From contig DAHXNY010000001.1 of the NCBI GenBank assembly GCA_027365175.1, positions 181,483 through 245,482 of the forward strand: a stretch of DNA of 64,000 bases, written 5' to 3'. Both the position numbers and the translations under genes were made by a program. The stretch is from Microcaldota archaeon (GTDB lineage Archaea; Micrarchaeota; Micrarchaeia; Micrarchaeales; CABMGC01). Positions within the stretch are counted from its first letter, which is position 1. Every line of letters starts with the position of its first letter. The notes below the pieces were generated by a model. It was not told the origin of the DNA. It saw only the letters and a program-made list of their open reading frames with translations, and ran no database searches. This document shows positions 1 through 64,000 of this stretch, one piece after another.

Positions 1-1011
1 CTTCAGCTTGCCCTTCTTGAGCATCTCCTCAACTCCAAGCCTGGTATCCCTGGAAAGGGAGCCGTGATGAGCCGCTATATTCTCATTACCATACTTGTAC
101 CTCTTGGCAAGATTGTAGACAACCCTCTCCGTACCGCTTCTTGTATTGGTGAATATCAGAGTTGTGCTGTTCTTCTTTATTATGGAATTCATTGTTGAAT
201 AAAGGGAATTCTCTATCTCCTCATCCTTCGCATTCATTATGTCCTTTACCGGAGACATCGCAATGAACTGGAGCTTCTTGTTCCATGTTGCGTCTACAAC
301 ATCGCAATCCCTTTCATTGCCCTTCCTGTCATATCCAACAAGGAAGCGCGCAGCATCCTCTATCGGGTGCAGCGTTGCGCCCATGCCTATCCTGACAAAA
401 TCATGCCCTACTGCTTCCGCAAGCCTCTCCATCGATAATGAGAGATGGACGCCGCGCTTGTTGTTGGCAAGCTCATGCAGTTCATCTATTATGAAGTACT
501 TCAGCTCCTTGAGGTTCTCCATGAATCTAGGCGAATTAAGCAGTATGGCAAGGCTCTCAGGAGTGGTAACGAGTATATTCGGAGGGTGTGCAAGGTGCTT
601 CTGCCTCTCGGAAGTGGGAGTATCCCCCGTCCTTATCCCCACCGTTATCTTCTTCACATCTATGCTCAGATCGGCGTATATCTCGGAAAGAGGCACATTC
701 AGGTTCCTGTATATATCATTGTTCAGAGCCCTCAAAGGAGAGACATAGATGCAGTATACCTTCTCCTCCAGCTGATTTGCAAGCGACATATTCATAAGGT
801 CGCTAAGCACTGCCATGAAGGCAGAGAAGGTCTTGCCGCTGCCTGTCGGAGCCGTTACAAGTATGTTCTTCTTCTCCTTTATCAGCTTGAAGGAGTACCT
901 CTGCGGAGGGCTAGGCTCCTTGTATCTCGAAACGAACCACTTCCTTATGAACAGATTAAGGCTATCGAGACTCTCCTCTACGCTAAACTGCTTATCCAAT
1001 ACTCGTATCAT
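1..1011 (-). CDS. lhr: Lhr-type ATP-dependent helicase, 3' end cut off by the window edge
   Basis: The ORF track misses this gene because the frame runs off the window start. I translated the minus strand from ATG at 1011 and it stays open for 337 codons. Visible motifs are Walker A APTGSGKT, a helicase motif II of the form DELHEL, motif III-like GATLHP, and HHGSLSRDTR in the second RecA domain. The last of these is typical of superfamily 2 Lhr helicases, which unwind DNA and RNA:DNA hybrids in repair. A GTG at 1020 is an in-frame alternative start. A TATA-like CTTATAAAT on the minus strand lies about 25-35 nt upstream, which favours a leaderless ATG. The C-terminal winged-helix and Lhr core domains are outside the window. 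Confidence 0.85.
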   Translation of the reverse strand, partial: MIRVLDKQFSVEESLDSLNLFIRKWFVSRYKEPSPPQRYSFKLIKEKKNILVTAPTGSGKTFSAFMAVLSDLMNMSLANQLEEKVYCIYVSPLRALNNDIYRNLNVPLSEIYADLSIDVKKITVGIRTGDTPTSERQKHLAHPPNILVTTPESLAILLNSPRFMENLKELKYFIIDELHELANNKRGVHLSLSMERLAEAVGHDFVRIGMGATLHPIEDAARFLVGYDRKGNERDCDVVDATWNKKLQFIAMSPVKDIMNAKDEEIENSLYSTMNSIIKKNSTTLIFTNTRSGTERVVYNLAKRYKYGNENIAAHHGSLSRDTRLGVEEMLKKGKLK

Positions 1012-1088
1012 GAAATGCACTGGGCTATAGAATAAATTTATAAGTGTGATGCACGCCTATTGTAAAAGGTTGGTTACTGGGAGTTAAA

Positions 1089-1394
1089 ATGACAGCTAAG
1101 AAAAATAAAAGCAAAAGGGCAACAGGCTTTGAGACTTTTAATAGGTCTCAGCAAATATATAAGCTTTTGGAGAAGGGAATTATCGAGAGCGAAGCGCTGA
1201 GCAACAGTGCAACGGACAGACCCGAACAGGAAGACCATATAGCAAAGCTTTTCGGATCTCCCGAATCCGGATCCAGACCCTCTGCGGTTGCCAGGCCCGT
1301 TTCAGTCAAAAGGAAGGCTGCAGGGTCCAAGACACAGAAGAAAGCAAAAGCCAAAAAGCCTAAAAGCCCTCAGAAAAGAGCGAAGAGAAGGTAG
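1089..1394 (+). CDS. Small protein with a Lys/Arg-rich tail, unknown function
   Basis: This is a 101-residue protein I do not recognise. The first 50 residues are mixed and may be helical. The last 30 are almost entirely Lys, Ala, Pro, Ser and Arg, ending in RAKRR, which suggests contact with nucleic acid. It is divergent from the Lhr helicase, and the AT-rich spacer can supply a promoter for both. It ends exactly where the response regulator begins on the other strand, so the two genes are convergent with no spacer. The antisense ORF at 1148-1354 is judged a shadow. Function is open. Confidence 0.6.
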   Translation: MTAKKNKSKRATGFETFNRSQQIYKLLEKGIIESEALSNSATDRPEQEDHIAKLFGSPESGSRPSAVARPVSVKRKAAGSKTQKKAKAKKPKSPQKRAKRR

Positions 1395-2594
1395 TCAGTC
1401 AGCGTCCTTATCTCTCTTGCCTTTTCCTATGGATAGCCTTACTCCGTTCTGATCCCTGGTTATTATAACATCAAGATCATTGCTCCCAAGCATGCGCCTC
1501 AGCTCCTCATAGGTGTACGACCCTATCGTATTCTCATTCTTCTTGGACTTAAGTATCTCAGACCTTCTCTCTTTAAGGTCGCTCTTCTCTATAGGCGAAT
1601 ACATGAGCTGCAGCTTTGGCATCTCCGTGCCATATGTATCCTCTATCCCAAGCTCTATCGGCTTGTAACCCTCATTCTGGTATATAAAAGGCAATACTGA
1701 GTTGAACTCCGAAGCCATGTTCGCAGCTATCTTGGAAACCTTCGCCCTGTCCCCTGCGATTACAAAATCGTCAGCATCAAGAAATCCGACGAAGACGGCA
1801 CCTCCTGCCTCCTTTACGTTATCCTGTATCAGCTGTGAAACGAGCCTGAGTATGGTTATGCCTGAGTCCGATCCGAATCTGTCTGCAAAATCCGCAAGCC
1901 CGTCCACCTTAAGCCTTCCTATCTCGTAGTCGCCTGCAGCCTTTACGCTCTTCTCCACGGCAGCGGATATCTTCTCCTCGTTTGGCAAATCTATGAGCGG
2001 ATCGAATCTCTTGCCTTTCTTCTTCAGGAATATGGTGACAAGATTTCTCAGTTCTGTAGGATCGAACGGTTTCTTTACGTAGTAGTCTGCCCCGTACTTT
2101 ATGCCCTTGAACCTGTTTGAAGTGGCATCCATGGCGCTTACTATTATTACTGTGGTGCCGGTAAGGGCAGGATTGGTCTTTACAGACTGGCATATCTCAA
2201 GCCCGTCAGCACCGGGAAGCATAAGGTCAAGTATGACAAGATCAGGCTTCTCCCTCTTTATCCTCTCCATCGCCTCCTTCCCGTCGTATATCTGGGTTAT
2301 GCTGAAGCCCCTGCCTACGGAGAGTGCCATCAGCTTGTTTATGTTTTTATCGTCTTCTACTATCATGACCCGGTTCAGGACCTGCTCGTCTTGAAGCATA
2401 TAATAGGTAAGTATGCCGCCGCTGCTCCTTGAAGCTATCGCATTCGCCTCCTCAAGCTCCTCAAGACCCTTTTTCAGTATACTCTCGCTTATCTTAAGGG
2501 AAGATGTCAGGCCCTGCAACTCATTATAGGTTACCTGCTGCCTGTCGTTTATTATGGATATTATGTCGGATTTTACAGATTCAACGTTGTCCAT
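1395..2594 (-). CDS. Response regulator: winged helix, receiver, degenerate GGDEF-like domain
   Basis: The protein has 399 residues. Residues 1-68 look like a winged-helix segment. A receiver domain spans about 74-192, with acidic pocket residues E80, D81 and D82, phospho-acceptor D123 in VILDLMLPG, and K175 in VKKPFDP. The last 200 residues begin with FDPLIDLPNEEKI, which resembles the DPLTGLPNR start of GGDEF domains. At the place of the GGDEF signature the sequence reads FLDADDF, so cyclase activity is unlikely. The domain may be a degenerate sensor or a scaffold. A cytoplasmic histidine kinase of the same orientation lies 1 kb upstream and is the obvious partner (inference). Confidence 0.8.
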   Translation of the reverse strand: MDNVESVKSDIISIINDRQQVTYNELQGLTSSLKISESILKKGLEELEEANAIASRSSGGILTYYMLQDEQVLNRVMIVEDDKNINKLMALSVGRGFSITQIYDGKEAMERIKREKPDLVILDLMLPGADGLEICQSVKTNPALTGTTVIIVSAMDATSNRFKGIKYGADYYVKKPFDPTELRNLVTIFLKKKGKRFDPLIDLPNEEKISAAVEKSVKAAGDYEIGRLKVDGLADFADRFGSDSGITILRLVSQLIQDNVKEAGGAVFVGFLDADDFVIAGDRAKVSKIAANMASEFNSVLPFIYQNEGYKPIELGIEDTYGTEMPKLQLMYSPIEKSDLKERRSEILKSKKNENTIGSYTYEELRRMLGSNDLDVIITRDQNGVRLSIGKGKRDKDAD

Positions 2595-2701
2595 TCTGAT
2601 CGCCTATAGTAGAATCTGTATAAAGTATATAATATTTCTTATCATTTCCCTGCACCTTGCTGCAAGTAAACTATTAAAATGCGTGTGTACAAATCTAAAG
2701 C

Positions 2702-3670
2702 ATGGGATTCGGCAAACGTCATCATCATGTACCTAACCAAGCTGCCAGGAAAGGCAACGGCAAGGTGGTAATCGCAGCGGTAATCGCTATCTTAGTGGTA
2801 ATAGCAGCTTATGCGGTCCTCTCATCGGGAAGCGGGACAAGGCAGGTAGGCCAGAACTATACCTTCGTTCTGCAGAAAGGGTCCGCGCAGAATCTTATGC
2901 TGAACAGCGGCAAGCAGTTCTCAGTATACCTTAACTATTCTACCCCTTCCTTAGCCAGTCTGTACCTCAGCAGTATACCTATCTTCCAAGGCCAGACAAC
3001 AACACTGAAGATAAACAAAGGCCAGACGGCAAACATAAGCCTTAGCGGATCACAGTACGCGGACATAGAGCTCAAGCTTATCTCATCAAACAACACCGGA
3101 GCTGTTCTCTCAGTAGTGCAGATACCGGCGGACATCAAGGTCTCAACAGGCGTTTCAGGTTCGGCAATCACTGCCGCTACGACTGCCACAACTACGACGG
3201 GCAGCACCTCAACATCAACGACGCAGCCTACAACAACCGTAAACACTGGCGCCCTTGCAATATCTGCATTCAACAAAACCTCTGTCGGCACGCTGATGGG
3301 CAACTACGCAGCGCTCTACCAGGCAACCCTGTCATGCACTCCTTCCCTATACAATTCAACCTTCATCTCAACACAGCATTCTGCCCCTTCAGGACAGAAT
3401 ACATACTACAATACCAGCAAGGTAACTCCATATGCAATTACCTCCTCAGCAGTGGAAGTCTCTCCTGGAACCTACAACATAACCTATGCCACAGTATCAA
3501 AGACTGCAGGATCAAAAGCCGTCCTCAATGCCAAGTTCACATACCCTTCCAACGTTACTGTAACATACGCGTTCACAGGATTATTCAGCGGGCTTACCTA
3601 CTCGCAGGCAGAGTCAAACTATAACTCTCAGAATTCCATAGGGAACGCATGCGCCGCACTTATTCCTTGA
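2702..3670 (+). CDS. Membrane-anchored Thr/Ser-rich surface protein
   Basis: The 322-residue protein has a His/Lys-rich N-terminus, one hydrophobic segment at about residues 22-42, and then an extracytoplasmic region rich in Ser, Thr and Asn. A Thr/Ser linker (ATTATTTTGSTSTSTTQPT) at about 160-185 separates two globular parts. Many NxS/T sequons suggest N-glycosylation. I do not recognise the family. The start has almost no leader. The 3' end overlaps the convergent histidine kinase gene by 11 bp. It sits between the kinase and the response regulator but on the opposite strand, so it is not part of their operon. It could be a signal-dependent target or simply a cell-surface protein. Confidence 0.72.
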   Translation: MGFGKRHHHVPNQAARKGNGKVVIAAVIAILVVIAAYAVLSSGSGTRQVGQNYTFVLQKGSAQNLMLNSGKQFSVYLNYSTPSLASLYLSSIPIFQGQTTTLKINKGQTANISLSGSQYADIELKLISSNNTGAVLSVVQIPADIKVSTGVSGSAITAATTATTTTGSTSTSTTQPTTTVNTGALAISAFNKTSVGTLMGNYAALYQATLSCTPSLYNSTFISTQHSAPSGQNTYYNTSKVTPYAITSSAVEVSPGTYNITYATVSKTAGSKAVLNAKFTYPSNVTVTYAFTGLFSGLTYSQAESNYNSQNSIGNACAALIP

Positions 3671-5939
3671 CCTTGTCTTTAGGCGCCTGCTGCTTCTTCG
3701 ATTCCTTCTTGGTCTTGGCACTGAACGGTATTCTGAAATAGAATTCGCTGCCTTTTCCAGGTTCGGACTCGACGTTGACACTGCCCCCATGGAGATTCAC
3801 TATCTCCTTAGTTATCGACAGGCCAAGGCCAGTGCCAGCTCCCTCCTGCATCTTCAAGTTATCCCTATGCGGCACCTGGAAGAACTTACCGAAGACCTTT
3901 TTCTTCTCTTCTTTTGGAATTCCTATTCCTGTATCCTTGACTGCAACTCTGACATACTTGCTGTTCTTTGACACGCGCGTTACAATAACCTCTATCCCGC
4001 CCTTCTCAGTGAACTTCACCGCATTGCCTATAAGGTTGACCAGAACCTGTATCAGCCTGTTCGGGTCTGCCGTTATTTCCGGCACGTCGTAATCAATCTG
4101 CGTCTTGAAATACAATCCCTTTGCCTTGCATACCTCCTCAAAGGCCTTTATGCTTGGGTTATTCAGAAGCTCATTAAAGTTTACCTGCTGCAGGTCAAGC
4201 ACTACCTTTCCTGAAGAGAGCTTTGCGACGTCGAGCATCTGCCCTATAAGATTCATCAGCCTGTCAAGCTCATCCATTATTATCTTCAGATATCCTTTCT
4301 GGTCCTCGTTGAGCTCCCCGAACTCTCCTTTATAGAGCAGCTTTGAGAAGCCCTTTATGTTGGTTATCGGCGTCTTCAGGTCATGGGATATATTGTTTAT
4401 AAATTGCGTCTTCAGGTCGCTCTCAGCCTTATACTTCTGTGCCTCCCTGACCTTCCTCTCAATCTCATCCTCCAAATCCTCCACGCGCATCTTTGTAGCA
4501 AGCTCTGTGCCTATTATCAGGAAGCTCATGTTGCTGCTATATCCCTCATTTATCCTCTTTATGCTAAACTTGAACGGCACAAGCTCATCACTGTTTTTTG
4601 CATGCATGTTTGCGAACATGTCCGTTACGATCCCGTTCTTCTTCGCCATGGATATATACGAGCTCAGCTTCTGGCCGTCGTTAGTATCATACACGTTTGT
4701 AACCGGCTTTCCATAAACCTCCTCCTGAGTGTATTTGAGAATCTTCTCAAAGCTTTTGTTCACCTGGGTTATCATCCCGCTCTCGTCTATCCTTATGACT
4801 GCATCATTAGATATGCCGATTACCTGTTCAAAAGTGGAGCTAAGCTCCTTGAAGTACCTCTCATGCTCCTTTGAGAGTATGCCGTATACAGAATTGCCCA
4901 TCCTGTACAGATAAGCCTTCAGATCCGCATTCATGCCGTTGCCTATGCTTAACCTTAGGTTTGCAGAATACTCCCTATCCGCAGTTCCTGACAGCGCAGC
5001 CGTTAATCCGGAACCGTCCTTTATCATATCGGTGAAATTTATCCCTATCACCTCATCAGGCATGATTCCCAGAACCTCCTCGGCGTTGCCGCTTATCCAC
5101 GTTATCCCAAAGCCATTATCCATGGTGATAAATACCTCATTCCTGCTTTTCTGTACAGTATCCAATCTTCTCTCCAGGTTCTCATGCTCAGTAATGTCCT
5201 GTATCAGAAGGTGGGTCAGCCTCTCGTTAACTGCGCTCCCTCTTATTGCAAAAAGCCTTCCGTCAACAGTCCTTGTATTCAGAGGCACTCCTGCCAAAAG
5301 CTCCTTCATCTCATGCTCTCCCAGCTTGAAGTTATTGACAAAACTCTTGCCTATCGCCTCCTTAACCGAATAATCAAAAAGATTGGCATAGCCTTTATTG
5401 GCCTTTACGACATTTCCGCTCTTGTCGATAAGCACCTGCGGGACTGCAGCGTTAAACGACGCATCAAAATACTTAGCAAGGTTCACACTCTTTTCCTTCT
5501 CGGAAAGGAAGAGCGCTGCGTTTCCTACTGCCTCTGCCATGACCACTGCATCGGAGATGGCGTTTCCGCCAAAGGCCTCCTCCTGCTTTGATAGGAGTAT
5601 GAGCAGTCCGAACTTCCTCTCATAAGCGCTTATCGGAAGCACCATGCAGCTCTTGTATCCATTGTTGTAATACTCGATCAGCTCAGGAAATGCCGAATAG
5701 TCGCTCAGGCTGTTGTCAACATAAGGCTTTCTTGTGTTGAATATGAATTCCTCAAAATTGCCTCTCTTACTGTCTACAGTCAGCTCCTTTACTATGGCGC
5801 TGTCAACCCCGCTGACGCTCTGCATCTTCGCTGAAAACCTCTTCATCAGCTCAGCAGGGCTACTCACTTCCTTGTAAAGGCCTGCCACTACGGAGAGCAG
5901 ATTGTCATACCGGTCGCCGTCCATGAACGTATTGTCCAT
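3660..5939 (-). CDS. Soluble GAF/PAS sensor histidine kinase
   Basis: The 759-residue protein has no transmembrane segment and so senses a cytoplasmic signal. A GAF-like region covers about 1-150. Three PAS-like regions follow at about 155-250, 262-355 and 367-480. A short coiled coil (480-510) leads to a HisKA domain with phospho-acceptor H519 in NNISHDLKTPITN. The HATPase domain has the N box NLIGNA around 635-640, the G1 box DTGIGIP around 669-675, and the G2 box GTGLGLS around 702-708. The tail is Lys-rich. All catalytic motifs are intact. The likely partner is the receiver protein downstream on the same strand. Which ligand the PAS domains bind cannot be told from sequence. Confidence 0.9.
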   Translation of the reverse strand: MDNTFMDGDRYDNLLSVVAGLYKEVSSPAELMKRFSAKMQSVSGVDSAIVKELTVDSKRGNFEEFIFNTRKPYVDNSLSDYSAFPELIEYYNNGYKSCMVLPISAYERKFGLLILLSKQEEAFGGNAISDAVVMAEAVGNAALFLSEKEKSVNLAKYFDASFNAAVPQVLIDKSGNVVKANKGYANLFDYSVKEAIGKSFVNNFKLGEHEMKELLAGVPLNTRTVDGRLFAIRGSAVNERLTHLLIQDITEHENLERRLDTVQKSRNEVFITMDNGFGITWISGNAEEVLGIMPDEVIGINFTDMIKDGSGLTAALSGTADREYSANLRLSIGNGMNADLKAYLYRMGNSVYGILSKEHERYFKELSSTFEQVIGISNDAVIRIDESGMITQVNKSFEKILKYTQEEVYGKPVTNVYDTNDGQKLSSYISMAKKNGIVTDMFANMHAKNSDELVPFKFSIKRINEGYSSNMSFLIIGTELATKMRVEDLEDEIERKVREAQKYKAESDLKTQFINNISHDLKTPITNIKGFSKLLYKGEFGELNEDQKGYLKIIMDELDRLMNLIGQMLDVAKLSSGKVVLDLQQVNFNELLNNPSIKAFEEVCKAKGLYFKTQIDYDVPEITADPNRLIQVLVNLIGNAVKFTEKGGIEVIVTRVSKNSKYVRVAVKDTGIGIPKEEKKKVFGKFFQVPHRDNLKMQEGAGTGLGLSITKEIVNLHGGSVNVESEPGKGSEFYFRIPFSAKTKKESKKQQAPKDKVKE

Positions 5940-5984
5940 TAAAAGGATTATAAATATACACAGCTAAATCATGCTAGTGTTCTA

Positions 5985-6644
5985 ATGATTGCAAAGGAAG
6001 TATTTGAAGGAGTGTTCAGGGTGAACGGAAAGCTCGCTACTGTCAATCTTGCACAGGGAGAGAAGGTCTACGGAGAAGAGCTTGTGAAGGCGGACGGCAA
6101 AGAGTACAGGCTATGGAATCCCTACAGGTCAAAGCTTGCAGCTGCCATTCTGAAGGGAATGAAGCACATGCAGATAAAGAATGGGAGCAAGGTCCTTTAC
6201 CTGGGGGCAGCAACAGGCACCACCTGCAGCCATATAAGCGACATAATATCCACGGAAGGAGAGCTGTACTGCGTAGAGGTGTCCGAGAGGAGCGTGCGCG
6301 ACCTGATAAAGGTGTGCGAAAAGAGGGAGAACATGATGCCTATTCTCCAAAATGCAAGAAATGTGGAAAAGTATGCCGAAGAGGTTGGCAGTGCAGACGT
6401 GCTGTACCAGGATATAGCTGCACGGGACCAGGCACAGATGCTTATCGAGAACAGCAGGTTCATAGGGAAAGGAGGCTATGCGTATGTTGCAATAAAGTCG
6501 CAGAGCATCAGCGTATCTAAGAATCCGAAAGTGGTATACAAGGAATTCCTAAAGGCAGTATCTGGCACATTCGAGGTCGTAGAGTCCATGGACCTGATGC
6601 CTTTCGACAGGATGCACCTATTCGCTGTACTCAAAAAACGCTGA
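5985..6644 (+). CDS. flpA: Fibrillarin-like rRNA/tRNA 2'-O-methyltransferase
   Basis: This is the catalytic subunit of archaeal box C/D ribonucleoproteins. It transfers a methyl group from SAM to ribose 2'-OH at sites chosen by guide RNAs. The protein has 219 residues, the usual archaeal length. Diagnostic segments are YRLWNPYRSKLAAAI, the SAM-binding loop VLYLGAATGTT, DVLYQDIAARDQ and the C-terminal MHLFAVL. A TATA-like TTATAAATAT lies about 30-37 nt before ATG, consistent with a leaderless transcript. In most archaea fibrillarin is paired with nop5. Here the next gene is unrelated. Confidence 0.95.
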   Translation: MIAKEVFEGVFRVNGKLATVNLAQGEKVYGEELVKADGKEYRLWNPYRSKLAAAILKGMKHMQIKNGSKVLYLGAATGTTCSHISDIISTEGELYCVEVSERSVRDLIKVCEKRENMMPILQNARNVEKYAEEVGSADVLYQDIAARDQAQMLIENSRFIGKGGYAYVAIKSQSISVSKNPKVVYKEFLKAVSGTFEVVESMDLMPFDRMHLFAVLKKR

Positions 6645-6677
6645 CATATATAAATTGTTTTACGATACAAATTAATC

Positions 6678-7499
6678 ATGAGCCTGTATCATAATGCAAA
6701 GGCATTCAAACTTCCCGACTCCAAGGCAAAATGCACCTACTGTTCAACAGAGTACATGTGTGCGGAAGGCCCCTATTCAATATGCCCATTATGCGAATCG
6801 ATCGCAGTGGCTGGTGAAAAGAGCTCTACTGATCCTGCAGTCGCATCTAAGCTTGGAAGCATAAGCAAATCAATAGCCAAAGGGGCATATCTTGAAGCTG
6901 TTGAGAATGCAGAGCAGCTCTGCACAAATGCCGACCCTAAAGTGCTATACGCTCTTGCGTCCCTATACAGGTTGCTCTCAGACATAACCTATCTCGATGT
7001 GGATTATACGATGAAGGCGTTCATGGAGAGGAATGCGGACAACAGGAACGACGAGCCTAAAAGGAACAAGTATAATGCCATGCACCTCGAATCTAGAAAC
7101 AGGGAGTGCCTTCACAAAAGCATAGAGACTATCGAGCTTTCAAACGCATCCGACGAGAATTCTCTATTCATCAAGGCAATGGCCGAGATTAAACTGAAGA
7201 GATATGCGCATGCTGCAATAATACTGGACCAGCAGCCCAATACTACTCTCGCATTCAGATATGCGAAGATGGCACTTGCAACAGAAGGCAATGAGAGGGA
7301 TGCGGAGAAAAAGATAAACGAACTGCTCAGCGCAAGGGAAATCAGTGCCATATTCTATGCAGCGAGGCATCTTGCAATGAGGAAAGAGTTCAGCAGTGCT
7401 GAAAAGCTTCTTGCCTTGATCTCTTCATTCATAGACCTTCCAAAGTACAAGATATACGAGAAACGCATCAAGAGCGTAGCCGATGCTGCAGGAATATAA
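6678..7499 (+). CDS. Zinc-finger protein with a helical repeat-like body, unknown function
   Basis: The protein has 273 residues. Near the N-terminus a four-cysteine zinc motif (CTYCSTEY and later CPLC) is visible at about residues 20-42. The rest is Ala- and Leu-rich and predicted helical, with segments that resemble TPR or similar helix-turn-helix solenoids (for example KAMAEIKLKRYAHAA). I do not recognise the family. It lies 33 nt after fibrillarin on the same strand and may be co-transcribed with it. An RNA- or protein-binding adaptor role would fit but is only inference. Confidence 0.75.
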   Translation: MSLYHNAKAFKLPDSKAKCTYCSTEYMCAEGPYSICPLCESIAVAGEKSSTDPAVASKLGSISKSIAKGAYLEAVENAEQLCTNADPKVLYALASLYRLLSDITYLDVDYTMKAFMERNADNRNDEPKRNKYNAMHLESRNRECLHKSIETIELSNASDENSLFIKAMAEIKLKRYAHAAIILDQQPNTTLAFRYAKMALATEGNERDAEKKINELLSAREISAIFYAARHLAMRKEFSSAEKLLALISSFIDLPKYKIYEKRIKSVADAAGI

Positions 7500-7525
7500 G
7501 CAGAGATTGGCTACATACGCTCCCG

Positions 7526-8965
7526 TCAGCCTTTTATAACCGCTATGGGTACATTCCTCGCCACTGGCATCGCAAGCCCTGCCCCTTCCACCACTCTTAT
7601 TACCTCGTCTATGTCCTTGTAGACCCACTCGGATTCCTCGCTTACCAATCTTCTGTCATGCACCCTGAGCTCTATCTCCTTGATCTTCATCGCGGCAAGT
7701 GTCTTTTCAGCCCCTATCTCCCTCAGCGCCTGGTGCCTCGACATAACCCTGCCTGCACCGTGACACGCTGAGCCGAAGGTCTCTTCCATCGCCCCTTCAC
7801 CGCCTGCAAGTATGTAGCTCGCCGTTCCCATGCTTCCAGGTATGAGTACCGGCTGCCCGTAATCCCTATAAGCTTCAGGTATCTCCTTCCTGCCTTTTGC
7901 AAAGGCCCGGGTCGCCCCCTTCCTATGCACATACACCCTCTCTCTTTTACCGTCCACCTTATGCTCCTCGAGCTTTGCTATATTGTGCGAAAGGTCATAC
8001 AGGAGGCTCATCCCTAGTTCTTCAGCGCTCCTGCCCATGACCTTCTCAAAGCTCTCCCTTATTATGTGTGTTATCATCTCCCTGTTAGCGAATGCGAAGT
8101 TCACTCCGCACTTCATCGCCTTCAGGTAATCCTCAGCTTCCCTGCTCTTAACATGTGCGTAGCTAAGCTCCGGGTCAACTATCTTTATGCCCTTCCTCGC
8201 CTGGTATTCCGCAAGCGTGCGGAGATAATCGCTGCATATCTGATGGCCGAAGCCCCTCGATCCTGTATGCACCATGACAACTATCTGCCCTTCATAGACT
8301 CCATAAGCCTTTGCAAGCTTCTTATCGAATATCCTCTCTACCTTCTGTATCTCAAGGAAGTGGTTGCCGGCCCCCAGAGTGCCAAGCTGATTCTTGCCCC
8401 TCGATTTTGCGCGCTGGCTCACCTTGGAGAAATCCGCCCCTTCCATGCAGCCCTTCTCCTCCATATGCTCTATATCATCACTAACTCCAAAGCCTTTGCC
8501 TACAAGGTATGCTGCACCTTCATTGGCCACCCTCTCAAGGTCAGAAGGTTCAAAACCTGCCTTAAGCCTGCTGTCAAGCCCGCTAGGCACATTCAAGAAT
8601 ATCTCATCAGACAGTCTCTTCATATTCTTCCTTATGTCCGACTCTTCGAGATTGGTCCTTATTACGCGTATCCCGCAGTTTATGTCAAATCCTATGGCAC
8701 CCGGAGAGATTATTCCCTCTTCAGCATCAAAACCGGCCACTCCGCCCACAGGGAAGCCATAGCCCTCATGCCCGTCAGGCATGACCATCACGTTTCCATG
8801 TATTCCGGGCAGCGTTGCAGCATTCGCTGCCTGCTGCATCGTCCTATCGTTCTTAAGGTTGGCCATAAGCCTTTCAGAGGAGTAGATGACCACTCCTGTA
8901 TTCATGCCACTCGAAGCATCCTTTTCTATCCTGAACCTATACTCATCAATCTTCTTCACTCTCAT
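7526..8965 (-). CDS. rtcB: RNA-splicing ligase RtcB
   Basis: RtcB joins tRNA exon halves left by the splicing endonuclease, using GTP and Mn2+ to ligate a 2',3'-cyclic phosphate to a 5'-OH. The 479-residue length fits archaeal RtcB without an intein. Motifs seen are MPDGHEGYGFPVGG, IGFDINCGIR (metal-binding Asp and Cys), LGAGNHFLEI, VMVHTGSRGFGH, SHNIAKLEEH, VHRKGATRAF and CHGAGRVMSR. H402 in the last motif is the guanylylated histidine by family knowledge. The neighbouring tRNA-Leu contains a bulge-helix-bulge intron, a natural substrate for this pathway. The opposite-strand ORF at 8066-8995 is a shadow. Confidence 0.97.
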   Translation of the reverse strand: MRVKKIDEYRFRIEKDASSGMNTGVVIYSSERLMANLKNDRTMQQAANAATLPGIHGNVMVMPDGHEGYGFPVGGVAGFDAEEGIISPGAIGFDINCGIRVIRTNLEESDIRKNMKRLSDEIFLNVPSGLDSRLKAGFEPSDLERVANEGAAYLVGKGFGVSDDIEHMEEKGCMEGADFSKVSQRAKSRGKNQLGTLGAGNHFLEIQKVERIFDKKLAKAYGVYEGQIVVMVHTGSRGFGHQICSDYLRTLAEYQARKGIKIVDPELSYAHVKSREAEDYLKAMKCGVNFAFANREMITHIIRESFEKVMGRSAEELGMSLLYDLSHNIAKLEEHKVDGKRERVYVHRKGATRAFAKGRKEIPEAYRDYGQPVLIPGSMGTASYILAGGEGAMEETFGSACHGAGRVMSRHQALREIGAEKTLAAMKIKEIELRVHDRRLVSEESEWVYKDIDEVIRVVEGAGLAMPVARNVPIAVIKG

Positions 8966-9076
8966 AGCCTAACCTTTAAATATCAGCGAAACTGAGGAAA
9001 TTACGCATTTTTTGGCAATGCAAACGTATAAATACTAGATAATATTATATAATGAAACATATAATTAAATAGCCGT

Positions 9077-9177
9077 GCAGGGATGGCGGAGCCTGGTCAA
9101 ACGCGACAGACTCAAGATCTGTTGGCTTAGGCCTACGAGAGTTCAATAATATTGAACAAATCTCTCTCCCTGCACCA
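9077..9177 (+). tRNA. tRNA-Leu (anticodon CAA) with a 13-nt intron in the T-loop
   Basis: Acceptor GCAGGGA (9077-9083) pairs with TCCCTGC (9167-9173), followed by A and an encoded CCA. The D-stem is GCG/CGC. The anticodon stem ACAGA/TCTGT encloses the loop CTCAAGA, giving anticodon CAA (codon UUG, Leu). A long class II variable arm follows. The T-stem GAGAG/CTCTC encloses 20 nt instead of 7. Removing 13 nt restores the canonical loop TTCAAAT. There is no intron at the usual position 37/38. An upstream AT-rich stretch (TATATAATG and similar) can serve as promoter. Confidence 0.96.
9147..9159 (+). other. T-loop tRNA intron in a bulge-helix-bulge
   Basis: Of the possible 13-nt excisions that restore TTCAAAT, only TAATATTGAACAA gives a canonical bulge-helix-bulge. 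The outer helix is GAGA/TCTC, the central 4-bp helix is GTTC/GAAC, and the two 3-nt bulges are AAT and AAA. The splice falls between mature positions 58 and 59. The apical part is only 6 nt (AATATT), so the intron is close to the minimum possible size. I derived this by hand pairing. Enzymes of the ARMAN epsilon2 type are known to cut such non-canonical positions. Confidence 0.85.
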
Positions 9178-9190
9178 TAAATGTGATTCA

Positions 9191-9913
9191 ATGGCGATAA
9201 ACACGAAGAAATCCACGAAAAAGGCGAAACCAGTTAAGAAACCCTCAAAAGCACAGTCTCATTCTAAGAGGGCAAAGCTCAAGCCTCAGGTCGCCCTTGA
9301 GGTGCCCCATTATCCACAGACGGAGGAATTCACAAGCTCTGCAGCGTGCACCATGATGGTACTTAAACACATCAACAAGAACTTCAAGCTCTCAAAGGAC
9401 CAGGAGTATAGCATATGGCAGGAAGCCGTAAACGGGAGCGTCTGGCACGGCTCAAAGTACGGCATAGCATACGCCCTTGCTAAGAGAGGCGCCAGGGTAA
9501 GGATAATAAGCAATACCAAGGATGAAGGATACGACAGGAAGCTTGCAGTTTACGAGAATGTCAATCTTGATACGCTTACCGCTTCATTCAATGAGATAAA
9601 GGGCAAGGCCCTATCAATGAAGGTCGAAGAGGAGCACTCAAACAACATAACGATAAATTCTATAAAGAAGGCCCTCTCTGCAAACCAGCTGCCCATAGTG
9701 CTGATAGATGCAAACGTGATAAATCCATACATGGAGTCATCACCGCACTGGGTGGTCGTGACAGGCTACGATAAGGACGCATTCTACATAAACGATCCCT
9801 ACTCGGACAGCACCATGACTCTCGATGCAGAGGTCTTCAAGTCTGCACTAGGGTACGACAACGCAGAGAAAAACTTCCATATAATAACGGCAGACCTGAG
9901 AAAGAGGAAATAA
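9191..9913 (+). CDS. C39-like papain-fold peptidase family protein
   Basis: The track start at 9152 lies inside the tRNA. The ATG at 9191 follows it and gives 240 residues, so I prefer it. A Lys-rich segment covers residues 1-35. It is followed by a Peptidase_C39_2-like domain that opens with VPHYPQTEEFTSSAACTMM, where the Cys of AAC is the expected nucleophile. PHWVVVTGYD holds the expected catalytic His, and INDP the Asp/Asn. No signal peptide or membrane segment is visible, so the protein is probably cytoplasmic. Substrate is unknown. It could also be a transglutaminase-like enzyme of the same fold. Confidence 0.75.
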   Translation: MAINTKKSTKKAKPVKKPSKAQSHSKRAKLKPQVALEVPHYPQTEEFTSSAACTMMVLKHINKNFKLSKDQEYSIWQEAVNGSVWHGSKYGIAYALAKRGARVRIISNTKDEGYDRKLAVYENVNLDTLTASFNEIKGKALSMKVEEEHSNNITINSIKKALSANQLPIVLIDANVINPYMESSPHWVVVTGYDKDAFYINDPYSDSTMTLDAEVFKSALGYDNAEKNFHIITADLRKRK

Positions 9914-9916
9914 TCC

Positions 9917-10246
9917 TCAGACCAAGGTCTCCGAAAGGAAGCCTCTCGAAGAGAAGAGCCTGCGCAAGCCCGCCCTGCGCGTATTTCTGTTCCTGTTGCT
10001 CCTTGTCTTCGTAGCAGCTCTTGTGCCGTTGTAGCAGTCTACGCAGAGCAGCCTCTTCCTCACTATGCCGCTCCTGACGTAGAAGTCCCTCTCCTGTATA
10101 TACGAAGACGGCAGAACTCTTATCTCGTCCCTCCCGAATTCCTTCCTGCAGCTCATGCAGCTGTTATTCAGGAACTGGACCAGCGAGTCTTCCCCTCTCA
10201 CCTGTCTTTCTAGAGCTATCCCATCCAATTTATCCCCACAAAACAT
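9917..10246 (-). CDS. Small zinc-binding protein with a basic C-terminus
   Basis: The protein has 109 residues. Two Cys pairs, CMSC near residue 30 and CVDC near residue 68, are spaced like a treble-clef or zinc-ribbon site. The tail (about 75-105) is rich in Arg, Asn and Thr, suggesting nucleic-acid binding. I do not recognise the family. It is convergent with the C39-like gene, with 3 nt between the stops. A TATA-like motif on the minus strand around 10262-10268 precedes the start. A role in transcription or ribosome function would be typical for such proteins, but nothing here proves it. Confidence 0.65.
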   Translation of the reverse strand: MFCGDKLDGIALERQVRGEDSLVQFLNNSCMSCRKEFGRDEIRVLPSSYIQERDFYVRSGIVRKRLLCVDCYNGTRAATKTRSNRNRNTRRAGLRRLFSSRGFLSETLV

Positions 10247-10447
10247 CTCTCCTTTTGGTCATATTTAAACATTCCGAAATAGTGGAAGCGAACCATGCTG
10301 ATTTAAATATCAGATTAATCGAAATTGCTTCATCAATTTTTTAATCAAATTCCAGGATGCAAAGATCTCCAACGGCGACTACAAAACAACAGAATCCAAG
10401 ACTTCCACGTCCACGTATGTAAAATATGGCAAGCAAGAGGCGACCTG

Positions 10448-11077
10448 ATGGCTCTAAAAATAAACTACGTTACAGAAACTAAAAATGCCTACAGGATAAC
10501 CAAACGCAGGGCAGATTATACCGGAGAGGTAGGCATAAGCGAGGAGCTATTTAAGGATGCCATCAGGATATCAAGAGACTCATTCGCCTCAGTAATATCC
10601 GAGGACGAGGTAAAAAATCTGATAACGGGCTGCAGCCTGATGCTCGTCGCATACAACACAGACAATATGCAAAGAGTGGGATTCGCCGCATCGCATTATG
10701 AGGGAAACACCTGCTATTTTTCTTCGGCAGCAATCATGAAGTCAGAACAGAGTAATGGGTTATATCATATATTCAACAGATGGCGGATAAAGGAAGGGCT
10801 TGGTAACGGGTTCAATATCTTTACAGTCACTACGCAAAACCCAAAGGTTGAGAAGGGTATAGCGAGCGCCATGTATGCATTCCTCGAGAAAGGGACCATA
10901 GACGGATATTCCGTGCAAAGGGATCAAATACGCGGATATTACGGCCGCATGCTAACTACAGAAGTTCCCAGATCCTCAGATGAGAGCACAAACAGGATAT
11001 TCTCTCACCTGGATTACAATAGAGGGGACGCATTCTATATCTCATTTTCAGTCAGAAAAAGGACAAGATTTTTCTAG
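10448..11077 (+). CDS. Lineage-specific protein, first of a tandem paralogue pair
   Basis: The track starts at 10325, but ATG at 10448 gives 210 residues that match the length of its downstream paralogue (201), so I prefer it. Shared segments with that gene include VGFAAS, a Gln-Asn/Ser-Asn-Gly motif before a YH(I/M)FN segment, GFxIFTVTTQNP and DESxN. The core could be a GNAT-like acyltransferase fold, but the acetyl-CoA loop (Q/RxxGxG/A) is not evident, so I do not assign one. The next gene starts 9 nt downstream, so the two are co-transcribed. Function is unknown. Confidence 0.7.
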   Translation: MALKINYVTETKNAYRITKRRADYTGEVGISEELFKDAIRISRDSFASVISEDEVKNLITGCSLMLVAYNTDNMQRVGFAASHYEGNTCYFSSAAIMKSEQSNGLYHIFNRWRIKEGLGNGFNIFTVTTQNPKVEKGIASAMYAFLEKGTIDGYSVQRDQIRGYYGRMLTTEVPRSSDESTNRIFSHLDYNRGDAFYISFSVRKRTRFF

Positions 11078-11086
11078 GGGGAATCG

Positions 11087-11692
11087 ATGGTTTCAAGAGA
11101 GAGCACTGGAAAATACTCGATAACACAGCAGAAAGCCGCATGGGGAAGGAGCATTGACGTAGACAAATCTGAACTTAAGGATGTCATGAGGGTGGCCAAA
11201 AATGCGTTTGCCCAGACAGCATCGGAGAGGTGGATAACGCGCCTTCTCACCGCAAACAACCTGTTGCTGTCAGCATGCAGAAAGGACACCAAGGCGAAAG
11301 TGGGTTTCGCAGCATCCGAATACCAAAGCGACGAATGCCACCTTGTCACTGCTTTTATTGCACGATCGGAGCAGAACAATGGAATATATCATATGTTCAA
11401 CAAATTGCGCATATCGGACGGACTGGGCGAGGGATTCAGTATTTTTACCGTCACTACCCAGAATCCAAATGTGGAAAGGGGTGTATCAAGAGCCATGCAG
11501 TACTTTATCTATCAGGGAAACATTTCCTCATACTCTTTAACAAGAGAGCTCAGAAGGCGAACGCTTCCAAAGATGCTTACTCCGTATGTGCCAAAATGCC
11601 CCGATGAGAGTATAAACAGCAACTATTATTCGCTGAATTATAAGAAGGGGGACGCATTCAGGCTTACCTTCTCAGTAGCAAGGAAAAAGTAG
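11087..11692 (+). CDS. Lineage-specific protein, second of a tandem paralogue pair
   Basis: This 201-residue protein is clearly related to the upstream gene along its whole length. Both share SEQNNGIYHMFNKLRISDG-like and FTVTTQNP segments and end in a short strand with basic residues. The pair arose by duplication and then diverged to perhaps 40 percent identity by eye. Both keep the block around FTVTTQNPxVExG, so that block is probably the active or binding site. No signal peptide or membrane segment is seen. It is convergent with trm1, with 5 nt between stops. Function is unknown. Confidence 0.7.
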   Translation: MVSRESTGKYSITQQKAAWGRSIDVDKSELKDVMRVAKNAFAQTASERWITRLLTANNLLLSACRKDTKAKVGFAASEYQSDECHLVTAFIARSEQNNGIYHMFNKLRISDGLGEGFSIFTVTTQNPNVERGVSRAMQYFIYQGNISSYSLTRELRRRTLPKMLTPYVPKCPDESINSNYYSLNYKKGDAFRLTFSVARKK

Positions 11693-11697
11693 CCCAT

Positions 11698-12780
11698 CTA
11701 TTGCCTAACTGCCCTGGCGACTTCATCGTAGCCTGCATCAGTCTTTACGGAATCCTTCCAGAACTGCGTCTCCGAAATCCTGTATCCGTCACCATGCAGC
11801 CTCTCCATGACCTTCCTGTGCGAAACCGAACCTATGGAGAACGCCTTTGTCATCTTAGGGACAGAGTAGAAGAACGGGATGTCAAGCTCACCGGCTATCA
11901 TGGACATCTGCTTCTCAGCAGCAGGATCATCCATCTTCTTAACCGCCTTTAATGTATCCTCAACCTGCTTCCTGTCTGAAAGCCCTTTAAGCCACATCTG
12001 CCCTGCGATAAGCATACGCGAACCGCACTTCGCACATTTGACATCAGGTGCGCATATCCCTTGTTCATATTCAAAATATCTGCAGGAGCCGCACTGCCTC
12101 AAAATCCCCAGCTCCTTGACACTGGCGAGAGCCTTGGATGCGCCATGAGATACGCGCATGAACAATCTGAGATAGTGCATGTCCGATATGCACATCAGAG
12201 GCTCTATCCCGAAATTGAACTGCGCCGCATTTCTTGCAATAAACGCCAGAAGTATCCTTGCTCCTGCCTCCTTGCACAGTTCAGTGTGCATAGGGACAGA
12301 TCCGTATATCTTTATGCAGGCGTTCGCATGAGCTCCATGCAGCACTGCAGTATCCGTAGCTGTAACCATGAGCAGCGTTCCATCCTTGGAGATCTTGAAA
12401 GCGTCGTATATCAAAGGGGCCGGGCTGCCAAAAGGGTCAATGTCTATTATGTCAAATCTCTCATCATTTGTGTTTGCGAACTCCTGGAAGCTCTTCTCCC
12501 TTACATCTGCCTTAACCCCATTGGCCTTCACGTTCCCGACAGAGTTGGCATAAGCATCATTGTTCATGTCTATCAGCACAGGCTCCTTTATCCCTGCTTC
12601 AAGCGCATACCTTATTCCGCGCACCCCTGTTGCAGAGGTGGCATCCAGAAGCCTTGCTCCCTTCCTGGCATTTGCCTTGACGAAAGCCACGGATATGGAA
12701 CGCAGTGGCTGCATCTTTGGATTGTAGAATACCCCTTTACTGACACTTATTCCCGCAGAGAGCTCATTTACCTTCATCAT
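11698..12780 (-). CDS. trm1: tRNA (guanine26-N2)-dimethyltransferase Trm1
   Basis: Trm1 uses SAM to make m2G/m2,2G at position 26 of tRNAs. The 360-residue protein shows VFYNPKMQPLRSIS near the N-terminus, the SAM loop LLDATSATGVRGIRYA, the catalytic IDIDPFGSPAP and a zinc site (CGSC and CAKC, around residues 230-255). The C-terminal domain is present. The length is normal for archaea. The gene overlaps the upstream DUF357 gene by 17 nt. Together with PCNA they form a three-gene minus-strand operon. Confidence 0.95.
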   Translation of the reverse strand: MMKVNELSAGISVSKGVFYNPKMQPLRSISVAFVKANARKGARLLDATSATGVRGIRYALEAGIKEPVLIDMNNDAYANSVGNVKANGVKADVREKSFQEFANTNDERFDIIDIDPFGSPAPLIYDAFKISKDGTLLMVTATDTAVLHGAHANACIKIYGSVPMHTELCKEAGARILLAFIARNAAQFNFGIEPLMCISDMHYLRLFMRVSHGASKALASVKELGILRQCGSCRYFEYEQGICAPDVKCAKCGSRMLIAGQMWLKGLSDRKQVEDTLKAVKKMDDPAAEKQMSMIAGELDIPFFYSVPKMTKAFSIGSVSHRKVMERLHGDGYRISETQFWKDSVKTDAGYDEVARAVRQ

Positions 12781-13009
12781 AAACCCCCTTTATTTTGAGA
12801 ACCGCATCAAGCAATCCATGTGCATAAGCGATGCTTGCGAAAGAGGTGTACACATCATCTTTCTTGAGCCATGACTCCGAGTCCTTCGCATACATCTCTG
12901 CAAGCTCAACCACCTTCCTCTCCTCATCGCTCAAGCTGACCTTGCTAACCTTCTTCATGCTCTCGGAAAAAAGCAGAATGTCCTTCCTTATGCGTGCTTC
13001 CACTTCCAA
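12764..13009 (-). CDS. DUF357 family protein
   Basis: This 81-residue all-helical protein matches the archaeal DUF357 family, with the typical features AEMYAKDSESWLKKDD and FASIAYAHGLLDA. The family has no assigned function. It sits 11 nt after PCNA and overlaps trm1 by 17 nt, so translation is probably coupled. The start is TTG at 13009. A GTG two codons later is an alternative. Co-transcription with PCNA is suggestive of a link to DNA or RNA metabolism but does not prove one. Confidence 0.85.
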   Translation of the reverse strand: MEVEARIRKDILLFSESMKKVSKVSLSDEERKVVELAEMYAKDSESWLKKDDVYTSFASIAYAHGLLDAVLKIKGVYDEGK

Positions 13010-13020
13010 CCAATTACCAT

Positions 13021-13761
13021 TCAGCTCTCCATGTAAGGTGCGAGATAATAGGTTATCTGCGCCTCCCCTACCTTGTAGGTGAGCTTAAGAGGCTCGTTGG
13101 ACTTCAAGCCTATGCTTATGTAGTTTCCAGCAGGGCAGGATTTGACCATGTTCTCAAGGAACTGCAGGTTGAAAGTCGCCTCTGCATTCTTCTCCGTCTT
13201 TATCTTCTTTATCGAATTGCCGTCGCTGAGGTGCTCCTCGTTCAGCTCTCCGGAATCTCCCCTGCAATCTATGGTGAACTGGTCCTTGGTTGCCTTTAGA
13301 GAGATATACTCTGAGACTATAGTGGCATCCTTTACTAGCTCCTTAAGCGTTTCGCCGTTTATCTCCACATCCGCATCGAACTGTACGCTTGGTTCCTTGT
13401 CGACGCTCTTCCTTACGTCTATCAGCTGGGTCCTGAACCTCCTTTTGGACTGGCCTGAGAACTCAAGCGTGAGCTTGTTGTCATGCTCCTTCATTATAAG
13501 CGATTCTCCATCCCTTGCCCTTGACATTATCTTGCTCAGGTTGTCTATATTGAGCCCCAGAGAGACATTCTTGTCAACATCATATTTTGAGAAAGCATTT
13601 GTAGGCATGAAGAAAGAGATCATGCTTATGCTTGAAGGATCCATGGCCTTCAGGGTGACTCCCTCCTTCGTAACATTGAAGACCCCTTCATCAACAAGGT
13701 TCACTATCGTATCTATGCACTCCTTCCAATACTTCGCATTATCTATCTTTAATTCCAACAT
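13021..13761 (-). CDS. pcn: DNA polymerase sliding clamp PCNA
   Basis: PCNA forms the trimeric ring that tethers replicative polymerases, FEN1, ligase and other repair factors to DNA. The 246-residue length is standard. Visible features are the N-terminal KYWKECIDTIVNLVDEGVFNV, the KAMDPSSISMISFFM segment, an inter-domain connector region, and the C-terminal LTYKVGEAQITYYLAPYMES with the usual PIP-interaction surface. It is divergent from dtdA. The 140-bp spacer holds TATA-like boxes for both. The RFC large subunit that helps load it is encoded at 33.2 kb. Confidence 0.97.
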   Translation of the reverse strand: MLELKIDNAKYWKECIDTIVNLVDEGVFNVTKEGVTLKAMDPSSISMISFFMPTNAFSKYDVDKNVSLGLNIDNLSKIMSRARDGESLIMKEHDNKLTLEFSGQSKRRFRTQLIDVRKSVDKEPSVQFDADVEINGETLKELVKDATIVSEYISLKATKDQFTIDCRGDSGELNEEHLSDGNSIKKIKTEKNAEATFNLQFLENMVKSCPAGNYISIGLKSNEPLKLTYKVGEAQITYYLAPYMES

Positions 13762-13901
13762 ATCACCTATGCCAGAGCATCAGCAAAATCTATACAACTA
13801 CTAACCACGATAATAATATATAGCTTATCTTAACCGGAAGTTCCCTTAGGACAACCGACCTCAAGCTTTATATCTTAAAAATCAGTATCTGATGCGTTAC
13901 C

Positions 13902-14705
13902 ATGATGTGCATAGCGTATTCAGACAGCGATCCTGTATCAAAGCATGCTGCTGAGTTCATAAAAAAGGAGTATGATTTTGAGGATAGGGCAGGCAGGTTC
14001 ATGCAGGACAAGATAGAATTGCTCAGGATTGAAGGATCTCTCATAACCGCAGACTATATGGATAAACTGGGTTTCAGCACAGTGCTATTCATGAGCAAGC
14101 ACCACAGCTCCGCAGGGATAACCTCCTTCACTTCGCACTCCTTGGGGAATTGGACAAGAGAGGCATCGTTAGGCGGAATGCCTAAGAAGCTCTCAACGTC
14201 TTCACCTGCACTAATGCTCGCATGCATCAGAAACATATCGGAAGAGGCCCCAGAAGGCGCAAACAAGGTATATGAAGCCACGCATCACGGCCCACTGCTA
14301 GATACCCCGTGCACCTTCATAGAATTCGGAGGAAGCGAAGCTACGATGAGCGAGCATGAATCCGCAGAGATCCTTGGGCGCGCTTCAATCAGCGCAGCGC
14401 ATGCAATAGCTGAAAATACACAGGACTATTCGCATGCTGTTATAGGCATAGGCGGAAATCATTATCCATCAAAATTCACAAGGCTGGCGCTGGAAAAGGA
14501 CTATGCATTCGGGCACATAATGCCCAGCCACTCTTTTATAAAAGATGGGGGCACATGGAATACTGATATGATTGAGGCTGCGATAAAAAGGAGCGACCAG
14601 GAGACCGAATTTGCAGTTATAGACTGGAAGAGCATGGGCTCAGAGCCCAGGTCAGTGATTATAGATAAACTTGAAGAGCTTGGGATTGACTATGAGAGGG
14701 CGTGA
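13902..14705 (+). CDS. dtdA: D-aminoacyl-tRNA deacylase, archaeal/GEK1 type
   Basis: DtdA hydrolyses D-amino acids wrongly attached to tRNA. The 267-residue protein has the family's features: FMSKHHSSAGITSFTSH, the long VYEATHHGPLLDTPCTFIE, IGIGGNHYPSKFT and GHIMPSH. The conserved histidines in these segments are the expected zinc ligands. A TATA-like CTTTATATC lies about 30-37 nt before the start, so the mRNA is probably leaderless. The 3' end overlaps the start of the next gene, a surface protein, by 14 nt. There is no obvious functional link between the two. Confidence 0.95.
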   Translation: MMCIAYSDSDPVSKHAAEFIKKEYDFEDRAGRFMQDKIELLRIEGSLITADYMDKLGFSTVLFMSKHHSSAGITSFTSHSLGNWTREASLGGMPKKLSTSSPALMLACIRNISEEAPEGANKVYEATHHGPLLDTPCTFIEFGGSEATMSEHESAEILGRASISAAHAIAENTQDYSHAVIGIGGNHYPSKFTRLALEKDYAFGHIMPSHSFIKDGGTWNTDMIEAAIKRSDQETEFAVIDWKSMGSEPRSVIIDKLEELGIDYERA

Positions 14706-16668
14706 TGCATTTGCTATTATCATACTTGCATCTGTACTTATTTACAGTGCAAACGCTCAGTACTGGTTCCAGTTCGGTGCGACAGGAGACCAGGTAACAT
14801 ACCACAATACAGGCGCGGCAGTGACAATACAGACCGTAACGCAGCCTTATCTGGAAAACGGCTCCATGGGCTTCTGGACAGGCGAAAACCTGGCAAATGG
14901 CGCATTCATCCAAGTAGGCTATGTGATAGAAAACCAGTCCGGGAACTATCCTTCATATTGCAATCAGTACAACTGCACAAGTACAGACTACCTGAACAAA
15001 GGCAATGCGGAATGGTTCTACGAATACTTCCTGCCAAACTCGAATTCAGGCACCTTCATGGGCGCTTTGGGCCCTGACGGTTCAGCAGGCCCGGACGGCA
15101 AACTCAACCGATACTCGTTTTATTATTCGAACGGGATGTGGCACTTTCTATTAAACGGGAATCAGATAGGCACAGTTGACCTCGGAACAGGGTCATCCGG
15201 AAACAATGCTCCCGTTGCTTTCGGGGAGATGGCAAATTCAACAGATGCAAACACCCGCATAATGCCTGTGACATTCTCAAACTTCTCTTTCTACAATCCT
15301 GCAGGAGAAATCTACCCTGTGCCGCACGGTTACTCCTATATAGGGTATGGCGTCGGAAGTGACAAGGCCTTGCAGAATCCCTACGGCGTCTCAGAGGTCG
15401 GCTCAAGGATAAATTATTTCGAGGCAGGTTCGGGATTGCCTCAGCCAAACAACGGATACCAACTATGGAACTTCGGTTACTACCTCAAGATCATATCCGC
15501 ATACGGCGCCAAGAATTCTACGGCGCAATTCCAGGCTTACTCCAGCCAGCAGATATCCGAGCCAAAGTACGTATACCTGGGAAATGCGACAAGGGCAGTG
15601 TTCGAAGGCTGGTCTGGCACGGGAGCCGGCAGTTATTCCGGACCAGACAACTCCACGGTAATCCCAATATCAAGCAATATCACCGAGAATGCCGAATGGC
15701 AGCTCCAATACCTGGTAAATGTAAGTTCTTCTTACGGGGCAGCAACAGGTACAGGCTGGTATGACAAGGGCAGTCTGGTGGACTATGCAGTGGACAATGC
15801 CACTTATTATTACAACAACGCAATCAGGTATGTCTTCCAAAACTGGTCGAACGGCAACAAGAACCCTTCCGGAAGCGCATATGCAAATTACCCATTCAAT
15901 ATCGGCGCCACTTTCATCAAGGAATATTATGTAAATGCAAGCTCAGAGTACGGTAACATAAGCGGAAGCGGTTGGTATGCATATGGCACAAACGCCACAG
16001 TATCTCTTAGCAACTATACCGTAAGAAGATCAAACTTTTCACAAACCTCATTCTACGCGTGGAGCAACGGCTCTTCAACCCCGTATCTGAATTTCATTGT
16101 GACCAGGCCAGTGGCCATAAACGCAGTATTCAAGAAGCAGTACCTTGCCTCTTTCGAGACAGCAGATGAATACGGGAACAAGATCTTCCCTTCAAAGATA
16201 TACATAAACGGCAACGGGTACGCCAAATCAGCCTTCCTGTTCCCTGACCAGACCTATAACATCACCGGAGTCTATTATGACAACATGAAGATAGCTATAA
16301 GCCAGCCTATAAGCATAGCACGCAACAGCACAGTGTTCGTAAACCTTCCTCTGTACAATGTAAATGCTACCTTCACCGACCTCTTCGGCAATCCTATAAA
16401 TGCGACTGTCCACGCAACTTTCGCCAACGGAACATCTGAAAGCATGCAAGCCAACGACGGAAGAGTATCATTCACTGACCTGCCGTACGGGAGGGTAAAC
16501 CTAAGTGCGACCTATGATGGCATAACCGAGTATGCTTCGGCATCGAACGGCGCACAGATAAGGCGAATATTCGTATCCATATACGATATCGAGGTGCTCA
16601 TGGCAATAGTTGCAATTTCATTCATAATATATTTCATATCAAGGTCAAGGCTTCACAGGAGCACGTAA
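14692..16668 (+). CDS. Large surface protein with InlB-like B repeats and C-terminal anchor
   Basis: ATG at 14692 gives 658 residues. I prefer it to 14671 because it places a clean signal peptide (AFAIIILASVLIYSANA) at the start. An N-terminal beta-rich region of about 200 residues may be a lectin-like or peptidase-associated fold. At about 340-480 there are tandem repeats of the form VNASSEYG..SGSGWYAYGT..V, like divergent InlB B repeats found in archaeal thermopsin-type and S-layer proteins. A carboxypeptidase regulatory-like region follows, then a transmembrane helix (EVLMAIVAISFIIYFI) and a basic tail. Many NxS/T sequons are present. It is probably exposed on the cell surface. No protease motif is seen. 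Confidence 0.8.
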   Translation: MRGRDAFAIIILASVLIYSANAQYWFQFGATGDQVTYHNTGAAVTIQTVTQPYLENGSMGFWTGENLANGAFIQVGYVIENQSGNYPSYCNQYNCTSTDYLNKGNAEWFYEYFLPNSNSGTFMGALGPDGSAGPDGKLNRYSFYYSNGMWHFLLNGNQIGTVDLGTGSSGNNAPVAFGEMANSTDANTRIMPVTFSNFSFYNPAGEIYPVPHGYSYIGYGVGSDKALQNPYGVSEVGSRINYFEAGSGLPQPNNGYQLWNFGYYLKIISAYGAKNSTAQFQAYSSQQISEPKYVYLGNATRAVFEGWSGTGAGSYSGPDNSTVIPISSNITENAEWQLQYLVNVSSSYGAATGTGWYDKGSLVDYAVDNATYYYNNAIRYVFQNWSNGNKNPSGSAYANYPFNIGATFIKEYYVNASSEYGNISGSGWYAYGTNATVSLSNYTVRRSNFSQTSFYAWSNGSSTPYLNFIVTRPVAINAVFKKQYLASFETADEYGNKIFPSKIYINGNGYAKSAFLFPDQTYNITGVYYDNMKIAISQPISIARNSTVFVNLPLYNVNATFTDLFGNPINATVHATFANGTSESMQANDGRVSFTDLPYGRVNLSATYDGITEYASASNGAQIRRIFVSIYDIEVLMAIVAISFIIYFISRSRLHRST

Positions 16669-16706
16669 AAGGTTATAACCTTTATAGCTGAGCTGTATGT
16701 GATAAA

Positions 16707-17228
16707 ATGCGGGTCGTAATGCTCATACCTCCAAAGGATTTCAGGGACGAATCGGTATCAAGCATAAAGAATATGCTTGAAAAGTGGGGAGTGGAAGTAG
16801 TTCTTGCAAGCTACTCTACAAAAGAGTGCGTCGGTTCCCACGGTGCGGTATACAGCAGATTCACGAACGCAGGGCATATAAAAGGCAACGATTTCGACGC
16901 CATAATCCTGATAGACGGCCCAGGAGTGGAATCCTACAAGCTATACGACTTCAGGCCACTTCTGGAAGTCGTCTCTTCATTTGCAAACAGTGGTAAGATA
17001 ATAGCGGGGATAAACAACGCAATAAAGATAATCGCAAGGTCAAACATAATATCAGAGATAAAAGTGGCGGCCCCTAAGGACCCGTCAGTCAGGGACATAA
17101 TCAGGCTGTATCACGGCAAGGCATCTGAAAACTACCTGGAAGACCAGAAAAACATAATAACCCTGAGCGATCCTGAAAGAGTAGACGCCCTGTCCGAACT
17201 CATGCTAAAAAGGCTGGGTGCAAGATAA
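16707..17228 (+). CDS. DJ-1/PfpI-like protein without the nucleophile cysteine
   Basis: The 173-residue protein has the class I glutamine-amidotransferase-like topology of DJ-1/PfpI: MRVVMLIPPKDFRDESV, then FDAIILIDGPGVESYK, then GKIIAGINNAIKIIAR. In active family members the last segment holds Cys in A(I/V)CHG. Here the matching position reads INNA, with no Cys. Protease or glyoxalase activity is therefore unlikely, and a structural or binding role is more probable. It is convergent with the RNase P gene, with 4 nt between the stops. Confidence 0.72.
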   Translation: MRVVMLIPPKDFRDESVSSIKNMLEKWGVEVVLASYSTKECVGSHGAVYSRFTNAGHIKGNDFDAIILIDGPGVESYKLYDFRPLLEVVSSFANSGKIIAGINNAIKIIARSNIISEIKVAAPKDPSVRDIIRLYHGKASENYLEDQKNIITLSDPERVDALSELMLKRLGAR

Positions 17229-17232
17229 GACA

Positions 17233-17541
17233 TCATTTGTAAAAAATGCGGCGCTCCGCACCGCACTCGCATGCATAAGCGACATAACCTTTGTCAGAGG
17301 CCACCCTTACCCTTGCATTTATTCCTGGAACAAGAAGATTATGGCAGGATCTGCATATCTGCACCCTTATCTCGTCAGGCATCCTTATCCTGTAATGCGA
17401 GCTTATCTCCTCTGCTATATGTACATATCTCTTTCCCAGGCCGTGCATAGGTGAATCTGGATCTATCGATTCTTTCGCAAGCGAGAAGAGCCTTCTTATC
17501 CTGAACTCAGCGACCTCCATCTGGACCTTATTACCCTTCAA
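17233..17541 (-). CDS. rnp4: Ribonuclease P protein component 4 (Rpp21/Rpr2 family)
   Basis: This zinc-ribbon protein pairs with Rpp29 to form part of archaeal RNase P, which matures tRNA 5' ends. The 102-residue length is usual. Typical features are RIRRLFSLAKE, KRYVHIAEEISSHYRIRMP, the first zinc pair CRSC followed by NLLVPGINARVRV, and the second pair CECG before the C-terminus. It lies 3 nt downstream of a surface-protein gene on the same strand and may share its transcript. That pairing looks incidental. Confidence 0.92.
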   Translation of the reverse strand: MKGNKVQMEVAEFRIRRLFSLAKESIDPDSPMHGLGKRYVHIAEEISSHYRIRMPDEIRVQICRSCHNLLVPGINARVRVASDKGYVAYACECGAERRIFYK

Positions 17542-17544
17542 GAA

Positions 17545-18237
17545 TCATCCCCTCCTCCTGAAAAACAGGTAAGCTGCAACTGCCAGCACGATTACGATCA
17601 AAACAATTGCGTATACGTCCAAGTTTCCTCCCTGCGATGAAGTACCGGCAACCGTGGTTACTGCCGTGGTATTTGCATAAGCGGTTGTCTGCAATGAGCT
17701 TGTGGCATTGTAAATAACCGTGGTCGTTTGTGCTACGGGTACGGTGCTGACAGTGCTTACAGCTGTTCCGTTTCCATTTATTATGCTGTTTACGGAATTC
17801 TGCACGCCTATGTACTCTTCATACATCGTTCTGTTAAGTATGGTTGCGCTAACGATCTCCGTAAAGTTTGACGGGTTGCCTCCAACAGCCTGCAATTGAA
17901 TCAGGTAATAATTATTCGGCGTGTATTTTGTGGGAGAGATCAGGATCTGCCCTACAAAAGGCGGATAGCCGCTGTTGTTCAGAAGTTTTACGCTCATGTT
18001 ATATTTCGTGAACGAACTCTGGTTCAGCAATTCCAGAGTTGTGTAGCTGCTTGTATTGGAGAGAGGATAAACCACGAAATTAATGTACTTGCTCTGGTAA
18101 TTGGGAATAACAACCGATGTATTTACGAGTATTGTAGAGTAGCCTGTTACCGGCAGGGTTGAATTTGCGCTGGATCCATACGCCGTAGCTGCAAAGACGC
18201 ATACGAGAAGCATTGCATGATATATGGAAAGGCGCAT
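17545..18237 (-). CDS. Secreted, C-terminally anchored Thr/Ser-rich surface protein
   Basis: I use ATG at 18237 (230 residues) and not the track start at 18282. The shorter form begins with a proper signal peptide (AMLLVCVFAATAYGSS), and a TATA-like TTTAAATAGG falls upstream of it. The extracytoplasmic part is about 180 residues with many NxS/T sequons and a Thr-rich stalk. It ends in a single helix (AIVLIVIVLAVAAYLFF) and RRRG. This signal-stalk-anchor layout resembles archaeal S-layer or pilus-associated proteins. The family is not recognised. The RNase P gene follows after 3 nt. Confidence 0.72.
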   Translation of the reverse strand: MRLSIYHAMLLVCVFAATAYGSSANSTLPVTGYSTILVNTSVVIPNYQSKYINFVVYPLSNTSSYTTLELLNQSSFTKYNMSVKLLNNSGYPPFVGQILISPTKYTPNNYYLIQLQAVGGNPSNFTEIVSATILNRTMYEEYIGVQNSVNSIINGNGTAVSTVSTVPVAQTTTVIYNATSSLQTTAYANTTAVTTVAGTSSQGGNLDVYAIVLIVIVLAVAAYLFFRRRG

Positions 18238-18285
18238 AATATCTGATATATCTGAAATCCCAATTTTAAATAGGTATCGCATTGT

Positions 18286-19413
18286 TCAGAACAAGCCGAA
18301 TCTTTTCTTAGAGCCGTCTTTATGCTGCTCTCCAATCTCCTTCAATCTCTCCATAAGCTCCCTCTCTTCCTTTGAGAGCTCCTTAGGAACCTCTATATTT
18401 ACCACAGCTATCTCCTCCCCTATGGCACTTCCATTGAATCTCTTAATTCCCTCGTCCCTGAGAAATATTCTCTTGCCCTGCTGCGTCCCCTTCTCTACTT
18501 CTATCTGCTTGTCCCCATGCAGGAGCGTAGGTATGGATACGGTGCCGCCAAGTGCAGCTATGTAAAAAGGTACCTTTATGTCAACCATGACGCTGTCCCC
18601 GTTCCTCTTGAATATGCGGTGCCCCAGCTCCCTTATCTCTATGTAAAGGTCCCCGGCCCCATCCTTTCCAAAGTCTCCAATGCCCTCAAGGCGCAGCCTC
18701 ATGCCGTTGGTCACTCCAGCAGGCACCGCAACCTCAACATTCTCCGATGCAAGGACCCCGCCTTTTCCCGAGCAGGTCTTGCATACCTTATCATAGTATC
18801 TTCCCACACCTCCGCAATCTTCACATGGGGTGACGGTGTTTATGCTGCCGAACATGGAGCGCTGCTGCCTGTTTATGTATCCTGTGCCCTTGCATCTCGG
18901 GCACTTAACCGGCTTAGAACCAGGCTCTCCCCCGGTTCCAGAGCAGCGTGAGCACTCCTTAAGGTGCGTTATACCTATCTTCTTCTTGGTGCCTCTAGCT
19001 ATCTCCTCAAGCGTAAGGTCCATCCTGTAGAGTATGCTCTGTCCTATATCCCTCTTCTGCCTCGCCCCTCCGAAGAAGCTGCCGAAAAGGTCCTCGGATC
19101 CAAAGCCGCCGAAGTTTATGTCAAGGCCCATGTCCCTGATTATGTCCTCGAAGTTCACGCCCCTGAATATATCCTCCTGGGAGAACTGCCTGTTGAACAT
19201 CTCCGGACCATATGTATCATACTGCTTGCGCTTCTCCTCATCCCCAAGAACCGCATAAGCCTCGTTTATGTCCTGCATCTTTGTCTTAGCTTCATTGCTC
19301 TTGTTTATATCAGGGTGGTTCTTCAGCACAAGCTTCCTGTAAGCCTCTTTTATCTGGGCCTGGCTAGCGTTCTTTGGCACTCCGAGAATGCTATAGTAAT
19401 CCTTTGCCATCAT
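18286..19413 (-). CDS. dnaJ: Chaperone DnaJ (type I Hsp40)
   Basis: DnaJ delivers unfolded proteins to DnaK and triggers its ATPase. The 375-residue protein has the J domain at 3-70 with the HPD motif ([10 protein letters not shown]), a short G/F-rich segment ([13 protein letters not shown]), four CxxCxGxG-type zinc modules ([32 protein letters not shown]) and the C-terminal substrate-binding region. It is complete. A second ATG follows the first immediately (MMAKDYY). It lies 6 nt after dnaK in the HTH-grpE-dnaK-dnaJ cluster. DnaK systems are patchy in archaea and are generally thought to have come from bacteria. Confidence 0.97.
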
Positions 19414-19419
19414 TCAACC

Positions 19420-21267
19420 CTATTTCTGCACTTTGAAATCAGCATCAACGCTTCCATCCCCTCCCTGTCCTGCATCAGGGCCAGGACCGGGGCCTGCTTC
19501 GGGTCCAGGCTCCCCTGCCGCTCCCTGTCCGTACATGCTTCCTCCTATCTTCTGCAGCTCCTCCCTGAGCTTGTCAAGGCCGTCCTTTATGCCCTGATAG
19601 TCATCCTTCTTTACCGCGTCCTCAAGGTCCTTCTTTATGCTGTTTATGCTGTCAGATACTTCGGAAGGTATCTTATCTTTGTAATCCTTCAGCGCCCTGT
19701 CCGTCGTGTATAGGATGGACTCGGCATCATTCTTCAACTGTATCTTTTCCAGCAGCTCCCTGTCCTGCTCAGCGTTCTGCTCCGCTTCCTTTACCTTCTT
19801 CTCAATGTCATCCCTGTTCATCTTGTTCGGCGCCATTACCTGCATGGACTGCTCCTTGCCTGTCGCCTTGTCCTTCGCATGCACATGCAGTATTCCATTC
19901 GCATCTATGTCGAAGGTAACCTCTATCTGCGGCGTTCCCCTCTTTGCAGGAGGAAGTCCTGTGAGCTCGAATCTGCCAAGCTCTATATTGTCTCTAGCAA
20001 GGCTCCTCTCTCCCTGCAATATGTGTATGTCCACCGTGGGCTGGTTGTCATCTGCCGTTGTGAATATCTGTGTCCTCTTGACAGGTATTGTCGTATTCCT
20101 TTCTATGATCTTTGTCATCACTCCTCCCATCGTCTCAAGTCCAAGGGATAACGGAGTAACGTCGAGAAGCACAACATCCTTTACCTCTCCTGTAAGCACC
20201 CCTGCCTGTATGGCTGCGCCGAACGCTACAGCCTCCATAGGATCCACCCCTCTCTCTATCTTCTTTCCAAGCAGCTGCTCTATGTACCTCTGCACTATCG
20301 GCATCCTTGTAGGCCCTCCAACAAGTATCACCTTGTCTATGTCTTTTGGCTCAAGCTTCGCATCCTTCATGGCCTGCATTACTGGCTTCGTCGTCCTCTC
20401 AACTATCTGTATGACTATCTCCTCCAGCTTCGCCCTGCTCATCTGGTATGAGAAATTAACAGGCGAGTTGTTCGCTCCCATTGCGAGGAAAGGCAGGTTT
20501 ATGTCAGTGGAAACCGTGGTAGAAAGCTCTATCTTTGCACGCTCTCCTGCCTCTCTCACTCTCTGCACCGCCTGCTTGTCCTTGGAAACATCCGTTCCTG
20601 TGCTCTTCTTTATCTCAGCAAGGAGGAATTCCACTATGGCATTATCCATATCCGTTCCTCCAAGCTGGGTATCTCCGCTTGTAGACTTGACCTCAAAGAC
20701 GCCCCCTCCGAATTCCATTATGGTTACGTCGAGAGTTCCCCCTCCGAAGTCGTATACGAGTACCTTGGCCTCTTTGGTCCCCTTGTCTATCCCGTATGCA
20801 AGAGAGGCTGCGGTTGGCTCGTTGACAAGCCTTATCACTTCAAGGCCTGCAATCTCTCCGGCATCCTTTGTAGCCTGCCTCTGGTTATCGTCAAAGTATG
20901 CAGGCACCGTTATCACCGCCTTTGTAACCTCCTCTCCAAGGAAGGCTTCAGCATCCTTCTTTATCTTCTGCAATATCGCAGCCGACAATTCCTGCGGCGA
21001 GTACTTCTTCCCGAATATATCATATTTGAAATCAGTGCCCATCTTCCTCTTGAATGCGGCTATGGTTCCTTCAGGGTTTGCGACAGCCTGCCTCCTTGCC
21101 GGTTCGCCTACAAGCCTCTGCCCGTCTTTCGTAAACGCAACATAGCTTGGGAAGGATTTTCCATAAAGCGAGGTTCCTTCCGCGCTTGGTATGAGGACCG
21201 GCCTTCCTCCTTCAAGTACTGCCGCTGCACTGTTGCTCGTTCCAAGGTCTATTCCAATAATTTTCAT
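19420..21267 (-). CDS. dnaK: Molecular chaperone DnaK (Hsp70)
   Basis: I start at ATG 21267 ([17 protein letters not shown], 615 residues). The track start at 21336 adds a Lys-rich stretch inside grpE that is out of keeping with the family. The nucleotide-binding domain shows [23 protein letters not shown], and VGGPTRMP. The linker is [13 protein letters not shown], followed by the substrate-binding domain. The tail is Gly/Pro-rich ([16 protein letters not shown]) and not the classical EEVD. Its ATG follows the grpE stop by 1 nt, so translation is probably coupled. Long antisense ORFs over this gene (19706-21145) are shadows. Confidence 0.98.
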
Positions 21268-21268
21268 A

Positions 21269-21832
21269 TCATTCACCATCTTTCTTCTTTTCATCTTTGT
21301 CTTCTTCTTCTTCTTCGTTTTTTGTTTGTTCAGCATGTCTCTTCTTCGCCACTATCACAGATGCTGGCCTAAGCATTATCTCATTGAATGCATAACCCTT
21401 CCTTACTACCTCGAGTATAGTGCCGTCTTCCTCATTGCTCTCTTCCGCAAGGAGTATCTCCTGCTTATACGGATCATACCTTCCTGATACTTCAAGTGCC
21501 CTAAGTCCTGCGGATTTAAGCGTGCTGATGAAGTTCGAGTATATGAGGCTGATGCCCTTCGCATGCTCCTGCTTAATATCCATATTGCTTATTGCGAGCT
21601 CGAACTCGTCTATAACAGGGAGCAGCTTCGCAATTATCTCAGCCTTTCCCTTGTCAGAGGATGCATTCAGATCCTTTGCAACGCGCTTTTTGTAGTTGTC
21701 GAATTCGGCAGCAAGCCTGAGCATTCTGTCCTTAAGGTCGGCTATCTCCTTCTCAGGCGAATCTTCCTCTGTCTTTTCCTTCTTCTCAGGCTCTGCCCTT
21801 TCTTCTTTCTCTCCATCCTCTGCTTCTTGCAT
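21269..21832 (-). CDS. grpE: Nucleotide exchange factor GrpE
   Basis: GrpE swaps ADP for ATP on DnaK. The 187-residue protein has an acidic, Glu/Lys-rich N-terminal tail (about 1-28), a long coiled coil ([23 protein letters not shown]) and a beta-domain with [17 protein letters not shown]. The last 20 residues are acidic and Lys-rich. The start at 21832 lies 47 nt inside the upstream regulator gene. A later Met at DRMLRL would lose the tail but keep the core. The overlap and the 1-nt gap to dnaK indicate a single transcript. Confidence 0.95.
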
Positions 21833-22235
21833 CTAAATTACCTTCAAATAAACTATCCATCCTCTGTGCGAACTCCATCATGCGGCCAAATTCTCTGTCT
21901 ATCTCGCTCTGCAGCTCCTCAAGCGTGCTCTCCATATCTTCAGAACGCAGATAATACCTTCTGCCTCTGCGCACCACAAGCCCCGAATATATGAACCTGT
22001 TGAGATGGTATATTACGGTGCTTCTTGGGAGTTCGAGCTTCTCATTCAAAACCTTGCTTGTCGTTCCCTCTCCATTGACGCTTGTCTTGATTATCTCCTT
22101 CAGCATCACAGGTTCTATATCTCCCTTCTCTCCAGACAGGCCGAAGACCCTGCAGAACCAATCCACAAGTTCCTCCGCATCCTTTCCGGAAGGCCTGCTC
22201 ACTGTCCTTATAATAATCTTATCTCCAGAGCTCAT
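21786..22235 (-). CDS. Winged-helix transcription regulator of the grpE-dnaK-dnaJ cluster
   Basis: The 149-residue protein has a central winged helix at about 40-95. GTTSKVLNEKLELPRSTVIYHLNRF is the helix-turn-helix, followed by the wing GLVVRRGRRYYLR. The C-terminal part is an amphipathic helix that could mediate dimer contacts. It is the first gene of the heat-shock cluster and overlaps grpE by 47 nt. A 16-bp palindrome sits between its TATA box and its ATG, so it is a plausible self-acting heat-shock repressor in the style of Phr. This is inference from context. The family name is not certain beyond ArsR/TrmB-like winged helix. Confidence 0.82.
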   Translation of the reverse strand: MSSGDKIIIRTVSRPSGKDAEELVDWFCRVFGLSGEKGDIEPVMLKEIIKTSVNGEGTTSKVLNEKLELPRSTVIYHLNRFIYSGLVVRRGRRYYLRSEDMESTLEELQSEIDREFGRMMEFAQRMDSLFEGNLDARSRGWRERRKGRA

Positions 22236-22241
22236 GAATGT

Positions 22242-22257
22242 ATTACGGGCATGTAAT
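22242..22257 (-). promoter_or_regulatory. Palindrome between TATA box and start of the heat-shock cluster
   Basis: ATTACGGGCATGTAAT has perfect 5-bp arms (ATTAC/GTAAT) around a 6-nt spacer. It lies 6 nt upstream of the regulator's ATG at 22235. It touches the minus-strand TATA-like TTTATATATT at about 22256-22265. In archaea a protein bound there would block preinitiation or polymerase entry. It is a candidate operator for the HTH protein encoded next to it. Confidence 0.5.
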
Positions 22258-22359
22258 ATATAAATGTTTGCTTTTTTCTAACATATATTTGTAATCTTCC
22301 AACTTTTATTTGAAAAAGATAAATATTATATAATATTGATCAAAAAGCATATCGAGTAT

Positions 22360-22647
22360 ATGAAGGTACTGTTCATAGTCCATGGCAACGTGCAGGGCGT
22401 AGGTTACAGATGGTTTGTAAAGAAAGCCGCTTTCAGGAACAACATAACGGGCAGCGTCAGGAACATGGAAGACGGAAGCGTCAGGATAATCGCCATAGCA
22501 GAAAAGGAACCGATGGATAAATTCGAGAAGGAGATACGTGTCGATATGAAAAACGGGCCTTCAGTGATGCACATAGAAAAATACGAAGAGCACTCTGGAA
22601 ACTTCCCAGAGTGCCCGGATTATAAAAAGTTCGTCATAGAGGGCTGA
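22360..22647 (+). CDS. acyP: Acylphosphatase
   Basis: The enzyme hydrolyses acyl phosphates such as carbamoyl- and acetyl-phosphate. The start at ATG 22360 gives 95 residues, the usual family size. The track's upstream TTG at 22336 adds non-family residues. The catalytic loop VHGNVQGVGYRWFVKKAA holds the conserved Arg, and the conserved Asn is in GSVRNMEDGSVRI. The ferredoxin-like fold is complete through YKKFVIEG. The gene is divergent from the heat-shock regulator. Confidence 0.93.
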   Translation: MKVLFIVHGNVQGVGYRWFVKKAAFRNNITGSVRNMEDGSVRIIAIAEKEPMDKFEKEIRVDMKNGPSVMHIEKYEEHSGNFPECPDYKKFVIEG

Positions 22648-22857
22648 TCAGATAAACAACGGCTCTCCGTCGTTATCCTCTGAGAACCTGCTGTCAGTCT
22701 TTTTCCTATCCGATATGTTGTTTGAAGCAACGTCCGCTCCCCTATATGCGCCTTTAAAGGAGGCATTTAATTCCGTATCACTGCTAATAAAAGCAGGAGC
22801 TCCTATCCAGAGCACACTTTCATAATTCCTAGTCGCCTTATTTGTCTTTATTCCCAT
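22648..22857 (-). CDS. Possible small protein, unknown
   Basis: This is a 69-residue frame that begins with ATG, abuts the acylphosphatase stop and has codon choice like its neighbours (ATA, AGG, GGA frequent). A TATA-like GATATAAATA on the minus strand lies about 40 nt upstream. The protein is polar and soluble with a Ser/Asp/Asn-rich second half and shows no motif I know. It could also be a chance frame in a 300-bp intergenic region. Confidence 0.45.
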   Translation of the reverse strand: MGIKTNKATRNYESVLWIGAPAFISSDTELNASFKGAYRGADVASNNISDRKKTDSRFSEDNDGEPLFI

Positions 22858-22945
22858 ATTGACCAGAAAATAAAATGAATATTATGGTATTTATATCTTA
22901 TCTTCAAACCTGGCAAAAAGTGAATCTCTTCTTTTAAGCGCCTGG

Positions 22946-23872
22946 TCAGTTTTTACCAACGTATGTGCTCTCCCATGACGAGCTGGAGGGCACGTCTATT
23001 GCATTTCCGTTGTATCCATTCCCGCTATAATCGCTGTAATCGCCGTTGAGCTGCCACCATGCAACAAGATTGTTTAGGTTTATCGGGGCGCCGTTGATTC
23101 CTTCTGCAAAAAGCGCGTTTACATCCCCGTAAGAGAGAGTTGCATTGTATATCTGCACATCTGCCGTATATCCGCTATTGTAATAAGCTGTGTACTGACC
23201 TGCAGAGTTCTCCCAGCAGTGGCATCTGGAAGCATTCACCCCAACATATGCTGTATTGTCTCCAGTCAATGCGGCTCCAGGGCCGGAAGCCACCAACTTC
23301 CCATTCAGATAGACATCTATCACGGAATTGCTCATAGTAACGACTCCATAATTCCATCCTCCCGGAGTCGCATTATGCGCACTGCAGTACATATCACTGG
23401 GAGTCCCGCCGCAGAGCTTGCCTGCAGGCGCAGTCCCTGCTTTGTAACCTACTGCAAGCTGCGGATAAGTGCCGTTAAACCCTACTATAACTCCTCCATA
23501 ACCGACGACCTGACCGTTGTAAACTATATTCGGCGGTTCCCAGAACCAAGCTGAGATAGTCAATGGATTTATAGAATTATTCAGATTTGCAACCATGTAA
23601 TTAGGGTTGCATATGTTAAGGTTGGGCCACCCACAAGGCAGATATGCAACGCTTTTCGGAAGGGCGTTGTTGCAAGTGCCTGCAAGGCTTATGAACTGCG
23701 TCGTAAGAGGACCGTACGGCCTTATAACGTGGCAGGCGCCTCCTGATAACGTTGGGTAAAAGTTCAAAGGATTTAGCAATCCTTCGTCAAAGAGCATGAC
23801 GAGCACCACTGCTATTATCAGGACTGCCCAGCCCCATACCATAAGATATTCGAATGCGCTTTGGAGTCTCAT
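22946..23872 (-). CDS. Pilin-like protein with class III signal region and LamG-type domain
   Basis: The 308-residue protein starts QSAFEYLMVWGWAVLIIAVV within the first 25 residues. This is the N-terminal segment that archaeal type IV pilin-like proteins carry after a short leader. The rest is large for a pilin. NLVAWWQLNGDYSDYSGNG-type segments and the VIDVYLNGKLVASG strand match a laminin-G/concanavalin-like jelly roll (about 90-300). Eight or so cysteines suggest disulfides. It may be a minor pilin or surface adhesin that binds glycans (inference). No pilus ATPase or membrane protein lies nearby. A small membrane protein is divergent from it. Confidence 0.8.
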   Translation of the reverse strand: MRLQSAFEYLMVWGWAVLIIAVVLVMLFDEGLLNPLNFYPTLSGGACHVIRPYGPLTTQFISLAGTCNNALPKSVAYLPCGWPNLNICNPNYMVANLNNSINPLTISAWFWEPPNIVYNGQVVGYGGVIVGFNGTYPQLAVGYKAGTAPAGKLCGGTPSDMYCSAHNATPGGWNYGVVTMSNSVIDVYLNGKLVASGPGAALTGDNTAYVGVNASRCHCWENSAGQYTAYYNSGYTADVQIYNATLSYGDVNALFAEGINGAPINLNNLVAWWQLNGDYSDYSGNGYNGNAIDVPSSSSWESTYVGKN

Positions 23873-23915
23873 GTTAATGTAACATATTTAATGGTAATCA
23901 ATTAAAATACTATAT

Positions 23916-24128
23916 ATGGACTTTATTTACGTGCTTGGGACCGCAGGGGCTGTAAATCCTAATTCATCAGGAAGCTCAATCCCAATAGCGCCGACAATAA
24001 CGGTGCCGCAGGGAATCCAGCCGCCACTGCCTCAGTCAGTCAACCTTCTCATCCTGGTAGCGATACTGTTAGTACTGATAATAGGATTCATTCTCTACAG
24101 GAGGCATCTGAAGAGCAAATACGGGTAA
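23916..24128 (+). CDS. Small single-pass membrane protein
   Basis: The protein has 70 residues. A Pro/Ser-rich N-terminal part (about 1-40) precedes one strong helix (VNLLILVAILLVLIIGFILY) and a basic tail (RRHLKSKYG). This orientation puts the N-terminus outside. A TATA-like motif about 30 nt before the ATG fits a leaderless transcript. It is convergent with the beta-CASP gene, with 1 nt between stops. Being divergent from the pilin-like gene, it may act with it at the surface. That is only a positional guess. Confidence 0.65.
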   Translation: MDFIYVLGTAGAVNPNSSGSSIPIAPTITVPQGIQPPLPQSVNLLILVAILLVLIIGFILYRRHLKSKYG

Positions 24129-24129
24129 A

Positions 24130-25446
24130 TCAGGTATTGTAAGACGATCCAAGCTCAGGCGCAACTGCGTTGTGCTTGTGGTCCTGGTTTATGTAGTCTA
24201 CAAATTCCTCAGCTTTGGCCTTCTCCCCGTGCACCGCATAGACATTCTTCAAGCCCTTTAGGGACTTTACAAAGTTGACCAGATGCGGCCTGTCTGCATG
24301 CGCCGAGATATGGAAGGTATTTACCTCTAAACCTACCTTTATCGTCTTATCCTCTATCTGTATCTCTTTCTTCCCGTCAAAGAGCTCCCTTCCAGGGGTT
24401 CCGACAGCCTGGTATCCTACAAGGATTAGCTTGTTCTTAGCATCCTTTGCAAGGGATTGCAGATAGTTTACTACCGGGCCTCCAGTGAGCATGCCGCTTG
24501 TCGTTACTATTATGCTTGACTCGCTGCTGTTTATTATGTTCTTGCGCTCCCCTCTTGTCTTTATTACATTGAAGTTGGTGCTCTTGAACGGATCGTCGTC
24601 ATTCATCAGGATCCTCTTCTGCAGCTCATCCCTGCAGTATATTACGTTGTGCCTGTGGATGCGCATAGCCTTCCCTATCATCCCGTCTATGTGTATAGGG
24701 ACCTTCTGCAGCCTCCCTGACTTCATATAATCATCCAGCAGAAGGAGTATCTCCTGAGCCCTGCCTACGGCAAAACTAGGCACCACTGCCTTCCCTCCTC
24801 TGGTTATCGTATCGTTCAAGCTGTTTACCATGAGGTCCATTGTCGCCTTCTCAGGCTTAAAGACATCATCCTTGCCGCTATACGTGCTCTCGGTAACCAG
24901 ATTTTCTATCTTAAGGCCCTGGTTCGATGCAGGCTCAAGCAGCTTGCTTGTAGCAAGGTTGAAATCTCCAGTATACAGGAGCCTCTCCCTGTCCGATGCT
25001 ACCTCTATCATCCCGCTGCCCAGAATATGCCCTGCTTTGAGCATTCTGAACCTGAGGTTCTTTATCTTGAACTCCTCCCCGTACTCAACTGTCTTGTGCT
25101 TCTTCTGCATTGAAGACAGGCCCTGTTTGGTTATCTCCTCAGGATTGGAGATGCGCATATAGTCGCTAATAAGCACGTTCGTGAGTTCAAACGTAGGCTT
25201 TGTAGCATATGCATACTTGTCATAACCTATGGAGTATATGTGAGGAAGGTATCCGCTGTGGTCAAGGTGAGCATGGCTCAACACTATCCCATCAACATCC
25301 TTCAATGTCTCCTTATCCAATTCTGGATATTCTATCTTCTTGCCAAGCTTTATGCCTGAGTCAAGAAGAACTTTCGTACCGTCTTCTTCTACCATTATAC
25401 AGCTTCTGCCGACTTCGCCGGCAGCGCCTAGGAATGTAATCTTCAA
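24130..25446 (-). CDS. Beta-CASP metallo-beta-lactamase RNase (CPSF-like)
   Basis: The 438-residue protein has the metallo-beta-lactamase motifs: GAAGEVGRSC, LSHAHLDHSGYLP (HxHxDH), GHILGSGMIEV and YTGDFN. It also has the beta-CASP signatures VTESTYSG, VPSFAVGRAQEILLLL, TTSGMLTGGP and HISAHADRPHLV. The overall form matches archaeal aCPSF2-type or RNase J-like enzymes that act on RNA 3' or 5' ends. There is no N-terminal KH domain, unlike aCPSF1. Its start overlaps the coiled-coil gene upstream by 4 nt, so the two are probably translated together. Confidence 0.92.
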   Translation of the reverse strand: MKITFLGAAGEVGRSCIMVEEDGTKVLLDSGIKLGKKIEYPELDKETLKDVDGIVLSHAHLDHSGYLPHIYSIGYDKYAYATKPTFELTNVLISDYMRISNPEEITKQGLSSMQKKHKTVEYGEEFKIKNLRFRMLKAGHILGSGMIEVASDRERLLYTGDFNLATSKLLEPASNQGLKIENLVTESTYSGKDDVFKPEKATMDLMVNSLNDTITRGGKAVVPSFAVGRAQEILLLLDDYMKSGRLQKVPIHIDGMIGKAMRIHRHNVIYCRDELQKRILMNDDDPFKSTNFNVIKTRGERKNIINSSESSIIVTTSGMLTGGPVVNYLQSLAKDAKNKLILVGYQAVGTPGRELFDGKKEIQIEDKTIKVGLEVNTFHISAHADRPHLVNFVKSLKGLKNVYAVHGEKAKAEEFVDYINQDHKHNAVAPELGSSYNT

Positions 25447-25952
25447 TTCATCACCGAATTATCTTCTTCTTTCTTGCTTTCTTCCTTGTTTATTATGGCG
25501 ATGTCGGCAATGCTTATCTCCTGCGGCTTCTGCTGGTGCCTTCCCTCCCCATGCTGAGGCTCCCTTCTTCTCCTTTCGCTGCCGCTTATCCTTCTCATCT
25601 CGTTGTAATGATCATCGAGTTTTTTGTTGGATTCCTTAAGCTGTTCGACCATCGTCTCTATCTGTTTATTCATTTCTTCTATTCTTTTGTCTATGAACTC
25701 TACCTTCTTCTTCAATCTGTAGCTCTTTGTCGCTTCATTGAGCTCCTTCTCAATAGCATTTCTCTTCCTTACAAGATCTCTTTCAGCATCGAGCGTGAAT
25801 GCCTCCGTAGATATCCTGAAGTCAATCTCATTCTTCCTCTTCCTCAGGTATCTTATGTCCTTTGTCTTCTCATGGCTGATCTGAGCCAGCTTGGATACTG
25901 CTGCCTTTTCGTCAAGCTTGTAAAGGAGCCTGCGCTTCGTAGCCCTTATCAT
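25443..25952 (-). CDS. Coiled-coil protein, start uncertain
   Basis: The track gives 169 residues from ATG 25952. They are almost all charged helix (KKKVEFIDKRIEEMNKQI) with a polar C-terminal tail. The frame remains open upstream through the 137-nt gap and into the end of the glycosyltransferase gene. The upstream part also looks like real helix (KQDRLEEIRKQIEEERKK), yet it has no ATG, GTG or TTG. So translation may start at a rare codon, or the segment may be joined by frameshift to the upstream gene, or 25952 may be right. It overlaps the RNase gene by 4 nt and may be its partner. Confidence 0.7.
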   Translation of the reverse strand: MIRATKRRLLYKLDEKAAVSKLAQISHEKTKDIRYLRKRKNEIDFRISTEAFTLDAERDLVRKRNAIEKELNEATKSYRLKKKVEFIDKRIEEMNKQIETMVEQLKESNKKLDDHYNEMRRISGSERRRREPQHGEGRHQQKPQEISIADIAIINKEESKKEEDNSVMN

Positions 25953-26089
25953 ATTCGCTATGGAAGCCCCCTTCTTCCGCTCCTCCTCTATCTGCTTCCT
26001 AATCTCCTCTAGCCTATCTTGCTTCTCACTCTTATGATGGGTAGGCGCCGCTTCTGCAGCTGCCTTGTTGTTTCCGTTCTCTATTTCGC

Positions 26090-27265
26090 TCAGTCTATCG
26101 CCTGCTTTGACAAAAGTAGCTTGTAAACATCTATCAGTTTGTCTGTCATCTTCTCCGAAGAGAAACTGCGCCCTGTACTAAGGGCATTTTTAATATAAGG
26201 TTTAGTATCATTTAAAACCTTATCTATTTTTTTAGCGCAGTGCCTGTAATCCCCTGCGCGGAACTTTTCTCCATTGAAACCGTTCTTTATAAGCTCCCTT
26301 GTCGAGAGATAATCTGCGCCGACTACTGGTTTTCCGCAGGCCATCGCCTCAATGGAGACGATTCCCTGGGTCTCAAAGGTCGAAGGCATGCAGACCACGT
26401 CAGAAGACGCATATACCTCCGGAAGCGTCTTCTGGTCAACAAAGCCTATAAAGCGCACCCTCTCAGCTACGCCGAGCTTATGCGCAATTTCCTTGTAATA
26501 TGCATCGGAAGGACCCTTCCCTGCAATCATGACCTTCACCTTATCATCCTTATCCATAAGCAGCTTCGCAGCCTTCAGCATGGTCTCTATCCTCTTCTCC
26601 GCAGAGAGCCTTCCTACGTAAAGCACTACCTTGTCTCTGTCCTTTATCCCGTATCTCTTCCTTATTTTATCGCCGCTTACCTTATTGTTGAATTTTGATA
26701 TGTCTATGCTGTTTGGCACCACCTGCACGTCCTTTATCCCGCTCTTGCAGAGCATCCTCTCCACCGTCACCGAAGGGGCTATGACGCCATCGCATCTCCT
26801 GTAGAAGAAGCGCAGGTATTTCTTCATGTAAGCGCTTGCAAACTTCCTGAGCGGCCTGCTCTTCGGATAATAATGCTCTACTATATGCCTGTTGTTAACA
26901 AATGTATGGAAGGACCCCAATACCGGGTACTGTGATATCCTCCCTGCCATTAACCCTGAGAAGCCCATTGCAAACGGAGTCTGCGCATGTATAAGATCGA
27001 CTCCCAGGGACCTTAGCTTCATTGCCGAATTGTAAGGGAATATCGCAATGCTGTACTGCGGATAGGGCTTGAAGTTAAGCCCCGTATACAGGAAGGTCTT
27101 GTTATTGGAATAGGTTGACTTGTTCTTAGGGCTTGCGCTGGCAAACACATAAACCGTATGTCCCCTTTTCTCCAGCTCCTTCCTGAAATTTATTATCGAA
27201 GTAACGACACCATCAACGTTAGGAAGATAGGTGTCAGTATAAAACGCAATCCTTAATTTCTCCAT
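26090..27265 (-). CDS. Family 4 glycosyltransferase
   Basis: The 391-residue protein has the GT-B fold layout. The N-terminal domain begins RIAFYTDTYLPNVDGVVTS, with HAQTPFAMGF and FHTFVNNRHIVEHY. The C-terminal domain has VVLYVGRLSAEKRIE, the donor-binding FETQGIVSIEAMACGKPVVG (EX7E) and a nearby Lys. It is close to alpha-glycosyl-diacylglycerol synthases and other GT4 enzymes that use nucleotide sugars. The acceptor could be a membrane lipid or a sugar chain. It is 7 nt after uL15, in the place where secY often follows in archaeal ribosomal operons. Confidence 0.9.
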   Translation of the reverse strand: MEKLRIAFYTDTYLPNVDGVVTSIINFRKELEKRGHTVYVFASASPKNKSTYSNNKTFLYTGLNFKPYPQYSIAIFPYNSAMKLRSLGVDLIHAQTPFAMGFSGLMAGRISQYPVLGSFHTFVNNRHIVEHYYPKSRPLRKFASAYMKKYLRFFYRRCDGVIAPSVTVERMLCKSGIKDVQVVPNSIDISKFNNKVSGDKIRKRYGIKDRDKVVLYVGRLSAEKRIETMLKAAKLLMDKDDKVKVMIAGKGPSDAYYKEIAHKLGVAERVRFIGFVDQKTLPEVYASSDVVCMPSTFETQGIVSIEAMACGKPVVGADYLSTRELIKNGFNGEKFRAGDYRHCAKKIDKVLNDTKPYIKNALSTGRSFSSEKMTDKLIDVYKLLLSKQAID

Positions 27266-27272
27266 GTATACA

Positions 27273-27668
27273 CTAAAGCTTTACTGCTTCTCCTCCTGCT
27301 GCCTTTATCTTCTCCTCAGCCTTCTTTGAAAATGACTTTGCAGATATCTTTACAGGCACGCTTATCTCTCCCATGCTGAGCACCTTGTAATTCCTTAGCA
27401 TTATCTCATTGCCCTTCTTGAGCTTGTCCATGTTCTTTGAGATGTCCTCAAGGTTTATCTCGGAATAGTTCTTCTTCCTCCATGGGCTGAAGCCTACCTT
27501 CTTTATTGACTCCTTATCGTAAACTACCGTGTGCGTCCATTTTCCCTTCTTGCCTCCTCTTCCTGTCCCTCCACGGTCTCCTGCGCCTCTGGCATTCTTT
27601 ATGTTGCCCACGCCCCAGCTTCTGCTTCCCAGGAACTTCCTGCTCTTTTTCTTCACTCTTAATACCAT
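27273..27668 (-). CDS. rpl15: Large-subunit ribosomal protein uL15
   Basis: The 131-residue protein has the Gly/Lys/Arg-rich N-terminal extension (GAGDRGGTGRGGKKGK) that threads into the 23S rRNA. The C-terminal domain reads NYKVLSMGEISVPVKISAKSFSKKAEEKI. Both are diagnostic for archaeal/eukaryotic-type L15/L27a. It follows uL30 by 10 nt, the conserved archaeal order at the end of the spc operon. Confidence 0.95.
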   Translation of the reverse strand: MVLRVKKKSRKFLGSRSWGVGNIKNARGAGDRGGTGRGGKKGKWTHTVVYDKESIKKVGFSPWRKKNYSEINLEDISKNMDKLKKGNEIMLRNYKVLSMGEISVPVKISAKSFSKKAEEKIKAAGGEAVKL

Positions 27669-27678
27669 AAAAATAACC

Positions 27679-28104
27679 TTATGCCATTCTCTTTATCAGT
27701 GAGTTTATCTCCTTGCCTCTGTATCCAAGAGCTCCTCCTGCCTTGTAGTTCTGCTTAATGCCCTCGTATCCCTTTCTTGGCGGATGCATCCTTATAGGCA
27801 TTGGGATTACCTCCTTAGGGCTCTTCTTGCCTGCCGAGATGCCTTCAATATCTGCCTTCTCAACCTTGAGCTCCTTCCTCTTTGCTATGAGCTCCAGTGT
27901 CTCATTATCAACCTCGCCATAAGTCACGAAGTCGCTGCATTTGTTGATCATGCCTATATTGGCCTTGTTGCCGTAAAGCAGCACCATGCTGTTGACCCTG
28001 TTCAGGTTCATCCTCTTCATGGTCTCCTTTATATCGTGCCTTACTCCATAGGTTCCTCTAACTCTTACTATGGCAATTAGCTTGTTCTCAAGATGCGTCT
28101 TCAT
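27679..28104 (-). CDS. rpl30: Large-subunit ribosomal protein uL30
   Basis: I start at ATG 28104 (141 residues), where MKTHLENKLIAIVRVRGTYG begins the family domain. The track's TTG at 28170 adds a segment that contains a TATA-like CTTTATAC at about 28114-28121 and is probably promoter or leader. Family features are RVRGTYGVRHDIKETMKRMNL and the C-terminal MHPPRKGYEGIKQNYKAGGALGY. The length matches archaeal uL30 with its C-terminal extension. It heads the uL30-uL15-GT4 cluster. Confidence 0.93.
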   Translation of the reverse strand: MKTHLENKLIAIVRVRGTYGVRHDIKETMKRMNLNRVNSMVLLYGNKANIGMINKCSDFVTYGEVDNETLELIAKRKELKVEKADIEGISAGKKSPKEVIPMPIRMHPPRKGYEGIKQNYKAGGALGYRGKEINSLIKRMA

Positions 28105-28483
28105 AAATAGACCCGTATAAAGCCATCGCTGTGCTTTGAATAAAATTCTGTAAGTGTATGTATAACTCAAGGTTTTTATATCTTTTCAAAACCCTGCATA
28201 CCTTCAATGTCAAAAGAACTTCTGGCAAAATGACCGATTGTTATAAAATCTGCAAAACGGCTAAAATCTCAAAAAGTAATTTCATATATTTAGATTGCCG
28301 CCATGTTTACCTTAATCTTTTCAGGATAAGATGACCTATCTGTACCAGAAATTCTTTCAACTACTATATGCACTGCTAGATATTTAACACTTCCTATGCC
28401 TCCTGCCAAACCTGTCAATGCATGGCAAATATGCAAAACACGTCTACAGACTGTGTGACATGCATCTCCCCGACTACTTCCAC
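28105..28483. other. 379-bp region with no gene seen
   Basis: This region separates uL30 from a small membrane-protein gene on the same strand. Near the uL30 side it holds TATA-like elements that probably drive the ribosomal genes. Elsewhere all six frames are broken or very short, and I see no tRNA, hairpin or repeat of note. The ORF at 28290-28556 overlaps the neighbour antisense or out of frame and looks like a shadow. Confidence 0.5.
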
Positions 28484-28726
28484 TTACTCCTTTCTCTTCA
28501 GTTCCTTGAAAGCCACAATCCCTAATCCGACAGCACCGATCAAAGCCGCAGAACACAAATATGCAGTAATCTCTCCAAAACCTGCTCCGTGCATGCCTGC
28601 TGCAACTCCTCCGACACCAGCTACAGATACGCCTATAAAAGCGCCTGAAGCTGCGAACTTGCGCACCTCAGGTACAAGGTGCCTGTTCTTCATGTATTCG
28701 CTTTTCAGTTTTTTTGAAATCTCCAT
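28484..28726 (-). CDS. Small Gly/Ala-rich membrane protein
   Basis: The 80-residue protein has a charged N-terminal helix (KKLKSEYMKNRHLVPEV) and two hydrophobic Gly/Ala-rich segments at about 26-46 and 50-72. It ends in the basic tail KELKRKE. It thus looks like a helical hairpin in the membrane with both ends inside. A TATA-like TTTTAAAAAT on the minus strand precedes the start by about 30 nt. The family is not recognised. It is the last chromosomal gene before the inserted element. Confidence 0.6.
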   Translation of the reverse strand: MEISKKLKSEYMKNRHLVPEVRKFAASGAFIGVSVAGVGGVAAGMHGAGFGEITAYLCSAALIGAVGLGIVAFKELKRKE

Positions 28727-28867
28727 CTCTTCACGTATGCATAGTGAGTTTTATGATTTTTAAAAGTAACCACAAATCACAGTTTTATACGGCATATATC
28801 GTATTAAGTTCCTCTCGCATAGCAACAATATTTAAAGGCTCTGAAAAGAAGGGACTGACTCTTTTTC

Positions 28868-28881
28868 TGCGCAAAGGTGCT
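28868..28881 (+). repeat. Left 14-bp direct repeat (target-site duplication)
   Basis: TGCGCAAAGGTGCT stands directly before the left inverted repeat. The same 14 bp stands in the same orientation directly after the right inverted repeat. This is the layout of a target-site duplication made on insertion. The right copy includes the last 4 nt of tRNA-Glu. Confidence 0.88.
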
Positions 28882-29008
28882 GGGGTTATATATAGAGACC
28901 ACATTTTGCACCCCCTTTTTGTCGTCGAAGCTAAAATCTGTCGTCGTAAAATTCGGTACTTTTTATAGCCCAGATTCTAACAATATCTTAGCCTCGCCAC
29001 CGCCAGAT
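28882..29008 (+). repeat. Left 127-bp terminal inverted repeat
   Basis: By direct reading it is identical over 127 bp to the reverse complement of 32906-33032. Inside it a motif GTCGTCG(A/T) occurs twice, 19 nt apart, and may be a transposase-binding repeat. A TATATATA run near the tip could act as a promoter reading inward. Short ORFs that span the repeat (28877-29071 and 32894-33124) are by-products of the repeat, not genes. Confidence 0.92.
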
Positions 29009-29099
29009 CGCCGTATTCAGAAAGAGAAAGTTTACACTGATTACTTTACCAGATCAGTAGGTAGCTTATAAGATTTCAATAGTTCCACCTTTTTTACCT

Positions 29100-29867
29100 T
29101 CAACCAGTTAGACTTAGATATGCATAACTGTTAGGGCACGAAGCTCCATTTGAGCCTGTTTTAATGTAAGTAGTATACGTACCTACTGGGAAGTAATAGG
29201 ATTTCGTATCTGTAAGACAAGACGGGGTATCAGATACGCTTTGGTTGAGATAATAGGCATTATTTGAAGGGGTGCTATTGTATACATCCACAATGAGATT
29301 AGTAAATTGACCTTCATTGTCAGATACAGTCAAATATCCTCCAGACCACGTGCAAGAACCACTCGTACTAGAGCTTGCCGAACTTTCAGTTAACTGAAAA
29401 CTACTGCAAGAAACTGAACCAGAATTGTAAATTGTAGTAGTTGGTTGGATGGTGGTTGTATAATGTTGTAAAATTGTTGTAGTCGAAATAGAAGTTGATA
29501 GTATGCTACCCGTATTTACGTTATAGTACTTTGCATCCGACCCCACATTAACTAATGGAGAACATCCAGTTACATTGTTGTAATAAGTTCCATAAGTTCC
29601 AATATTAACAACAGAAGGACATGCATTTTGATAGTTTACATAAGTTCCGTAAGTACCTATGTTTACTACAAATCCAGAACAATTTCCATCAGTACTGCCA
29701 CTACCATAAGTACCTATGTTCACTACAGACGTGCAATTTGGAGATTGTATTGTTGTATAATTTGTAGAAGTAGTAGAGTTTAATGTGTATGGTATAGTTG
29801 TCTGGAGAGTGGTTGTGTTTTGGTTAGCCGAATTACCAAAAATATTTGTGAAAAAGTTTTCTATCAA
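29100..29867 (-). CDS. Thr/Ser-rich surface protein, probably 5'-truncated
   Basis: The track starts at TTG 29867 (255 residues). The frame is open further upstream to about 29996. The added residues are Thr-rich (PTTTPTTIT, then NTTTTITSNNQTSNN), which continues the style of the protein. No ATG or signal peptide remains, so the 5' part has been lost where the frame meets the transposase gene. The visible part has four imperfect copies of VVNIGTYG(T/S)Y at about 50-110, Thr/Ser linkers, and a C-terminal domain with six cysteines. Such repeats resemble adhesins. It is probably an inactive remnant unless a new start is used. Confidence 0.6.
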   Translation of the reverse strand: MIENFFTNIFGNSANQNTTTLQTTIPYTLNSTTSTNYTTIQSPNCTSVVNIGTYGSGSTDGNCSGFVVNIGTYGTYVNYQNACPSVVNIGTYGTYYNNVTGCSPLVNVGSDAKYYNVNTGSILSTSISTTTILQHYTTTIQPTTTIYNSGSVSCSSFQLTESSASSSTSGSCTWSGGYLTVSDNEGQFTNLIVDVYNSTPSNNAYYLNQSVSDTPSCLTDTKSYYFPVGTYTTYIKTGSNGASCPNSYAYLSLTG

Positions 29868-29961
29868 AGCTATAAAATTAGAAAATACGCCCCACCGTCC
29901 GTTGTTGCTTGTCTGGTTGTTAGACGTTATTGTTGTAGTGGTATTTTGAGAAGTATACCGT

Positions 29962-30888
29962 GTGATTGTAGTGGGTGTGGTTGTCGGTGCAAGTCTTCAG
30001 AATAAGAGCATCGAATATACTGCAAACGCTCCAAATGGAGATACAATATTCGAAAGACTTGAACGGTCTCTTACTGTTGATGAACTTAGGAGATATGTGA
30101 GAGAAACAAGACCAATATTCAGAGGTTACGCAACTGTCGCAATTGATGAACATGTGGAGATTTTTTATGGTGACAAAGATACTGATGGTGTAATAGGCAC
30201 AAAGCCCAAAAACGGATCAAGTTATGCGTTCAGTTTTCTTGCTGTAAAGATAATTGTCCGCAACAAGGAATATGTTGTGGACTTGATACCGTTATACGAC
30301 AACAAAGTTGCTGAGCATACGATAGAAGTATTGGAGGAACTAGTGAAGTTATACAGAATAAATATGATCCTCATAGATGCAGGTTTTAGAGACTCAGATT
30401 TGTTGAACTGGATAGTAGGAAGAGATATTCACCTCATAACGCGCATGAGAACATCGAAGAATCTCAGGATAAAAGACGTCGAATACAATAAGGCGTATCT
30501 GTACTCTTCTCTGTACGAGAAAGGCACATACAACTCCATATGTAAAAAGATGTTCGTGTATAGGTTCAGGGATAAAAAACACAGAGATTTTTACCTCTTA
30601 TCAGATATGGATGAAGAACCGTCATGGATAAAAGATACCTATCGACTGAGATGGGGAATAGAAACTGGATTCAGGGACGTAAACAAAATGGAGATAAAGA
30701 CGACAACAAAGAACAAGGTAATACGGCTGTTTTTCTATATCATCTCCGTTCTTATGTATAACATCTGGATAGAGGTACGTTCAGAGTCCTATGTTCGACT
30801 AGACACGTTGAGGTCCATTCTAATAAGAATTGTTGTAAGTTCCATGGAATTGCGTGGTAATTTACTTCGTATAATGGGATTGGGGTAA
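29962..30888 (+). CDS. DDE transposase, IS4/ISH3-like, N-terminus probably truncated
   Basis: The 308-residue frame shows an RNase H-type catalytic triad: D62 in TVAIDEHVEIFYG, D139 in MILIDAGF, and E234 in YRLRWGIETGFRD. GTKPKNGSSYAFSF is typical of ISH3-like members. The first 13 residues (MIVVGVVVGASLQ) are the antisense of the Thr repeats of the neighbouring surface gene, so they are not original. Real homology seems to begin around NKSIEYTANAP, which leaves some 50-80 N-terminal residues missing compared with full-length members (about 390). Activity is doubtful. The family call is mine by motif and should be tested by profile search. Confidence 0.78.
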   Translation: MIVVGVVVGASLQNKSIEYTANAPNGDTIFERLERSLTVDELRRYVRETRPIFRGYATVAIDEHVEIFYGDKDTDGVIGTKPKNGSSYAFSFLAVKIIVRNKEYVVDLIPLYDNKVAEHTIEVLEELVKLYRINMILIDAGFRDSDLLNWIVGRDIHLITRMRTSKNLRIKDVEYNKAYLYSSLYEKGTYNSICKKMFVYRFRDKKHRDFYLLSDMDEEPSWIKDTYRLRWGIETGFRDVNKMEIKTTTKNKVIRLFFYIISVLMYNIWIEVRSESYVRLDTLRSILIRIVVSSMELRGNLLRIMGLG

Positions 30889-30943
30889 AAACTTATACTA
30901 ACAGGAACAGGCCGTCTTTGATGGTAGTGTAAAGTATGTGCAG

Positions 30944-31180
30944 TTACTCAGAAATCATGTCTTTTGCAGGAATATCCCATCCCTCCTCTATGAATTTATT
31001 ATCATGTTGGGATAATTTCTATTCGAAATAGCGGCCATAGATATGTATTTCAATGTCTATGCGGAACTACTGAGATAGGATTTCTTTGTCTATCTCCATG
31101 TATTTACCTGGTGCCGTAGGATTAGATGCCCTGACTTCTCAAAAGTTTATCTCTGCTGAGATTTTACTAGACTCCACAGG
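30944..31180 (-). pseudogene. Decayed reading frame with in-frame stops
   Basis: The 315-bp region 30889-31203 has no intact gene. On the minus strand one frame reads like protein for about 78 codons (EVRASNPTAPGKYMEID, then FRIDIEIHIYGRYFE, then KLSQHDNKFIEEGWDIPAKD). It is broken by TGA once and TAG twice before a terminal TAA. The composition looks like a former coding sequence. I cannot name the family, and chance is not excluded. Confidence 0.35.
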
Positions 31181-31203
31181 TTATTGAGCAAATACCCAAA
31201 ATG

Positions 31204-31629
31204 CTATGGCTTGTTCATGCTTTTCCTGCCGATTATCGTGCGCCATATATTAATTGCGTGCAGCAGAACTGCCACGATTAATGCTACTAGACCTATGATG
31301 AGGATTGCGACGTCTTTCTGGCCAGTTAGTGCGACACCCTCAAATGCAATTACTCCAGAATTCAGGAGAATGTACTCTACTACTATAGCCTTGTAGCTTG
31401 TTCCGCTATGACGTGAAACTCCAGGCACAAATATGTAAGAAACTCCAAAAATCAACTGCGTAACAAAACCATACAGCAAAAGCATGAATATTGGGTCTTT
31501 GCTTATGGTGACCGCGCCTGACAGGCTGATGGCGAGGAGTATTGTCCCTATTACGAAGTACAAAAACCCAGTAGCTATGTAAAGCCTTACCATTTTGCTC
31601 GTTGCTGCAACATTGTCCATCAAACGCAC
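31204..31629 (-). CDS. Four-helix membrane protein, cargo of the element
   Basis: The 141-residue protein has four hydrophobic helices at about 16-36, 46-66, 78-98 and 106-128. The segment GFVTQLIFGVSYIFVPGVSRHSG resembles the G..I.G..Y...P motif of haem-copper-oxidase subunit I-like and NnrS-like membrane proteins. The histidine in RHSG is the only candidate ligand I see there. That similarity is weak. TATA-like sequence on the minus strand lies upstream (CTATTTATAAT region). The gene appears intact. It may be a chromosomal gene captured by the element. Confidence 0.6.
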   Translation of the reverse strand: MRLMDNVAATSKMVRLYIATGFLYFVIGTILLAISLSGAVTISKDPIFMLLLYGFVTQLIFGVSYIFVPGVSRHSGTSYKAIVVEYILLNSGVIAFEGVALTGQKDVAILIIGLVALIVAVLLHAINIWRTIIGRKSMNKP

Positions 31630-31680
31630 CCGCTATCTATAGCAGAATCATTATTTATAAATTATTCCCAACCTAACGAG

Positions 31681-31701
31681 ATAAGGGGCTTCGCCCCTTA
31701 T
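31681..31701. terminator. Strong 9-bp hairpin
   Basis: ATAAGGGGCTTCGCCCCTTAT folds into a perfect 9-bp stem with a 3-nt loop. It lies between the membrane-protein gene and the TnpA remnant, both on the minus strand. It may be a terminator or part of the IS200/IS605 end. No long T tract follows on either strand. Confidence 0.4.
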
Positions 31702-31713
31702 AAACCCTCAGCA

Positions 31714-31758
31714 CGGGCGGGTTCCTCCGCAGCAAGCTAGCGGTATCTCACCCGCCCG
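31714..31758. repeat. Subterminal hairpin of an IS200/IS605-type end
   Basis: CGGGCGGGT at 31714-31722 pairs perfectly with ACCCGCCCG at 31750-31758. An inner CCGC/GCGG pairing extends the structure. It begins 3 nt past the tnpA stop, where IS200/IS605 elements carry the hairpin recognised by TnpA at one end. This supports the view that the tnpA remnant still has its own 3' terminus. Confidence 0.6.
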
Positions 31759-31760
31759 AA

Positions 31761-32087
31761 TCAGTTGAATTGCAGTTTCATCTGGTGGTCTTCTTCATGT
31801 TTCATGAATGGTTCGTATGAGACATCCTGTCGCCTTATGTAGTTCTTTATTATATTTTCACCGACAGGACCAACACTACTGTTGCTATACTGCCCTCCCC
31901 AAAAGTGTTTCCTTGGATATCTTTTTATGAAGTTCGGCATTTCTGCGAAGATTTTCGAAGCAGAATGCGACTTCAGGATCTGTACAACCTGTTCTATTGA
32001 GAGGTTGTTTGGAACGTTTACTTCCCTATGCACGTGCGCGTAGTCGTCTCCGAACGAGAATTCCTTTATCTTTATCCTGTACTGCAT
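31761..32087 (-). pseudogene. tnpA: IS200/IS605 TnpA transposase lacking its N-terminus
   Basis: The frame has 108 codons from ATG. It keeps the HUH metal-binding motif (AHVHREV, shape HVH), the middle helix SIEQVVQILKSHSASKIF, WGGQYSNSSVG, and the helix IIKNYIRRQ with the expected catalytic Tyr. Full-length TnpA (about 130-150) starts some 40-45 residues earlier with a YHLVFVTKYR-like strand. Here an in-frame TAA stands 8 codons before the ATG, and the family-like residues continue between them. The 5' end has therefore been cut off, at a junction close to the FkbM gene. It is probably inactive. Confidence 0.75.
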
Positions 32088-32190
32088 TTCTGTTTCTCGA
32101 AATGCATCTGTTTAGGCTAAAAAAGAAGATAAAACTAGGAAAGCCGATAGTTTTAAAGAAGAAAACGCTAAAGAAGTTAATGAAAGTGTG

Positions 32191-32859
32191 ATGAAAATGT
32201 TAGAAGACATGTTACTGGTAATGCGAAATCCAAGACTAGCAATTAATACATTATTAACCGCTCGTCGAAAAATAAAGTTTTATTCCCATCTGAATGAGAT
32301 ATTCTTCAATCAGCCATATTATTGGCTATGGTCTCATGCCAAACCACATACTACTTTGATAGATATTGGTGCTTTTATAGGAGACACTGCTGTCTATTTT
32401 GCAATGAATCCTAATATAGACAAAATAATAGCATATGAACCAAATCCGAAGACCTTTGAGATCCTATCAAATAACATACGGGCTCTACCAAAGCCAATAG
32501 CGTCTAAGATAAAACTAAAGAACACACCAATTTTCAATGAAGAAGTTTATGTTAGTAATTCAACAAATGCAGTAACAGGAACTAACAAAGTATTAGTGGG
32601 GGGGGGCGAAGCAGGTTCTATTAAAGCAACAACGTTGAGATTGGAGCTAAAAAACCTAAAAAACATAATGATTAAGAGTGATTGCGAAGGTGCAGAGTAT
32701 CAGATATTTAATGATGTGAAAGATCTAAAGGAAGTGTATGCTGTACAATTAGAATATCATAAAGGACACACGTTGATGTTGAACTTCTTTGAAAGGGCGG
32801 GTTTCAAATGTACATATTCATCTGAAGAAAAGCTGGGATATCTCTCTGCATTAAAATGA
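32191..32859 (+). CDS. FkbM-type SAM-dependent methyltransferase with a G9 tract
   Basis: ATG at 32191 gives 222 residues. A GTG just before it is an alternative. The SAM-binding region LIDIGAFIGDTAVYFA (about 51-66) and IAYEPNPKTFEIL match FkbM-type enzymes, as does the later IKSDCEGAEYQIF. Such enzymes often O-methylate sugars of surface glycans or glycolipids. Codons are AT-rich (TTA, AAA, ATA), unlike the flanking core genes, which supports recent arrival. A run of nine G at 32598-32606 lies in the middle of the gene in the functional frame (VGGGE) and could change length by slippage. Confidence 0.82.
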   Translation: MKMLEDMLLVMRNPRLAINTLLTARRKIKFYSHLNEIFFNQPYYWLWSHAKPHTTLIDIGAFIGDTAVYFAMNPNIDKIIAYEPNPKTFEILSNNIRALPKPIASKIKLKNTPIFNEEVYVSNSTNAVTGTNKVLVGGGEAGSIKATTLRLELKNLKNIMIKSDCEGAEYQIFNDVKDLKEVYAVQLEYHKGHTLMLNFFERAGFKCTYSSEEKLGYLSALK

Positions 32860-32905
32860 TTGGTATCTGTTAGTCGTGCAAAAATCTCTCTTTCTAAGGA
32901 CGTCT

Positions 32906-33032
32906 ATCTGGCGGTGGCGAGGCTAAGATATTGTTAGAATCTGGGCTATAAAAAGTACCGAATTTTACGACGACAGATTTTAGCTTCGACGACAAAAAGG
33001 GGGTGCAAAATGTGGTCTCTATATATAACCCC
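32906..33032 (-). repeat. Right 127-bp terminal inverted repeat
   Basis: This is the exact reverse complement of 28882-29008 by direct reading, including the C5T5 run and the pair of GTCGTCG motifs. Identical long ends imply recent insertion, or gene conversion between the ends. The outer tip CCCC is followed directly by the 14-bp direct repeat. Confidence 0.92.
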
Positions 33033-33117
<85 letters not shown>

Positions 33118-33172
33118 ATAGCACTTAGAATTAATTGAGAACTATTATATTCCTTACAGATAAATTAATACC

Positions 33173-34402
33173 ATGCCCTCATTCTGCGAGAAATACGCTC
33201 CGATTACGCTCAACATGATTATCGGTAATAGGAACCAGATTGACAGGCTAATAAATTACGGTGCAGAGATCCAATCAGGCAAGAAGCAGAGGCCGCTATT
33301 GATATACGGCTCAACAGGGACAGGAAAGACGGCAGCAGCGCACGCATTTGCATATTCTAACGGCTTTGAGATAATAGAATTCGACGCAAGCGACTACAGG
33401 GACGCCGAAACTCTGCAGAAAAGGCTCCTTCCAGCAACAACATCCAGGAATCTCTTCGGCAGCAAGATCATAGTAATATTCGATGAGATAGACGAGATAT
33501 CTGCAAGGTTTGACAAAGGACTAGAAGGGATTCTGACAAAGCTCTTCAAGGAATCAAAAAGTCCCGTCATATTAACTGCGAATGACTACTGGAGCAGGAG
33601 CCTTGTCTTCCTAAGGGAATACGTGGAGAGGGTAGAGTTCAAGAAGCCAAGCGCAAACGAAGTCGTCTCACTGATGAACAACATACTGGCAAAGGAAGGC
33701 ATATCCATGGACAAGGCCACGGTGGATATAATAGCAAACAGGGCAAACGGCGACGTAAGAGCAGCACTAAACGACCTTGAGGCCATGGTGGGGGCCAGCC
33801 CTGAACTGCTGGATCATCTTGGAATGAGGGACAGGAAGGTGGAGACCTTCGCAGTGCTGGACAAAATATTCACTTCAAAGAGGCTTGCGTCGAGAAACGT
33901 AGCACTTGCTTCAGGAATAGACAAGGACATGCTGCTGAAATGGGTGGACCAGAACATACCCGTAAGATATCTGTCAAAGAAGGATGTCGCAAACGCATAT
34001 TCTGTTCTTGCTCTTGCAAGCAGGTTCAACAACAACGCAACACGCACAAATTACTATGGATATCTAAGATATGCAAACGACCTTATGTCAGGCGGCGTAA
34101 GCCTCCAGAATACAGGATACATAAGCACGATAAACCCATACCTGTTCCCAAGCGTAATAAGGTACCTCAGCACGACAAAAGCCGAGCGCCAGCACATCAA
34201 GGAGATAGCTGGCAAGCTCTCCCAGGTATTCCACGTGAACAAGAAGGAGATAGTCAACGGCTACATGCCGCTGCTGAAGCTGATGATGGAAAGCGGAGAG
34301 GAATCATACGGCAAGGATGAGACACTGGCCTTCATGGAGAAGCACTTCAACTTAGAATCTGGCGAAGCGGATTTCATAAAGGAGAGGGGAAAGAATCAAT
34401 AG
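33173..34402 (+). CDS. rfcL: Replication factor C large subunit
   Basis: RFC-L is the single large subunit of the archaeal clamp loader that opens PCNA. The 409-residue protein has the RFC box CEKYAPITLNMIIGN, Walker A YGSTGTGKTAAA, Walker B IVIFDEIDEIS (usual form DEVD), and sensor 1 LTANDYWS. A sensor 2-like segment is GDVRAALNDLEAM. The C-terminal collar follows. It lacks a clear C-terminal PIP box, and the end (GEADFIKERGKNQ) is short. The small subunit is not in this window. The gene overlaps the 3' end of pheT by 7 nt. Confidence 0.94.
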   Translation: MPSFCEKYAPITLNMIIGNRNQIDRLINYGAEIQSGKKQRPLLIYGSTGTGKTAAAHAFAYSNGFEIIEFDASDYRDAETLQKRLLPATTSRNLFGSKIIVIFDEIDEISARFDKGLEGILTKLFKESKSPVILTANDYWSRSLVFLREYVERVEFKKPSANEVVSLMNNILAKEGISMDKATVDIIANRANGDVRAALNDLEAMVGASPELLDHLGMRDRKVETFAVLDKIFTSKRLASRNVALASGIDKDMLLKWVDQNIPVRYLSKKDVANAYSVLALASRFNNNATRTNYYGYLRYANDLMSGGVSLQNTGYISTINPYLFPSVIRYLSTTKAERQHIKEIAGKLSQVFHVNKKEIVNGYMPLLKLMMESGEESYGKDETLAFMEKHFNLESGEADFIKERGKNQ

Positions 34403-36051
34403 ATTCCAAGCTCCTGCAGGTTTATCTCAAACGCGGATACGGGCTCGTCTATGGAAAAGTTGTTCAGCACCTTAGGGTGTATCTCACCGAAGAATCCCAC
34501 GCTCCTGCCGTCAACCTTTATCTCTCCGCATCTGCCTTCTATAAAACTGCTGTGTGAGGATTTGGCTACGGTGTATTTTACCCTATTCAGGTACATGAGC
34601 TCCTCCAAAACAGCCTTCATATCATTAAGATTGGCTTTAGGATCCGATACTACTGCTGCAATGCGGTACTCCTCAGACGCTCTCTTTCCGGCATTTACGG
34701 AAAATGCCATATCTAGTTCAAATAATCTGTGCGGCATCTTCTCATGCTGGGACTTTGACAGATTGCCCATGAGAGAGGGGAGAAGCCATGTCCTAAGCAT
34801 AGATATGGATGAATTGACTGAGTTTGCAATCGTCACAGCTTCATCCTTTACCCTGTCCGTTTCCATCTTTTCATAATTTGCAGCGGGATTTGTCAGATAG
34901 GAATTCATGACCTGCGTGAACCCCATGCCTGCCATTATTCCCTCCAGATTCCTGTTCTTTAGCGTCGTACTCTCAAGAGATCCCGCATTGTAGCTAGGCA
35001 GCCCTATGGGCTGTATGTAGTCATAGCCGTATGCAATCGCGATATCTTCTATTATGTCCTGCTCGTTGATTATATCTATTCTATATTCCGGTAAACTAAA
35101 CCTTATCCTCTTGCCTACAGATGCAGCCTCGTAACCCATCTTGTTTGCAAGTGATATCGCCGCCCTGTAGTCGAATTTGACACCGAGGCTCTTCCATATA
35201 TCTTCAAGAGCTATCGAGATATAACCAGAATCCATCATAGGGTAAATCTTCTTAGAGCTTCCATAAACGGTGACCACCGGATAGACAGCTGCGCCCATGT
35301 CTATGAACATCGCTGCAAGCATGTCAATGCTCTTGCCTATCGCATACTCCGAATTTCCAGTCACGTCAACGAAGAGGTTCTTTGTGGACTCTGTCACCTT
35401 AGTCCTCTCCGAGTTTATTATCGGTATAAGCGCAAGAACTCCCTTGGAATCCTTGAGCACGGGATAGCCCGCTCTGCCATTGTCTATAGTGCTGCCGTAA
35501 TCAATCCCTTTTTTGTTTGTCTTAAGTATGCTGCTGAAGCCTTCCTGCTCTTTTGAATCAAGCGCAACGAACCTCTCATCCTTGGCAAGCGTGTACGACA
35601 GATCCATGGATTCTATGGAACTGAGATTGTGCATTCCTACTGCGATCTTCTTCCTCTTCCTCCCGAAAGTATCGCAGAACTTGTCAGTGAACGACATCAG
35701 CTGTTGCAGAGAAGTGTCATCAAGCTTGACTCCTTTGACCACCATACCTGCAATAAAAGGCCTTACATTCTTTACGCTGTTCGAGACATTTATCGCCATT
35801 TCCGGCTTCTTCCCATCAAGTTCATAGTGGAACTTATTGCTCTTATGCATGAAGTAACGCAACGCCCTTGCAATTCCTACCGGATCGAGAAGGTCTGGCC
35901 TCGAAGCGCTCAGCTCTATCTCAATCTCATCCTTGGTCATGCTCTCTATTTCAAGCCCAAGCTTCGATATCTGGTCTTTCAGCTGCTCATCGCTCATCTT
36001 CAACTTTAAGAGCGAATTGAAGTAATTTTTGTTTATCTTGACAACCGGCAT
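34396..36051 (-). CDS. pheT: Phenylalanyl-tRNA synthetase beta subunit
   Basis: The beta subunit of heterotetrameric PheRS carries the B3/B4 region that edits Tyr-tRNA(Phe). The protein has 551 residues, the archaeal/eukaryotic length. The N-terminus is VVKINKNYFNSLLKLKMSDEQL. ASRPDLLDPVGIARALRYF, the B5 DNA-binding-like domain (around 280-350) and the catalytic-like core with LRTWLLPSLMGNLSKSQHEKMPHRLFE follow. Its ATG directly follows the pheS stop with no spacer, so translation is coupled. Confidence 0.96.
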   Translation of the reverse strand: MPVVKINKNYFNSLLKLKMSDEQLKDQISKLGLEIESMTKDEIEIELSASRPDLLDPVGIARALRYFMHKSNKFHYELDGKKPEMAINVSNSVKNVRPFIAGMVVKGVKLDDTSLQQLMSFTDKFCDTFGRKRKKIAVGMHNLSSIESMDLSYTLAKDERFVALDSKEQEGFSSILKTNKKGIDYGSTIDNGRAGYPVLKDSKGVLALIPIINSERTKVTESTKNLFVDVTGNSEYAIGKSIDMLAAMFIDMGAAVYPVVTVYGSSKKIYPMMDSGYISIALEDIWKSLGVKFDYRAAISLANKMGYEAASVGKRIRFSLPEYRIDIINEQDIIEDIAIAYGYDYIQPIGLPSYNAGSLESTTLKNRNLEGIMAGMGFTQVMNSYLTNPAANYEKMETDRVKDEAVTIANSVNSSISMLRTWLLPSLMGNLSKSQHEKMPHRLFELDMAFSVNAGKRASEEYRIAAVVSDPKANLNDMKAVLEELMYLNRVKYTVAKSSHSSFIEGRCGEIKVDGRSVGFFGEIHPKVLNNFSIDEPVSAFEINLQELGIY

Positions 36052-37545
36052 TCACACAGACCTCATATTCCTTGCAAAACCTATTCCATTATTGTAGAGC
36101 TCTGCTATGGACCGTATTCCGTTGTCCTTGCTCATGAGCAGTACGCGTTCCACTCCAGCTCCCCATGCAAGCACGCTTATCTTGCTCCTGGAGATCCCTG
36201 TCACCTCGCTCCTCATTATCCCGGAACCTCCCAGCTCTACCCATTCATCAGTCACATCCGAGTAGCCATAGAACTCAGCAGCCGGCTCTACGAATGGGAA
36301 GTATGAAGGCTTGAACTTTATCTTTATCCCGAGTCTTGCATATATCTTTATCAGAGTATCAAAAAGATTTGCCATGGTCAGATCCTTGCCTATTATTACG
36401 CCGTCATGCTGGTAGAAATCCGCAAGATGCCTGTAATCGATATTCTCATTCCTGAACAGCCTACCAAGGGAGAAGGCTTTTAACGGAAGCACCTCCTCGC
36501 TCTCTTCCGCAACTATCTTTGCAACTGCTTCCTGAACGAATCTTGCAGATACGCTCGTCGTATGGGTTCTAAGGACGCTCTGCCTTGCCTTATCGATGTC
36601 CCACTCGTATTTCCATGACCTTTCATGCTCCTCCTTTATTCTTTTGGCATAACTCTTCTCATCTATCTCCAAATCCTTCGGGTTTTCCAGGAAGAAGGTA
36701 TCCTGCTTATCCCTTGCAGGATGGTCCTGTGGGACGAAAAGGGAGTCGAATACCCAGAATGCAGAATCAATAGTTGGCCCGGATATCTCCTTGAAGCCCA
36801 TCGACATATAGACATCCTTTATCCTGTCAATCGTCTGTTTTAACACGTGCCTTTTTGCAGCAAATTCACGCTCCACCCTGGCAGACACGTCATATTCGGC
36901 GAACTTCTTGCCCTTCCAGCTCACCTTGGCAATCATCTCACGGTCTATGCTTCCTATCTCGTCCTTGCTTTTCTCTGAATGCCTGGCAGCCTCTTTGCCG
37001 CTCTGCGTTATCTCTGCCTTTTCAAACTCATTTACATTCTCGATATCCAAGAGCCCTCTTCTCTTCAGCGTATCCAATTCCTCTATGTATTCGGATGCGA
37101 GTTTATTGTGATCTCCTCCGGCTTCTATTGCCCTTAACAGGCGCTCTTCAGGGAATTCCTTCTTCAAGGCAGCCTCTCCTGCGCTTGTTATCTTCAAAGC
37201 GCCATTATCTACATGCGCAAGCCTCTTTCTCATGAGCCACTGCAGCCCTATCTTATCGTCACTGCTACTTAGCGATGCGGTCTTCACTTCAGATTTGCCT
37301 ATCCGCTGCAATAATCTGCTTTCCGGAAGTCCATCCCCGGCATACCTCTTACCCTCTGCAGTAAGGATTATCCTGCGCTCTTCCTTGTAATGCAATTTTA
37401 CAAAACCTTTATCTTCAAGTCCGTGAAGGGCCCACAGAACCTGATCCCTGCTAAGCTCCGTGTGCTTCTCAAGTCCTGCAAGTGATGTGCTATTTGTCCT
37501 TACCAATAAGCGAAGTACCTTAACCTCATAATTATGCAAAAACAC
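36052..37545 (-). CDS. pheS: Phenylalanyl-tRNA synthetase alpha subunit
   Basis: The alpha subunit is the catalytic class II subunit of PheRS. The 497-residue protein begins with a winged-helix array (about 1-200), as in archaeal and eukaryotic cytosolic forms. The catalytic domain shows motif 1 around FVPQDHPARDKQDTFF, motif 2 LGRLFRNENIDYRHLADFYQ and motif 3 GSGIMRSEVTG with WGAGVERVLL. All are intact. A TTG or GTG alternative start is not needed, as the ATG at 37545 fits. The surface-protein gene upstream ends 3 nt before it. Confidence 0.97.
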   Translation of the reverse strand: MFLHNYEVKVLRLLVRTNSTSLAGLEKHTELSRDQVLWALHGLEDKGFVKLHYKEERRIILTAEGKRYAGDGLPESRLLQRIGKSEVKTASLSSSDDKIGLQWLMRKRLAHVDNGALKITSAGEAALKKEFPEERLLRAIEAGGDHNKLASEYIEELDTLKRRGLLDIENVNEFEKAEITQSGKEAARHSEKSKDEIGSIDREMIAKVSWKGKKFAEYDVSARVEREFAAKRHVLKQTIDRIKDVYMSMGFKEISGPTIDSAFWVFDSLFVPQDHPARDKQDTFFLENPKDLEIDEKSYAKRIKEEHERSWKYEWDIDKARQSVLRTHTTSVSARFVQEAVAKIVAEESEEVLPLKAFSLGRLFRNENIDYRHLADFYQHDGVIIGKDLTMANLFDTLIKIYARLGIKIKFKPSYFPFVEPAAEFYGYSDVTDEWVELGGSGIMRSEVTGISRSKISVLAWGAGVERVLLMSKDNGIRSIAELYNNGIGFARNMRSV

Positions 37546-37548
37546 ACC

Positions 37549-38331
37549 TTATACCAGCTTCCTATATGCGTAAATTCCGACAGCAGCCGCAACGGCAACT
37601 ATCGCCAGATATATCTCCATGGTGTATCCGTAGTAAATCCCGCTGAAATATGCCAGCACCTCTGCCTGCATCGACTGTTGCTGTGTATACGCAAAGGTAA
37701 ACTTGTTCAAAGGCTCGCTCTCAAACCATGAGAAGAGCGCATGCCCTGTGTAATTTCCTGTGAAGCTCGGATTGGGGAAATCGGGAGACGGATATACCGA
37801 TATGGCATCTGTTCCCTTGGGAATTATTATATTGAACCTTGTGTTGGGCGGCAGATCCTCTCCGCTTGAGGTGTGCTGGAAATTAAGCACAGAATCATTG
37901 AAGGTATACTCGAACTCCCTGGGTGCTACGTTCTGCACATCTGTTACGTTATTCACCCAGTAATCGAGCGTTATTATAGCAGTTCCTCCGTAATTGTTTG
38001 TATAGCCTATCGGGCCAGGAAGGAAGGTGACATCCCGCACGCTACCCCTGGGATTTATTATATGCTCCATCAGGTAATCGTTGCTCAACGCATGCTGCCA
38101 TTCGCTGAGTGTCAGGTTTATCGCTCTCCTGTCCTGGTTATACTGCGAAATCGAGGAATTCGATATGAAGATCGTGAACGACTCTACCACGTGGGCGCTG
38201 GTATTCTTGTAAAGTATGACTGTTGTATTGAGATATGTCATGTTGAAATATGCATTCGCACTTGCAAATAGGAAGACGGAGCTTATGGCAGATGCAAGCA
38301 GTATGTAGCTGGCCAATCTGTGCATATTCAT
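37549..38331 (-). CDS. Secreted membrane-anchored protein, unknown
   Basis: The 260-residue protein has a signal peptide (YILLASAISSVFLFASANA, about 8-27), an extracytoplasmic beta-rich domain of some 190 residues with many NxS/T sequons, and a C-terminal helix (IYLAIVAVAAAVGIYAY) followed by RKLV. The layout is the same as in several other surface proteins in the window, but the sequence is not clearly related to them. I do not recognise the family. It lies 3 nt before pheS on the same strand and probably shares its promoter. No functional link is visible. Confidence 0.72.
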   Translation of the reverse strand: MNMHRLASYILLASAISSVFLFASANAYFNMTYLNTTVILYKNTSAHVVESFTIFISNSSISQYNQDRRAINLTLSEWQHALSNDYLMEHIINPRGSVRDVTFLPGPIGYTNNYGGTAIITLDYWVNNVTDVQNVAPREFEYTFNDSVLNFQHTSSGEDLPPNTRFNIIIPKGTDAISVYPSPDFPNPSFTGNYTGHALFSWFESEPLNKFTFAYTQQQSMQAEVLAYFSGIYYGYTMEIYLAIVAVAAAVGIYAYRKLV

Positions 38332-38387
38332 AAGTCTACCAATTGGACTTTATAAATCTATATCAGAAGGGTCTGTATTCTTTATAT

Positions 38388-39065
38388 ATGAGGCAATTTC
38401 AAAGTAGACATGCGGATTTTATGATAGTAAACAAGGAAGATGAGAGTAAGGCAGCTGCGCCGACAGTAGTAGAAAAGCCCTCAAACTACTTCAGTTCATA
38501 TATGCTTGCAGAGAAAAACAGGGCAAGACTGATAACTCCGGAAAGGCTTGTGGAGCAGCTTGACAATGAGCATTTCTTAAGGTCTCTGGAAAGCACCGAT
38601 TTCTACGGACAAAACAGGTACATATGGTTCTGGACTGGGGCGATAGGCACAAATCTGAACGGTTATTACGCGATAGACGTAGACGATAAAAGCAAAAGGA
38701 AAAAGCTCCGTTTCGTATCTATGCAATGGACGGAAGAGCTTGACAGCATGCCATTCAACAGGAGAGTATACTTCCATCAGGGAAGCGGTCCGATAGCTGT
38801 GGACATATGGAAGACGCCTAAACATGGGGGCATAACTAGCATGAGCGGGGTAAGACAGCCGATGGCAGAGGCGCCTGTAATGGTATACATGCAGGATGAG
38901 AGAAGCGTGCGGATGGAGAAAACAGCAGACGGAACAGATTCAAAAAACGATGCGGTAATGATACCTACATCAAGATTCTATGTTGCAAGGCAGGCATATC
39001 TGCGACAGAAGAATGAGCTGGATCCCAAGCTGCTCAAAGCCCTAAGACCGATATTTGAAGAGTAA
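38388..39065 (+). CDS. Soluble protein of unknown function
   Basis: ATG at 38388 gives 225 residues. I prefer it to the track start at 38343 because TTTATAAAT lies about 31-39 nt upstream of it, the usual archaeal promoter distance, and falls inside the longer frame. The sequence is mixed alpha/beta with notable YIWFWTGAIGTNLNGYYAID and VYFHQGSGPIAVDIWKTPKHGG segments. No membrane segment, signal peptide or Cys motif is seen. I cannot assign a family. It is divergent from the surface-protein gene and convergent with the acetyltransferase-like gene. Confidence 0.68.
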   Translation: MRQFQSRHADFMIVNKEDESKAAAPTVVEKPSNYFSSYMLAEKNRARLITPERLVEQLDNEHFLRSLESTDFYGQNRYIWFWTGAIGTNLNGYYAIDVDDKSKRKKLRFVSMQWTEELDSMPFNRRVYFHQGSGPIAVDIWKTPKHGGITSMSGVRQPMAEAPVMVYMQDERSVRMEKTADGTDSKNDAVMIPTSRFYVARQAYLRQKNELDPKLLKALRPIFEE

Positions 39066-39080
39066 TCTGCCTTTCAAAAC

Positions 39081-39335
39081 TCAGTATTCCGTTATCTTTT
39101 TCTTCTTTATGTAATACTGCGTGTAAGGGCATGCTGGTATTATCTTCAATCCATTCTTCTTGGCGAACTCGAAAGCCCTGTCAGTAAGCTCCTCAGCTAT
39201 GCCCTTTCCCCTATCCTCTTCAGGAGTTCCCGTATGGTATATTATCATATGATTGTCCTTTATCCTATAGTCCAACTCTGCCTCTCCGTGTTCTGTCTTT
39301 GCCCATATCTTCCCTTTATCAAAGATTATCTCCAT
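39081..39335 (-). CDS. Short GNAT-fold acetyltransferase-like protein (YjdJ/COG2388 type)
   Basis: This 84-residue protein matches the minimal GNAT family. AELDYRIKDNHMIIYHTGTP leads to the acetyl-CoA loop EDRGKGIAEELTDRAFEFA, and then GLKIIPACPYTQYYI, with the conserved Cys of that last strand. Members of this group are very short and are thought to acetylate small molecules or proteins, but few have known substrates. It lies 4 nt after the signal peptidase gene and ends the SMC-signal peptidase transcript. Confidence 0.85.
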   Translation of the reverse strand: MEIIFDKGKIWAKTEHGEAELDYRIKDNHMIIYHTGTPEEDRGKGIAEELTDRAFEFAKKNGLKIIPACPYTQYYIKKKKITEY

Positions 39336-39339
39336 GCGC

Positions 39340-40359
39340 TCATCTCAGCATCGTCTGGTTGCATCCTGCAACAGCCCCGAGCTGCCCGCTTATTATTAGC
39401 TTCAGATAGCCTATAAGAGGCACTGTGGCTATATTGTACCCTATTACACTGCTCTGGTTTATAGGATAATTGCCGAATTCCATATCAAGGCCCGGGTTGT
39501 TGTCCCCTTTTGTAAGTATGTAATAGGAACCATTGACATCCAGCGCGGCAACGACCCTGTGTATTATGTCTCCGCTGAAGTAGTCCGAAGGCGTGGTCTG
39601 GTAGATGATTATAGGGTTGGAGTAATTCTCTATCACAGTATGGTTGGCTATCGTTATAGAAGAGGTATATACTGCCTGTTCCGTAACGCCGTTTATAACC
39701 ACCTTGCCTATGGAATAATTGTATCTTATCAGATTCCTGCCCTGATAGCCTGCAGGAACCGCACATCTTGCGTATGCAGTAGGTTCAGACAGGCTGGAGT
39801 AGTAATCTATGCAGTGGGTGTTGTAGAGCCCTATGCCGTAAGTGGAATTGCTGAAGTTTCCCATATATGCTATATCGGAGGGATACGCCTTTGCATACGC
39901 GAAGTACGCAAGGAACTCGCTGTTAATGTTTGCTTCCATGCTGTTGAATTGGCTTCGGGTAACATTGATCACGGGTATATGGTTGCTCTGAAGGAAGGAT
40001 GACATATTGCTTATCCCATGGAGGAAGACCAGGTCTCCCCTATTCAATACAGGAAGCATGCTGCAGCTCGCCACAACGTTTACCGGCTGCGTAGTGCCAA
40101 GCACTATTATCAACACCAGCCATATTACAGCTACCACTGCAAGGGCCTTTGCCACATCGACTACGGTGCCCTTCGCTCCCTCCTCCTTAACGCTCTGCCT
40201 GAATTCGTACATCAGTATTATGACAACTAATGCAAATGCCCCTATGCCTACGAACACACTGCTTGTAAATGCATAAGCAACTACTGCAACTACTAACAGT
40301 GCGTAAAGCAGCCAGCTGACATAATCATGCCTCTCCTTTTCCTTATTCAAAATACTCAT
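39340..40359 (-). CDS. Signal peptidase I, archaeal SEC11-like with extra domains
   Basis: The 339-residue enzyme cuts signal peptides from secreted proteins. Four predicted helices occupy the N-terminal 95 residues (two at about 15-50, one or two at 68-90). The catalytic Ser is S100 in VASCSMLP. The catalytic His is in DIIHRVVAALD, and the conserved Asp segment is KGDNNPGLD. This Ser-His-Asp arrangement is archaeal and not the bacterial Ser-Lys. The protein is much longer than typical archaeal forms (150-220) because of the multi-helix N-terminus and about 110 inserted extracytoplasmic residues between Ser and His. Its ATG overlaps the SMC stop by 4 nt. Confidence 0.88.
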   Translation of the reverse strand: MSILNKEKERHDYVSWLLYALLVVAVVAYAFTSSVFVGIGAFALVVIILMYEFRQSVKEEGAKGTVVDVAKALAVVAVIWLVLIIVLGTTQPVNVVASCSMLPVLNRGDLVFLHGISNMSSFLQSNHIPVINVTRSQFNSMEANINSEFLAYFAYAKAYPSDIAYMGNFSNSTYGIGLYNTHCIDYYSSLSEPTAYARCAVPAGYQGRNLIRYNYSIGKVVINGVTEQAVYTSSITIANHTVIENYSNPIIIYQTTPSDYFSGDIIHRVVAALDVNGSYYILTKGDNNPGLDMEFGNYPINQSSVIGYNIATVPLIGYLKLIISGQLGAVAGCNQTMLR

Positions 40360-43300
40360 CTGCCTCTCGTCAATTCCGCTATCTCGACTCCCACTACATT
40401 CGATTCCGCAGACTCCTTTATTACACCTACTGCGGCATCCGCCTCCACGACCAGGGAATCATTGTGGCTCACCACCACAAACTGCGCATCCTTCGACATG
40501 CCCTTTATCAATTTGGATAGCAGCCTTGAGTTGTCCTTGTCAAGGGCAGAGTCGACCTCGTCAAATACGTATATCCCTGAAGGATTCCTGGTGAATATCG
40601 CAAAAATCAATACCAGCACTGCAAAGGCCTTCTCCCCTCCAGACAGCTGTATCACGGACCTTGATGCGCCTGCCTCCTTTATGGAGATCTCAAGCCCGCT
40701 CTGTAATGGGTTTGACATGTCGCTCAGCTTCAGGGTCGCATCCTTTATCTCGGATATGTTCTTGTGCAGCTTCGTGAAATTCTTGCTCACATCGTTGAAG
40801 GTATCCATGAATATCTGCAGCTTCTTCGATTCTATCTCGTTTATCATGTTAAGAACGGCTTCCTTCTCAGCTTCAAGAGTGAGCACCTTCGCATCGGCCT
40901 CGTTAACCTCCTTCTTCTTAAGCACGTATATCTCAGGAGCCTTAAGGTTGACATTTCCAAGATCCTTTATCTTAAGGCCAAGAAGGTTTGCCTCAGCCTC
41001 CATATCCTCCAACCTTCCATTTACGGTCTCTATCTCTCCATCATAGGAAGCAAACTCTGCCTTTATGTCGCTCAATCTTGTCTCAGTCTGGCCTCTTACG
41101 ATATTAAGTTCATTGAGCTCCCTCTCCGCACCGGAAAGCTCTGCAGAGGTCCTGCCATTCTCAATGCCCATATTCTGGAGCTCCGCCTCCATCTTCTGCA
41201 TCCTCTCATAAGCCTTTGAAGTAACGCTGCTGCTGTTCTTTATCTCCTCCTCTATCTTCTTCCTTGAATCCTCAAGAACCTGCTTCCTCAACGCAAGTTC
41301 CTTTATCTCCTTCCTGCTCCTCTCTATCTCACTGTTCCTCTTCTTTATGGATGAGGTTATCCCGTTATCCCTCTCTCCGATCATCTCATTCTCTTTGGAA
41401 AGCTCTGCAATCCTTATCCTTGTCTTGTCAAGGCCGGAGCGGGCGTCATTCAGCCTCTTTCTCTCCTCTTCCATCGCTCCCTTGCCCTTCTTTCCCTTCT
41501 CCGCTGCGGTCAGCCTGCCCTTCAGCCTCTCTATCTCCATAGCTGTCTCAAGCTTTGCCTTATCCATCTCCTGAATGCTCTTCTCCATATCCACCGACTT
41601 GACCTCTATCTCCTTCGCAGCAGCTACCGAATCATTGAGCTTCTTTTCAGCTATCGCTATCTCAGAGGACAATCTGCCCGTCCTATCGTTTATCGACCTG
41701 AGCTCGCTCTCCAGAAGCATCTTCTCCTTCCTTGCATCAAACAGCTTTCCTCCAATGGCGTCAGTCGCCTCACGCGCTGCTCTCTTCTCGGCTTCAAACC
41801 TCTCTATGCTCATATCTATTGTCCTTACTGATACCTTTCCATATCCTGAGCCTCCGCTTATTATGCCCGAGCGCTCTACGAGCTCTCCATCAATTGTCAC
41901 ATACCTGTGCCTGCCTACGCCCTTCTTCTTTATCTGTGCGACGCTCTCGGCAAGGAAGGTATCCTCAAATATGTATTCGAAAGCCCTGCCGAACTTCCTG
42001 TCGAATTTTACCAGGTCGACGAGCTTCTCCATCCCATCATCATCCTTCTGTGCGACCGTCTTTATCTCCTTCAGCGGTATGAAGGTAGCCCTGCCCAACC
42101 CATTCCTCTTTATGTATTCTATTATGCTGTTGGCAACGTCAATATCATCCACGACAAAGTACTCCATCCTCGCTCCTGCAGCAGCCTCTATCGCAGCAGA
42201 GTGCTCAAGCTCATAAGTGCATAGCGAAGCTGCCTTTCCATAGAAACCATCCTTCTCCTTGAAGGCAGATGCAAGCTTGGTCTCAAGCTGGCTGTTCCTC
42301 TGCCTCGCATAAGATCTCTGCTCCCTGAGCTCTATGAGCTTCTCGTCAGCCCTCTCTATGGTTGCAGAAAGGCCTTTCGATTCTGATTCCAGCTTTTTCA
42401 GCTCTATGTCTATCTCCTTCAGCTGTGCCTCTATCTCGGGAACGCGCTTGCCAAGGTCATTCATCTCAGAGACGAGGCTCACGGTGCCCTTCGACACCTC
42501 ATCCGCCTGCTTCTTGTAGAATTCCTTCCTGTCGAGCATCGCCGATTTATCTGCACCTGTCCTGGAGATATGCTCCTGCTCCTCCATCAGCCTGCCGCTC
42601 AGCTCGAGTATCCTCTGGTTTATCAGGCGTATCTCGTCAGCCTTCTCATCTGCAATTCCAAGGTAATCGAGTTCAGAGACAACCTTTGCATATCTGCCTT
42701 CCTCCTGCCTGAGCCCTTCTATCTCCTTTGAATTGGCGGTCATCTTCTCAGATATCCCTTTCCGCTCAGCTTCAAGGGCAGCTATATCCGAATTGCACTG
42801 GACAATCTGCTGTTCCCTGTTTGAAAGCTCTGCCTTCACGTTTGCCAGTTCTGCCGCAGATATCTCCAGTTTCTTGCTCCTCTCTCCAGAAGAAGCCGTG
42901 CGCTCATTCATTTCCGATATGAGCTTCTGCCTCTCATCATTGAGCAGCTCTATCCTCTTGCCCATCTCTTCATACTTCTGCTTAAGCCCGCTCTTCTTCT
43001 GCTCTATAACTGTAATCTTTTTGCCTGCATCATCATAAGACATCTGCAATGCGTCTTTCTTCATGGAAAGCAGGCTGTATCTTAACGATCTGAGCCTCTT
43101 ATTGTAATTAAGGTAGGACTCGGCAACCTCCTTCTCCTTACTAAGCTCCCTCAGGAAACCTGTCCTCTCATTCAGAGAGACCCTTGCCTCAGATATCTTC
43201 TGGTCTACCTTGTCAAGCTCCTTAAGGCTCTCATCCTTCTTGATGTCAAATTCCTTTATGCCCGAAGCGATGTCTATGAGCTCCCTCCTCTCCTTGGGGT

Positions 43301-43733
43301 TCATGTCTATAACACGGTTTATCTCCCCCTGCAGCATCGTATTCGTGTAATCGGATTTTATCCCATGCTTCGCAAGAAGCTCCATCACGTCCCCTTTCCT
43401 CATCCTCTTGCCGTTAACCCTGTATGCATGCTTTCCATCAGAGCGTATGTACCTTGCTACCTCTACATTCTCATCTCCTGTAAAGGTGAGCTTGACATAA
43501 GCGGTGTGTAGGCCCTTCTTCTCCTTCAGTGAGTCTGACAGGAGCTCCTTCATGCTGTTTACTCTTAGTCTCTTCTTAGAAGTAACTCCGAGGCCGAATG
43601 TAAGCGCATCGAATATTGTTGACTTCCCTGAGCCGTTGCGCCCCACTATGCAGGTAAACCCATCGTTGAAAAGAAGCTCTGCGTGCCTGAATGACTTGAA
43701 CCTGTGTATAGTGAGTGATTTTAGATGTAGCAT
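40356..43733 (-). CDS. smc: Chromosome segregation ATPase SMC
   Basis: SMC condenses and helps segregate the chromosome. I start at ATG 43733 (1,125 residues). The track start is TTG at 43748. Walker A VGRNGSGKSTIFDAL lies near the N-terminus. Two long coiled coils flank a hinge around 500-640 that includes LEHSAAIEAAAGARMEYFVV. The C-terminal head has the signature QLSGGEKAFAVLVLIF and Walker B IYVFDEVDSALD. All ATPase motifs are intact. Genes for ScpA/ScpB are not adjacent. It is divergent from the VirB4-like operon and overlaps the signal peptidase gene by 4 nt. Confidence 0.97.
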   Translation of the reverse strand: MLHLKSLTIHRFKSFRHAELLFNDGFTCIVGRNGSGKSTIFDALTFGLGVTSKKRLRVNSMKELLSDSLKEKKGLHTAYVKLTFTGDENVEVARYIRSDGKHAYRVNGKRMRKGDVMELLAKHGIKSDYTNTMLQGEINRVIDMNPKERRELIDIASGIKEFDIKKDESLKELDKVDQKISEARVSLNERTGFLRELSKEKEVAESYLNYNKRLRSLRYSLLSMKKDALQMSYDDAGKKITVIEQKKSGLKQKYEEMGKRIELLNDERQKLISEMNERTASSGERSKKLEISAAELANVKAELSNREQQIVQCNSDIAALEAERKGISEKMTANSKEIEGLRQEEGRYAKVVSELDYLGIADEKADEIRLINQRILELSGRLMEEQEHISRTGADKSAMLDRKEFYKKQADEVSKGTVSLVSEMNDLGKRVPEIEAQLKEIDIELKKLESESKGLSATIERADEKLIELREQRSYARQRNSQLETKLASAFKEKDGFYGKAASLCTYELEHSAAIEAAAGARMEYFVVDDIDVANSIIEYIKRNGLGRATFIPLKEIKTVAQKDDDGMEKLVDLVKFDRKFGRAFEYIFEDTFLAESVAQIKKKGVGRHRYVTIDGELVERSGIISGGSGYGKVSVRTIDMSIERFEAEKRAAREATDAIGGKLFDARKEKMLLESELRSINDRTGRLSSEIAIAEKKLNDSVAAAKEIEVKSVDMEKSIQEMDKAKLETAMEIERLKGRLTAAEKGKKGKGAMEEERKRLNDARSGLDKTRIRIAELSKENEMIGERDNGITSSIKKRNSEIERSRKEIKELALRKQVLEDSRKKIEEEIKNSSSVTSKAYERMQKMEAELQNMGIENGRTSAELSGAERELNELNIVRGQTETRLSDIKAEFASYDGEIETVNGRLEDMEAEANLLGLKIKDLGNVNLKAPEIYVLKKKEVNEADAKVLTLEAEKEAVLNMINEIESKKLQIFMDTFNDVSKNFTKLHKNISEIKDATLKLSDMSNPLQSGLEISIKEAGASRSVIQLSGGEKAFAVLVLIFAIFTRNPSGIYVFDEVDSALDKDNSRLLSKLIKGMSKDAQFVVVSHNDSLVVEADAAVGVIKESAESNVVGVEIAELTRGR

Positions 43734-43827
43734 GTCCCTGATCGCCAAAAGTTACTGTGATTTAAGGAATAAAAAGCTTGCTCTACAGGGGCATCTCCTC
43801 AATTCACGCCTCATTATTCAGATGAGG

Positions 43828-43853
43828 GCGGTTTAACTCCGGATCCAAACCGC
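43828..43853. repeat. Inverted repeat in the SMC/VirB4-operon divergent region
   Basis: GCGGTTT at 43828-43834 pairs perfectly with AAACCGC at 43847-43853 around a 12-nt loop that contains TCCGGA. It lies in a 190-bp divergent promoter region. It could be a shared operator or a small structured RNA element. Neither is proven. Confidence 0.4.
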
Positions 43854-43886
43854 TTAACGCAATAAATTCTTAACACAAAAGAAATG

Positions 43887-43916
43887 TTTATATATTATAG
43901 TATATGATATTATACT
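43887..43916 (+). promoter_or_regulatory. TATA box and overlapping palindrome before the VirB4-like operon
   Basis: TTTATATAT at 43887-43895 is a good archaeal TATA box. It is followed at 43899-43916 by AGTATATGATATTATACT, a palindrome with perfect 6-bp arms (AGTATA/TATACT). The transcription start would fall near 43920, so a protein bound here would block initiation. GGATGATT stands a few nt before the ATG at 43939 and may be the ribosome binding site. Confidence 0.5.
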
Positions 43917-43938
43917 CAGATAAATAAAGGATGATTAG

Positions 43939-44211
43939 ATGGAGATGGAGGTAGACACGGACAAACTTCACAGCATCGTCTTGCGGCTCTGCGGCCCTGA
44001 GGAAGGAGCCGCACTGCTCGCATACGTAAATTCCTCTTCAGAGGTGAGGTTAAGCGAGCTGATCTACAAACTGATACTGGGAGGCGCAGACAGGAGGGCC
44101 GTACTTTCAGAGCTGCGCAGGCTAAGGATAAGCGACAGCGACATAGCAGATGCGTTTGCAGGTGCGGTAAGCAGCATAGCAATGGGTGCCAACAATGAAA
44201 AAACAGAATAA
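43939..44211 (+). CDS. Small helical protein, first gene of the VirB4-like operon
   Basis: The protein has 90 residues, is soluble and mostly helical (VRLSELIYKLILGGADRRAVLSELRRLRISDSDIADAF). The middle may be a small helix-turn-helix. A C-terminal Ser/Ala segment (AGAVSSIAMGA) follows. I do not recognise the family. It overlaps the next gene by 17 nt (ATG 44195), so it belongs to the same transcript. As the promoter-proximal gene behind a palindrome it could be the operon's regulator, but that is only inference. Confidence 0.7.
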   Translation: MEMEVDTDKLHSIVLRLCGPEEGAALLAYVNSSSEVRLSELIYKLILGGADRRAVLSELRRLRISDSDIADAFAGAVSSIAMGANNEKTE

Positions 44212-44860
44212 GTACGCGATAAGCTATGTCATGTCTGTAAATGCGGACATGACCGCAGATGCAGGCCAGATAAGGGAGTATCTTTCAGAAGTAAAAACCT
44301 ACAAGCTGGCAGCAGAAGGGCAGAATGTCTGCGTCACTTCCGAAGAGCAGGACAGAAAATTCATATTCAACCTTGACGAAAACCGCATCTCCATAGAGCT
44401 TCTGTCAAATGCTGTACTGGAAAATCCTAAGAGAGAGGCTCTTCTGAAGCTTTTCGAACTGCTTTCCAATTGCAGATGGAAATACGAGATAAGGCTGTCT
44501 GAGGTATATGCCCATTTATCAGAGTCCCTGATAAAGAACCAGTTAAACCACTACTCAAATGCGATAAAGGAGATGAACTCTAACGAGTATTCAGACATTC
44601 TGCTCGCCAAGCGGATAATAGAGCTCAGAAAGAAGAATCTTGAACTGGAGAACGGCTATGCAAAGCTCCGAAATAAATTATACCAAATTGCACCGGAACT
44701 GATAATTGCAAGATCAGGCAGAGGAGCTACCGTGCAGGAGATCATGGAATACACCGGCCTTGACAAGCTTGAGGTCCAATCGGCACTCAACGAGCTGCCG
44801 GATCTCGGATACAGGATACTCCCTTCAAAGGGAAATAAACTGAACATCGTGAAGATATGA
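44195..44860 (+). CDS. Soluble protein with C-terminal winged helix, VirB4-like operon
   Basis: ATG at 44195 gives 221 residues. The track's GTG at 44186 is an alternative. The N-terminal 80 residues form a mixed domain. A coiled-coil-like middle (IIELRKKNLELENGYAKLRNKL) precedes a C-terminal winged helix with GATVQEIMEYTGLDKLEVQSALNELPDLGYRIL. This could bind DNA or regulate the operon. It overlaps the next gene by 4 nt (ATGA). Family not recognised. The combination of a helical arm and a winged helix next to a DNA-pump-like ATPase would fit DNA recognition, as in relaxosome accessory proteins, but this is speculation. Confidence 0.7.
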   Translation: MKKQNKYAISYVMSVNADMTADAGQIREYLSEVKTYKLAAEGQNVCVTSEEQDRKFIFNLDENRISIELLSNAVLENPKREALLKLFELLSNCRWKYEIRLSEVYAHLSESLIKNQLNHYSNAIKEMNSNEYSDILLAKRIIELRKKNLELENGYAKLRNKLYQIAPELIIARSGRGATVQEIMEYTGLDKLEVQSALNELPDLGYRILPSKGNKLNIVKI

Positions 44861-45426
44861 CGCAGTTAATAATTCCTTTCCTGTCGGAATTCTACCCTTT
44901 AATAGCAGGCGTAATCATATTTGCCCTGCTCAAGTCAATTAATCTGCTGAAGCACAAGACGCCCATCGATCTCGACACTCCGATAACAAAAGGAGAGATC
45001 GAACCTGAGGGGCCAATAAGCCCGAGCGAAGTGGCAAACATAAAGGACCTATCCGTGGAACCTGAAAAAGCCCATTCATTTTACCGCTATGTCTACCTTG
45101 AGATGAATAGGTTCAACAACTATGTAACTAACTCAACAGAGCCGCGCAAGGCAGCATTCTCAAGCATTGTCACCGACAGGCTCATAACAGATGGCATATT
45201 TTCAAAAAAACTATCGGAAAGCGATGTATTGGATATTGCATCTAAAAGATTCGGAATAATAGACCTTCACAGGTGCAACACGGTGCCTGAACGCATAAAA
45301 GGCCATAAAAAACTGGAGCTTGCCTTCCCGGATAAAGCGTCTTTCCTCAATAAAATACTCGGCAGGGAAGAACTCTCAGGCATTCTTCTCATACTGGCTG
45401 CAGGATACAATCTTGGCATGGTGTGA
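44857..45426 (+). CDS. Membrane-anchored protein, VirB4-like operon
   Basis: The 189-residue protein has one N-terminal helix (FYPLIAGVIIFALLKSINLL, about 12-31), an acidic Pro-rich linker and a soluble domain of about 120 residues. A weakly hydrophobic C-terminus (LSGILLILAAGYNLGMV) could be a second membrane contact. It overlaps its neighbours by 4 nt on the 5' side and the next frame nearly abuts at the 3' side, so it is translated as part of the unit. By position and single N-terminal anchor it recalls inner-membrane scaffold proteins of type IV secretion, but I see no family motif. Confidence 0.7.
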   Translation: MTQLIIPFLSEFYPLIAGVIIFALLKSINLLKHKTPIDLDTPITKGEIEPEGPISPSEVANIKDLSVEPEKAHSFYRYVYLEMNRFNNYVTNSTEPRKAAFSSIVTDRLITDGIFSKKLSESDVLDIASKRFGIIDLHRCNTVPERIKGHKKLELAFPDKASFLNKILGREELSGILLILAAGYNLGMV

Positions 45427-45428
45427 CG

Positions 45429-45623
45429 ATGAACGACCTCCTGTCCTTATTCAGATACATAATAGAGTCCTCGGCAGTCATTGTCTCTATCTTATCCATA
45501 ATAATTGTATTCTCAAATAACGGTCATGGTACTGCACCTGGACAAAAACTTCTGATGAAGCAGATTATGATATTCTCTGCAATCATAATTCTCTCTTCTG
45601 CAGTGTATATGGTGGCTCAATGA
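45429..45623 (+). CDS. Small two-helix membrane protein, VirB2/CedA1-like by size and place
   Basis: ATG at 45429 gives 64 residues. The track's GTG at 45423 overlaps the upstream gene. Two hydrophobic helices (about 13-30 and 44-62) are linked by a short polar loop with Asn, Gly, His and Lys. VirB2/TrbC pilins and archaeal CedA1/TedC have the same two-helix hairpin form and similar length. It stands two genes before the ATPase, which is the VirB2 position. No cleavable signal is evident. The match is by topology and order only. Confidence 0.62.
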   Translation: MNDLLSLFRYIIESSAVIVSILSIIIVFSNNGHGTAPGQKLLMKQIMIFSAIIILSSAVYMVAQ

Positions 45624-45883
45624 AGTACATCCGCTACAGAAATGGTTCCGGATATGAAAGGCATATATCACTTACATTGGCATACCTCAATGTCCAGATC
45701 GCCATTCTCTCAATAGCCTTGTCTATTGGCATAGGGGAATATGCCATCATTGCGGCATCAATCGCGGCTATGATCTCAATAGCATTGGCAAGAAAAGGAA
45801 TTCCAGGCAGGGCCAGAATATACCTGGTGCTACTGCCACCTAACCTCCTCTCCGTAATTGTATTGCTCTCAATAATTAGGTGA
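45620..45883 (+). CDS. Small two-helix membrane protein, VirB3-like by size and place
   Basis: The protein has 87 residues. A basic N-terminus (MKYIRYRNGSGYERHIS) leads to two hydrophobic helices (about 18-58, close together), a basic loop (ARKGIPGRARIY) and a C-terminal hydrophobic stretch (LVLLPPNLLSVIVLLSII). VirB3 proteins are about this size, have paired helices near the N-terminus and are encoded just before VirB4, sometimes fused to it. It overlaps the upstream gene by 4 nt and lies 4 nt before the ATPase. The family call is an inference from synteny and topology. Confidence 0.6.
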   Translation: MKYIRYRNGSGYERHISLTLAYLNVQIAILSIALSIGIGEYAIIAASIAAMISIALARKGIPGRARIYLVLLPPNLLSVIVLLSIIR

Positions 45884-45887
45884 ACGA

Positions 45888-48110
45888 ATGGCAGAACTGC
45901 ACTTCATAAGAATAAACGCTATCCCTTCAAGCGCAGACACTCTATTACTGCTGAACTCATTCCTCAACTCAAAGTTCATGGTGCTGCATGACACATCCGC
46001 AGGATCGACATCGATAATAACCGACTCTCCAACCGTAAGAACGGCAATGCACAACTTCGGCATATCTACGAATGAAGCAGATGATGCTTGGACAGAAGAA
46101 AGCGCAAAGAGATTCAAGGTATTCGCCACGTATCTATTCGAAGACAATACGCTTTTGTATAAAAAAGAGGGCAGCGTGCAGGAGCCCAAGCTCTCAGACA
46201 TGTATTCCATACTAAAGGGCACCGGTGCAAAGATTATAACTGCGTTCTGCCCTTCGGATATCAGAAGCACGACCAGGATAAAGAAGGAGATAGAGAGGGA
46301 TATAAGCGAGATGGAGGTAAGGGCGACAAAGAACGCAAGGCCCATACTGGAGAACAGGGACTATTCCGCACAGGTGGAGATCTACCACGATTCAGATAAA
46401 AAAAGAGTCCTCGGCTCTGCGCTCAACATGCTTAATGACATAATAATGAGCAACGGGACATCCTACAGATTTTATATGCTGGTAGAGCTATCTGCGGGGA
46501 CAGAGGAGGCCGAGAGATACCTTAAAAGCAAGCTTCTGATACTTGAAGAGTCTGAGATAACTGCGAAATCCATACCCGAACTTTATGCCGATATAGAAAA
46601 GGTCAACTGCATACCATTTTCCATAGAAAGATGCAGCAGGCTTCTCTCTTTCTCTGACAGAATAAGGAAGCTTCCTGCTATAAAGACATCATTCAATGCC
46701 TCTGAAAAGGGAATAGTCATAGGCAGTTATGTGCAAAACGGAATAAAGAGCACAGATGAAGAGCTGTGCATAATGAAAGAATCCCTGAATCTAGGCGCCA
46801 TAGTCTCTGGTCTTCCTGGTTCGGGAAAGACTCTTTCTGCAAAGAGCATAATAGGCCAGATCGCAAAGGAAGGCGATACTAAGACAGTCATCATATCTCC
46901 GAATGACGAATGGGACGGCTTCGGCCATTCAAACGGGCTTGAAGTGATAAGGATATACGATTCGCAGAAGCCGATAAACTTTTTCAGATGCAGCAGCACC
47001 ATAAATGCGGAAAGATTCTACGAAGACCTAAGCATGCTTATAGCTTCTGCTTCAAACGCCGGCCCTTACAGAAATTCAATAGAGAAGGTGCTTCTTTCGG
47101 CATTCAACAAGTCGTACAAGGATACCAAGGATCCTGATCCGAATACGGTATACTCGAACATAGAACTTGCGGTGATAGAGCAGCATGCGAAGGTGACAAA
47201 CACCTCGATAAAGTATACGAAGCACGGAGAAAACATCAAGGCGGCGCTTCAGAACCTGCGCCTCATAATATCAAGGCCAGAGTTTGCATACAATAACGGG
47301 ATAGACTTCAGGTCGATAATAGAGAGGGGAGCGGTCTTCGACCTTTCAAATGTGAGCAACAACATGAAGCCATTCTTCTACGCTCTTATCCTGAACCAGA
47401 TATACGGCTTTGCAGAATCATTCGATATATACGGGGATAGCAAGCTGCGCATGCTGATATGCCTCGAGGAGGCGCAGGTGGTATTCAGCAATGACGCGGA
47501 ATCGGCTGCAAACCAGGACCTTGAGAACAGGGTTCAGAATTTCAGGAAAAAGGGGATAGGATTATTTCTTATAACGCATAACGCTACCGATATCAGCCCG
47601 AGGATACGCAGGCTCTTGCAATTCAAGATGTACTTCAGGCAGAGCGCAGATGTGGCAAAGTACGCCGCAAACGATCTCATATTCAACGAAGCAGAAGATA
47701 TTGAGATCGTGAAGAAGATGAAGGTTTTGGGACAGAGGGTCTGCGCTGTAAGCTACATCGGCATGGATGAGAACAGGAAGGTCCCTGAAAACTCCGTCTT
47801 CGTCGAAGTGCCCGAAGTAACAGACAATAAGGCTTACAAAGAAGAGACAAACGTTGTTAAGAATACAAAGCTCTCCGATACCGTATTTACAATAAAAAGT
47901 AAGGAAAAAGGCCCACTCATAGGTGCAAACACTTACTTGCTGTATCTCGGGGAGAGGGTAGCGGAATGCGTTTCAGACAACGAAGGACGCGTGACATTTA
48001 CAGGCATGCTATTAGCTAAAAAATACGAAGTGGTCATATCAGGAGAGAAGAAAAATGAGTCCAAGAAGTTTAAAGTATGCGGAGGCAAGTCCGAAGAGCT
48101 GATCATATGA
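45888..48110 (+). CDS. VirB4/HerA-superfamily ATPase
   Basis: The 740-residue protein has a VirB4/TraC-like N-terminal half (about 1-290). The motor domain then has Walker A GLPGSGKT at 308-315 and Walker B LICLEEAQ with E527/E528. It also has the RKKGIGLFLITHNATDISP segment (motif 3 with the sensor polar residue) and arginine-rich RIRRLLQFKMYF, as in the HerA/FtsK/VirB4 group. A C-terminal Ig-like or carboxypeptidase-regulatory-like domain (about 665-740) is an unusual addition. It would power DNA transfer or pilus assembly at the membrane with the upstream small membrane proteins. It could instead be a HerA-like DNA pump, but no nurA is nearby. Confidence 0.85.
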   Translation: MAELHFIRINAIPSSADTLLLLNSFLNSKFMVLHDTSAGSTSIITDSPTVRTAMHNFGISTNEADDAWTEESAKRFKVFATYLFEDNTLLYKKEGSVQEPKLSDMYSILKGTGAKIITAFCPSDIRSTTRIKKEIERDISEMEVRATKNARPILENRDYSAQVEIYHDSDKKRVLGSALNMLNDIIMSNGTSYRFYMLVELSAGTEEAERYLKSKLLILEESEITAKSIPELYADIEKVNCIPFSIERCSRLLSFSDRIRKLPAIKTSFNASEKGIVIGSYVQNGIKSTDEELCIMKESLNLGAIVSGLPGSGKTLSAKSIIGQIAKEGDTKTVIISPNDEWDGFGHSNGLEVIRIYDSQKPINFFRCSSTINAERFYEDLSMLIASASNAGPYRNSIEKVLLSAFNKSYKDTKDPDPNTVYSNIELAVIEQHAKVTNTSIKYTKHGENIKAALQNLRLIISRPEFAYNNGIDFRSIIERGAVFDLSNVSNNMKPFFYALILNQIYGFAESFDIYGDSKLRMLICLEEAQVVFSNDAESAANQDLENRVQNFRKKGIGLFLITHNATDISPRIRRLLQFKMYFRQSADVAKYAANDLIFNEAEDIEIVKKMKVLGQRVCAVSYIGMDENRKVPENSVFVEVPEVTDNKAYKEETNVVKNTKLSDTVFTIKSKEKGPLIGANTYLLYLGERVAECVSDNEGRVTFTGMLLAKKYEVVISGEKKNESKKFKVCGGKSEELII

Positions 48111-48171
48111 GATTGACAGCATTACTACAAATATGGTAATGGCCGTTCATGGATTATTTACAAAGGAGATG

Positions 48172-48450
48172 ATGTCAAAGGCAATAGCTGTACAGGAAAT
48201 AAAACATTCTCCTACTCTAAACACTGTGATTATGGTAGAGAATTTTATAAAGAACGCAAAGAATTCCATAATAACAGTACCTGAAATCAAGAGAAACTTG
48301 CCAAAGCAGGTTAACCACTATACGCCGAAGGTAATTCTTGAATACCTTGAAAACAGCGGCAAGATAGTTGTTACCCTGAAGGGCATAACGCGGATCCATA
48401 ATCCAAATGCGAATCTCAGGCAAGCGATAGCGAAGGGCATTGACGTATGA
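48172..48450 (+). CDS. Winged-helix protein, probable antitoxin-like partner of a decayed toxin
   Basis: ATG at 48172 gives 92 residues. ATG 48169 and a track start at 48133 are alternatives. GGAG lies just before. The protein has LNTVIMVENFIKNAKNSIITVPEIKRNLPKQ and TPKVILEYLENSGKIVVTLKGITRI, a small winged helix seen in archaea in pairs with toxins. Its TGA overlaps the ATG of the next, broken RelE/ParE-like frame. Such overlap is typical of toxin-antitoxin pairs. It lies 62 nt after the VirB4-like gene (by the 48172 start) and may also be a regulator of that operon. Confidence 0.68.
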   Translation: MSKAIAVQEIKHSPTLNTVIMVENFIKNAKNSIITVPEIKRNLPKQVNHYTPKVILEYLENSGKIVVTLKGITRIHNPNANLRQAIAKGIDV

Positions 48451-48658
48451 AAAATGCAAGAGTAGTATTTTCTAAAGAATCAGGAAAGCATACTTAAAGT
48501 ACGGCGTAACTAATTTATTTCACGTGGAACTGTCTCATTTTTGGCGAATGCTCTACACGCTAGCAAACGATGAAACAGAGATTGAGATAATAGCATTTGT
48601 ACTTGACCTAACGGCTCACAAAGACTACGACAAGAAATTCGGATATAGACAGCTATGA
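48447..48658 (+). pseudogene. RelE/ParE-type toxin remnant with internal deletion
   Basis: From ATG 48447 the frame reads MKNARVVFSKESGKHT and stops. This is like the first strand and helix of RelE toxins (M..ARVVFSKEA). In another frame, open from about 48479, the sequence reads YLKYGVTNLFHVELSHFWRM, then LYTLAND and HKDYDKKFGYRQL. That matches the C-terminal half of archaeal RelE/ParE. Some 35-40 residues between the two halves are missing and the frame is shifted. The toxin is therefore dead, while its winged-helix partner is intact. Confidence 0.7.
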
Positions 48659-48741
48659 GCAAACATTATCCCTTTCTTGTCCTCAGAAAATGCTAACGCA
48701 GAGTTCAACTAATAACACTATTAAACGGCTTCAAATGCACA

Positions 48742-50184
48742 TTATATAGGGTTAGGGTGGAACTTCTCCTTTACCTCATTCATTTCAGTGTTGACCATGT
48801 GCTTCCATGCACCGAATTCATTTACTGTTTTAGGATAGCTCTGGTATATCTCGTTCATCTTCTGCATCTTCTTGACCGTGAAGAGCAGGTTCTTGAAAGC
48901 GTCGATGTTTGCTATTCCGTGCAGCACCTTGTGGAAGGTGCTTGCTATGGTTATCTTCGGTATGTTGCCGTAGCTTATGTCAACAGCCTCTTCCTCTGTA
49001 AGGAAGTGGTGCATTCCATAGTTTATCAGGTCATTGTTGAGCGACTGCAGATAGACGCGGAAGGCTTCAAGGCCCGCGGTCTTGTTTCCATACGACTCGT
49101 TGAACATGAGATTGTACTTCCACAAGAAATCAATGCTTGTGTCCTTCGCTGCTATGGCCTCTGCAGCTACCTCTCCCGCAAGAACTCCAGCAACCATGGC
49201 AGGCCCGATGCCTCCTGCGCTTATAGGGTTAGGCATTGCCATTGTGTCCCCTGCGCCAAGGTAATTCTGGTAGACAAGGCTGTCAAACTGCCTTCTTACC
49301 GTAACAGACCAGTATCCTTTCCCGTTGTTGTCAGTCTCGTCTATCACCGTATCCTTTATCGTAGGATTCCATTTAACATAATCATCTATGAGCATATGGA
49401 GCGTATCCTTCCTGCTTAGCCTCTCGTTCCTTACCTCAAGGCTCTTCTTCTCTACTCCAAGGCCTACGTTTATCCTCTTTCCTGTCTTAGGGAAGACCCA
49501 GCCATAGCCTCCAGGTGCGAGCTGCTGGTTCAGGTGTATAAGTGCATTCTTAGGATCATAATAGCGTTCATCCGAGCCTTCAGGGCTGAATTTGTAGATG
49601 TATCTTCCCGTAGACTCTATGTCGTCGGTGCTGACCATGTTCTCTATGTAATCGTTCTTTGGAAGCTTCCTCCTTATTGTGCTTGCAACTCCCAAGCAGT
49701 CTATTACAAGCTTGCTCTTTATCCTGAACTGCTCTCCCTCATGGTCCCTTCCGAAGACTCCTACCAGCTTTCCGTCCTCTACTATAGGCCCTTCCACTTC
49801 ATGCAGGGGCACGTATTCCGCGCCTTCCTTAACAGCATAGTTGACCAGCTTCTTGGCAAGCTTTGGCCTGTCAAGGCTGTATCCTGCCCCCTCGAACTGG
49901 AACTTCCTCTCAAGATCAGGGCTGAAGACAAGAACTCCGTCAACCTTAAGGTCGAGCTCAGGCTCAGTAAGCTGAAGCCCTATCTTCTTGTGTATAAAAT
50001 CAATATGCGTCTTTGCAACCGCGTCTCCACAGATCCATCCCCAATTCGTCTTCTTTCCAACTGTCGTATCAGGGTTCCTGTCCAGCATCACTACCGTTGC
50101 CCCTCCTCTTGCAGCAGCTGCTGCTGCAAGTGCTCCTGCTATTCCTGCTCCTGCCACTATTATATCGTATTCCGTATGTTTCAT
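48742..50184 (-). CDS. Digeranylgeranylglycerophospholipid reductase (geranylgeranyl reductase)
   Basis: This flavoenzyme saturates the isoprenoid chains of archaeal membrane lipids. The 480-residue protein has the FAD-binding DIIVAGAGIAGALAAAAAARGG, a W(G)WICGDAVAK segment, DCLGVASTIRRKLP, GGYGWVFPKTGKRINVGLGV and the second FAD motif GAGDTMAMPNPISAGGIGPAM. All are standard for the archaeal family. The length (usual 390-460) is slightly greater. It follows rpoK with a 4-nt overlap, a pairing also plausible for co-expression of housekeeping genes. Confidence 0.94.
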   Translation of the reverse strand: MKHTEYDIIVAGAGIAGALAAAAAARGGATVVMLDRNPDTTVGKKTNWGWICGDAVAKTHIDFIHKKIGLQLTEPELDLKVDGVLVFSPDLERKFQFEGAGYSLDRPKLAKKLVNYAVKEGAEYVPLHEVEGPIVEDGKLVGVFGRDHEGEQFRIKSKLVIDCLGVASTIRRKLPKNDYIENMVSTDDIESTGRYIYKFSPEGSDERYYDPKNALIHLNQQLAPGGYGWVFPKTGKRINVGLGVEKKSLEVRNERLSRKDTLHMLIDDYVKWNPTIKDTVIDETDNNGKGYWSVTVRRQFDSLVYQNYLGAGDTMAMPNPISAGGIGPAMVAGVLAGEVAAEAIAAKDTSIDFLWKYNLMFNESYGNKTAGLEAFRVYLQSLNNDLINYGMHHFLTEEEAVDISYGNIPKITIASTFHKVLHGIANIDAFKNLLFTVKKMQKMNEIYQSYPKTVNEFGAWKHMVNTEMNEVKEKFHPNPI

Positions 50185-50366
50185 GATGATCCTGCTCTCC
50201 TTCTTATCACTACTATCGGTATAACCTTCTCATCATACTCTATCTCAGCAAGTTCAAGAGGGTCGTAGACATGCGCAGGCACCTTTATCAGCGGAGGCGC
50301 TCCGTATGCCAGCTGAAGGGCACGTGCCCCTATTATGCTTGCCTTCTCGAATTTTGTATACTCCAT
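50181..50366 (-). CDS. rpo6: RNA polymerase subunit Rpo6 (RpoK)
   Basis: Rpo6 is the small assembly subunit equivalent to bacterial omega and eukaryotic RPB6. ATG at 50366 gives 61 residues starting MEYTKFEKASIIGARALQLA, the exact usual start. The track's 50378 adds three residues and a Met. Diagnostic segments are GAPPLIKVP, DPLELAEIEYDEKVIPIVVIRR. It is complete and overlaps the reductase gene by 4 nt. Confidence 0.96.
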   Translation of the reverse strand: MEYTKFEKASIIGARALQLAYGAPPLIKVPAHVYDPLELAEIEYDEKVIPIVVIRRRAGSS

Positions 50367-50496
50367 AGTAAAGACCATATTATAAGAATCAAAAACGCAT
50401 ATCTTTATTGGATAAGAAGACTTTTAAAGTTTTATCAAAACTGCCATCCTTCTTAAACCAGCCAAAGCGGCCCAAAAGTTAAAACAGTCCGATTAG

Positions 50497-51219
50497 CTAC
50501 CTTATCTCCTTATAGTGGTCCTTTGGCTTTCTCAGCAGATGATACCTGAACATATTTGACACGTGGAAGATGAAGAAACCACCCACCCCCCATGCCTTTA
50601 TCCTGCGCACACTGGTATATACTACCGCTTCATCCGCATACACTATCTTGCCGCTCTTCTTCAGCCTTCCGGAAAGGTCCCAGTCCTCATAGGTTATCAG
50701 ATTCTCATCAAAACCTCCCTGCTTCATGAAGACGCTTTTCCTCACAGCAAAGTTCGAACCTACTATGGACGGCCTGCCTACCCTTATGCTGTTCTTTACA
50801 AAAAATACCGACACGAATTGGTAACCGCTCCTTATCCTGAATCCTGCCTTCTCAAGCGGAAGAATCGGGCCTGTCGCAGCTATCACACCCTTGTCAGCAA
50901 AGACCTTCCTGTAAACTGCGAGAAGGTTCCTGGAAGGTTTCGTATCTGCATCCAGGAATACGAGAATCTCTCCCTTTGCAGCCTCTGCCCCTCTGTTCCT
51001 GGCAGGAGAGATGCCTCTCTTCCTTTCAACAAGCACCCTCGCCCCGTATTTCTTGGATATCTTAACGGTATCATCCTTGCTCCCCCCATCAACCACGATT
51101 ATCTCAAAATTCCTGAAGGATTGGTCCCTGAAGCCTTTCAGCGGGAAGCTTATGTACTTCTCCTCGTTCATTGCAGGTATGATGACGCTTATTTCAGGAT
51201 ATGTACGCATAAATCTCAC
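50497..51219 (-). CDS. Family 2 glycosyltransferase
   Basis: The 240-residue protein has a GT-A fold: VIIPAMNEEKYI at the N-terminus, IIVVDGGSKDDTV, SPARNRGAEAAKGEILVFLDADT with the metal-binding DAD, and EDWDLSGRLKKSG near the end. One weak helix around the C-terminus (GVGGFFIFHVSNMF) could touch the membrane. It probably adds a sugar to a lipid or glycan. The start is GTG 51219, overlapping the upstream gene by 4 nt, or ATG 51210. The neighbour is a CDP-alcohol phosphotransferase, which suggests glycolipid synthesis (inference). Confidence 0.88.
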   Translation of the reverse strand: MRFMRTYPEISVIIPAMNEEKYISFPLKGFRDQSFRNFEIIVVDGGSKDDTVKISKKYGARVLVERKRGISPARNRGAEAAKGEILVFLDADTKPSRNLLAVYRKVFADKGVIAATGPILPLEKAGFRIRSGYQFVSVFFVKNSIRVGRPSIVGSNFAVRKSVFMKQGGFDENLITYEDWDLSGRLKKSGKIVYADEAVVYTSVRRIKAWGVGGFFIFHVSNMFRYHLLRKPKDHYKEIR

Positions 51220-51848
51220 GCAAAACTTTCATACAGTTCAGCAGCTCCCCTAAGCAGTATGTATCCTACAAGTATGGTCACAAGCACATACCCTATTATT
51301 ATCGGATAGCCGCTTATGTACACGAACGGCAGGTATGCAAATGTAATGAACTTAACGACATTCACGAATCCCCTTCCTATGTTTGAAGAGTAGACCACCC
51401 TTGCAAATCTAGTCTTCATCTTTGACGAGGTTCCTTTCGCAGCCATCACCGCGTCAACGAACGAGTGCCTTATAACTATCAGGAAGAGCACGAATATCGG
51501 CACCACGCCGGTATAGACGAAGGTTATCCATAATATGTATTCGACTGCACGGTCTCCTGCGACATCCATCCTTGCCCCGAATTTTGCCTTCTTCTTCAGG
51601 GTCTTCTTGACCGCAGCTACCTCTTTCTTTGCCCTTTCATTCCCACGTAGCGCAGAGACATACTTGTAGAAGGTTATCCTGCCCCTGGAAGCCTCGTGCA
51701 GTGCGAAGAACCCGTCAACCGCATCAAGAAGTATCGCTATTGCAATCAGCACTGCTATAACAAACGGATTGAACTTGTATATTATAAGGTATGCTACCAA
51801 TATTATCAGAAGCACACGCACAATCGTTGTCGCATCAGCAGATCTCAT
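51216..51848 (-). CDS. CDP-alcohol phosphotransferase family protein with a split signature
   Basis: The 210-residue membrane protein has five or six helices. The family signature D(x2)DG(x2)A(R)...G(x3)D(x3)D is present as LLDAVDGFFAL and then FGARMDVAGDRAVEY. About 40 residues rich in Lys, Arg and Ala (RGNERAKKEVAAVKKTLKKK) separate the halves, where most members have 8. The Arg after Ala is replaced by Leu. The four Asp ligands are kept. Such enzymes attach inositol-, glycerol- or other alcohol phosphates to CDP-archaeol. The substrate is unknown. It is translated with the GT2 gene. Confidence 0.75.
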   Translation of the reverse strand: MRSADATTIVRVLLIILVAYLIIYKFNPFVIAVLIAIAILLDAVDGFFALHEASRGRITFYKYVSALRGNERAKKEVAAVKKTLKKKAKFGARMDVAGDRAVEYILWITFVYTGVVPIFVLFLIVIRHSFVDAVMAAKGTSSKMKTRFARVVYSSNIGRGFVNVVKFITFAYLPFVYISGYPIIIGYVLVTILVGYILLRGAAELYESFA

Positions 51849-51961
51849 ACACTACCAACAGTAAAGTCTTCAAAAGAAAGCATATAATAATTCAGTTTGT
51901 ACACAATTTATTAAATATGCTAGATTTCTAATTAATAGTCCTATACTAGACAGTGTTTCTC

Positions 51962-54900
51962 ATGGTCGACATAATACATAATGAAGAGGAGGTGCTTGCA
52001 TACTGGCAGAGCAAACGCATAACCGAAGCGGTAAAGGCCAAGAACCTTAACGGCAAGACCTTCTACTTCTTAGACGGCCCTCCATACGTGACCGGAGACC
52101 TTCACCCTGGCCATATATGGACTAAGGGCATGAAGGACGCCATTGTCAGGTACAAGAGGTATCGCGGTTTCAATGTGATAGACAGGCCTGGCTATGACCT
52201 GCATGGCCTTCCTATAGAGAACAAGATAGAGAAGGACATGGGCATAAAATCGAAGAAGGAGATAGAGGAGAAGATAGGGATAGAGAGATTCGTACAGGAG
52301 TGCAGGAAGTACGTAGACATGTACATGGGAAGAATGGATGCCGATTATGACAGATTTGGAATCTCCTTAGATTTCAAGAATCCGTACCTGCCTTATAAAA
52401 GAGAGTACATAGAAGCAGCTTGGCAGATGCTCAAGCTGATGGATCAGAGGCGCTTCCTGTACAAGGGCAAAAGGACACTGGTATACTGCCCACACTGCGA
52501 AACTCCGTTATCACAGGGAAGCATGGAGGTAGAGTACAGCGATGAAAAAGACCCATCATTATTCGTCGCATTTAAGATAATAGGAGGTACGAAGGATTCA
52601 AAGGTGGACATGGGAAAGGATGCATACCTCGCAGTATGGACCACTACTCCATGGACCCTCCCTGCAAACGTCGCAATAGCCGTAAATCCGAAGGAGATAT
52701 ACGTAATAGCAAAAGCCGGAAGCAAACGCCTGGTAATGGCAAAGAAGAGAGCTGACAAGTTTGCAGAGATAACAGGGGAGAATCTCATAATAGAAGGGGA
52801 GTTCTACGGAAGTGAGCTCCTAGGGACAAGATATACGAGCCCTATAGAGGACAAGGTGCCGAAGCAGAAGGAAATAAGGAAGTATCATAAGGTCATAGCG
52901 TCGGAAGAGTTCGTAACTATGGAAGAGGGAACCGGTCTGCTCCACGTTGCCCCAGGCCACGGGATGGAAGACTACGCGCTAGGGATGAAAAACCACCTTC
53001 CCATACTCTCCCCTCTGGATTCTGATGCAACATACAATGATGAAGCCGGAGAATACAAAGGACTAAAAGTGCCTGCAGAAGCCAATCCGGTTGTGCTGAA
53101 GGATCTTGAACAGCGCGGAGTGCTTCTTCACAGCGGCATCCTTACACACAGCTATCCTCACTGCTGGCGCTGCCACTCAAAGCTCATATTCATGGCCACT
53201 GGCCAATGGTTCCTCAACATACAGAAAATAAAACCAAAACTCATAAGGATGAACGGGAAGATAAACTGGTATCCTGAAGAGGTGAAGGCATGGCAGAGCA
53301 GCATACTGGAAAACTCCCCGGACTGGTGCATCTCAAGGCAGAGATACTGGGGAATACCCATACCTGTATGGGAGTGTGCCAACTGCTCCAGACGCACGGT
53401 AATAGGATCGCATGCAGAGCTTGTGGAAAAGGCTCTTGACAGGCATGCTGCAGAGTCGCTTCAGGATTTTCACCGGCCTTACATAGACCAGATCAAGATT
53501 AAATGCGACTGCGCATCCGAGATGAAGAGGATCCCGGATGTCTTCGACGTATGGTTTGATTCCGGAATAACCTTCAGAGCAAGCCTCACGGAGCAGCAGT
53601 TCCAAGAGCTGAAGAAGGTAGACTTCATACTTGAATACGTCGAGCAGATACGCGGATGGTTCCAGGCCCTGCTGAAGTGCGGGACAATGGCATACGGCAT
53701 CAGCCCCATAAAAAGCATAGTCGTGCACGGAATAATGGCAGGATCCGACGGCAGGAAGATGTCAAAGAGCTTCGGTAACTTCGCCCCTCTGAGAGATATG
53801 ATAAAGGAGTCTACTGCGGACGCATTCAGGCTATGGTCAATGAATCACATGCCAATTCTGAACAGGAATCTCTCATACTCCGAGATACGCGACGCAGACA
53901 AGAATATGCTGCTAATATACAACGTTAAGAAACTGCTTGAGGATTACGAAGAGGCTATAGGATACCATCCTGAGTCTGCAAAAGCGCCTTCTGCAAAAGG
54001 ACTTGATCCTGAAGAGCAGTTCATACTCTCAAGATTCAGCAGCCTGATAGTCGATGTTACAGAGGCATTCGACAATTACGCGCTGTACAAAGCAGCAGGC
54101 ATGCTTACCGGGTTCATGGTTGAGGATTTCAGCAGGTTCTACTTGAAGACTGCGAAGAAGAAGATACTCTACTCTGGCAAGGCAGATGCAAGGAAGGTGA
54201 TAAACGTAGTGAATTACATCTTCTACAACCTCATCATAATGCTCTCTCCGATAATACCATTTTCCACAGAGAAGGTGTACAGGGAGAGGTACAACGGCGA
54301 GTCCATATTCCTGAACAACTGGCCAAAAGCCAGCAAGAATCTTATAAACAAGCAGATAGAAGCGGAATTCGATGTAGTAATGTCTGCCATAACTGCAACG
54401 CTAAACAGCAGGGACAAATTCGGAGTGAGGCTGAGATGGCCCGTACGCTCTGCAACAATAGAGACGGCAAACGAGGACGCCAAGCCGATACTTGCCAAGT
54501 ACAGCTACATAATAGAAGAATATGCTAACGCCAAGGAACTGGTCATAAAGGACATGGCAAAATCCGGTACAGAGATAAGGCCGGTATTCGGAAAGCTCGG
54601 CCCGGACTTCAGGGAAAATGCATCTGCAGTGGCAGAAGCTATAAAGAGCGCAGACCCTCTTGCAATAGAGGATTCGATAGCAAAATCAGGAACATACGAT
54701 CTGCATACATCAAAAGGAACCTTCAAGATAGGCCCGCAGCACTTCATAGCAGTGGAAAAGGCAGCAGAAGATAACCACGTTCAGTTCAAGTACGGAGTGG
54801 CATATGTGGATCCGAAAATAAGCGAGGAACTTAAGGAAGAAGCGCTTGTACGCGAGTTCGAAAGACGAGTACAGCTGCTAAGAAAGGATCTTGGGCTTAA

Positions 54901-55144
54901 GAAGACGCAGAAAGTGGAGGTATTCTATGATACCGGAAGCGATACGGCGAATATAGTGGAAAAGAATAAGGACAGAATACTGAAGATAGTTGCAGCAAAA
55001 TCACTCAGGAGAGGAGGAACGGACTTCGAAAGTGCCAAGAAGCACTCAGGTATGAACGAACAGGAACTGCTAAACCGCTTTGTAGCCAAGGAGTTTGATA
55101 TAGACGGGGAGAGGCTCATGCTTGCCTTGCTGTCCCTATCATGA
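51962..55144 (+). CDS. ileS: Isoleucyl-tRNA synthetase
   Basis: The enzyme charges tRNA-Ile and edits valine. ATG at 51962 gives 1,060 residues. The track's 51953 adds three. The class I HIGH motif is HPGHIWTKG near residue 47. The CP1 editing domain includes YLAVWTTTPWTLPANVAIAVN. KMSKS is GRKMSKSFGNF with K599 (numbering from 51962). The C-terminal anticodon domain has SRDKFGVRLRWPVR. The length and domain order match archaeal/eukaryotic-type IleRS. It overlaps the small zinc-finger gene by 6 nt at the 3' ends. Confidence 0.97.
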   Translation: MVDIIHNEEEVLAYWQSKRITEAVKAKNLNGKTFYFLDGPPYVTGDLHPGHIWTKGMKDAIVRYKRYRGFNVIDRPGYDLHGLPIENKIEKDMGIKSKKEIEEKIGIERFVQECRKYVDMYMGRMDADYDRFGISLDFKNPYLPYKREYIEAAWQMLKLMDQRRFLYKGKRTLVYCPHCETPLSQGSMEVEYSDEKDPSLFVAFKIIGGTKDSKVDMGKDAYLAVWTTTPWTLPANVAIAVNPKEIYVIAKAGSKRLVMAKKRADKFAEITGENLIIEGEFYGSELLGTRYTSPIEDKVPKQKEIRKYHKVIASEEFVTMEEGTGLLHVAPGHGMEDYALGMKNHLPILSPLDSDATYNDEAGEYKGLKVPAEANPVVLKDLEQRGVLLHSGILTHSYPHCWRCHSKLIFMATGQWFLNIQKIKPKLIRMNGKINWYPEEVKAWQSSILENSPDWCISRQRYWGIPIPVWECANCSRRTVIGSHAELVEKALDRHAAESLQDFHRPYIDQIKIKCDCASEMKRIPDVFDVWFDSGITFRASLTEQQFQELKKVDFILEYVEQIRGWFQALLKCGTMAYGISPIKSIVVHGIMAGSDGRKMSKSFGNFAPLRDMIKESTADAFRLWSMNHMPILNRNLSYSEIRDADKNMLLIYNVKKLLEDYEEAIGYHPESAKAPSAKGLDPEEQFILSRFSSLIVDVTEAFDNYALYKAAGMLTGFMVEDFSRFYLKTAKKKILYSGKADARKVINVVNYIFYNLIIMLSPIIPFSTEKVYRERYNGESIFLNNWPKASKNLINKQIEAEFDVVMSAITATLNSRDKFGVRLRWPVRSATIETANEDAKPILAKYSYIIEEYANAKELVIKDMAKSGTEIRPVFGKLGPDFRENASAVAEAIKSADPLAIEDSIAKSGTYDLHTSKGTFKIGPQHFIAVEKAAEDNHVQFKYGVAYVDPKISEELKEEALVREFERRVQLLRKDLGLKKTQKVEVFYDTGSDTANIVEKNKDRILKIVAAKSLRRGGTDFESAKKHSGMNEQELLNRFVAKEFDIDGERLMLALLSLS

Positions 55145-55330
55145 TTCCTTCCTTGCACTCTTGAAGATCTTCCTTGACGGCATCTTTGACCAGCAATCCT
55201 TGCATATTACAAGCTTCATAGTCTTGGACATCTTTCTTGAGCTCTTAACGCAGCTCTCGCATATCTTTCTCTTGCAGTAGTTGCATGTCCTGTACTTGTA
55301 TATAGTCTTGCCGCACCTTGCGCACAACAT
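55139..55330 (-). CDS. Small Cys-rich zinc-binding protein
   Basis: The 63-residue protein has four Cys pairs or near-pairs: CARCGK, CNYCKRKICESC and CKDCWSK. They make two zinc sites in a LIM- or RING-like cross-brace layout. The rest is Lys/Arg-rich with a basic tail. It probably binds nucleic acid or a protein. It is convergent with ileS, with a 6-nt overlap. An AT-rich promoter region of about 95 bp separates it from the methylthiotransferase gene. Similar short multi-CxxC proteins are common in archaea and mostly lack known roles. Confidence 0.72.
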   Translation of the reverse strand: MLCARCGKTIYKYRTCNYCKRKICESCVKSSRKMSKTMKLVICKDCWSKMPSRKIFKSARKES

Positions 55331-55424
55331 ATTATCACTAATAAATCCGATTCATACTATAGGAATCAAATTATAAGTTAAGCATATATAATAAGATATA
55401 TAATCTTATGCGCAGGCGGTTACT

Positions 55425-56702
55425 TTGGAACATGCTTTGATAGAGACCTACGGGTGCACCCTTAACCAGGCAGACAGCGACATGATTGAGGGTATATTAA
55501 GGCAATCAGGGGTGCATACGGAGCGCGGAACCTATTCCAAAGAAGCGAATGCTGACTATGTGATAATCAATACCTGCACTGTCAAGAAGCCTACGGAGCA
55601 GAAGATACTAGACAGGATACAGAAGATGAGTGGGAAGGGAGACAGATTGATAGTGACCGGGTGCATGGCCTCTGCCAATCCTGACAGGATAAGGAAGGCT
55701 GCGCCAAAGGCAAGGATCATATCCATAAACAATGTGCCTGAGATGCTCCCAAAGATGCTCAACGGCAATCCGGATACCGGCATGCATGCATACAAGAGGA
55801 TAGACAGATCCAAATTCATATTTAATCCGATGGGAGTGATAGCCAGAATACCGATAAGCGACGGCTGCCTATCATCATGCTCTTTCTGCGAGACAAAGTT
55901 TGCCCGCGGGCCTCTAAACAGCTTTTCAGAAGAGCTGATACTAAAAGCAGTATCAAATGCGGTTTCAAACGGCGCTAAGGAGATAGAACTCGCATCCCAG
56001 GATACCGGCGCATACGGCGCTGACAAGAAGACGGATATCGCATACCTTGTCTCAAAGGCGGCAGATATAAACGGGAATTTCAGGATAAGGATAGGGATGC
56101 TTAACCCCGAGCACCTGCACAAATATATCGACAGGCTCATAGAGTGCTACAAGAGCGCCAAGGTATACAAGTTCCTCCATCTCCCGGTACAGTCCGGAAG
56201 CGATTCTGTCCTGAAAGAGATGAAGAGGAATTATTCTGCGGATGAATTCACCGCATACGTCAGGGAGATGAGGGAGAAGATCCCTGGAATAAGCATCGCA
56301 ACAGACATGATAGTAGGCTATCCTACAGAGTCGGAAGAGGATTTTGAACAATCCATAGCTCTGTTGAAGGGAATCAGGCCGTCCGTGACCAACGTGTCCA
56401 AGTTCTGGGAAAGGCCTAATGCGGCGGCAAAGAAGAGCGGCAGGCTCTCAAACGCAACAATAAAAGGGAGGTCTATAAGGATGGCAAGGCTAGCAAAGGC
56501 AATACAGTATGAAGACCTTGCCCTGGCAGTAGGCTCAAAGGAAAGAATATGCATTACAGAATCTAATTCAAAATCCAATATAGGCAGGGATGGACTCTAC
56601 AGGAACATAGCAGTTAAGGGAAACGAAGAACTGGGATCAGAAATCGACGTTAGGATAACAGGAAATTCTTCAGTATGCCTTCTTGCCGAAAAATGCAGCT
56701 GA
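55425..56702 (+). CDS. tRNA t6A37 methylthiotransferase (e-MtaB/CDKAL1 type)
   Basis: This radical-SAM enzyme adds a methylthio group to t6A37 in tRNAs that read ANN codons. The start is TTG at 55425. There is no ATG in frame upstream. The N-terminal UPF0004 domain begins ETYGCTLNQADSDMIEG, with further Cys in NTCTVK and GCMA for the second Fe-S cluster. The radical SAM CxxxCxxC is CLSSCSFC. A C-terminal TRAM-like region (about 365-425) is present. The length of 425 matches archaeal forms. Position 37 is also where introns often sit, but not in the tRNA-Leu seen here. Confidence 0.93.
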   Translation: MEHALIETYGCTLNQADSDMIEGILRQSGVHTERGTYSKEANADYVIINTCTVKKPTEQKILDRIQKMSGKGDRLIVTGCMASANPDRIRKAAPKARIISINNVPEMLPKMLNGNPDTGMHAYKRIDRSKFIFNPMGVIARIPISDGCLSSCSFCETKFARGPLNSFSEELILKAVSNAVSNGAKEIELASQDTGAYGADKKTDIAYLVSKAADINGNFRIRIGMLNPEHLHKYIDRLIECYKSAKVYKFLHLPVQSGSDSVLKEMKRNYSADEFTAYVREMREKIPGISIATDMIVGYPTESEEDFEQSIALLKGIRPSVTNVSKFWERPNAAAKKSGRLSNATIKGRSIRMARLAKAIQYEDLALAVGSKERICITESNSKSNIGRDGLYRNIAVKGNEELGSEIDVRITGNSSVCLLAEKCS

Positions 56703-56704
56703 GG

Positions 56705-57097
56705 CTATCTTCTCATCCAGAAAAGAGGATTATCGCCTCTCTTATTCTCTGTAATCATCTTCTCTATAGACCTTCTTGCATTCTTCAGGTTCTGTCCGTG
56801 CGTCTCCGGATCAACAGTACGCGAATCAGTCCAGGCTATGTCCATAGCTGCCTGCTCTATCGCCAATTCGCTTGCATTGGGATATGCTGCCTTCAGATGC
56901 ACCCTGTATTTCGCAGACTTCATATGCGCATCCCTGCAGCAGGAGGAGTAACTCAGCCATTTATCACCAAGAGCCCGCCCTACTATCGATGCCGCTACTT
57001 CTGCCTCGTCATGGTATCCGTCAACTCCGTCTCTCGCTATACTGAAAGCTCTCCCAACCTCTTTGGACATTTCCAACCTTGCAAGAAATTTATTCAC
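56705..57097 (-). CDS. Lineage-specific protein, one of a tandem paralogue pair
   Basis: The 130-residue protein is mostly helical and soluble. It shares with the next gene the segments YRVHLKAAYPNAS (neighbour: YETYLKAAYPNAS), a preceding REGV/RDGV..Y.EA region, and a C-terminal RSI(E/R)(K/R)MI helix. CC and C...H residues in SYSSCCRDAHM are not obviously zinc ligands. The family is not recognised. The gene is convergent with the methylthiotransferase, with 2 nt between the stops. Its promoter is in the 66-bp gap to its paralogue. Confidence 0.65.
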   Translation of the reverse strand: MNKFLARLEMSKEVGRAFSIARDGVDGYHDEAEVAASIVGRALGDKWLSYSSCCRDAHMKSAKYRVHLKAAYPNASELAIEQAAMDIAWTDSRTVDPETHGQNLKNARRSIEKMITENKRGDNPLFWMRR

Positions 57098-57163
57098 TAT
57101 AAAACTACCTGTTAATTGTCTTATTATTTTTAGGGATCCGAAACTAACGGCTTATATCTGCCA

Positions 57164-57553
57164 TCACTTCCTTAAAGAAGAGGCGAGCTTGGAATTTGTC
57201 TTATGCTCGTCGATCATGCGTCTTATTGATTTTACGGCTTCAAGGTATTTTGGAGAATTATAATTGCTATAATTATAATCTACTGTCGCCATACTCTCTG
57301 CTGCCTCCTTTACAGAACTCCAGCTTGCATTGGGATACGCTGCCTTCAGATATGTCTCGTATCTGACACACATTACACGTTCTCCTATAACGTCAGCAGA
57401 GCAATCCGGTTCGCTGCTGGCCAGCTGGTACCTGGCGAGTATTACCTTGAGCCTTGCTTCTTCATAAGCTCCTGGCACTCCCTCTCTCGCCGCCTTCATG
57501 GCATCTCTCACTTCCAATGCGTTGTTTATCTTAGTCAACATGACATTCACCAA
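57164..57553 (-). CDS. Lineage-specific protein, second of a tandem paralogue pair
   Basis: The 129-residue protein is related over its length to the gene downstream on the same strand, with the strongest match in LKAAYPNAS and the final helix. It arose by tandem duplication. No membrane segment or signal is seen. The first codons (MVNVMLTK) offer two starts, of which the ATG at 57553 is used here. Function unknown. An AT-rich 160-bp stretch upstream separates it from the membrane-protein gene. Confidence 0.65.
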   Translation of the reverse strand: MVNVMLTKINNALEVRDAMKAAREGVPGAYEEARLKVILARYQLASSEPDCSADVIGERVMCVRYETYLKAAYPNASWSSVKEAAESMATVDYNYSNYNSPKYLEAVKSIRRMIDEHKTNSKLASSLRK

Positions 57554-57713
57554 CAGATAAGTTAACGAATCAATACTGATTTATTAAACTTGCTCCTCGG
57601 GAGTCGGGTAAAAAAGAACAACTTTATATTAAGTAAACTTCAAAATAACTAAAATCCCATAGTCAAGATTAAACTAATTCTACAAACATTTGCTCTTGAA
57701 AACGGATAAGAGA

Positions 57714-58337
57714 TTACCCTCTAAATGCGCCTCTCAGCGCAACGCTGGCAGTTACCGGCTGCAGTACTGGCGGCAAATCCCTTGCAAACTCCTTAACCTT
57801 TTCCCATCCTCTTGCAAAAGCATTCTTTTTCGGAGGCATATACTCTGTACGCATCACATATTGTGAACCTGCAAGTAAAGCATCGCTAAAACTACACGCA
57901 CATGGCATGGATACATCTCCCAAATGATACGCTAGAGTTAACCCCATGCCTCCTGTCACAACCCCAGCCCCAAGAAACCCCTGGCTATTAAATTTGCATC
58001 TGTCCTTGAAATTCTCTACTTCATAATCAATCGCACCCTTACTGGCCGCATCTGCCTCTAATTTTTCATATTTGTTATTCCTCTTAACGGCGATAAAACA
58101 ACCTGCCGAACAGACTACTGCTCCAATTACAGGGGGCACAGGTATATCATATTTGTATGAAAAGTATCCCAAAACTGCTACTAATACTGCATCTCCTGCC
58201 CAGATCAAAGAATTTGCCAGGCTTGCCTTGGTTCCTCCAGTAGTCCAGTTCCATGCCATTACTGCCTTTGTTGCGCTATTCAGAAGTGCGTCATCCATTT
58301 TTTCATATAACGTTCTAGGGATTTGTTTTTTCTCCAT
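57714..58337 (-). CDS. Membrane protein of unknown function
   Basis: The 207-residue protein has two hydrophobic helices at about 44-62 and 68-84 (SLIWAGDAVLVAVLGYF; VIGAVVCSAGCFIAV), and a third weaker Gly-rich one around 120-136 (GFLGAGVVTGGMGLTLAY). A Cys pair (PCAC) follows. The N- and C-terminal parts are polar and basic. I do not recognise the family. It stands alone between AT-rich spacers of about 160-170 bp. The base composition is like that of its neighbours. Confidence 0.65.
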   Translation of the reverse strand: MEKKQIPRTLYEKMDDALLNSATKAVMAWNWTTGGTKASLANSLIWAGDAVLVAVLGYFSYKYDIPVPPVIGAVVCSAGCFIAVKRNNKYEKLEADAASKGAIDYEVENFKDRCKFNSQGFLGAGVVTGGMGLTLAYHLGDVSMPCACSFSDALLAGSQYVMRTEYMPPKKNAFARGWEKVKEFARDLPPVLQPVTASVALRGAFRG

Positions 58338-58510
58338 GTTTTATTTATCCATTTTCTGATTCTTAAATGTTATGTGCCCCTCGCACAAAAGTTCTTAAAC
58401 CGGGCCAAAGTCCATGGTATTGTAGTCGGATTAAGATAGGGGCGGTAGGCAGCATTTTCCCCAACATAGTGCAAATTTAAATAGGGCAAGCGTAAGATAA
58501 TTATCTGTTA

Positions 58511-59875
58511 ATGCGGAGGAAATCCGCGGGTTTGCTTATCATGTACTCAAAGAAGCTGTCTGAGGAGTTCAAAAAACACAGTATAAAGATAGGGGACAGA
58601 ATATCCATAACGGACGCAAAAGGCACAAACGAAGGAATGCTGATGCCAAGACCCGACGTCGGAGAGAGCGACATACTGATAATAAAGAGAGATGACGGCT
58701 ACAACATCGGCATAAGGTACGCAAAGAATACCAAGATCAAAAAAGTATCGGGAAAGCCTGCTGCTGCACCAGAGAGGAAACCTTCTGCAAAACAGCAGAA
58801 AGGCCTGCCGAAGGTGACACTACTGTATACGGGAGGTACCATAGGGAGCAAGCTTGATTATGTATCCGGAGGGGTAAAGGCGCTTACAAAAGCAGAGGAG
58901 CTTCTTGCAGAGGTGCCTGAGCTAAGTGGAATAGTGGAGTTGGACGTAAAGCAGATAATGAGCGTATTCAGCGAGGACATGACTCATGAGGAATGGAAGA
59001 AAATAGCAGAAGAGGCTGCTGAAGCTGTGAATAACGGCTCCAAAGGCGTAATCATAACGCACGGTACGGACACGATGCACTATACTGCATCGGCACTCAG
59101 CTTCATGCTTCATAACCTGAATGCCCCTGTGGTGCTTACCGGGGCGCAGAGGAGCAGCGACCGAGGATCGAGCGACGCATTCATGAACCTCATATGCGCC
59201 GCATACGCGGCAGGGCACAGCGACATAGCGGAAGTTGTGGTATGCATGCATGCAGACTCTTCTGACAACGAATGCGTATTGATAAGAGGGACAAAGGCAA
59301 GGAAGATGCATACCTCAAGAAGGGATGCATTCAAGGCTATCAACAACAGTGCAATAGCGTACGTGTCAAGAAAGGGCGAGATAAAGTACGTATCGGCATA
59401 CAAGAAGCAGGAGGAATCCAAGGGCAAGGCAGTTGCAAAGACCGCATTCGAACCCAAGGTGGAGCTCCTATACATACACCCCGACTCTTCTCCTGACATT
59501 CTTGAATTCCTTATCTCAAAAGGCTACAAGGGGGTAATACTTGCGGGCACGGGACTGGGCCACATGCCTATCAATACCAAACACTCCGGATACAACTGGA
59601 AGGACTCCCTGAAAAAGGCGGTAGATTCCGGAATGGTCATAGGCATGACATCACAGTGCCTCTACGGGAGAGTCAATCCAAGAGTGTACAGCACTGCGAG
59701 AGAGCTGGCAGCATTGGGCATAGTATACTGCGAGGACATGCTCCCTGAGACCGCTTATGTGAAGCTGAGCTTCCTTCTTGCAAACAACAGAGAGGAAGCT
59801 GAAAAGCTTCTGGCAAAGAGCATTGCAGGAGAGATAACTGCAAGGACGGAAGCGGATTGGACAAGTGATATATGA
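58511..59875 (+). CDS. gatD: Glutamyl-tRNA(Gln) amidotransferase subunit D
   Basis: GatD is the asparaginase-like subunit that releases ammonia from Gln or Asn for GatE. The 454-residue protein has the N-terminal KIGDRISITDAKGTNEGMLMPR beta-barrel and the asparaginase motifs LLYTGGTIGSK and THGTDTMHYTASA. The C-terminal domain contains ILAGTGLGHMP. The ATG at 58511 lies about 30-37 nt after a TATA-like TTTAAATAG. ATG 58541 is an alternative that would leave a GCGGA/TCCGC hairpin in the leader. The stop overlaps gatE (ATGATG). Confidence 0.95.
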   Translation: MRRKSAGLLIMYSKKLSEEFKKHSIKIGDRISITDAKGTNEGMLMPRPDVGESDILIIKRDDGYNIGIRYAKNTKIKKVSGKPAAAPERKPSAKQQKGLPKVTLLYTGGTIGSKLDYVSGGVKALTKAEELLAEVPELSGIVELDVKQIMSVFSEDMTHEEWKKIAEEAAEAVNNGSKGVIITHGTDTMHYTASALSFMLHNLNAPVVLTGAQRSSDRGSSDAFMNLICAAYAAGHSDIAEVVVCMHADSSDNECVLIRGTKARKMHTSRRDAFKAINNSAIAYVSRKGEIKYVSAYKKQEESKGKAVAKTAFEPKVELLYIHPDSSPDILEFLISKGYKGVILAGTGLGHMPINTKHSGYNWKDSLKKAVDSGMVIGMTSQCLYGRVNPRVYSTARELAALGIVYCEDMLPETAYVKLSFLLANNREEAEKLLAKSIAGEITARTEADWTSDI

Positions 59876-61716
59876 TGGCATTTAACTACAAAGAATTGGG
59901 ATTCAAGTGCGGACTTGAGATACACCAAAGGCTAGATACCTCAACAAAACTCTTCTGCAGGTGCGGTACCTTTCCTGAAACCGAAGAGCCTATCCTGAAC
60001 GTAGAGAGGTACCAGCGCGCAGTCGCAGGGGAGACCGGCCATGTCGACAGGTCTACGAGTTTCGAAAGCGGCAGGAAGCGTGAATTCAAGTACCGCGTCT
60101 TCAGGAGGACAACATGCCTTGTGGACATAGACGAGGAGCCGCCGCATGGTGCAAGCCAGGAAGCCCTCGAAACTGCCTTGAGGATAGCTGCCTATCTGGA
60201 TACCAATGTGCCTGATGAGATAGAGCCGATGAGGAAGGAGGTAGTGGACGGAAGCAATCCAAGCTCCTTCCAAAGGAGCATGATGATAGGATACGGAGGA
60301 AGACTGGGATTCGGGAAGAATTCGATAGAGATACCCTCCATATTCCTTGAGGAGGAATCGAGCGGAATAGAAGACGCGAAGGGAGAGCTTGCAGTATACA
60401 GGACGGACAGGCTCGGCATACCTCTGATAGAGATAGACACTGCCCCCACTATAGCAAATCCGAAGGAGGCAAAGGAGATAGCCATGCAGATAGGGCTGCT
60501 GCTGAGGCTGAGCGGAAAGGTACAGCGAGGAATAGGCTCGATCAGGCAGGACGTGAATGTCTCGATAAGGAAGGGCACAAGAGTCGAGATAAAGGGTCTG
60601 CAGGAGCTTGACAGGATGGATGCGATAATAGAAAAAGAGGTTGAGAGGCAGGTAAACCTTGTAGAGATAGCCGAGGAGCTTAAGGGCCGCGGGGCATCGG
60701 TAGGAAGGGCAGAGGACCTTACCAGGATATTCGCAAATACCAAATCACAGATAATCTCCAACGGCATAAAGCATAACGGCGTTGTCATAGGCGCAAGGCT
60801 TTCGAAGTTCAAAGGCATGATGGGAAGAGAGATAAACGAAGGGAAGCGCCTGGGTACGGAGATAAGCGATTATGCGAAGAAGGGAGGAGTGAAGGGAATA
60901 ATACACAGCGACGAGAGCATGGAGAAATACAGCATATCTGAAAAGGAGATGAAGGAGCTTGGAAAGGAGCTTAAGCTCTCTGATAATGATTCGTTCATAC
61001 TTATAGCAGCGGATAAGCAGACGGCAGAGAAGGCAATGGAGTACGCCCTGCTCCGCGCTGAGCTCTCCCTGCAAGGGGTTCCTCCTGAGACAAGAGCCGC
61101 AGAGCCGAACTCTGACACTACACGATTCATGCGCCCTCTGCCCGGAGGATCAAGGATGTATCCTGAAACGGATATACTTCCAATAAATCCAGACAAGGAT
61201 GCATACGGGAGGATGGTCAAGAACAAACTGAGCCCCGAGGAGATAAGGGAGGACCTTGAAAAGGATATAGGGAACAAGCAGCTGGCAGAGCAGATGCTCT
61301 GGTCCTACAACTACCAGCTATACACCTATCTTAGGGAAAACACAAAGGTGCAGCCGGGCATAATAGCATCGACTCTTCTGGAGAAGTTCACGGAACTCAG
61401 AAGGAAGGGGATAGGTGTGGATGAGATAAGCAACGAGGCACTGAAGTCGATATTCGAGAGCTATGCAGAAGAGCGGATTACAAAGCTGGGCATAGAGGAG
61501 CTGCTGAAGCTGGTTCCAAAGTCCAGGGCGGAGGTAAGCAGGTGCATAAAGGAAAAGAACCTTGGCAGGATAAGCGGTCATGCTGTAGAAAAATTAGTGA
61601 AGGATAACAAAGGGGCGAATGCTGACGAGACGAGGAACAGGATAATGGCAAAGTACAGGCTTAACGTAGACGGTTCCGAGCTCAATTCTGCTATAAAGAA
61701 GATATTTGGTGGATAA
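59872..61716 (+). CDS. gatE: Glutamyl-tRNA(Gln) amidotransferase subunit E
   Basis: GatE phosphorylates Glu on tRNA(Gln) and amidates it, giving Gln-tRNA(Gln) in archaea that lack GlnRS. The 614-residue protein begins LGFKCGLEIHQRLDTSTKLFCRC, has the kinase-like YQRAVAGETGHVD and DIDEEPPHGAS, the GAD insertion (about 270-400) and the C-terminal YqeY-like helical tail (ISGHAVEKLVKDNKG). It is complete. It overlaps gatD by 4 nt, the usual archaeal arrangement. Confidence 0.97.
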   Translation: MMAFNYKELGFKCGLEIHQRLDTSTKLFCRCGTFPETEEPILNVERYQRAVAGETGHVDRSTSFESGRKREFKYRVFRRTTCLVDIDEEPPHGASQEALETALRIAAYLDTNVPDEIEPMRKEVVDGSNPSSFQRSMMIGYGGRLGFGKNSIEIPSIFLEEESSGIEDAKGELAVYRTDRLGIPLIEIDTAPTIANPKEAKEIAMQIGLLLRLSGKVQRGIGSIRQDVNVSIRKGTRVEIKGLQELDRMDAIIEKEVERQVNLVEIAEELKGRGASVGRAEDLTRIFANTKSQIISNGIKHNGVVIGARLSKFKGMMGREINEGKRLGTEISDYAKKGGVKGIIHSDESMEKYSISEKEMKELGKELKLSDNDSFILIAADKQTAEKAMEYALLRAELSLQGVPPETRAAEPNSDTTRFMRPLPGGSRMYPETDILPINPDKDAYGRMVKNKLSPEEIREDLEKDIGNKQLAEQMLWSYNYQLYTYLRENTKVQPGIIASTLLEKFTELRRKGIGVDEISNEALKSIFESYAEERITKLGIEELLKLVPKSRAEVSRCIKEKNLGRISGHAVEKLVKDNKGANADETRNRIMAKYRLNVDGSELNSAIKKIFGG

Positions 61717-61717
61717 T

Positions 61718-62410
61718 ATGAACTATGAGATAATCGGAAGCAACATGCAGTACCTTAAGGTGAAGTTAAACAAGGGGGAGAAGTTCTACGGTGATTCTGG
61801 AAACTTCGTAAGCAAATCAGACAATGCGGTCATGGAGCCCAAGCTCGCAGGAGGAGTAGTCAGCGCTCTTGAGAGGCACTGGACAGGCGCCACTGCGATG
61901 CTTACCGAGTTCAGCGCAAAGGAGGATAATGCTACCGTCACGCTTTCAGGAATCTATCCCGGGAAGATATATGCGGTTAAGCTTGGGCCAGGAGAGGAGT
62001 TTGTAGCAGAGCACTATGCATTCCTCGCCGCGGATGAGAATGTGAAGATATCTATGGCTGCAGTAAACCTTGGCGCAGCATTCTTCGGAAAAGAGGGCCT
62101 GCTCTTCCAGAAATTCACCGGCCCCGGAGTCGTAGCGATACACGTTGTCGGGGACATAATAGAATACAAGCTTGACGGTACATTCAACATGGAGATAGAC
62201 CCGGGGCATCTTGCGGCCTTTGATGCAGGGGTAAGCTACAAGATAAAGTTTGTAGACAACATTAGGACTGCAATGTTCGGGGGAGTGGGCCTCTTCCTTG
62301 CGACCATGAGCGGGAAAGGAAGGGTCATAACGCACAGCGTCTCAAGGCACAAGCTGACCTATGCGATATACACGGACGGGCTGGATCAGTCCCAGAAAAA
62401 GAAGGGGTAG
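61718..62410 (+). CDS. AIM24 family protein
   Basis: ATG at 61718 (230 residues) follows the gatE stop by 1 nt. The track's 61706 overlaps gatE. The sequence matches the AIM24/TIGR00266 beta-rich family: MQYLKVKLNKGEKFYGDSGNFV, GKIYAVKLGPGEEFVAEHYAFLA, and FFGKEGLLFQKFTGPGVVAIH. Members are widespread, and the mitochondrial one affects inner-membrane organisation. The biochemical role in archaea is unknown. It is part of the gatD-gatE-AIM24-NUDIX transcript. Confidence 0.88.
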   Translation: MNYEIIGSNMQYLKVKLNKGEKFYGDSGNFVSKSDNAVMEPKLAGGVVSALERHWTGATAMLTEFSAKEDNATVTLSGIYPGKIYAVKLGPGEEFVAEHYAFLAADENVKISMAAVNLGAAFFGKEGLLFQKFTGPGVVAIHVVGDIIEYKLDGTFNMEIDPGHLAAFDAGVSYKIKFVDNIRTAMFGGVGLFLATMSGKGRVITHSVSRHKLTYAIYTDGLDQSQKKKG

Positions 62411-62411
62411 G

Positions 62412-62927
62412 ATGCCAAGGCTACTTAGCACAAAGAACTTCTCAGTAAGGGAGGCGCTCTACAGGGTAAAGGGCATACGCAGGAAGTACGAGATAATAAC
62501 CAAGAGCGACACGGTACTGATAATACCTATCCTTAATGACGGCAAGATACTCATGGAGAGGCAGTGGAGGTATCCTGTCGACAGGTATATATACGAACTT
62601 CCAGCAGGCACTGTGGACAAGGGAGAGCCTCCGAAGAGTACAGCCGCAAGGGAGCTCAAGGAGGAGACAGGCTATACTGCAAAGAGCATAAAATTCCTCT
62701 TCAAGGGATATCCTGCCCCAGGACTCATGGACGAGATGATGTACTTCTATCTTGCAACCGGGCTCAAAAAGGGAGCGGCAAGACCGGACAAGGACGAGGT
62801 GATAAGCCTTCATCCGATGACGGTAAGGAAGGCAATCGGCATGGTCAAAGATGGACAGATAGTGGATACGAAGACCATCGCGGCCCTGCTCTATTACTCG
62901 AGCTTCCTGAATACTGCACGCCTGTAA
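62412..62927 (+). CDS. NUDIX hydrolase, ADP-ribose pyrophosphatase-like
   Basis: ATG at 62412 gives 171 residues, 1 nt after the AIM24 stop. The Nudix box GTVDKGEPPKSTAARELKEE and following TGY fit G(x5)E(x7)REUxEExGU exactly. MERQWRYPVDRYIYELPAG is typical of ADP-ribose pyrophosphatases, as are the Ala/Pro after the box (KGYPAPGLMDEMMYFYLA). It probably clears ADP-ribose or a related nucleotide sugar. The 3' end overlaps the convergent metallohydrolase gene by 34 nt. Confidence 0.9.
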   Translation: MPRLLSTKNFSVREALYRVKGIRRKYEIITKSDTVLIIPILNDGKILMERQWRYPVDRYIYELPAGTVDKGEPPKSTAARELKEETGYTAKSIKFLFKGYPAPGLMDEMMYFYLATGLKKGAARPDKDEVISLHPMTVRKAIGMVKDGQIVDTKTIAALLYYSSFLNTARL

Positions 62928-63574
62928 CTGTCATAATTCCTAAGCTCCTTCCTCAGCGTTCTATACTCGGGGCACATCCTCTTTACCTCCTCCCAGAAAG
63001 CATGCGAGTGGTTCAGCTGGCGTGTATGCGCCAGCTCATGGGCAACAACATACTCTGCAATATCGATAGGTATCATGCAGATGTACCTGTTGAACTTGAG
63101 CTCCTTCTTGGAGGAGCAGCTGCCCCATCTGCTGCCCCTGCATATGCCTATGCTGCTGAACTCCATGCCCTTCTCCCCTGCTTTTGAAACAACAATGCCG
63201 GAGACCATGCTTATGCTTCTCTCAGAGAGCCACCTGTCAAGAAGCCTCTCGGCAGAATCCTCGCTCTTAGACCTGAATATTATCACATCGGCATTTGCCT
63301 CTACCGAGTTCCTTGCGGCCCTGTCAAGCAGCGCTATGGACCTCTTCCCGCTGAAGAGTATGGAGTTGGAATCGAACAATCTCTTTGACTCCCTTATGCT
63401 CCTATAATGCTTCTCTATCCACGCCCTGTTCTCCCTTATTATCTGCTCGGCCTTCCTCTCATCCCTTGCAGTCACGACAAGCATGTCTCCCTTGAATCTG
63501 AGATAAGCATTCCTTATATGCGGCTTCTTCATGTACCTGAGCTTTACCTGCTTCCCATCGACAAGTATCTCCAT
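62894..63574 (-). CDS. YgjP-like zinc metallohydrolase (M48-related)
   Basis: The 226-residue protein has the metal site VAHELAHTRQLNHSHAFWEEV (HExxH plus a later His), followed by MCPEYRTLRKEL, as in the YgjP/WLM-like family. The N-terminal beta domain includes VRYMKKPHIRNAYLRFKG-like strands and a helical linker. No membrane segment is seen. Some bacterial members have UTP pyrophosphatase activity, others are presumed peptidases. Substrate here is unknown. It lies 3 nt after aIF5B on the same strand. Confidence 0.88.
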   Translation of the reverse strand: MEILVDGKQVKLRYMKKPHIRNAYLRFKGDMLVVTARDERKAEQIIRENRAWIEKHYRSIRESKRLFDSNSILFSGKRSIALLDRAARNSVEANADVIIFRSKSEDSAERLLDRWLSERSISMVSGIVVSKAGEKGMEFSSIGICRGSRWGSCSSKKELKFNRYICMIPIDIAEYVVAHELAHTRQLNHSHAFWEEVKRMCPEYRTLRKELRNYDSYRRAVFRKLE

Positions 63575-63577
63575 GGC

Positions 63578-64000
63578 TCACTTCGCCCTCTCTATGTCAT
63601 AGATCCTGTCAAGAAGCACGCGCTCCTCCTCACTGAGCAGTTCGGGCTTCTTGAACCTGAGGACGCTTATGCTCTCATCATTCATGAAGGTATAGAGTAT
63701 GTCATTGTCCTTTATCTGCCTGCCGAAGGTTATGTCCTCTATGGAGATCGCTACGCTCTCCCCCTTCACCACCTGCGCCTTGTTTATCCCGTTGTCCTGC
63801 ACCTCCCTTATCCTTCCTATCACATCCCCGTTATCCTTCATCAGGAGGTAAGAGGGCTTTATCCTTCCGGCCATAACCTCCACTCCGAAGACCGCAGGAT
63901 GGCTTATCCTGAAGCATGAGTTCGGAAGCACCCTGGCCATTCCCGGGAAGGTCACATGCTTCTCATATCCCTCCTTCTCAACGGCCTTCTCATTATCGAC
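63578..64000 (-). CDS. infB: Translation initiation factor aIF5B (IF-2), C-terminal part
   Basis: The frame continues to the window edge (EKAVEKEGYEKH precedes the track's GTG at 63955), so the 5' part is outside. The visible 140 residues are domain IV: ISHPAVFGVEVMAGRIKPSY, then MKDNGDVIGRIREVQDNG and the final helix region LSEEERVLLDRIYDIERAK. They bind the acceptor end of initiator tRNA. The archaeal/eukaryotic form is indicated by the long C-terminal helical tail. The GTPase domain cannot be seen here. Confidence 0.9.
   Translation of the reverse strand, partial: VDNEKAVEKEGYEKHVTFPGMARVLPNSCFRISHPAVFGVEVMAGRIKPSYLLMKDNGDVIGRIREVQDNGINKAQVVKGESVAISIEDITFGRQIKDNDILYTFMNDESISVLRFKKPELLSEEERVLLDRIYDIERAK

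Follow-up and report, generated by a model that had tools for sequence, protein, structure and literature searches.

A broken operon in Micrarchaeota that is probably the distal half of a T4SS-derived, Ced/Ted-like envelope machine

Do the six compact genes that end in a VirB4/HerA-type ATPase on a Micrarchaeota chromosome constitute a DNA-transfer or pilus system, and are they the whole of it? This run, six + strand ORFs at 43939-48110 of the window (the whole stretch of 64,000 nucleotides that was analysed), was confirmed as a conserved one that makes up half of a larger system. The first-pass annotation had described the genes as overlapping or nearly abutting, and the ORF coordinates bear this out, with one 17-nt overlap, ATGA overlaps and gaps of 2-4 nt. 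The features are listed below, where ATPase2 denotes the first ATPase of a nine-gene operon found in many relatives.

43882..43900, + strand: TATA-box-like stretch AAATGTTTATATATTATAG, read from the sequence, about 40-55 nt 5' of the first ATG, with TTTATATATTATA at about 45 nt
43939..44211, + strand: P0001, 90 aa, detached C-terminal domain of ATPase2 by profile match
44195..44860, + strand: P0002, 221 aa, soluble, with a winged-helix-like C-terminus (weak MarR_2 match, 0.0033)
44857..45426, + strand: P0003, 189 aa, one N-terminal membrane helix, the rest soluble
45429..45623, + strand: P0004, 64 aa, two membrane helices
45620..45883, + strand: P0005, 87 aa, with 2-3 membrane helices; resembles VirB3 in position, size and topology alone
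45888..48110, + strand: P0006, 740 aa, VirB4/HerA-superfamily ATPase
G000:C22:14969-15820, on a different contig of this genome: ATPase2 core, CedB/VirB4-like, without the N-terminal domain

Each of the six genes is under purifying selection (dN/dS 0.11-0.32 against congener G002), and the same gene content and order are found again in dozens of genomes; the operon is therefore more than a chance arrangement. The TATA-like stretch is a candidate archaeal promoter and may function as such. A similar stretch, TTATATAT, can be read in the sequence at a comparable distance 5' of the first ATG of the half-operon on contig C22. A 105-aa ORF at 48133-48450, 3' of the operon, was considered as a further member and rejected, as it has no homologue in 40 related loci.

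The nine genes of the complete operon stand in the order pilin, VirB6-like protein, p245, ATPase2, P0002, P0003, P0004, P0005 and P0006, and the full order from pilin to P0006 is present in 36 of the 80 named Micrarchaeota loci. In the genus of the window the break falls inside the ATPase2 gene: the pilin, the VirB6-like protein, p245 and the ATPase2 core are encoded at G000:C22:12803-15820, and the window retains the ATPase2 C-terminal domain, as its 90-aa first gene, together with five further operon genes. Where the P0006 gene stands apart in the genomes examined, the proximal part is intact at another site. Because the operon is broken in the window genus, we can only infer that its two halves are co-expressed there. 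Gene order is kept in related genomes; a lack of such synteny had been named in the first-pass annotation as evidence that would speak against its proposal. Most genomes of the order have a single copy of P0006, with 45 of 60 relatives matching at E <1e-100, and 74 of the 76 positive genomes fall in two families. Most of the genomes sampled from one Micrarchaeota order encode the machine.

This distribution bears on the possibility that the operon is a remnant of an integrated conjugative element, or an active one, which transfers itself. Every recognisable part is of conjugative origin, and the absence of the relaxase PF03432 from all eight genomes searched has its parallel in archaeal conjugative plasmids, which are likewise without a recognised relaxase (PMC12857230). 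However, in addition to its single copy in most genomes of the order, P0006 has no match in viral contigs or plasmids, the flanking genes, SMC and a geranylgeranyl-reductase-like gene, are of an ordinary chromosomal kind, and pieces of the operon are dispersed within the chromosome, which argues for resident genes. A self-transferring element is very unlikely.

Among the window genes preceding P0006, the 90-aa first gene had been taken for a separate soluble protein and is actually the detached C-terminal domain of another ATPase. P0001 matches ATPase2 positions 287-372 by profile (E 1.9e-16), shares 60% identity over 88 aa with the ATPase2 of a congener in which the two parts are fused, and shows a dN/dS of 0.11. 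P0002 is conserved in 32 of 41 loci, and its paralogue p241 occupies the same place in a second system, described below (E 1.4e-17). P0003 evolves fast and matched no family in the family databases. P0004, whose gene has an alternative GTG start at 45423, is kept by position and topology and little by sequence; it accompanies homologues of P0003 and P0005 even where the 740-aa ATPase gene has been relocated. The proposal that it is VirB2 has to be abandoned because the VirB2-like pilin is encoded at G000:C22:12803-13192. For P0005, the suggested identity with VirB3 agrees with its place, size and topology, but profiles give no support, as the family has no match in Pfam and the profile comparison with four PrgI proteins was negative.

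P0006 is composed of an alpha/beta N-terminal domain, a RecA-like core and a C-terminal beta domain (660-740). The intact Walker A (GLPGSGKT) and Walker B (LICLEEAQ) motifs reported for this ATPase are both present, at residues 308-315 and about 523-530, respectively, and an alignment of 62 sequences shows no variation at the G, P, G, G and K of Walker A or at the EE of Walker B. P0006 matches the CD1110 VirB4 (2.8e-8) and CedD (1.3e-7) models as well as DUF87 and HerA_C in Pfam. CedD is the commonest NCBIfam match of the family (24 of 39 members), and in the searches made every member stayed below the curated cut-offs for VirB4 and Ced. The best PDB match of the predicted structure (pLDDT 87.6) is TrwK/VirB4, the VirB4 of R388 (E 1.2e-14), followed by HerA (4.3e-14). 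P0006 is a member of the FtsK-HerA superfamily, and VirB4 and HerA structures match its model about equally.

ATPase2 belongs to the same superfamily, which both proteins share with the HerA-NurA system of DNA end resection. The Pfam matches of P0006 and the rank of HerA structures next to VirB4 would suit an ordinary HerA repair helicase lying beside unrelated small membrane genes. However, NurA, whose presence elsewhere in the genome had been put forward as an indication of HerA, was found in none of 12 genomes, with 7 of 14 controls positive. Relatives also possess other HerA-like ORFs, about 550-620 aa, besides the P0006 family, and P0006 ends a conserved operon that includes a VirB2-like pilin. 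An ordinary repair helicase is highly improbable.

The claim that the system is related to conjugation gains from the operon of the relatives, which carries a VirB2-type pilin together with another ATPase, one that matches CedB, VirB4 and TraC models. Within the pilin family, Pfam T4SS_pilin (PF18895) matches 17 of 22 members (best 4.1e-7) and TrbC/VirB2 (PF04956) matches 14 of 22 (best 4.1e-5); the pilins of the window genome match TrbC at 0.029 (copy on C22) and 4.5e-6 (copy on contig C25), both below curated cut-offs. A CedA/VirB6-like multi-helix protein, described at first as not visible, is present on C22, where a conserved protein of 7-8 helices is encoded between pilin and ATPase, and C25 holds six paralogues. 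VirB6 identity was sought by fold and by sequence and found by neither: the protein has no meaningful Pfam or PDB-sequence match, its model has no PDB fold match, and both it and the C25 pilin are without a match in NCBIfam. In one VirB6-like protein of the second system the N-terminal hairpin is matched by the VirB2 profile (domain E 5.2e-5), and a comparable VirB2-hairpin relation has been reported for CedA1 and CedA (PMC9905601).

The 2-helix protein p245, encoded between the VirB6-like gene and ATPase2, weakly resembles a Bacillales-plasmid protein located between PrgI and a VirB4-like ATPase (pairwise E 2.6e-4, probability 42%). Its family has no match in Pfam, and comparison with PDB gave chance and coiled-coil matches only. 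As a candidate VirB4 N-terminal domain p245 was not sustained, since joining it to ATPase2 did not raise bit scores and the profile match to the Bacillales protein is modest. ATPase2 matches CedB (8.9e-19), CD1110 VirB4 (3.1e-13) and AAA_10 (1.2e-14), and tblastn matches its paralogue to plasmid TraC/VirB4; both ATPase2 and P0006 stay under the VirB4 equivalog cut-offs.

All 14 genomes checked additionally have a paralogous second system of larger size. In the window genome it is located on C25, its six VirB6-like paralogues standing in tandem, and it includes an 808-aa protein whose large N-terminal part, situated between membrane helices, is predicted to be extracellular. An orphan TadA-like secretion ATPase beside this system was considered as a VirB11 partner and set aside, as it is not conserved there in the relatives checked.

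Several known systems resemble the Micrarchaeota operon. The Ced system of Sulfolobales, consisting of CedA, CedA1, CedB and CedD (PMC9905601, PMC11868833), is likewise chromosomal and relaxase-less and combines a pilin, a multi-helix membrane protein and two VirB4/HerA-like ATPases; CedB is the best NCBIfam model for ATPase2, as CedD is the commonest for the P0006 family. The differences are that the best CedB score lies far under the curated cut-off (65.6 versus 700 bits), that ATPase2 has no N-terminal domain, which p245 may supply, that four additional conserved genes (P0002-P0005) are present, and that two paralogous systems occur per genome, in an organism of a different phylum, Micrarchaeota and not Thermoproteota. 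In Sulfolobales, Ced is partnered by Ups-type pili. The Ted system of Thermoproteales (TedA, TedB and TedC; PMC9905601) is similar by its description in its chromosomal VirB6/CedA-like and VirB4-like genes and in a pilin with an N-terminal hydrophobic signal-like stretch, and differs from the Micrarchaeota system, which has two ATPases and another gene set. The MPF_FATA T4SS of Patescibacteria (PMC12102498) is also relaxase-poor and chromosomal, with VirB2-like pilins, and is found in ultrasmall host-dependent organisms; it is, however, bacterial and has recognisable VirB3/PrgI, VirB6, VirB8 and TrsD coupling protein, whereas VirB3 and VirB8 are unrecognisable in the Micrarchaeota system. Finally, nanohaloarchaeal SPEARE-type loci (PMC10266531) possess two neighbouring VirB4-like ATPases (there VirB4/TraG-like) in a DPANN symbiont. 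Unlike these loci, the Micrarchaeota operon has no giant Ig-repeat protein fused or linked to it and includes pilin and VirB6-like genes.

Taken as a whole, DNA import included, a likely explanation is that the operon in the window represents the distal half of a T4SS-derived envelope machine of the Ced/Ted kind, chromosomal and without a relaxase. Its derivation from a T4SS is the part most strongly indicated and is very likely correct. Against the explanation as a whole stand the failure to identify VirB6, VirB3 or VirB8 by profile in the searches made, the missing PDB match of the VirB6-like model, and the HerA structures that match P0006 almost as well as VirB4 does. The machine probably moves DNA (or protein) across the Micrarchaeota cell envelope. 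The sequence carries no sign of transport direction or cargo, and DNA import as the specific function is put forward tentatively, at slightly less than an even chance. In such a machine the pilin may form a thin filament or a channel to a neighbouring cell, and the VirB6-like protein the membrane channel. p245 and ATPase2, with P0001 as C-terminal domain, would together do the work of a VirB4/CedB whose parts are encoded by several genes, beside which P0006 would be a second hexameric ATPase with a role like that of CedD beside CedB. P0003, P0004 and P0005 may anchor the ATPases and link them to the channel, and P0002 would be a cytosolic partner. The likeliest cargo would be DNA, from host or sister cells, for repair, recombination or nucleotides.

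The same machine could be put to the opposite use, delivering protein (or DNA) effectors into the host or holding the symbiont to it, and a similar role has been proposed for the T4SS of Patescibacteria (PMC12102498) and for nanohaloarchaeal giant proteins (PMC10266531). Consistent with this, a co-cultured Micrarchaeota needs an archaeal host (PMC5498576), one strain of Patescibacteria required genes of its T4SS, also relaxase-poor, to grow epibiotically (PMC12102498), the host-binding giant proteins are linked to VirB4-like ATPases (PMC10266531), and the 808-aa protein of the second system has its large predicted extracellular part. However, the operon contains no conserved effector or adhesin gene, and the nearest archaeal family models of its ATPases are those of the DNA importers CedB and CedD. 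We regard delivery or attachment as possible rather than probable.

No published description of this Micrarchaeota system was found in the open-access literature searched. More speculatively, and with considerable doubt, an undescribed, order-wide pair of domesticated T4SS-like machines might join symbiont and host cytoplasm and import DNA or other macromolecules of the host, as an archaeal counterpart of the survival-essential Patescibacteria T4SS, with VirB4 function shared by three or more polypeptides, among them p245, the ATPase2 core and P0001, encoded at two loci.

The system bears on the open question of how ultrasmall host-dependent archaea and their hosts exchange material. In a Micrarchaeota co-culture, nanotubes and pili-like filaments have been observed (PMC11329633), but the literature search turned up no machinery of the conjugation type assigned to them. 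The conserved pilin, the candidate channel and the two ATPases are now concrete proteins to seek in Micrarchaeota. One ATPase divided between two loci offers a natural experiment as to which of its parts can work in trans. The similarity to Patescibacteria suggests that relaxase-poor derivatives of T4SS have been retained by host-dependent lineages in both domains.

The ATPase P0006 (740 amino acids, VirB4/HerA superfamily) belongs to a longer operon in most of the relatives examined. The gene surroundings of its homologues were compared in 40 fetched related regions, and in 26 of these the gene lies at the end of a longer operon, so that the conserved synteny named as a test in the first-pass annotation was found. 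In a separate scan, the order from pilin to P0006 was seen in 36 of 80 named loci.

Composition of the longer operon in relatives, in gene order
Gene 1: about 125 amino acids, N-terminal hydrophobic stretch and two helices (pilin)
Gene 2: about 350 amino acids, 7 to 8 helices (VirB6-like)
Gene 3: about 245 amino acids, two N-terminal helices (p245)
Gene 4: P-loop ATPase of about 375 amino acids (ATPase2)
Next: homologue of P0002, usually also of P0003
Next: usually two small membrane proteins with P0004 and P0005 topology; P0006 is last

The window holds half of this system. Its six genes (P0001 to P0006; 43939-48110, + strand) are all present and closely packed, and the Walker motifs of P0006 are intact, both as first annotated; a TATA-like stretch lies about 45 nt upstream of the first gene. 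Directly upstream is a divergent SMC-family gene (40356-43748), a neighbour also seen in congeners G002 and G003; Rad50-like genes have been reported among Ted loci (PMC9905601). Elsewhere are found a tandem pair of paralogous ORFs of about 250 and 201 amino acids, of unrecognised function (10325-11692), and, far from the operon, a 308-amino-acid ORF whose sequence suggests a DDE-type transposase (29962-30888); no other mobile-element gene noticed in the window is as clear. Where the P0006 gene stands apart in the genomes looked at, the proximal genes lie together at another site and the P0004/P0005-like pair usually remains behind the P0003 homologue; P0002 to P0005 are therefore one module and P0006 the movable part.

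In the window genome (a 795 kb assembly), the pilin, VirB6-like, p245 and ATPase2 genes are located on contig C22 (12803-15820), flanked by opposite-strand genes and with their own TATA-like stretch. This ATPase2 has 283 amino acids and ends where the C-terminal domain would begin. P0001 is matched by the ATPase2 profile (1.9e-16, model positions 287-372) and shows 60% identity over 88 residues to the fused ATPase2 of congener G004, whose operon is intact; P0001 is the domain absent from C22. Four further congeners have a detached P0001-like domain, three of them (G001, G003, G005) together with a short ATPase2. The split product is maintained, as purifying selection acts on each of the six genes of the window operon (dN/dS 0.11-0.32 versus G002).

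The pilin matches T4SS_pilin and TrbC/VirB2 profiles. The VirB6-like protein, which has no meaningful match in Pfam or PDB, fold comparison included, is named for its architecture and its place, and because one of its paralogues is matched at its N-terminal hairpin by a VirB2 profile (domain E 5.2e-5), a relation such as that reported for CedA1 and CedA (PMC9905601). p245 is modestly like a protein lying between PrgI and a VirB4-like ATPase on Bacillales plasmids. These megaplasmids, typed as non-mobilizable, encode consecutively (L192-L194, 4.4-11 kb) a putative pilin, PrgI, a 330-amino-acid protein, a VirB4-like ATPase (DUF87) and a protein roughly 1000 amino acids long, a T4SS variant whose order resembles p245-ATPase2 in Micrarchaeota. 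P0005 was first annotated as VirB3-like, a reading that its position alone suggests, and any named role for P0004 is likewise positional only.

ATPase2 matches CedB, CD1110 VirB4 and TraC models, and a search with its paralogue recovers TraC/VirB4 proteins encoded on plasmids of bacteria. P0006 matches CD1110 VirB4 (2.8e-8) and CedD (1.3e-7), the latter being the commonest NCBIfam match across its family. The best match of its AlphaFold model (pLDDT 87.6) is R388 TrwK/VirB4 (E 1.2e-14), but HerA structures score almost as well, and the fold by itself does not tell VirB4 from HerA. P0006 is unlikely to be a HerA, since the operon includes a pilin and NurA, proposed earlier as a check that would favour HerA, is absent from 12 genomes.

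Contig C25 of the same genome carries a second, larger T4SS-like cluster (13562-31894; L098/L099): a pilin, a membrane protein of 248 amino acids, six VirB6-like proteins in tandem, two paralogues of p245, one ATPase, a zinc-finger-like membrane protein, a paralogue of P0002, and an 808-amino-acid membrane protein with a large part predicted to be extracellular. Its order is kept in three relatives (G022, G032 and the partly covered G057). VirB6-like and ATPase2-like matches additional to those of the P0006 operon occur in all 14 genomes checked, and a second pilin match in most. The cluster contains no homologue of P0006, which is single-copy in the window genome, so P0006 might serve both systems. 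Divergent from the cluster (10456-13229; L098) are genes for a 522-amino-acid TadA/GspE-like secretion ATPase and a 400-amino-acid coiled-coil protein, neither with a homologue near the second cluster in the relatives checked.

P0006 is found at E < 1e-20 in 76 (of 196) genomes of the phylum, 74 of them from two families of one order. No match was found in viral contigs or plasmids, and eight genomes searched for the Relaxase family PF03432 gave none. The open-access papers searched describe no T4SS-like system for Micrarchaeota; for one member grown in co-culture, type IV pili and conjugative elements of unspecified kind have been noted (PMC5498576), and DPANN systems go unmentioned in a recent review of T4SS (PMC12857230). 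The best explanation of the machine is a domesticated T4SS in the style of Ced/Ted, which would consist of a pilin filament, a membrane channel and two ATPases. The sequence reveals neither direction nor cargo. The main rival to DNA import is export or host contact, because a relaxase-poor T4SS is used in the epibiotic life of Patescibacteria, which are likewise ultrasmall and dependent on a host (PMC12102498). DNA import is put forward as a tentative leading guess, as the arrangement is the same as that of Ced, in which DNA is imported with CedB and CedD (PMC11868833).
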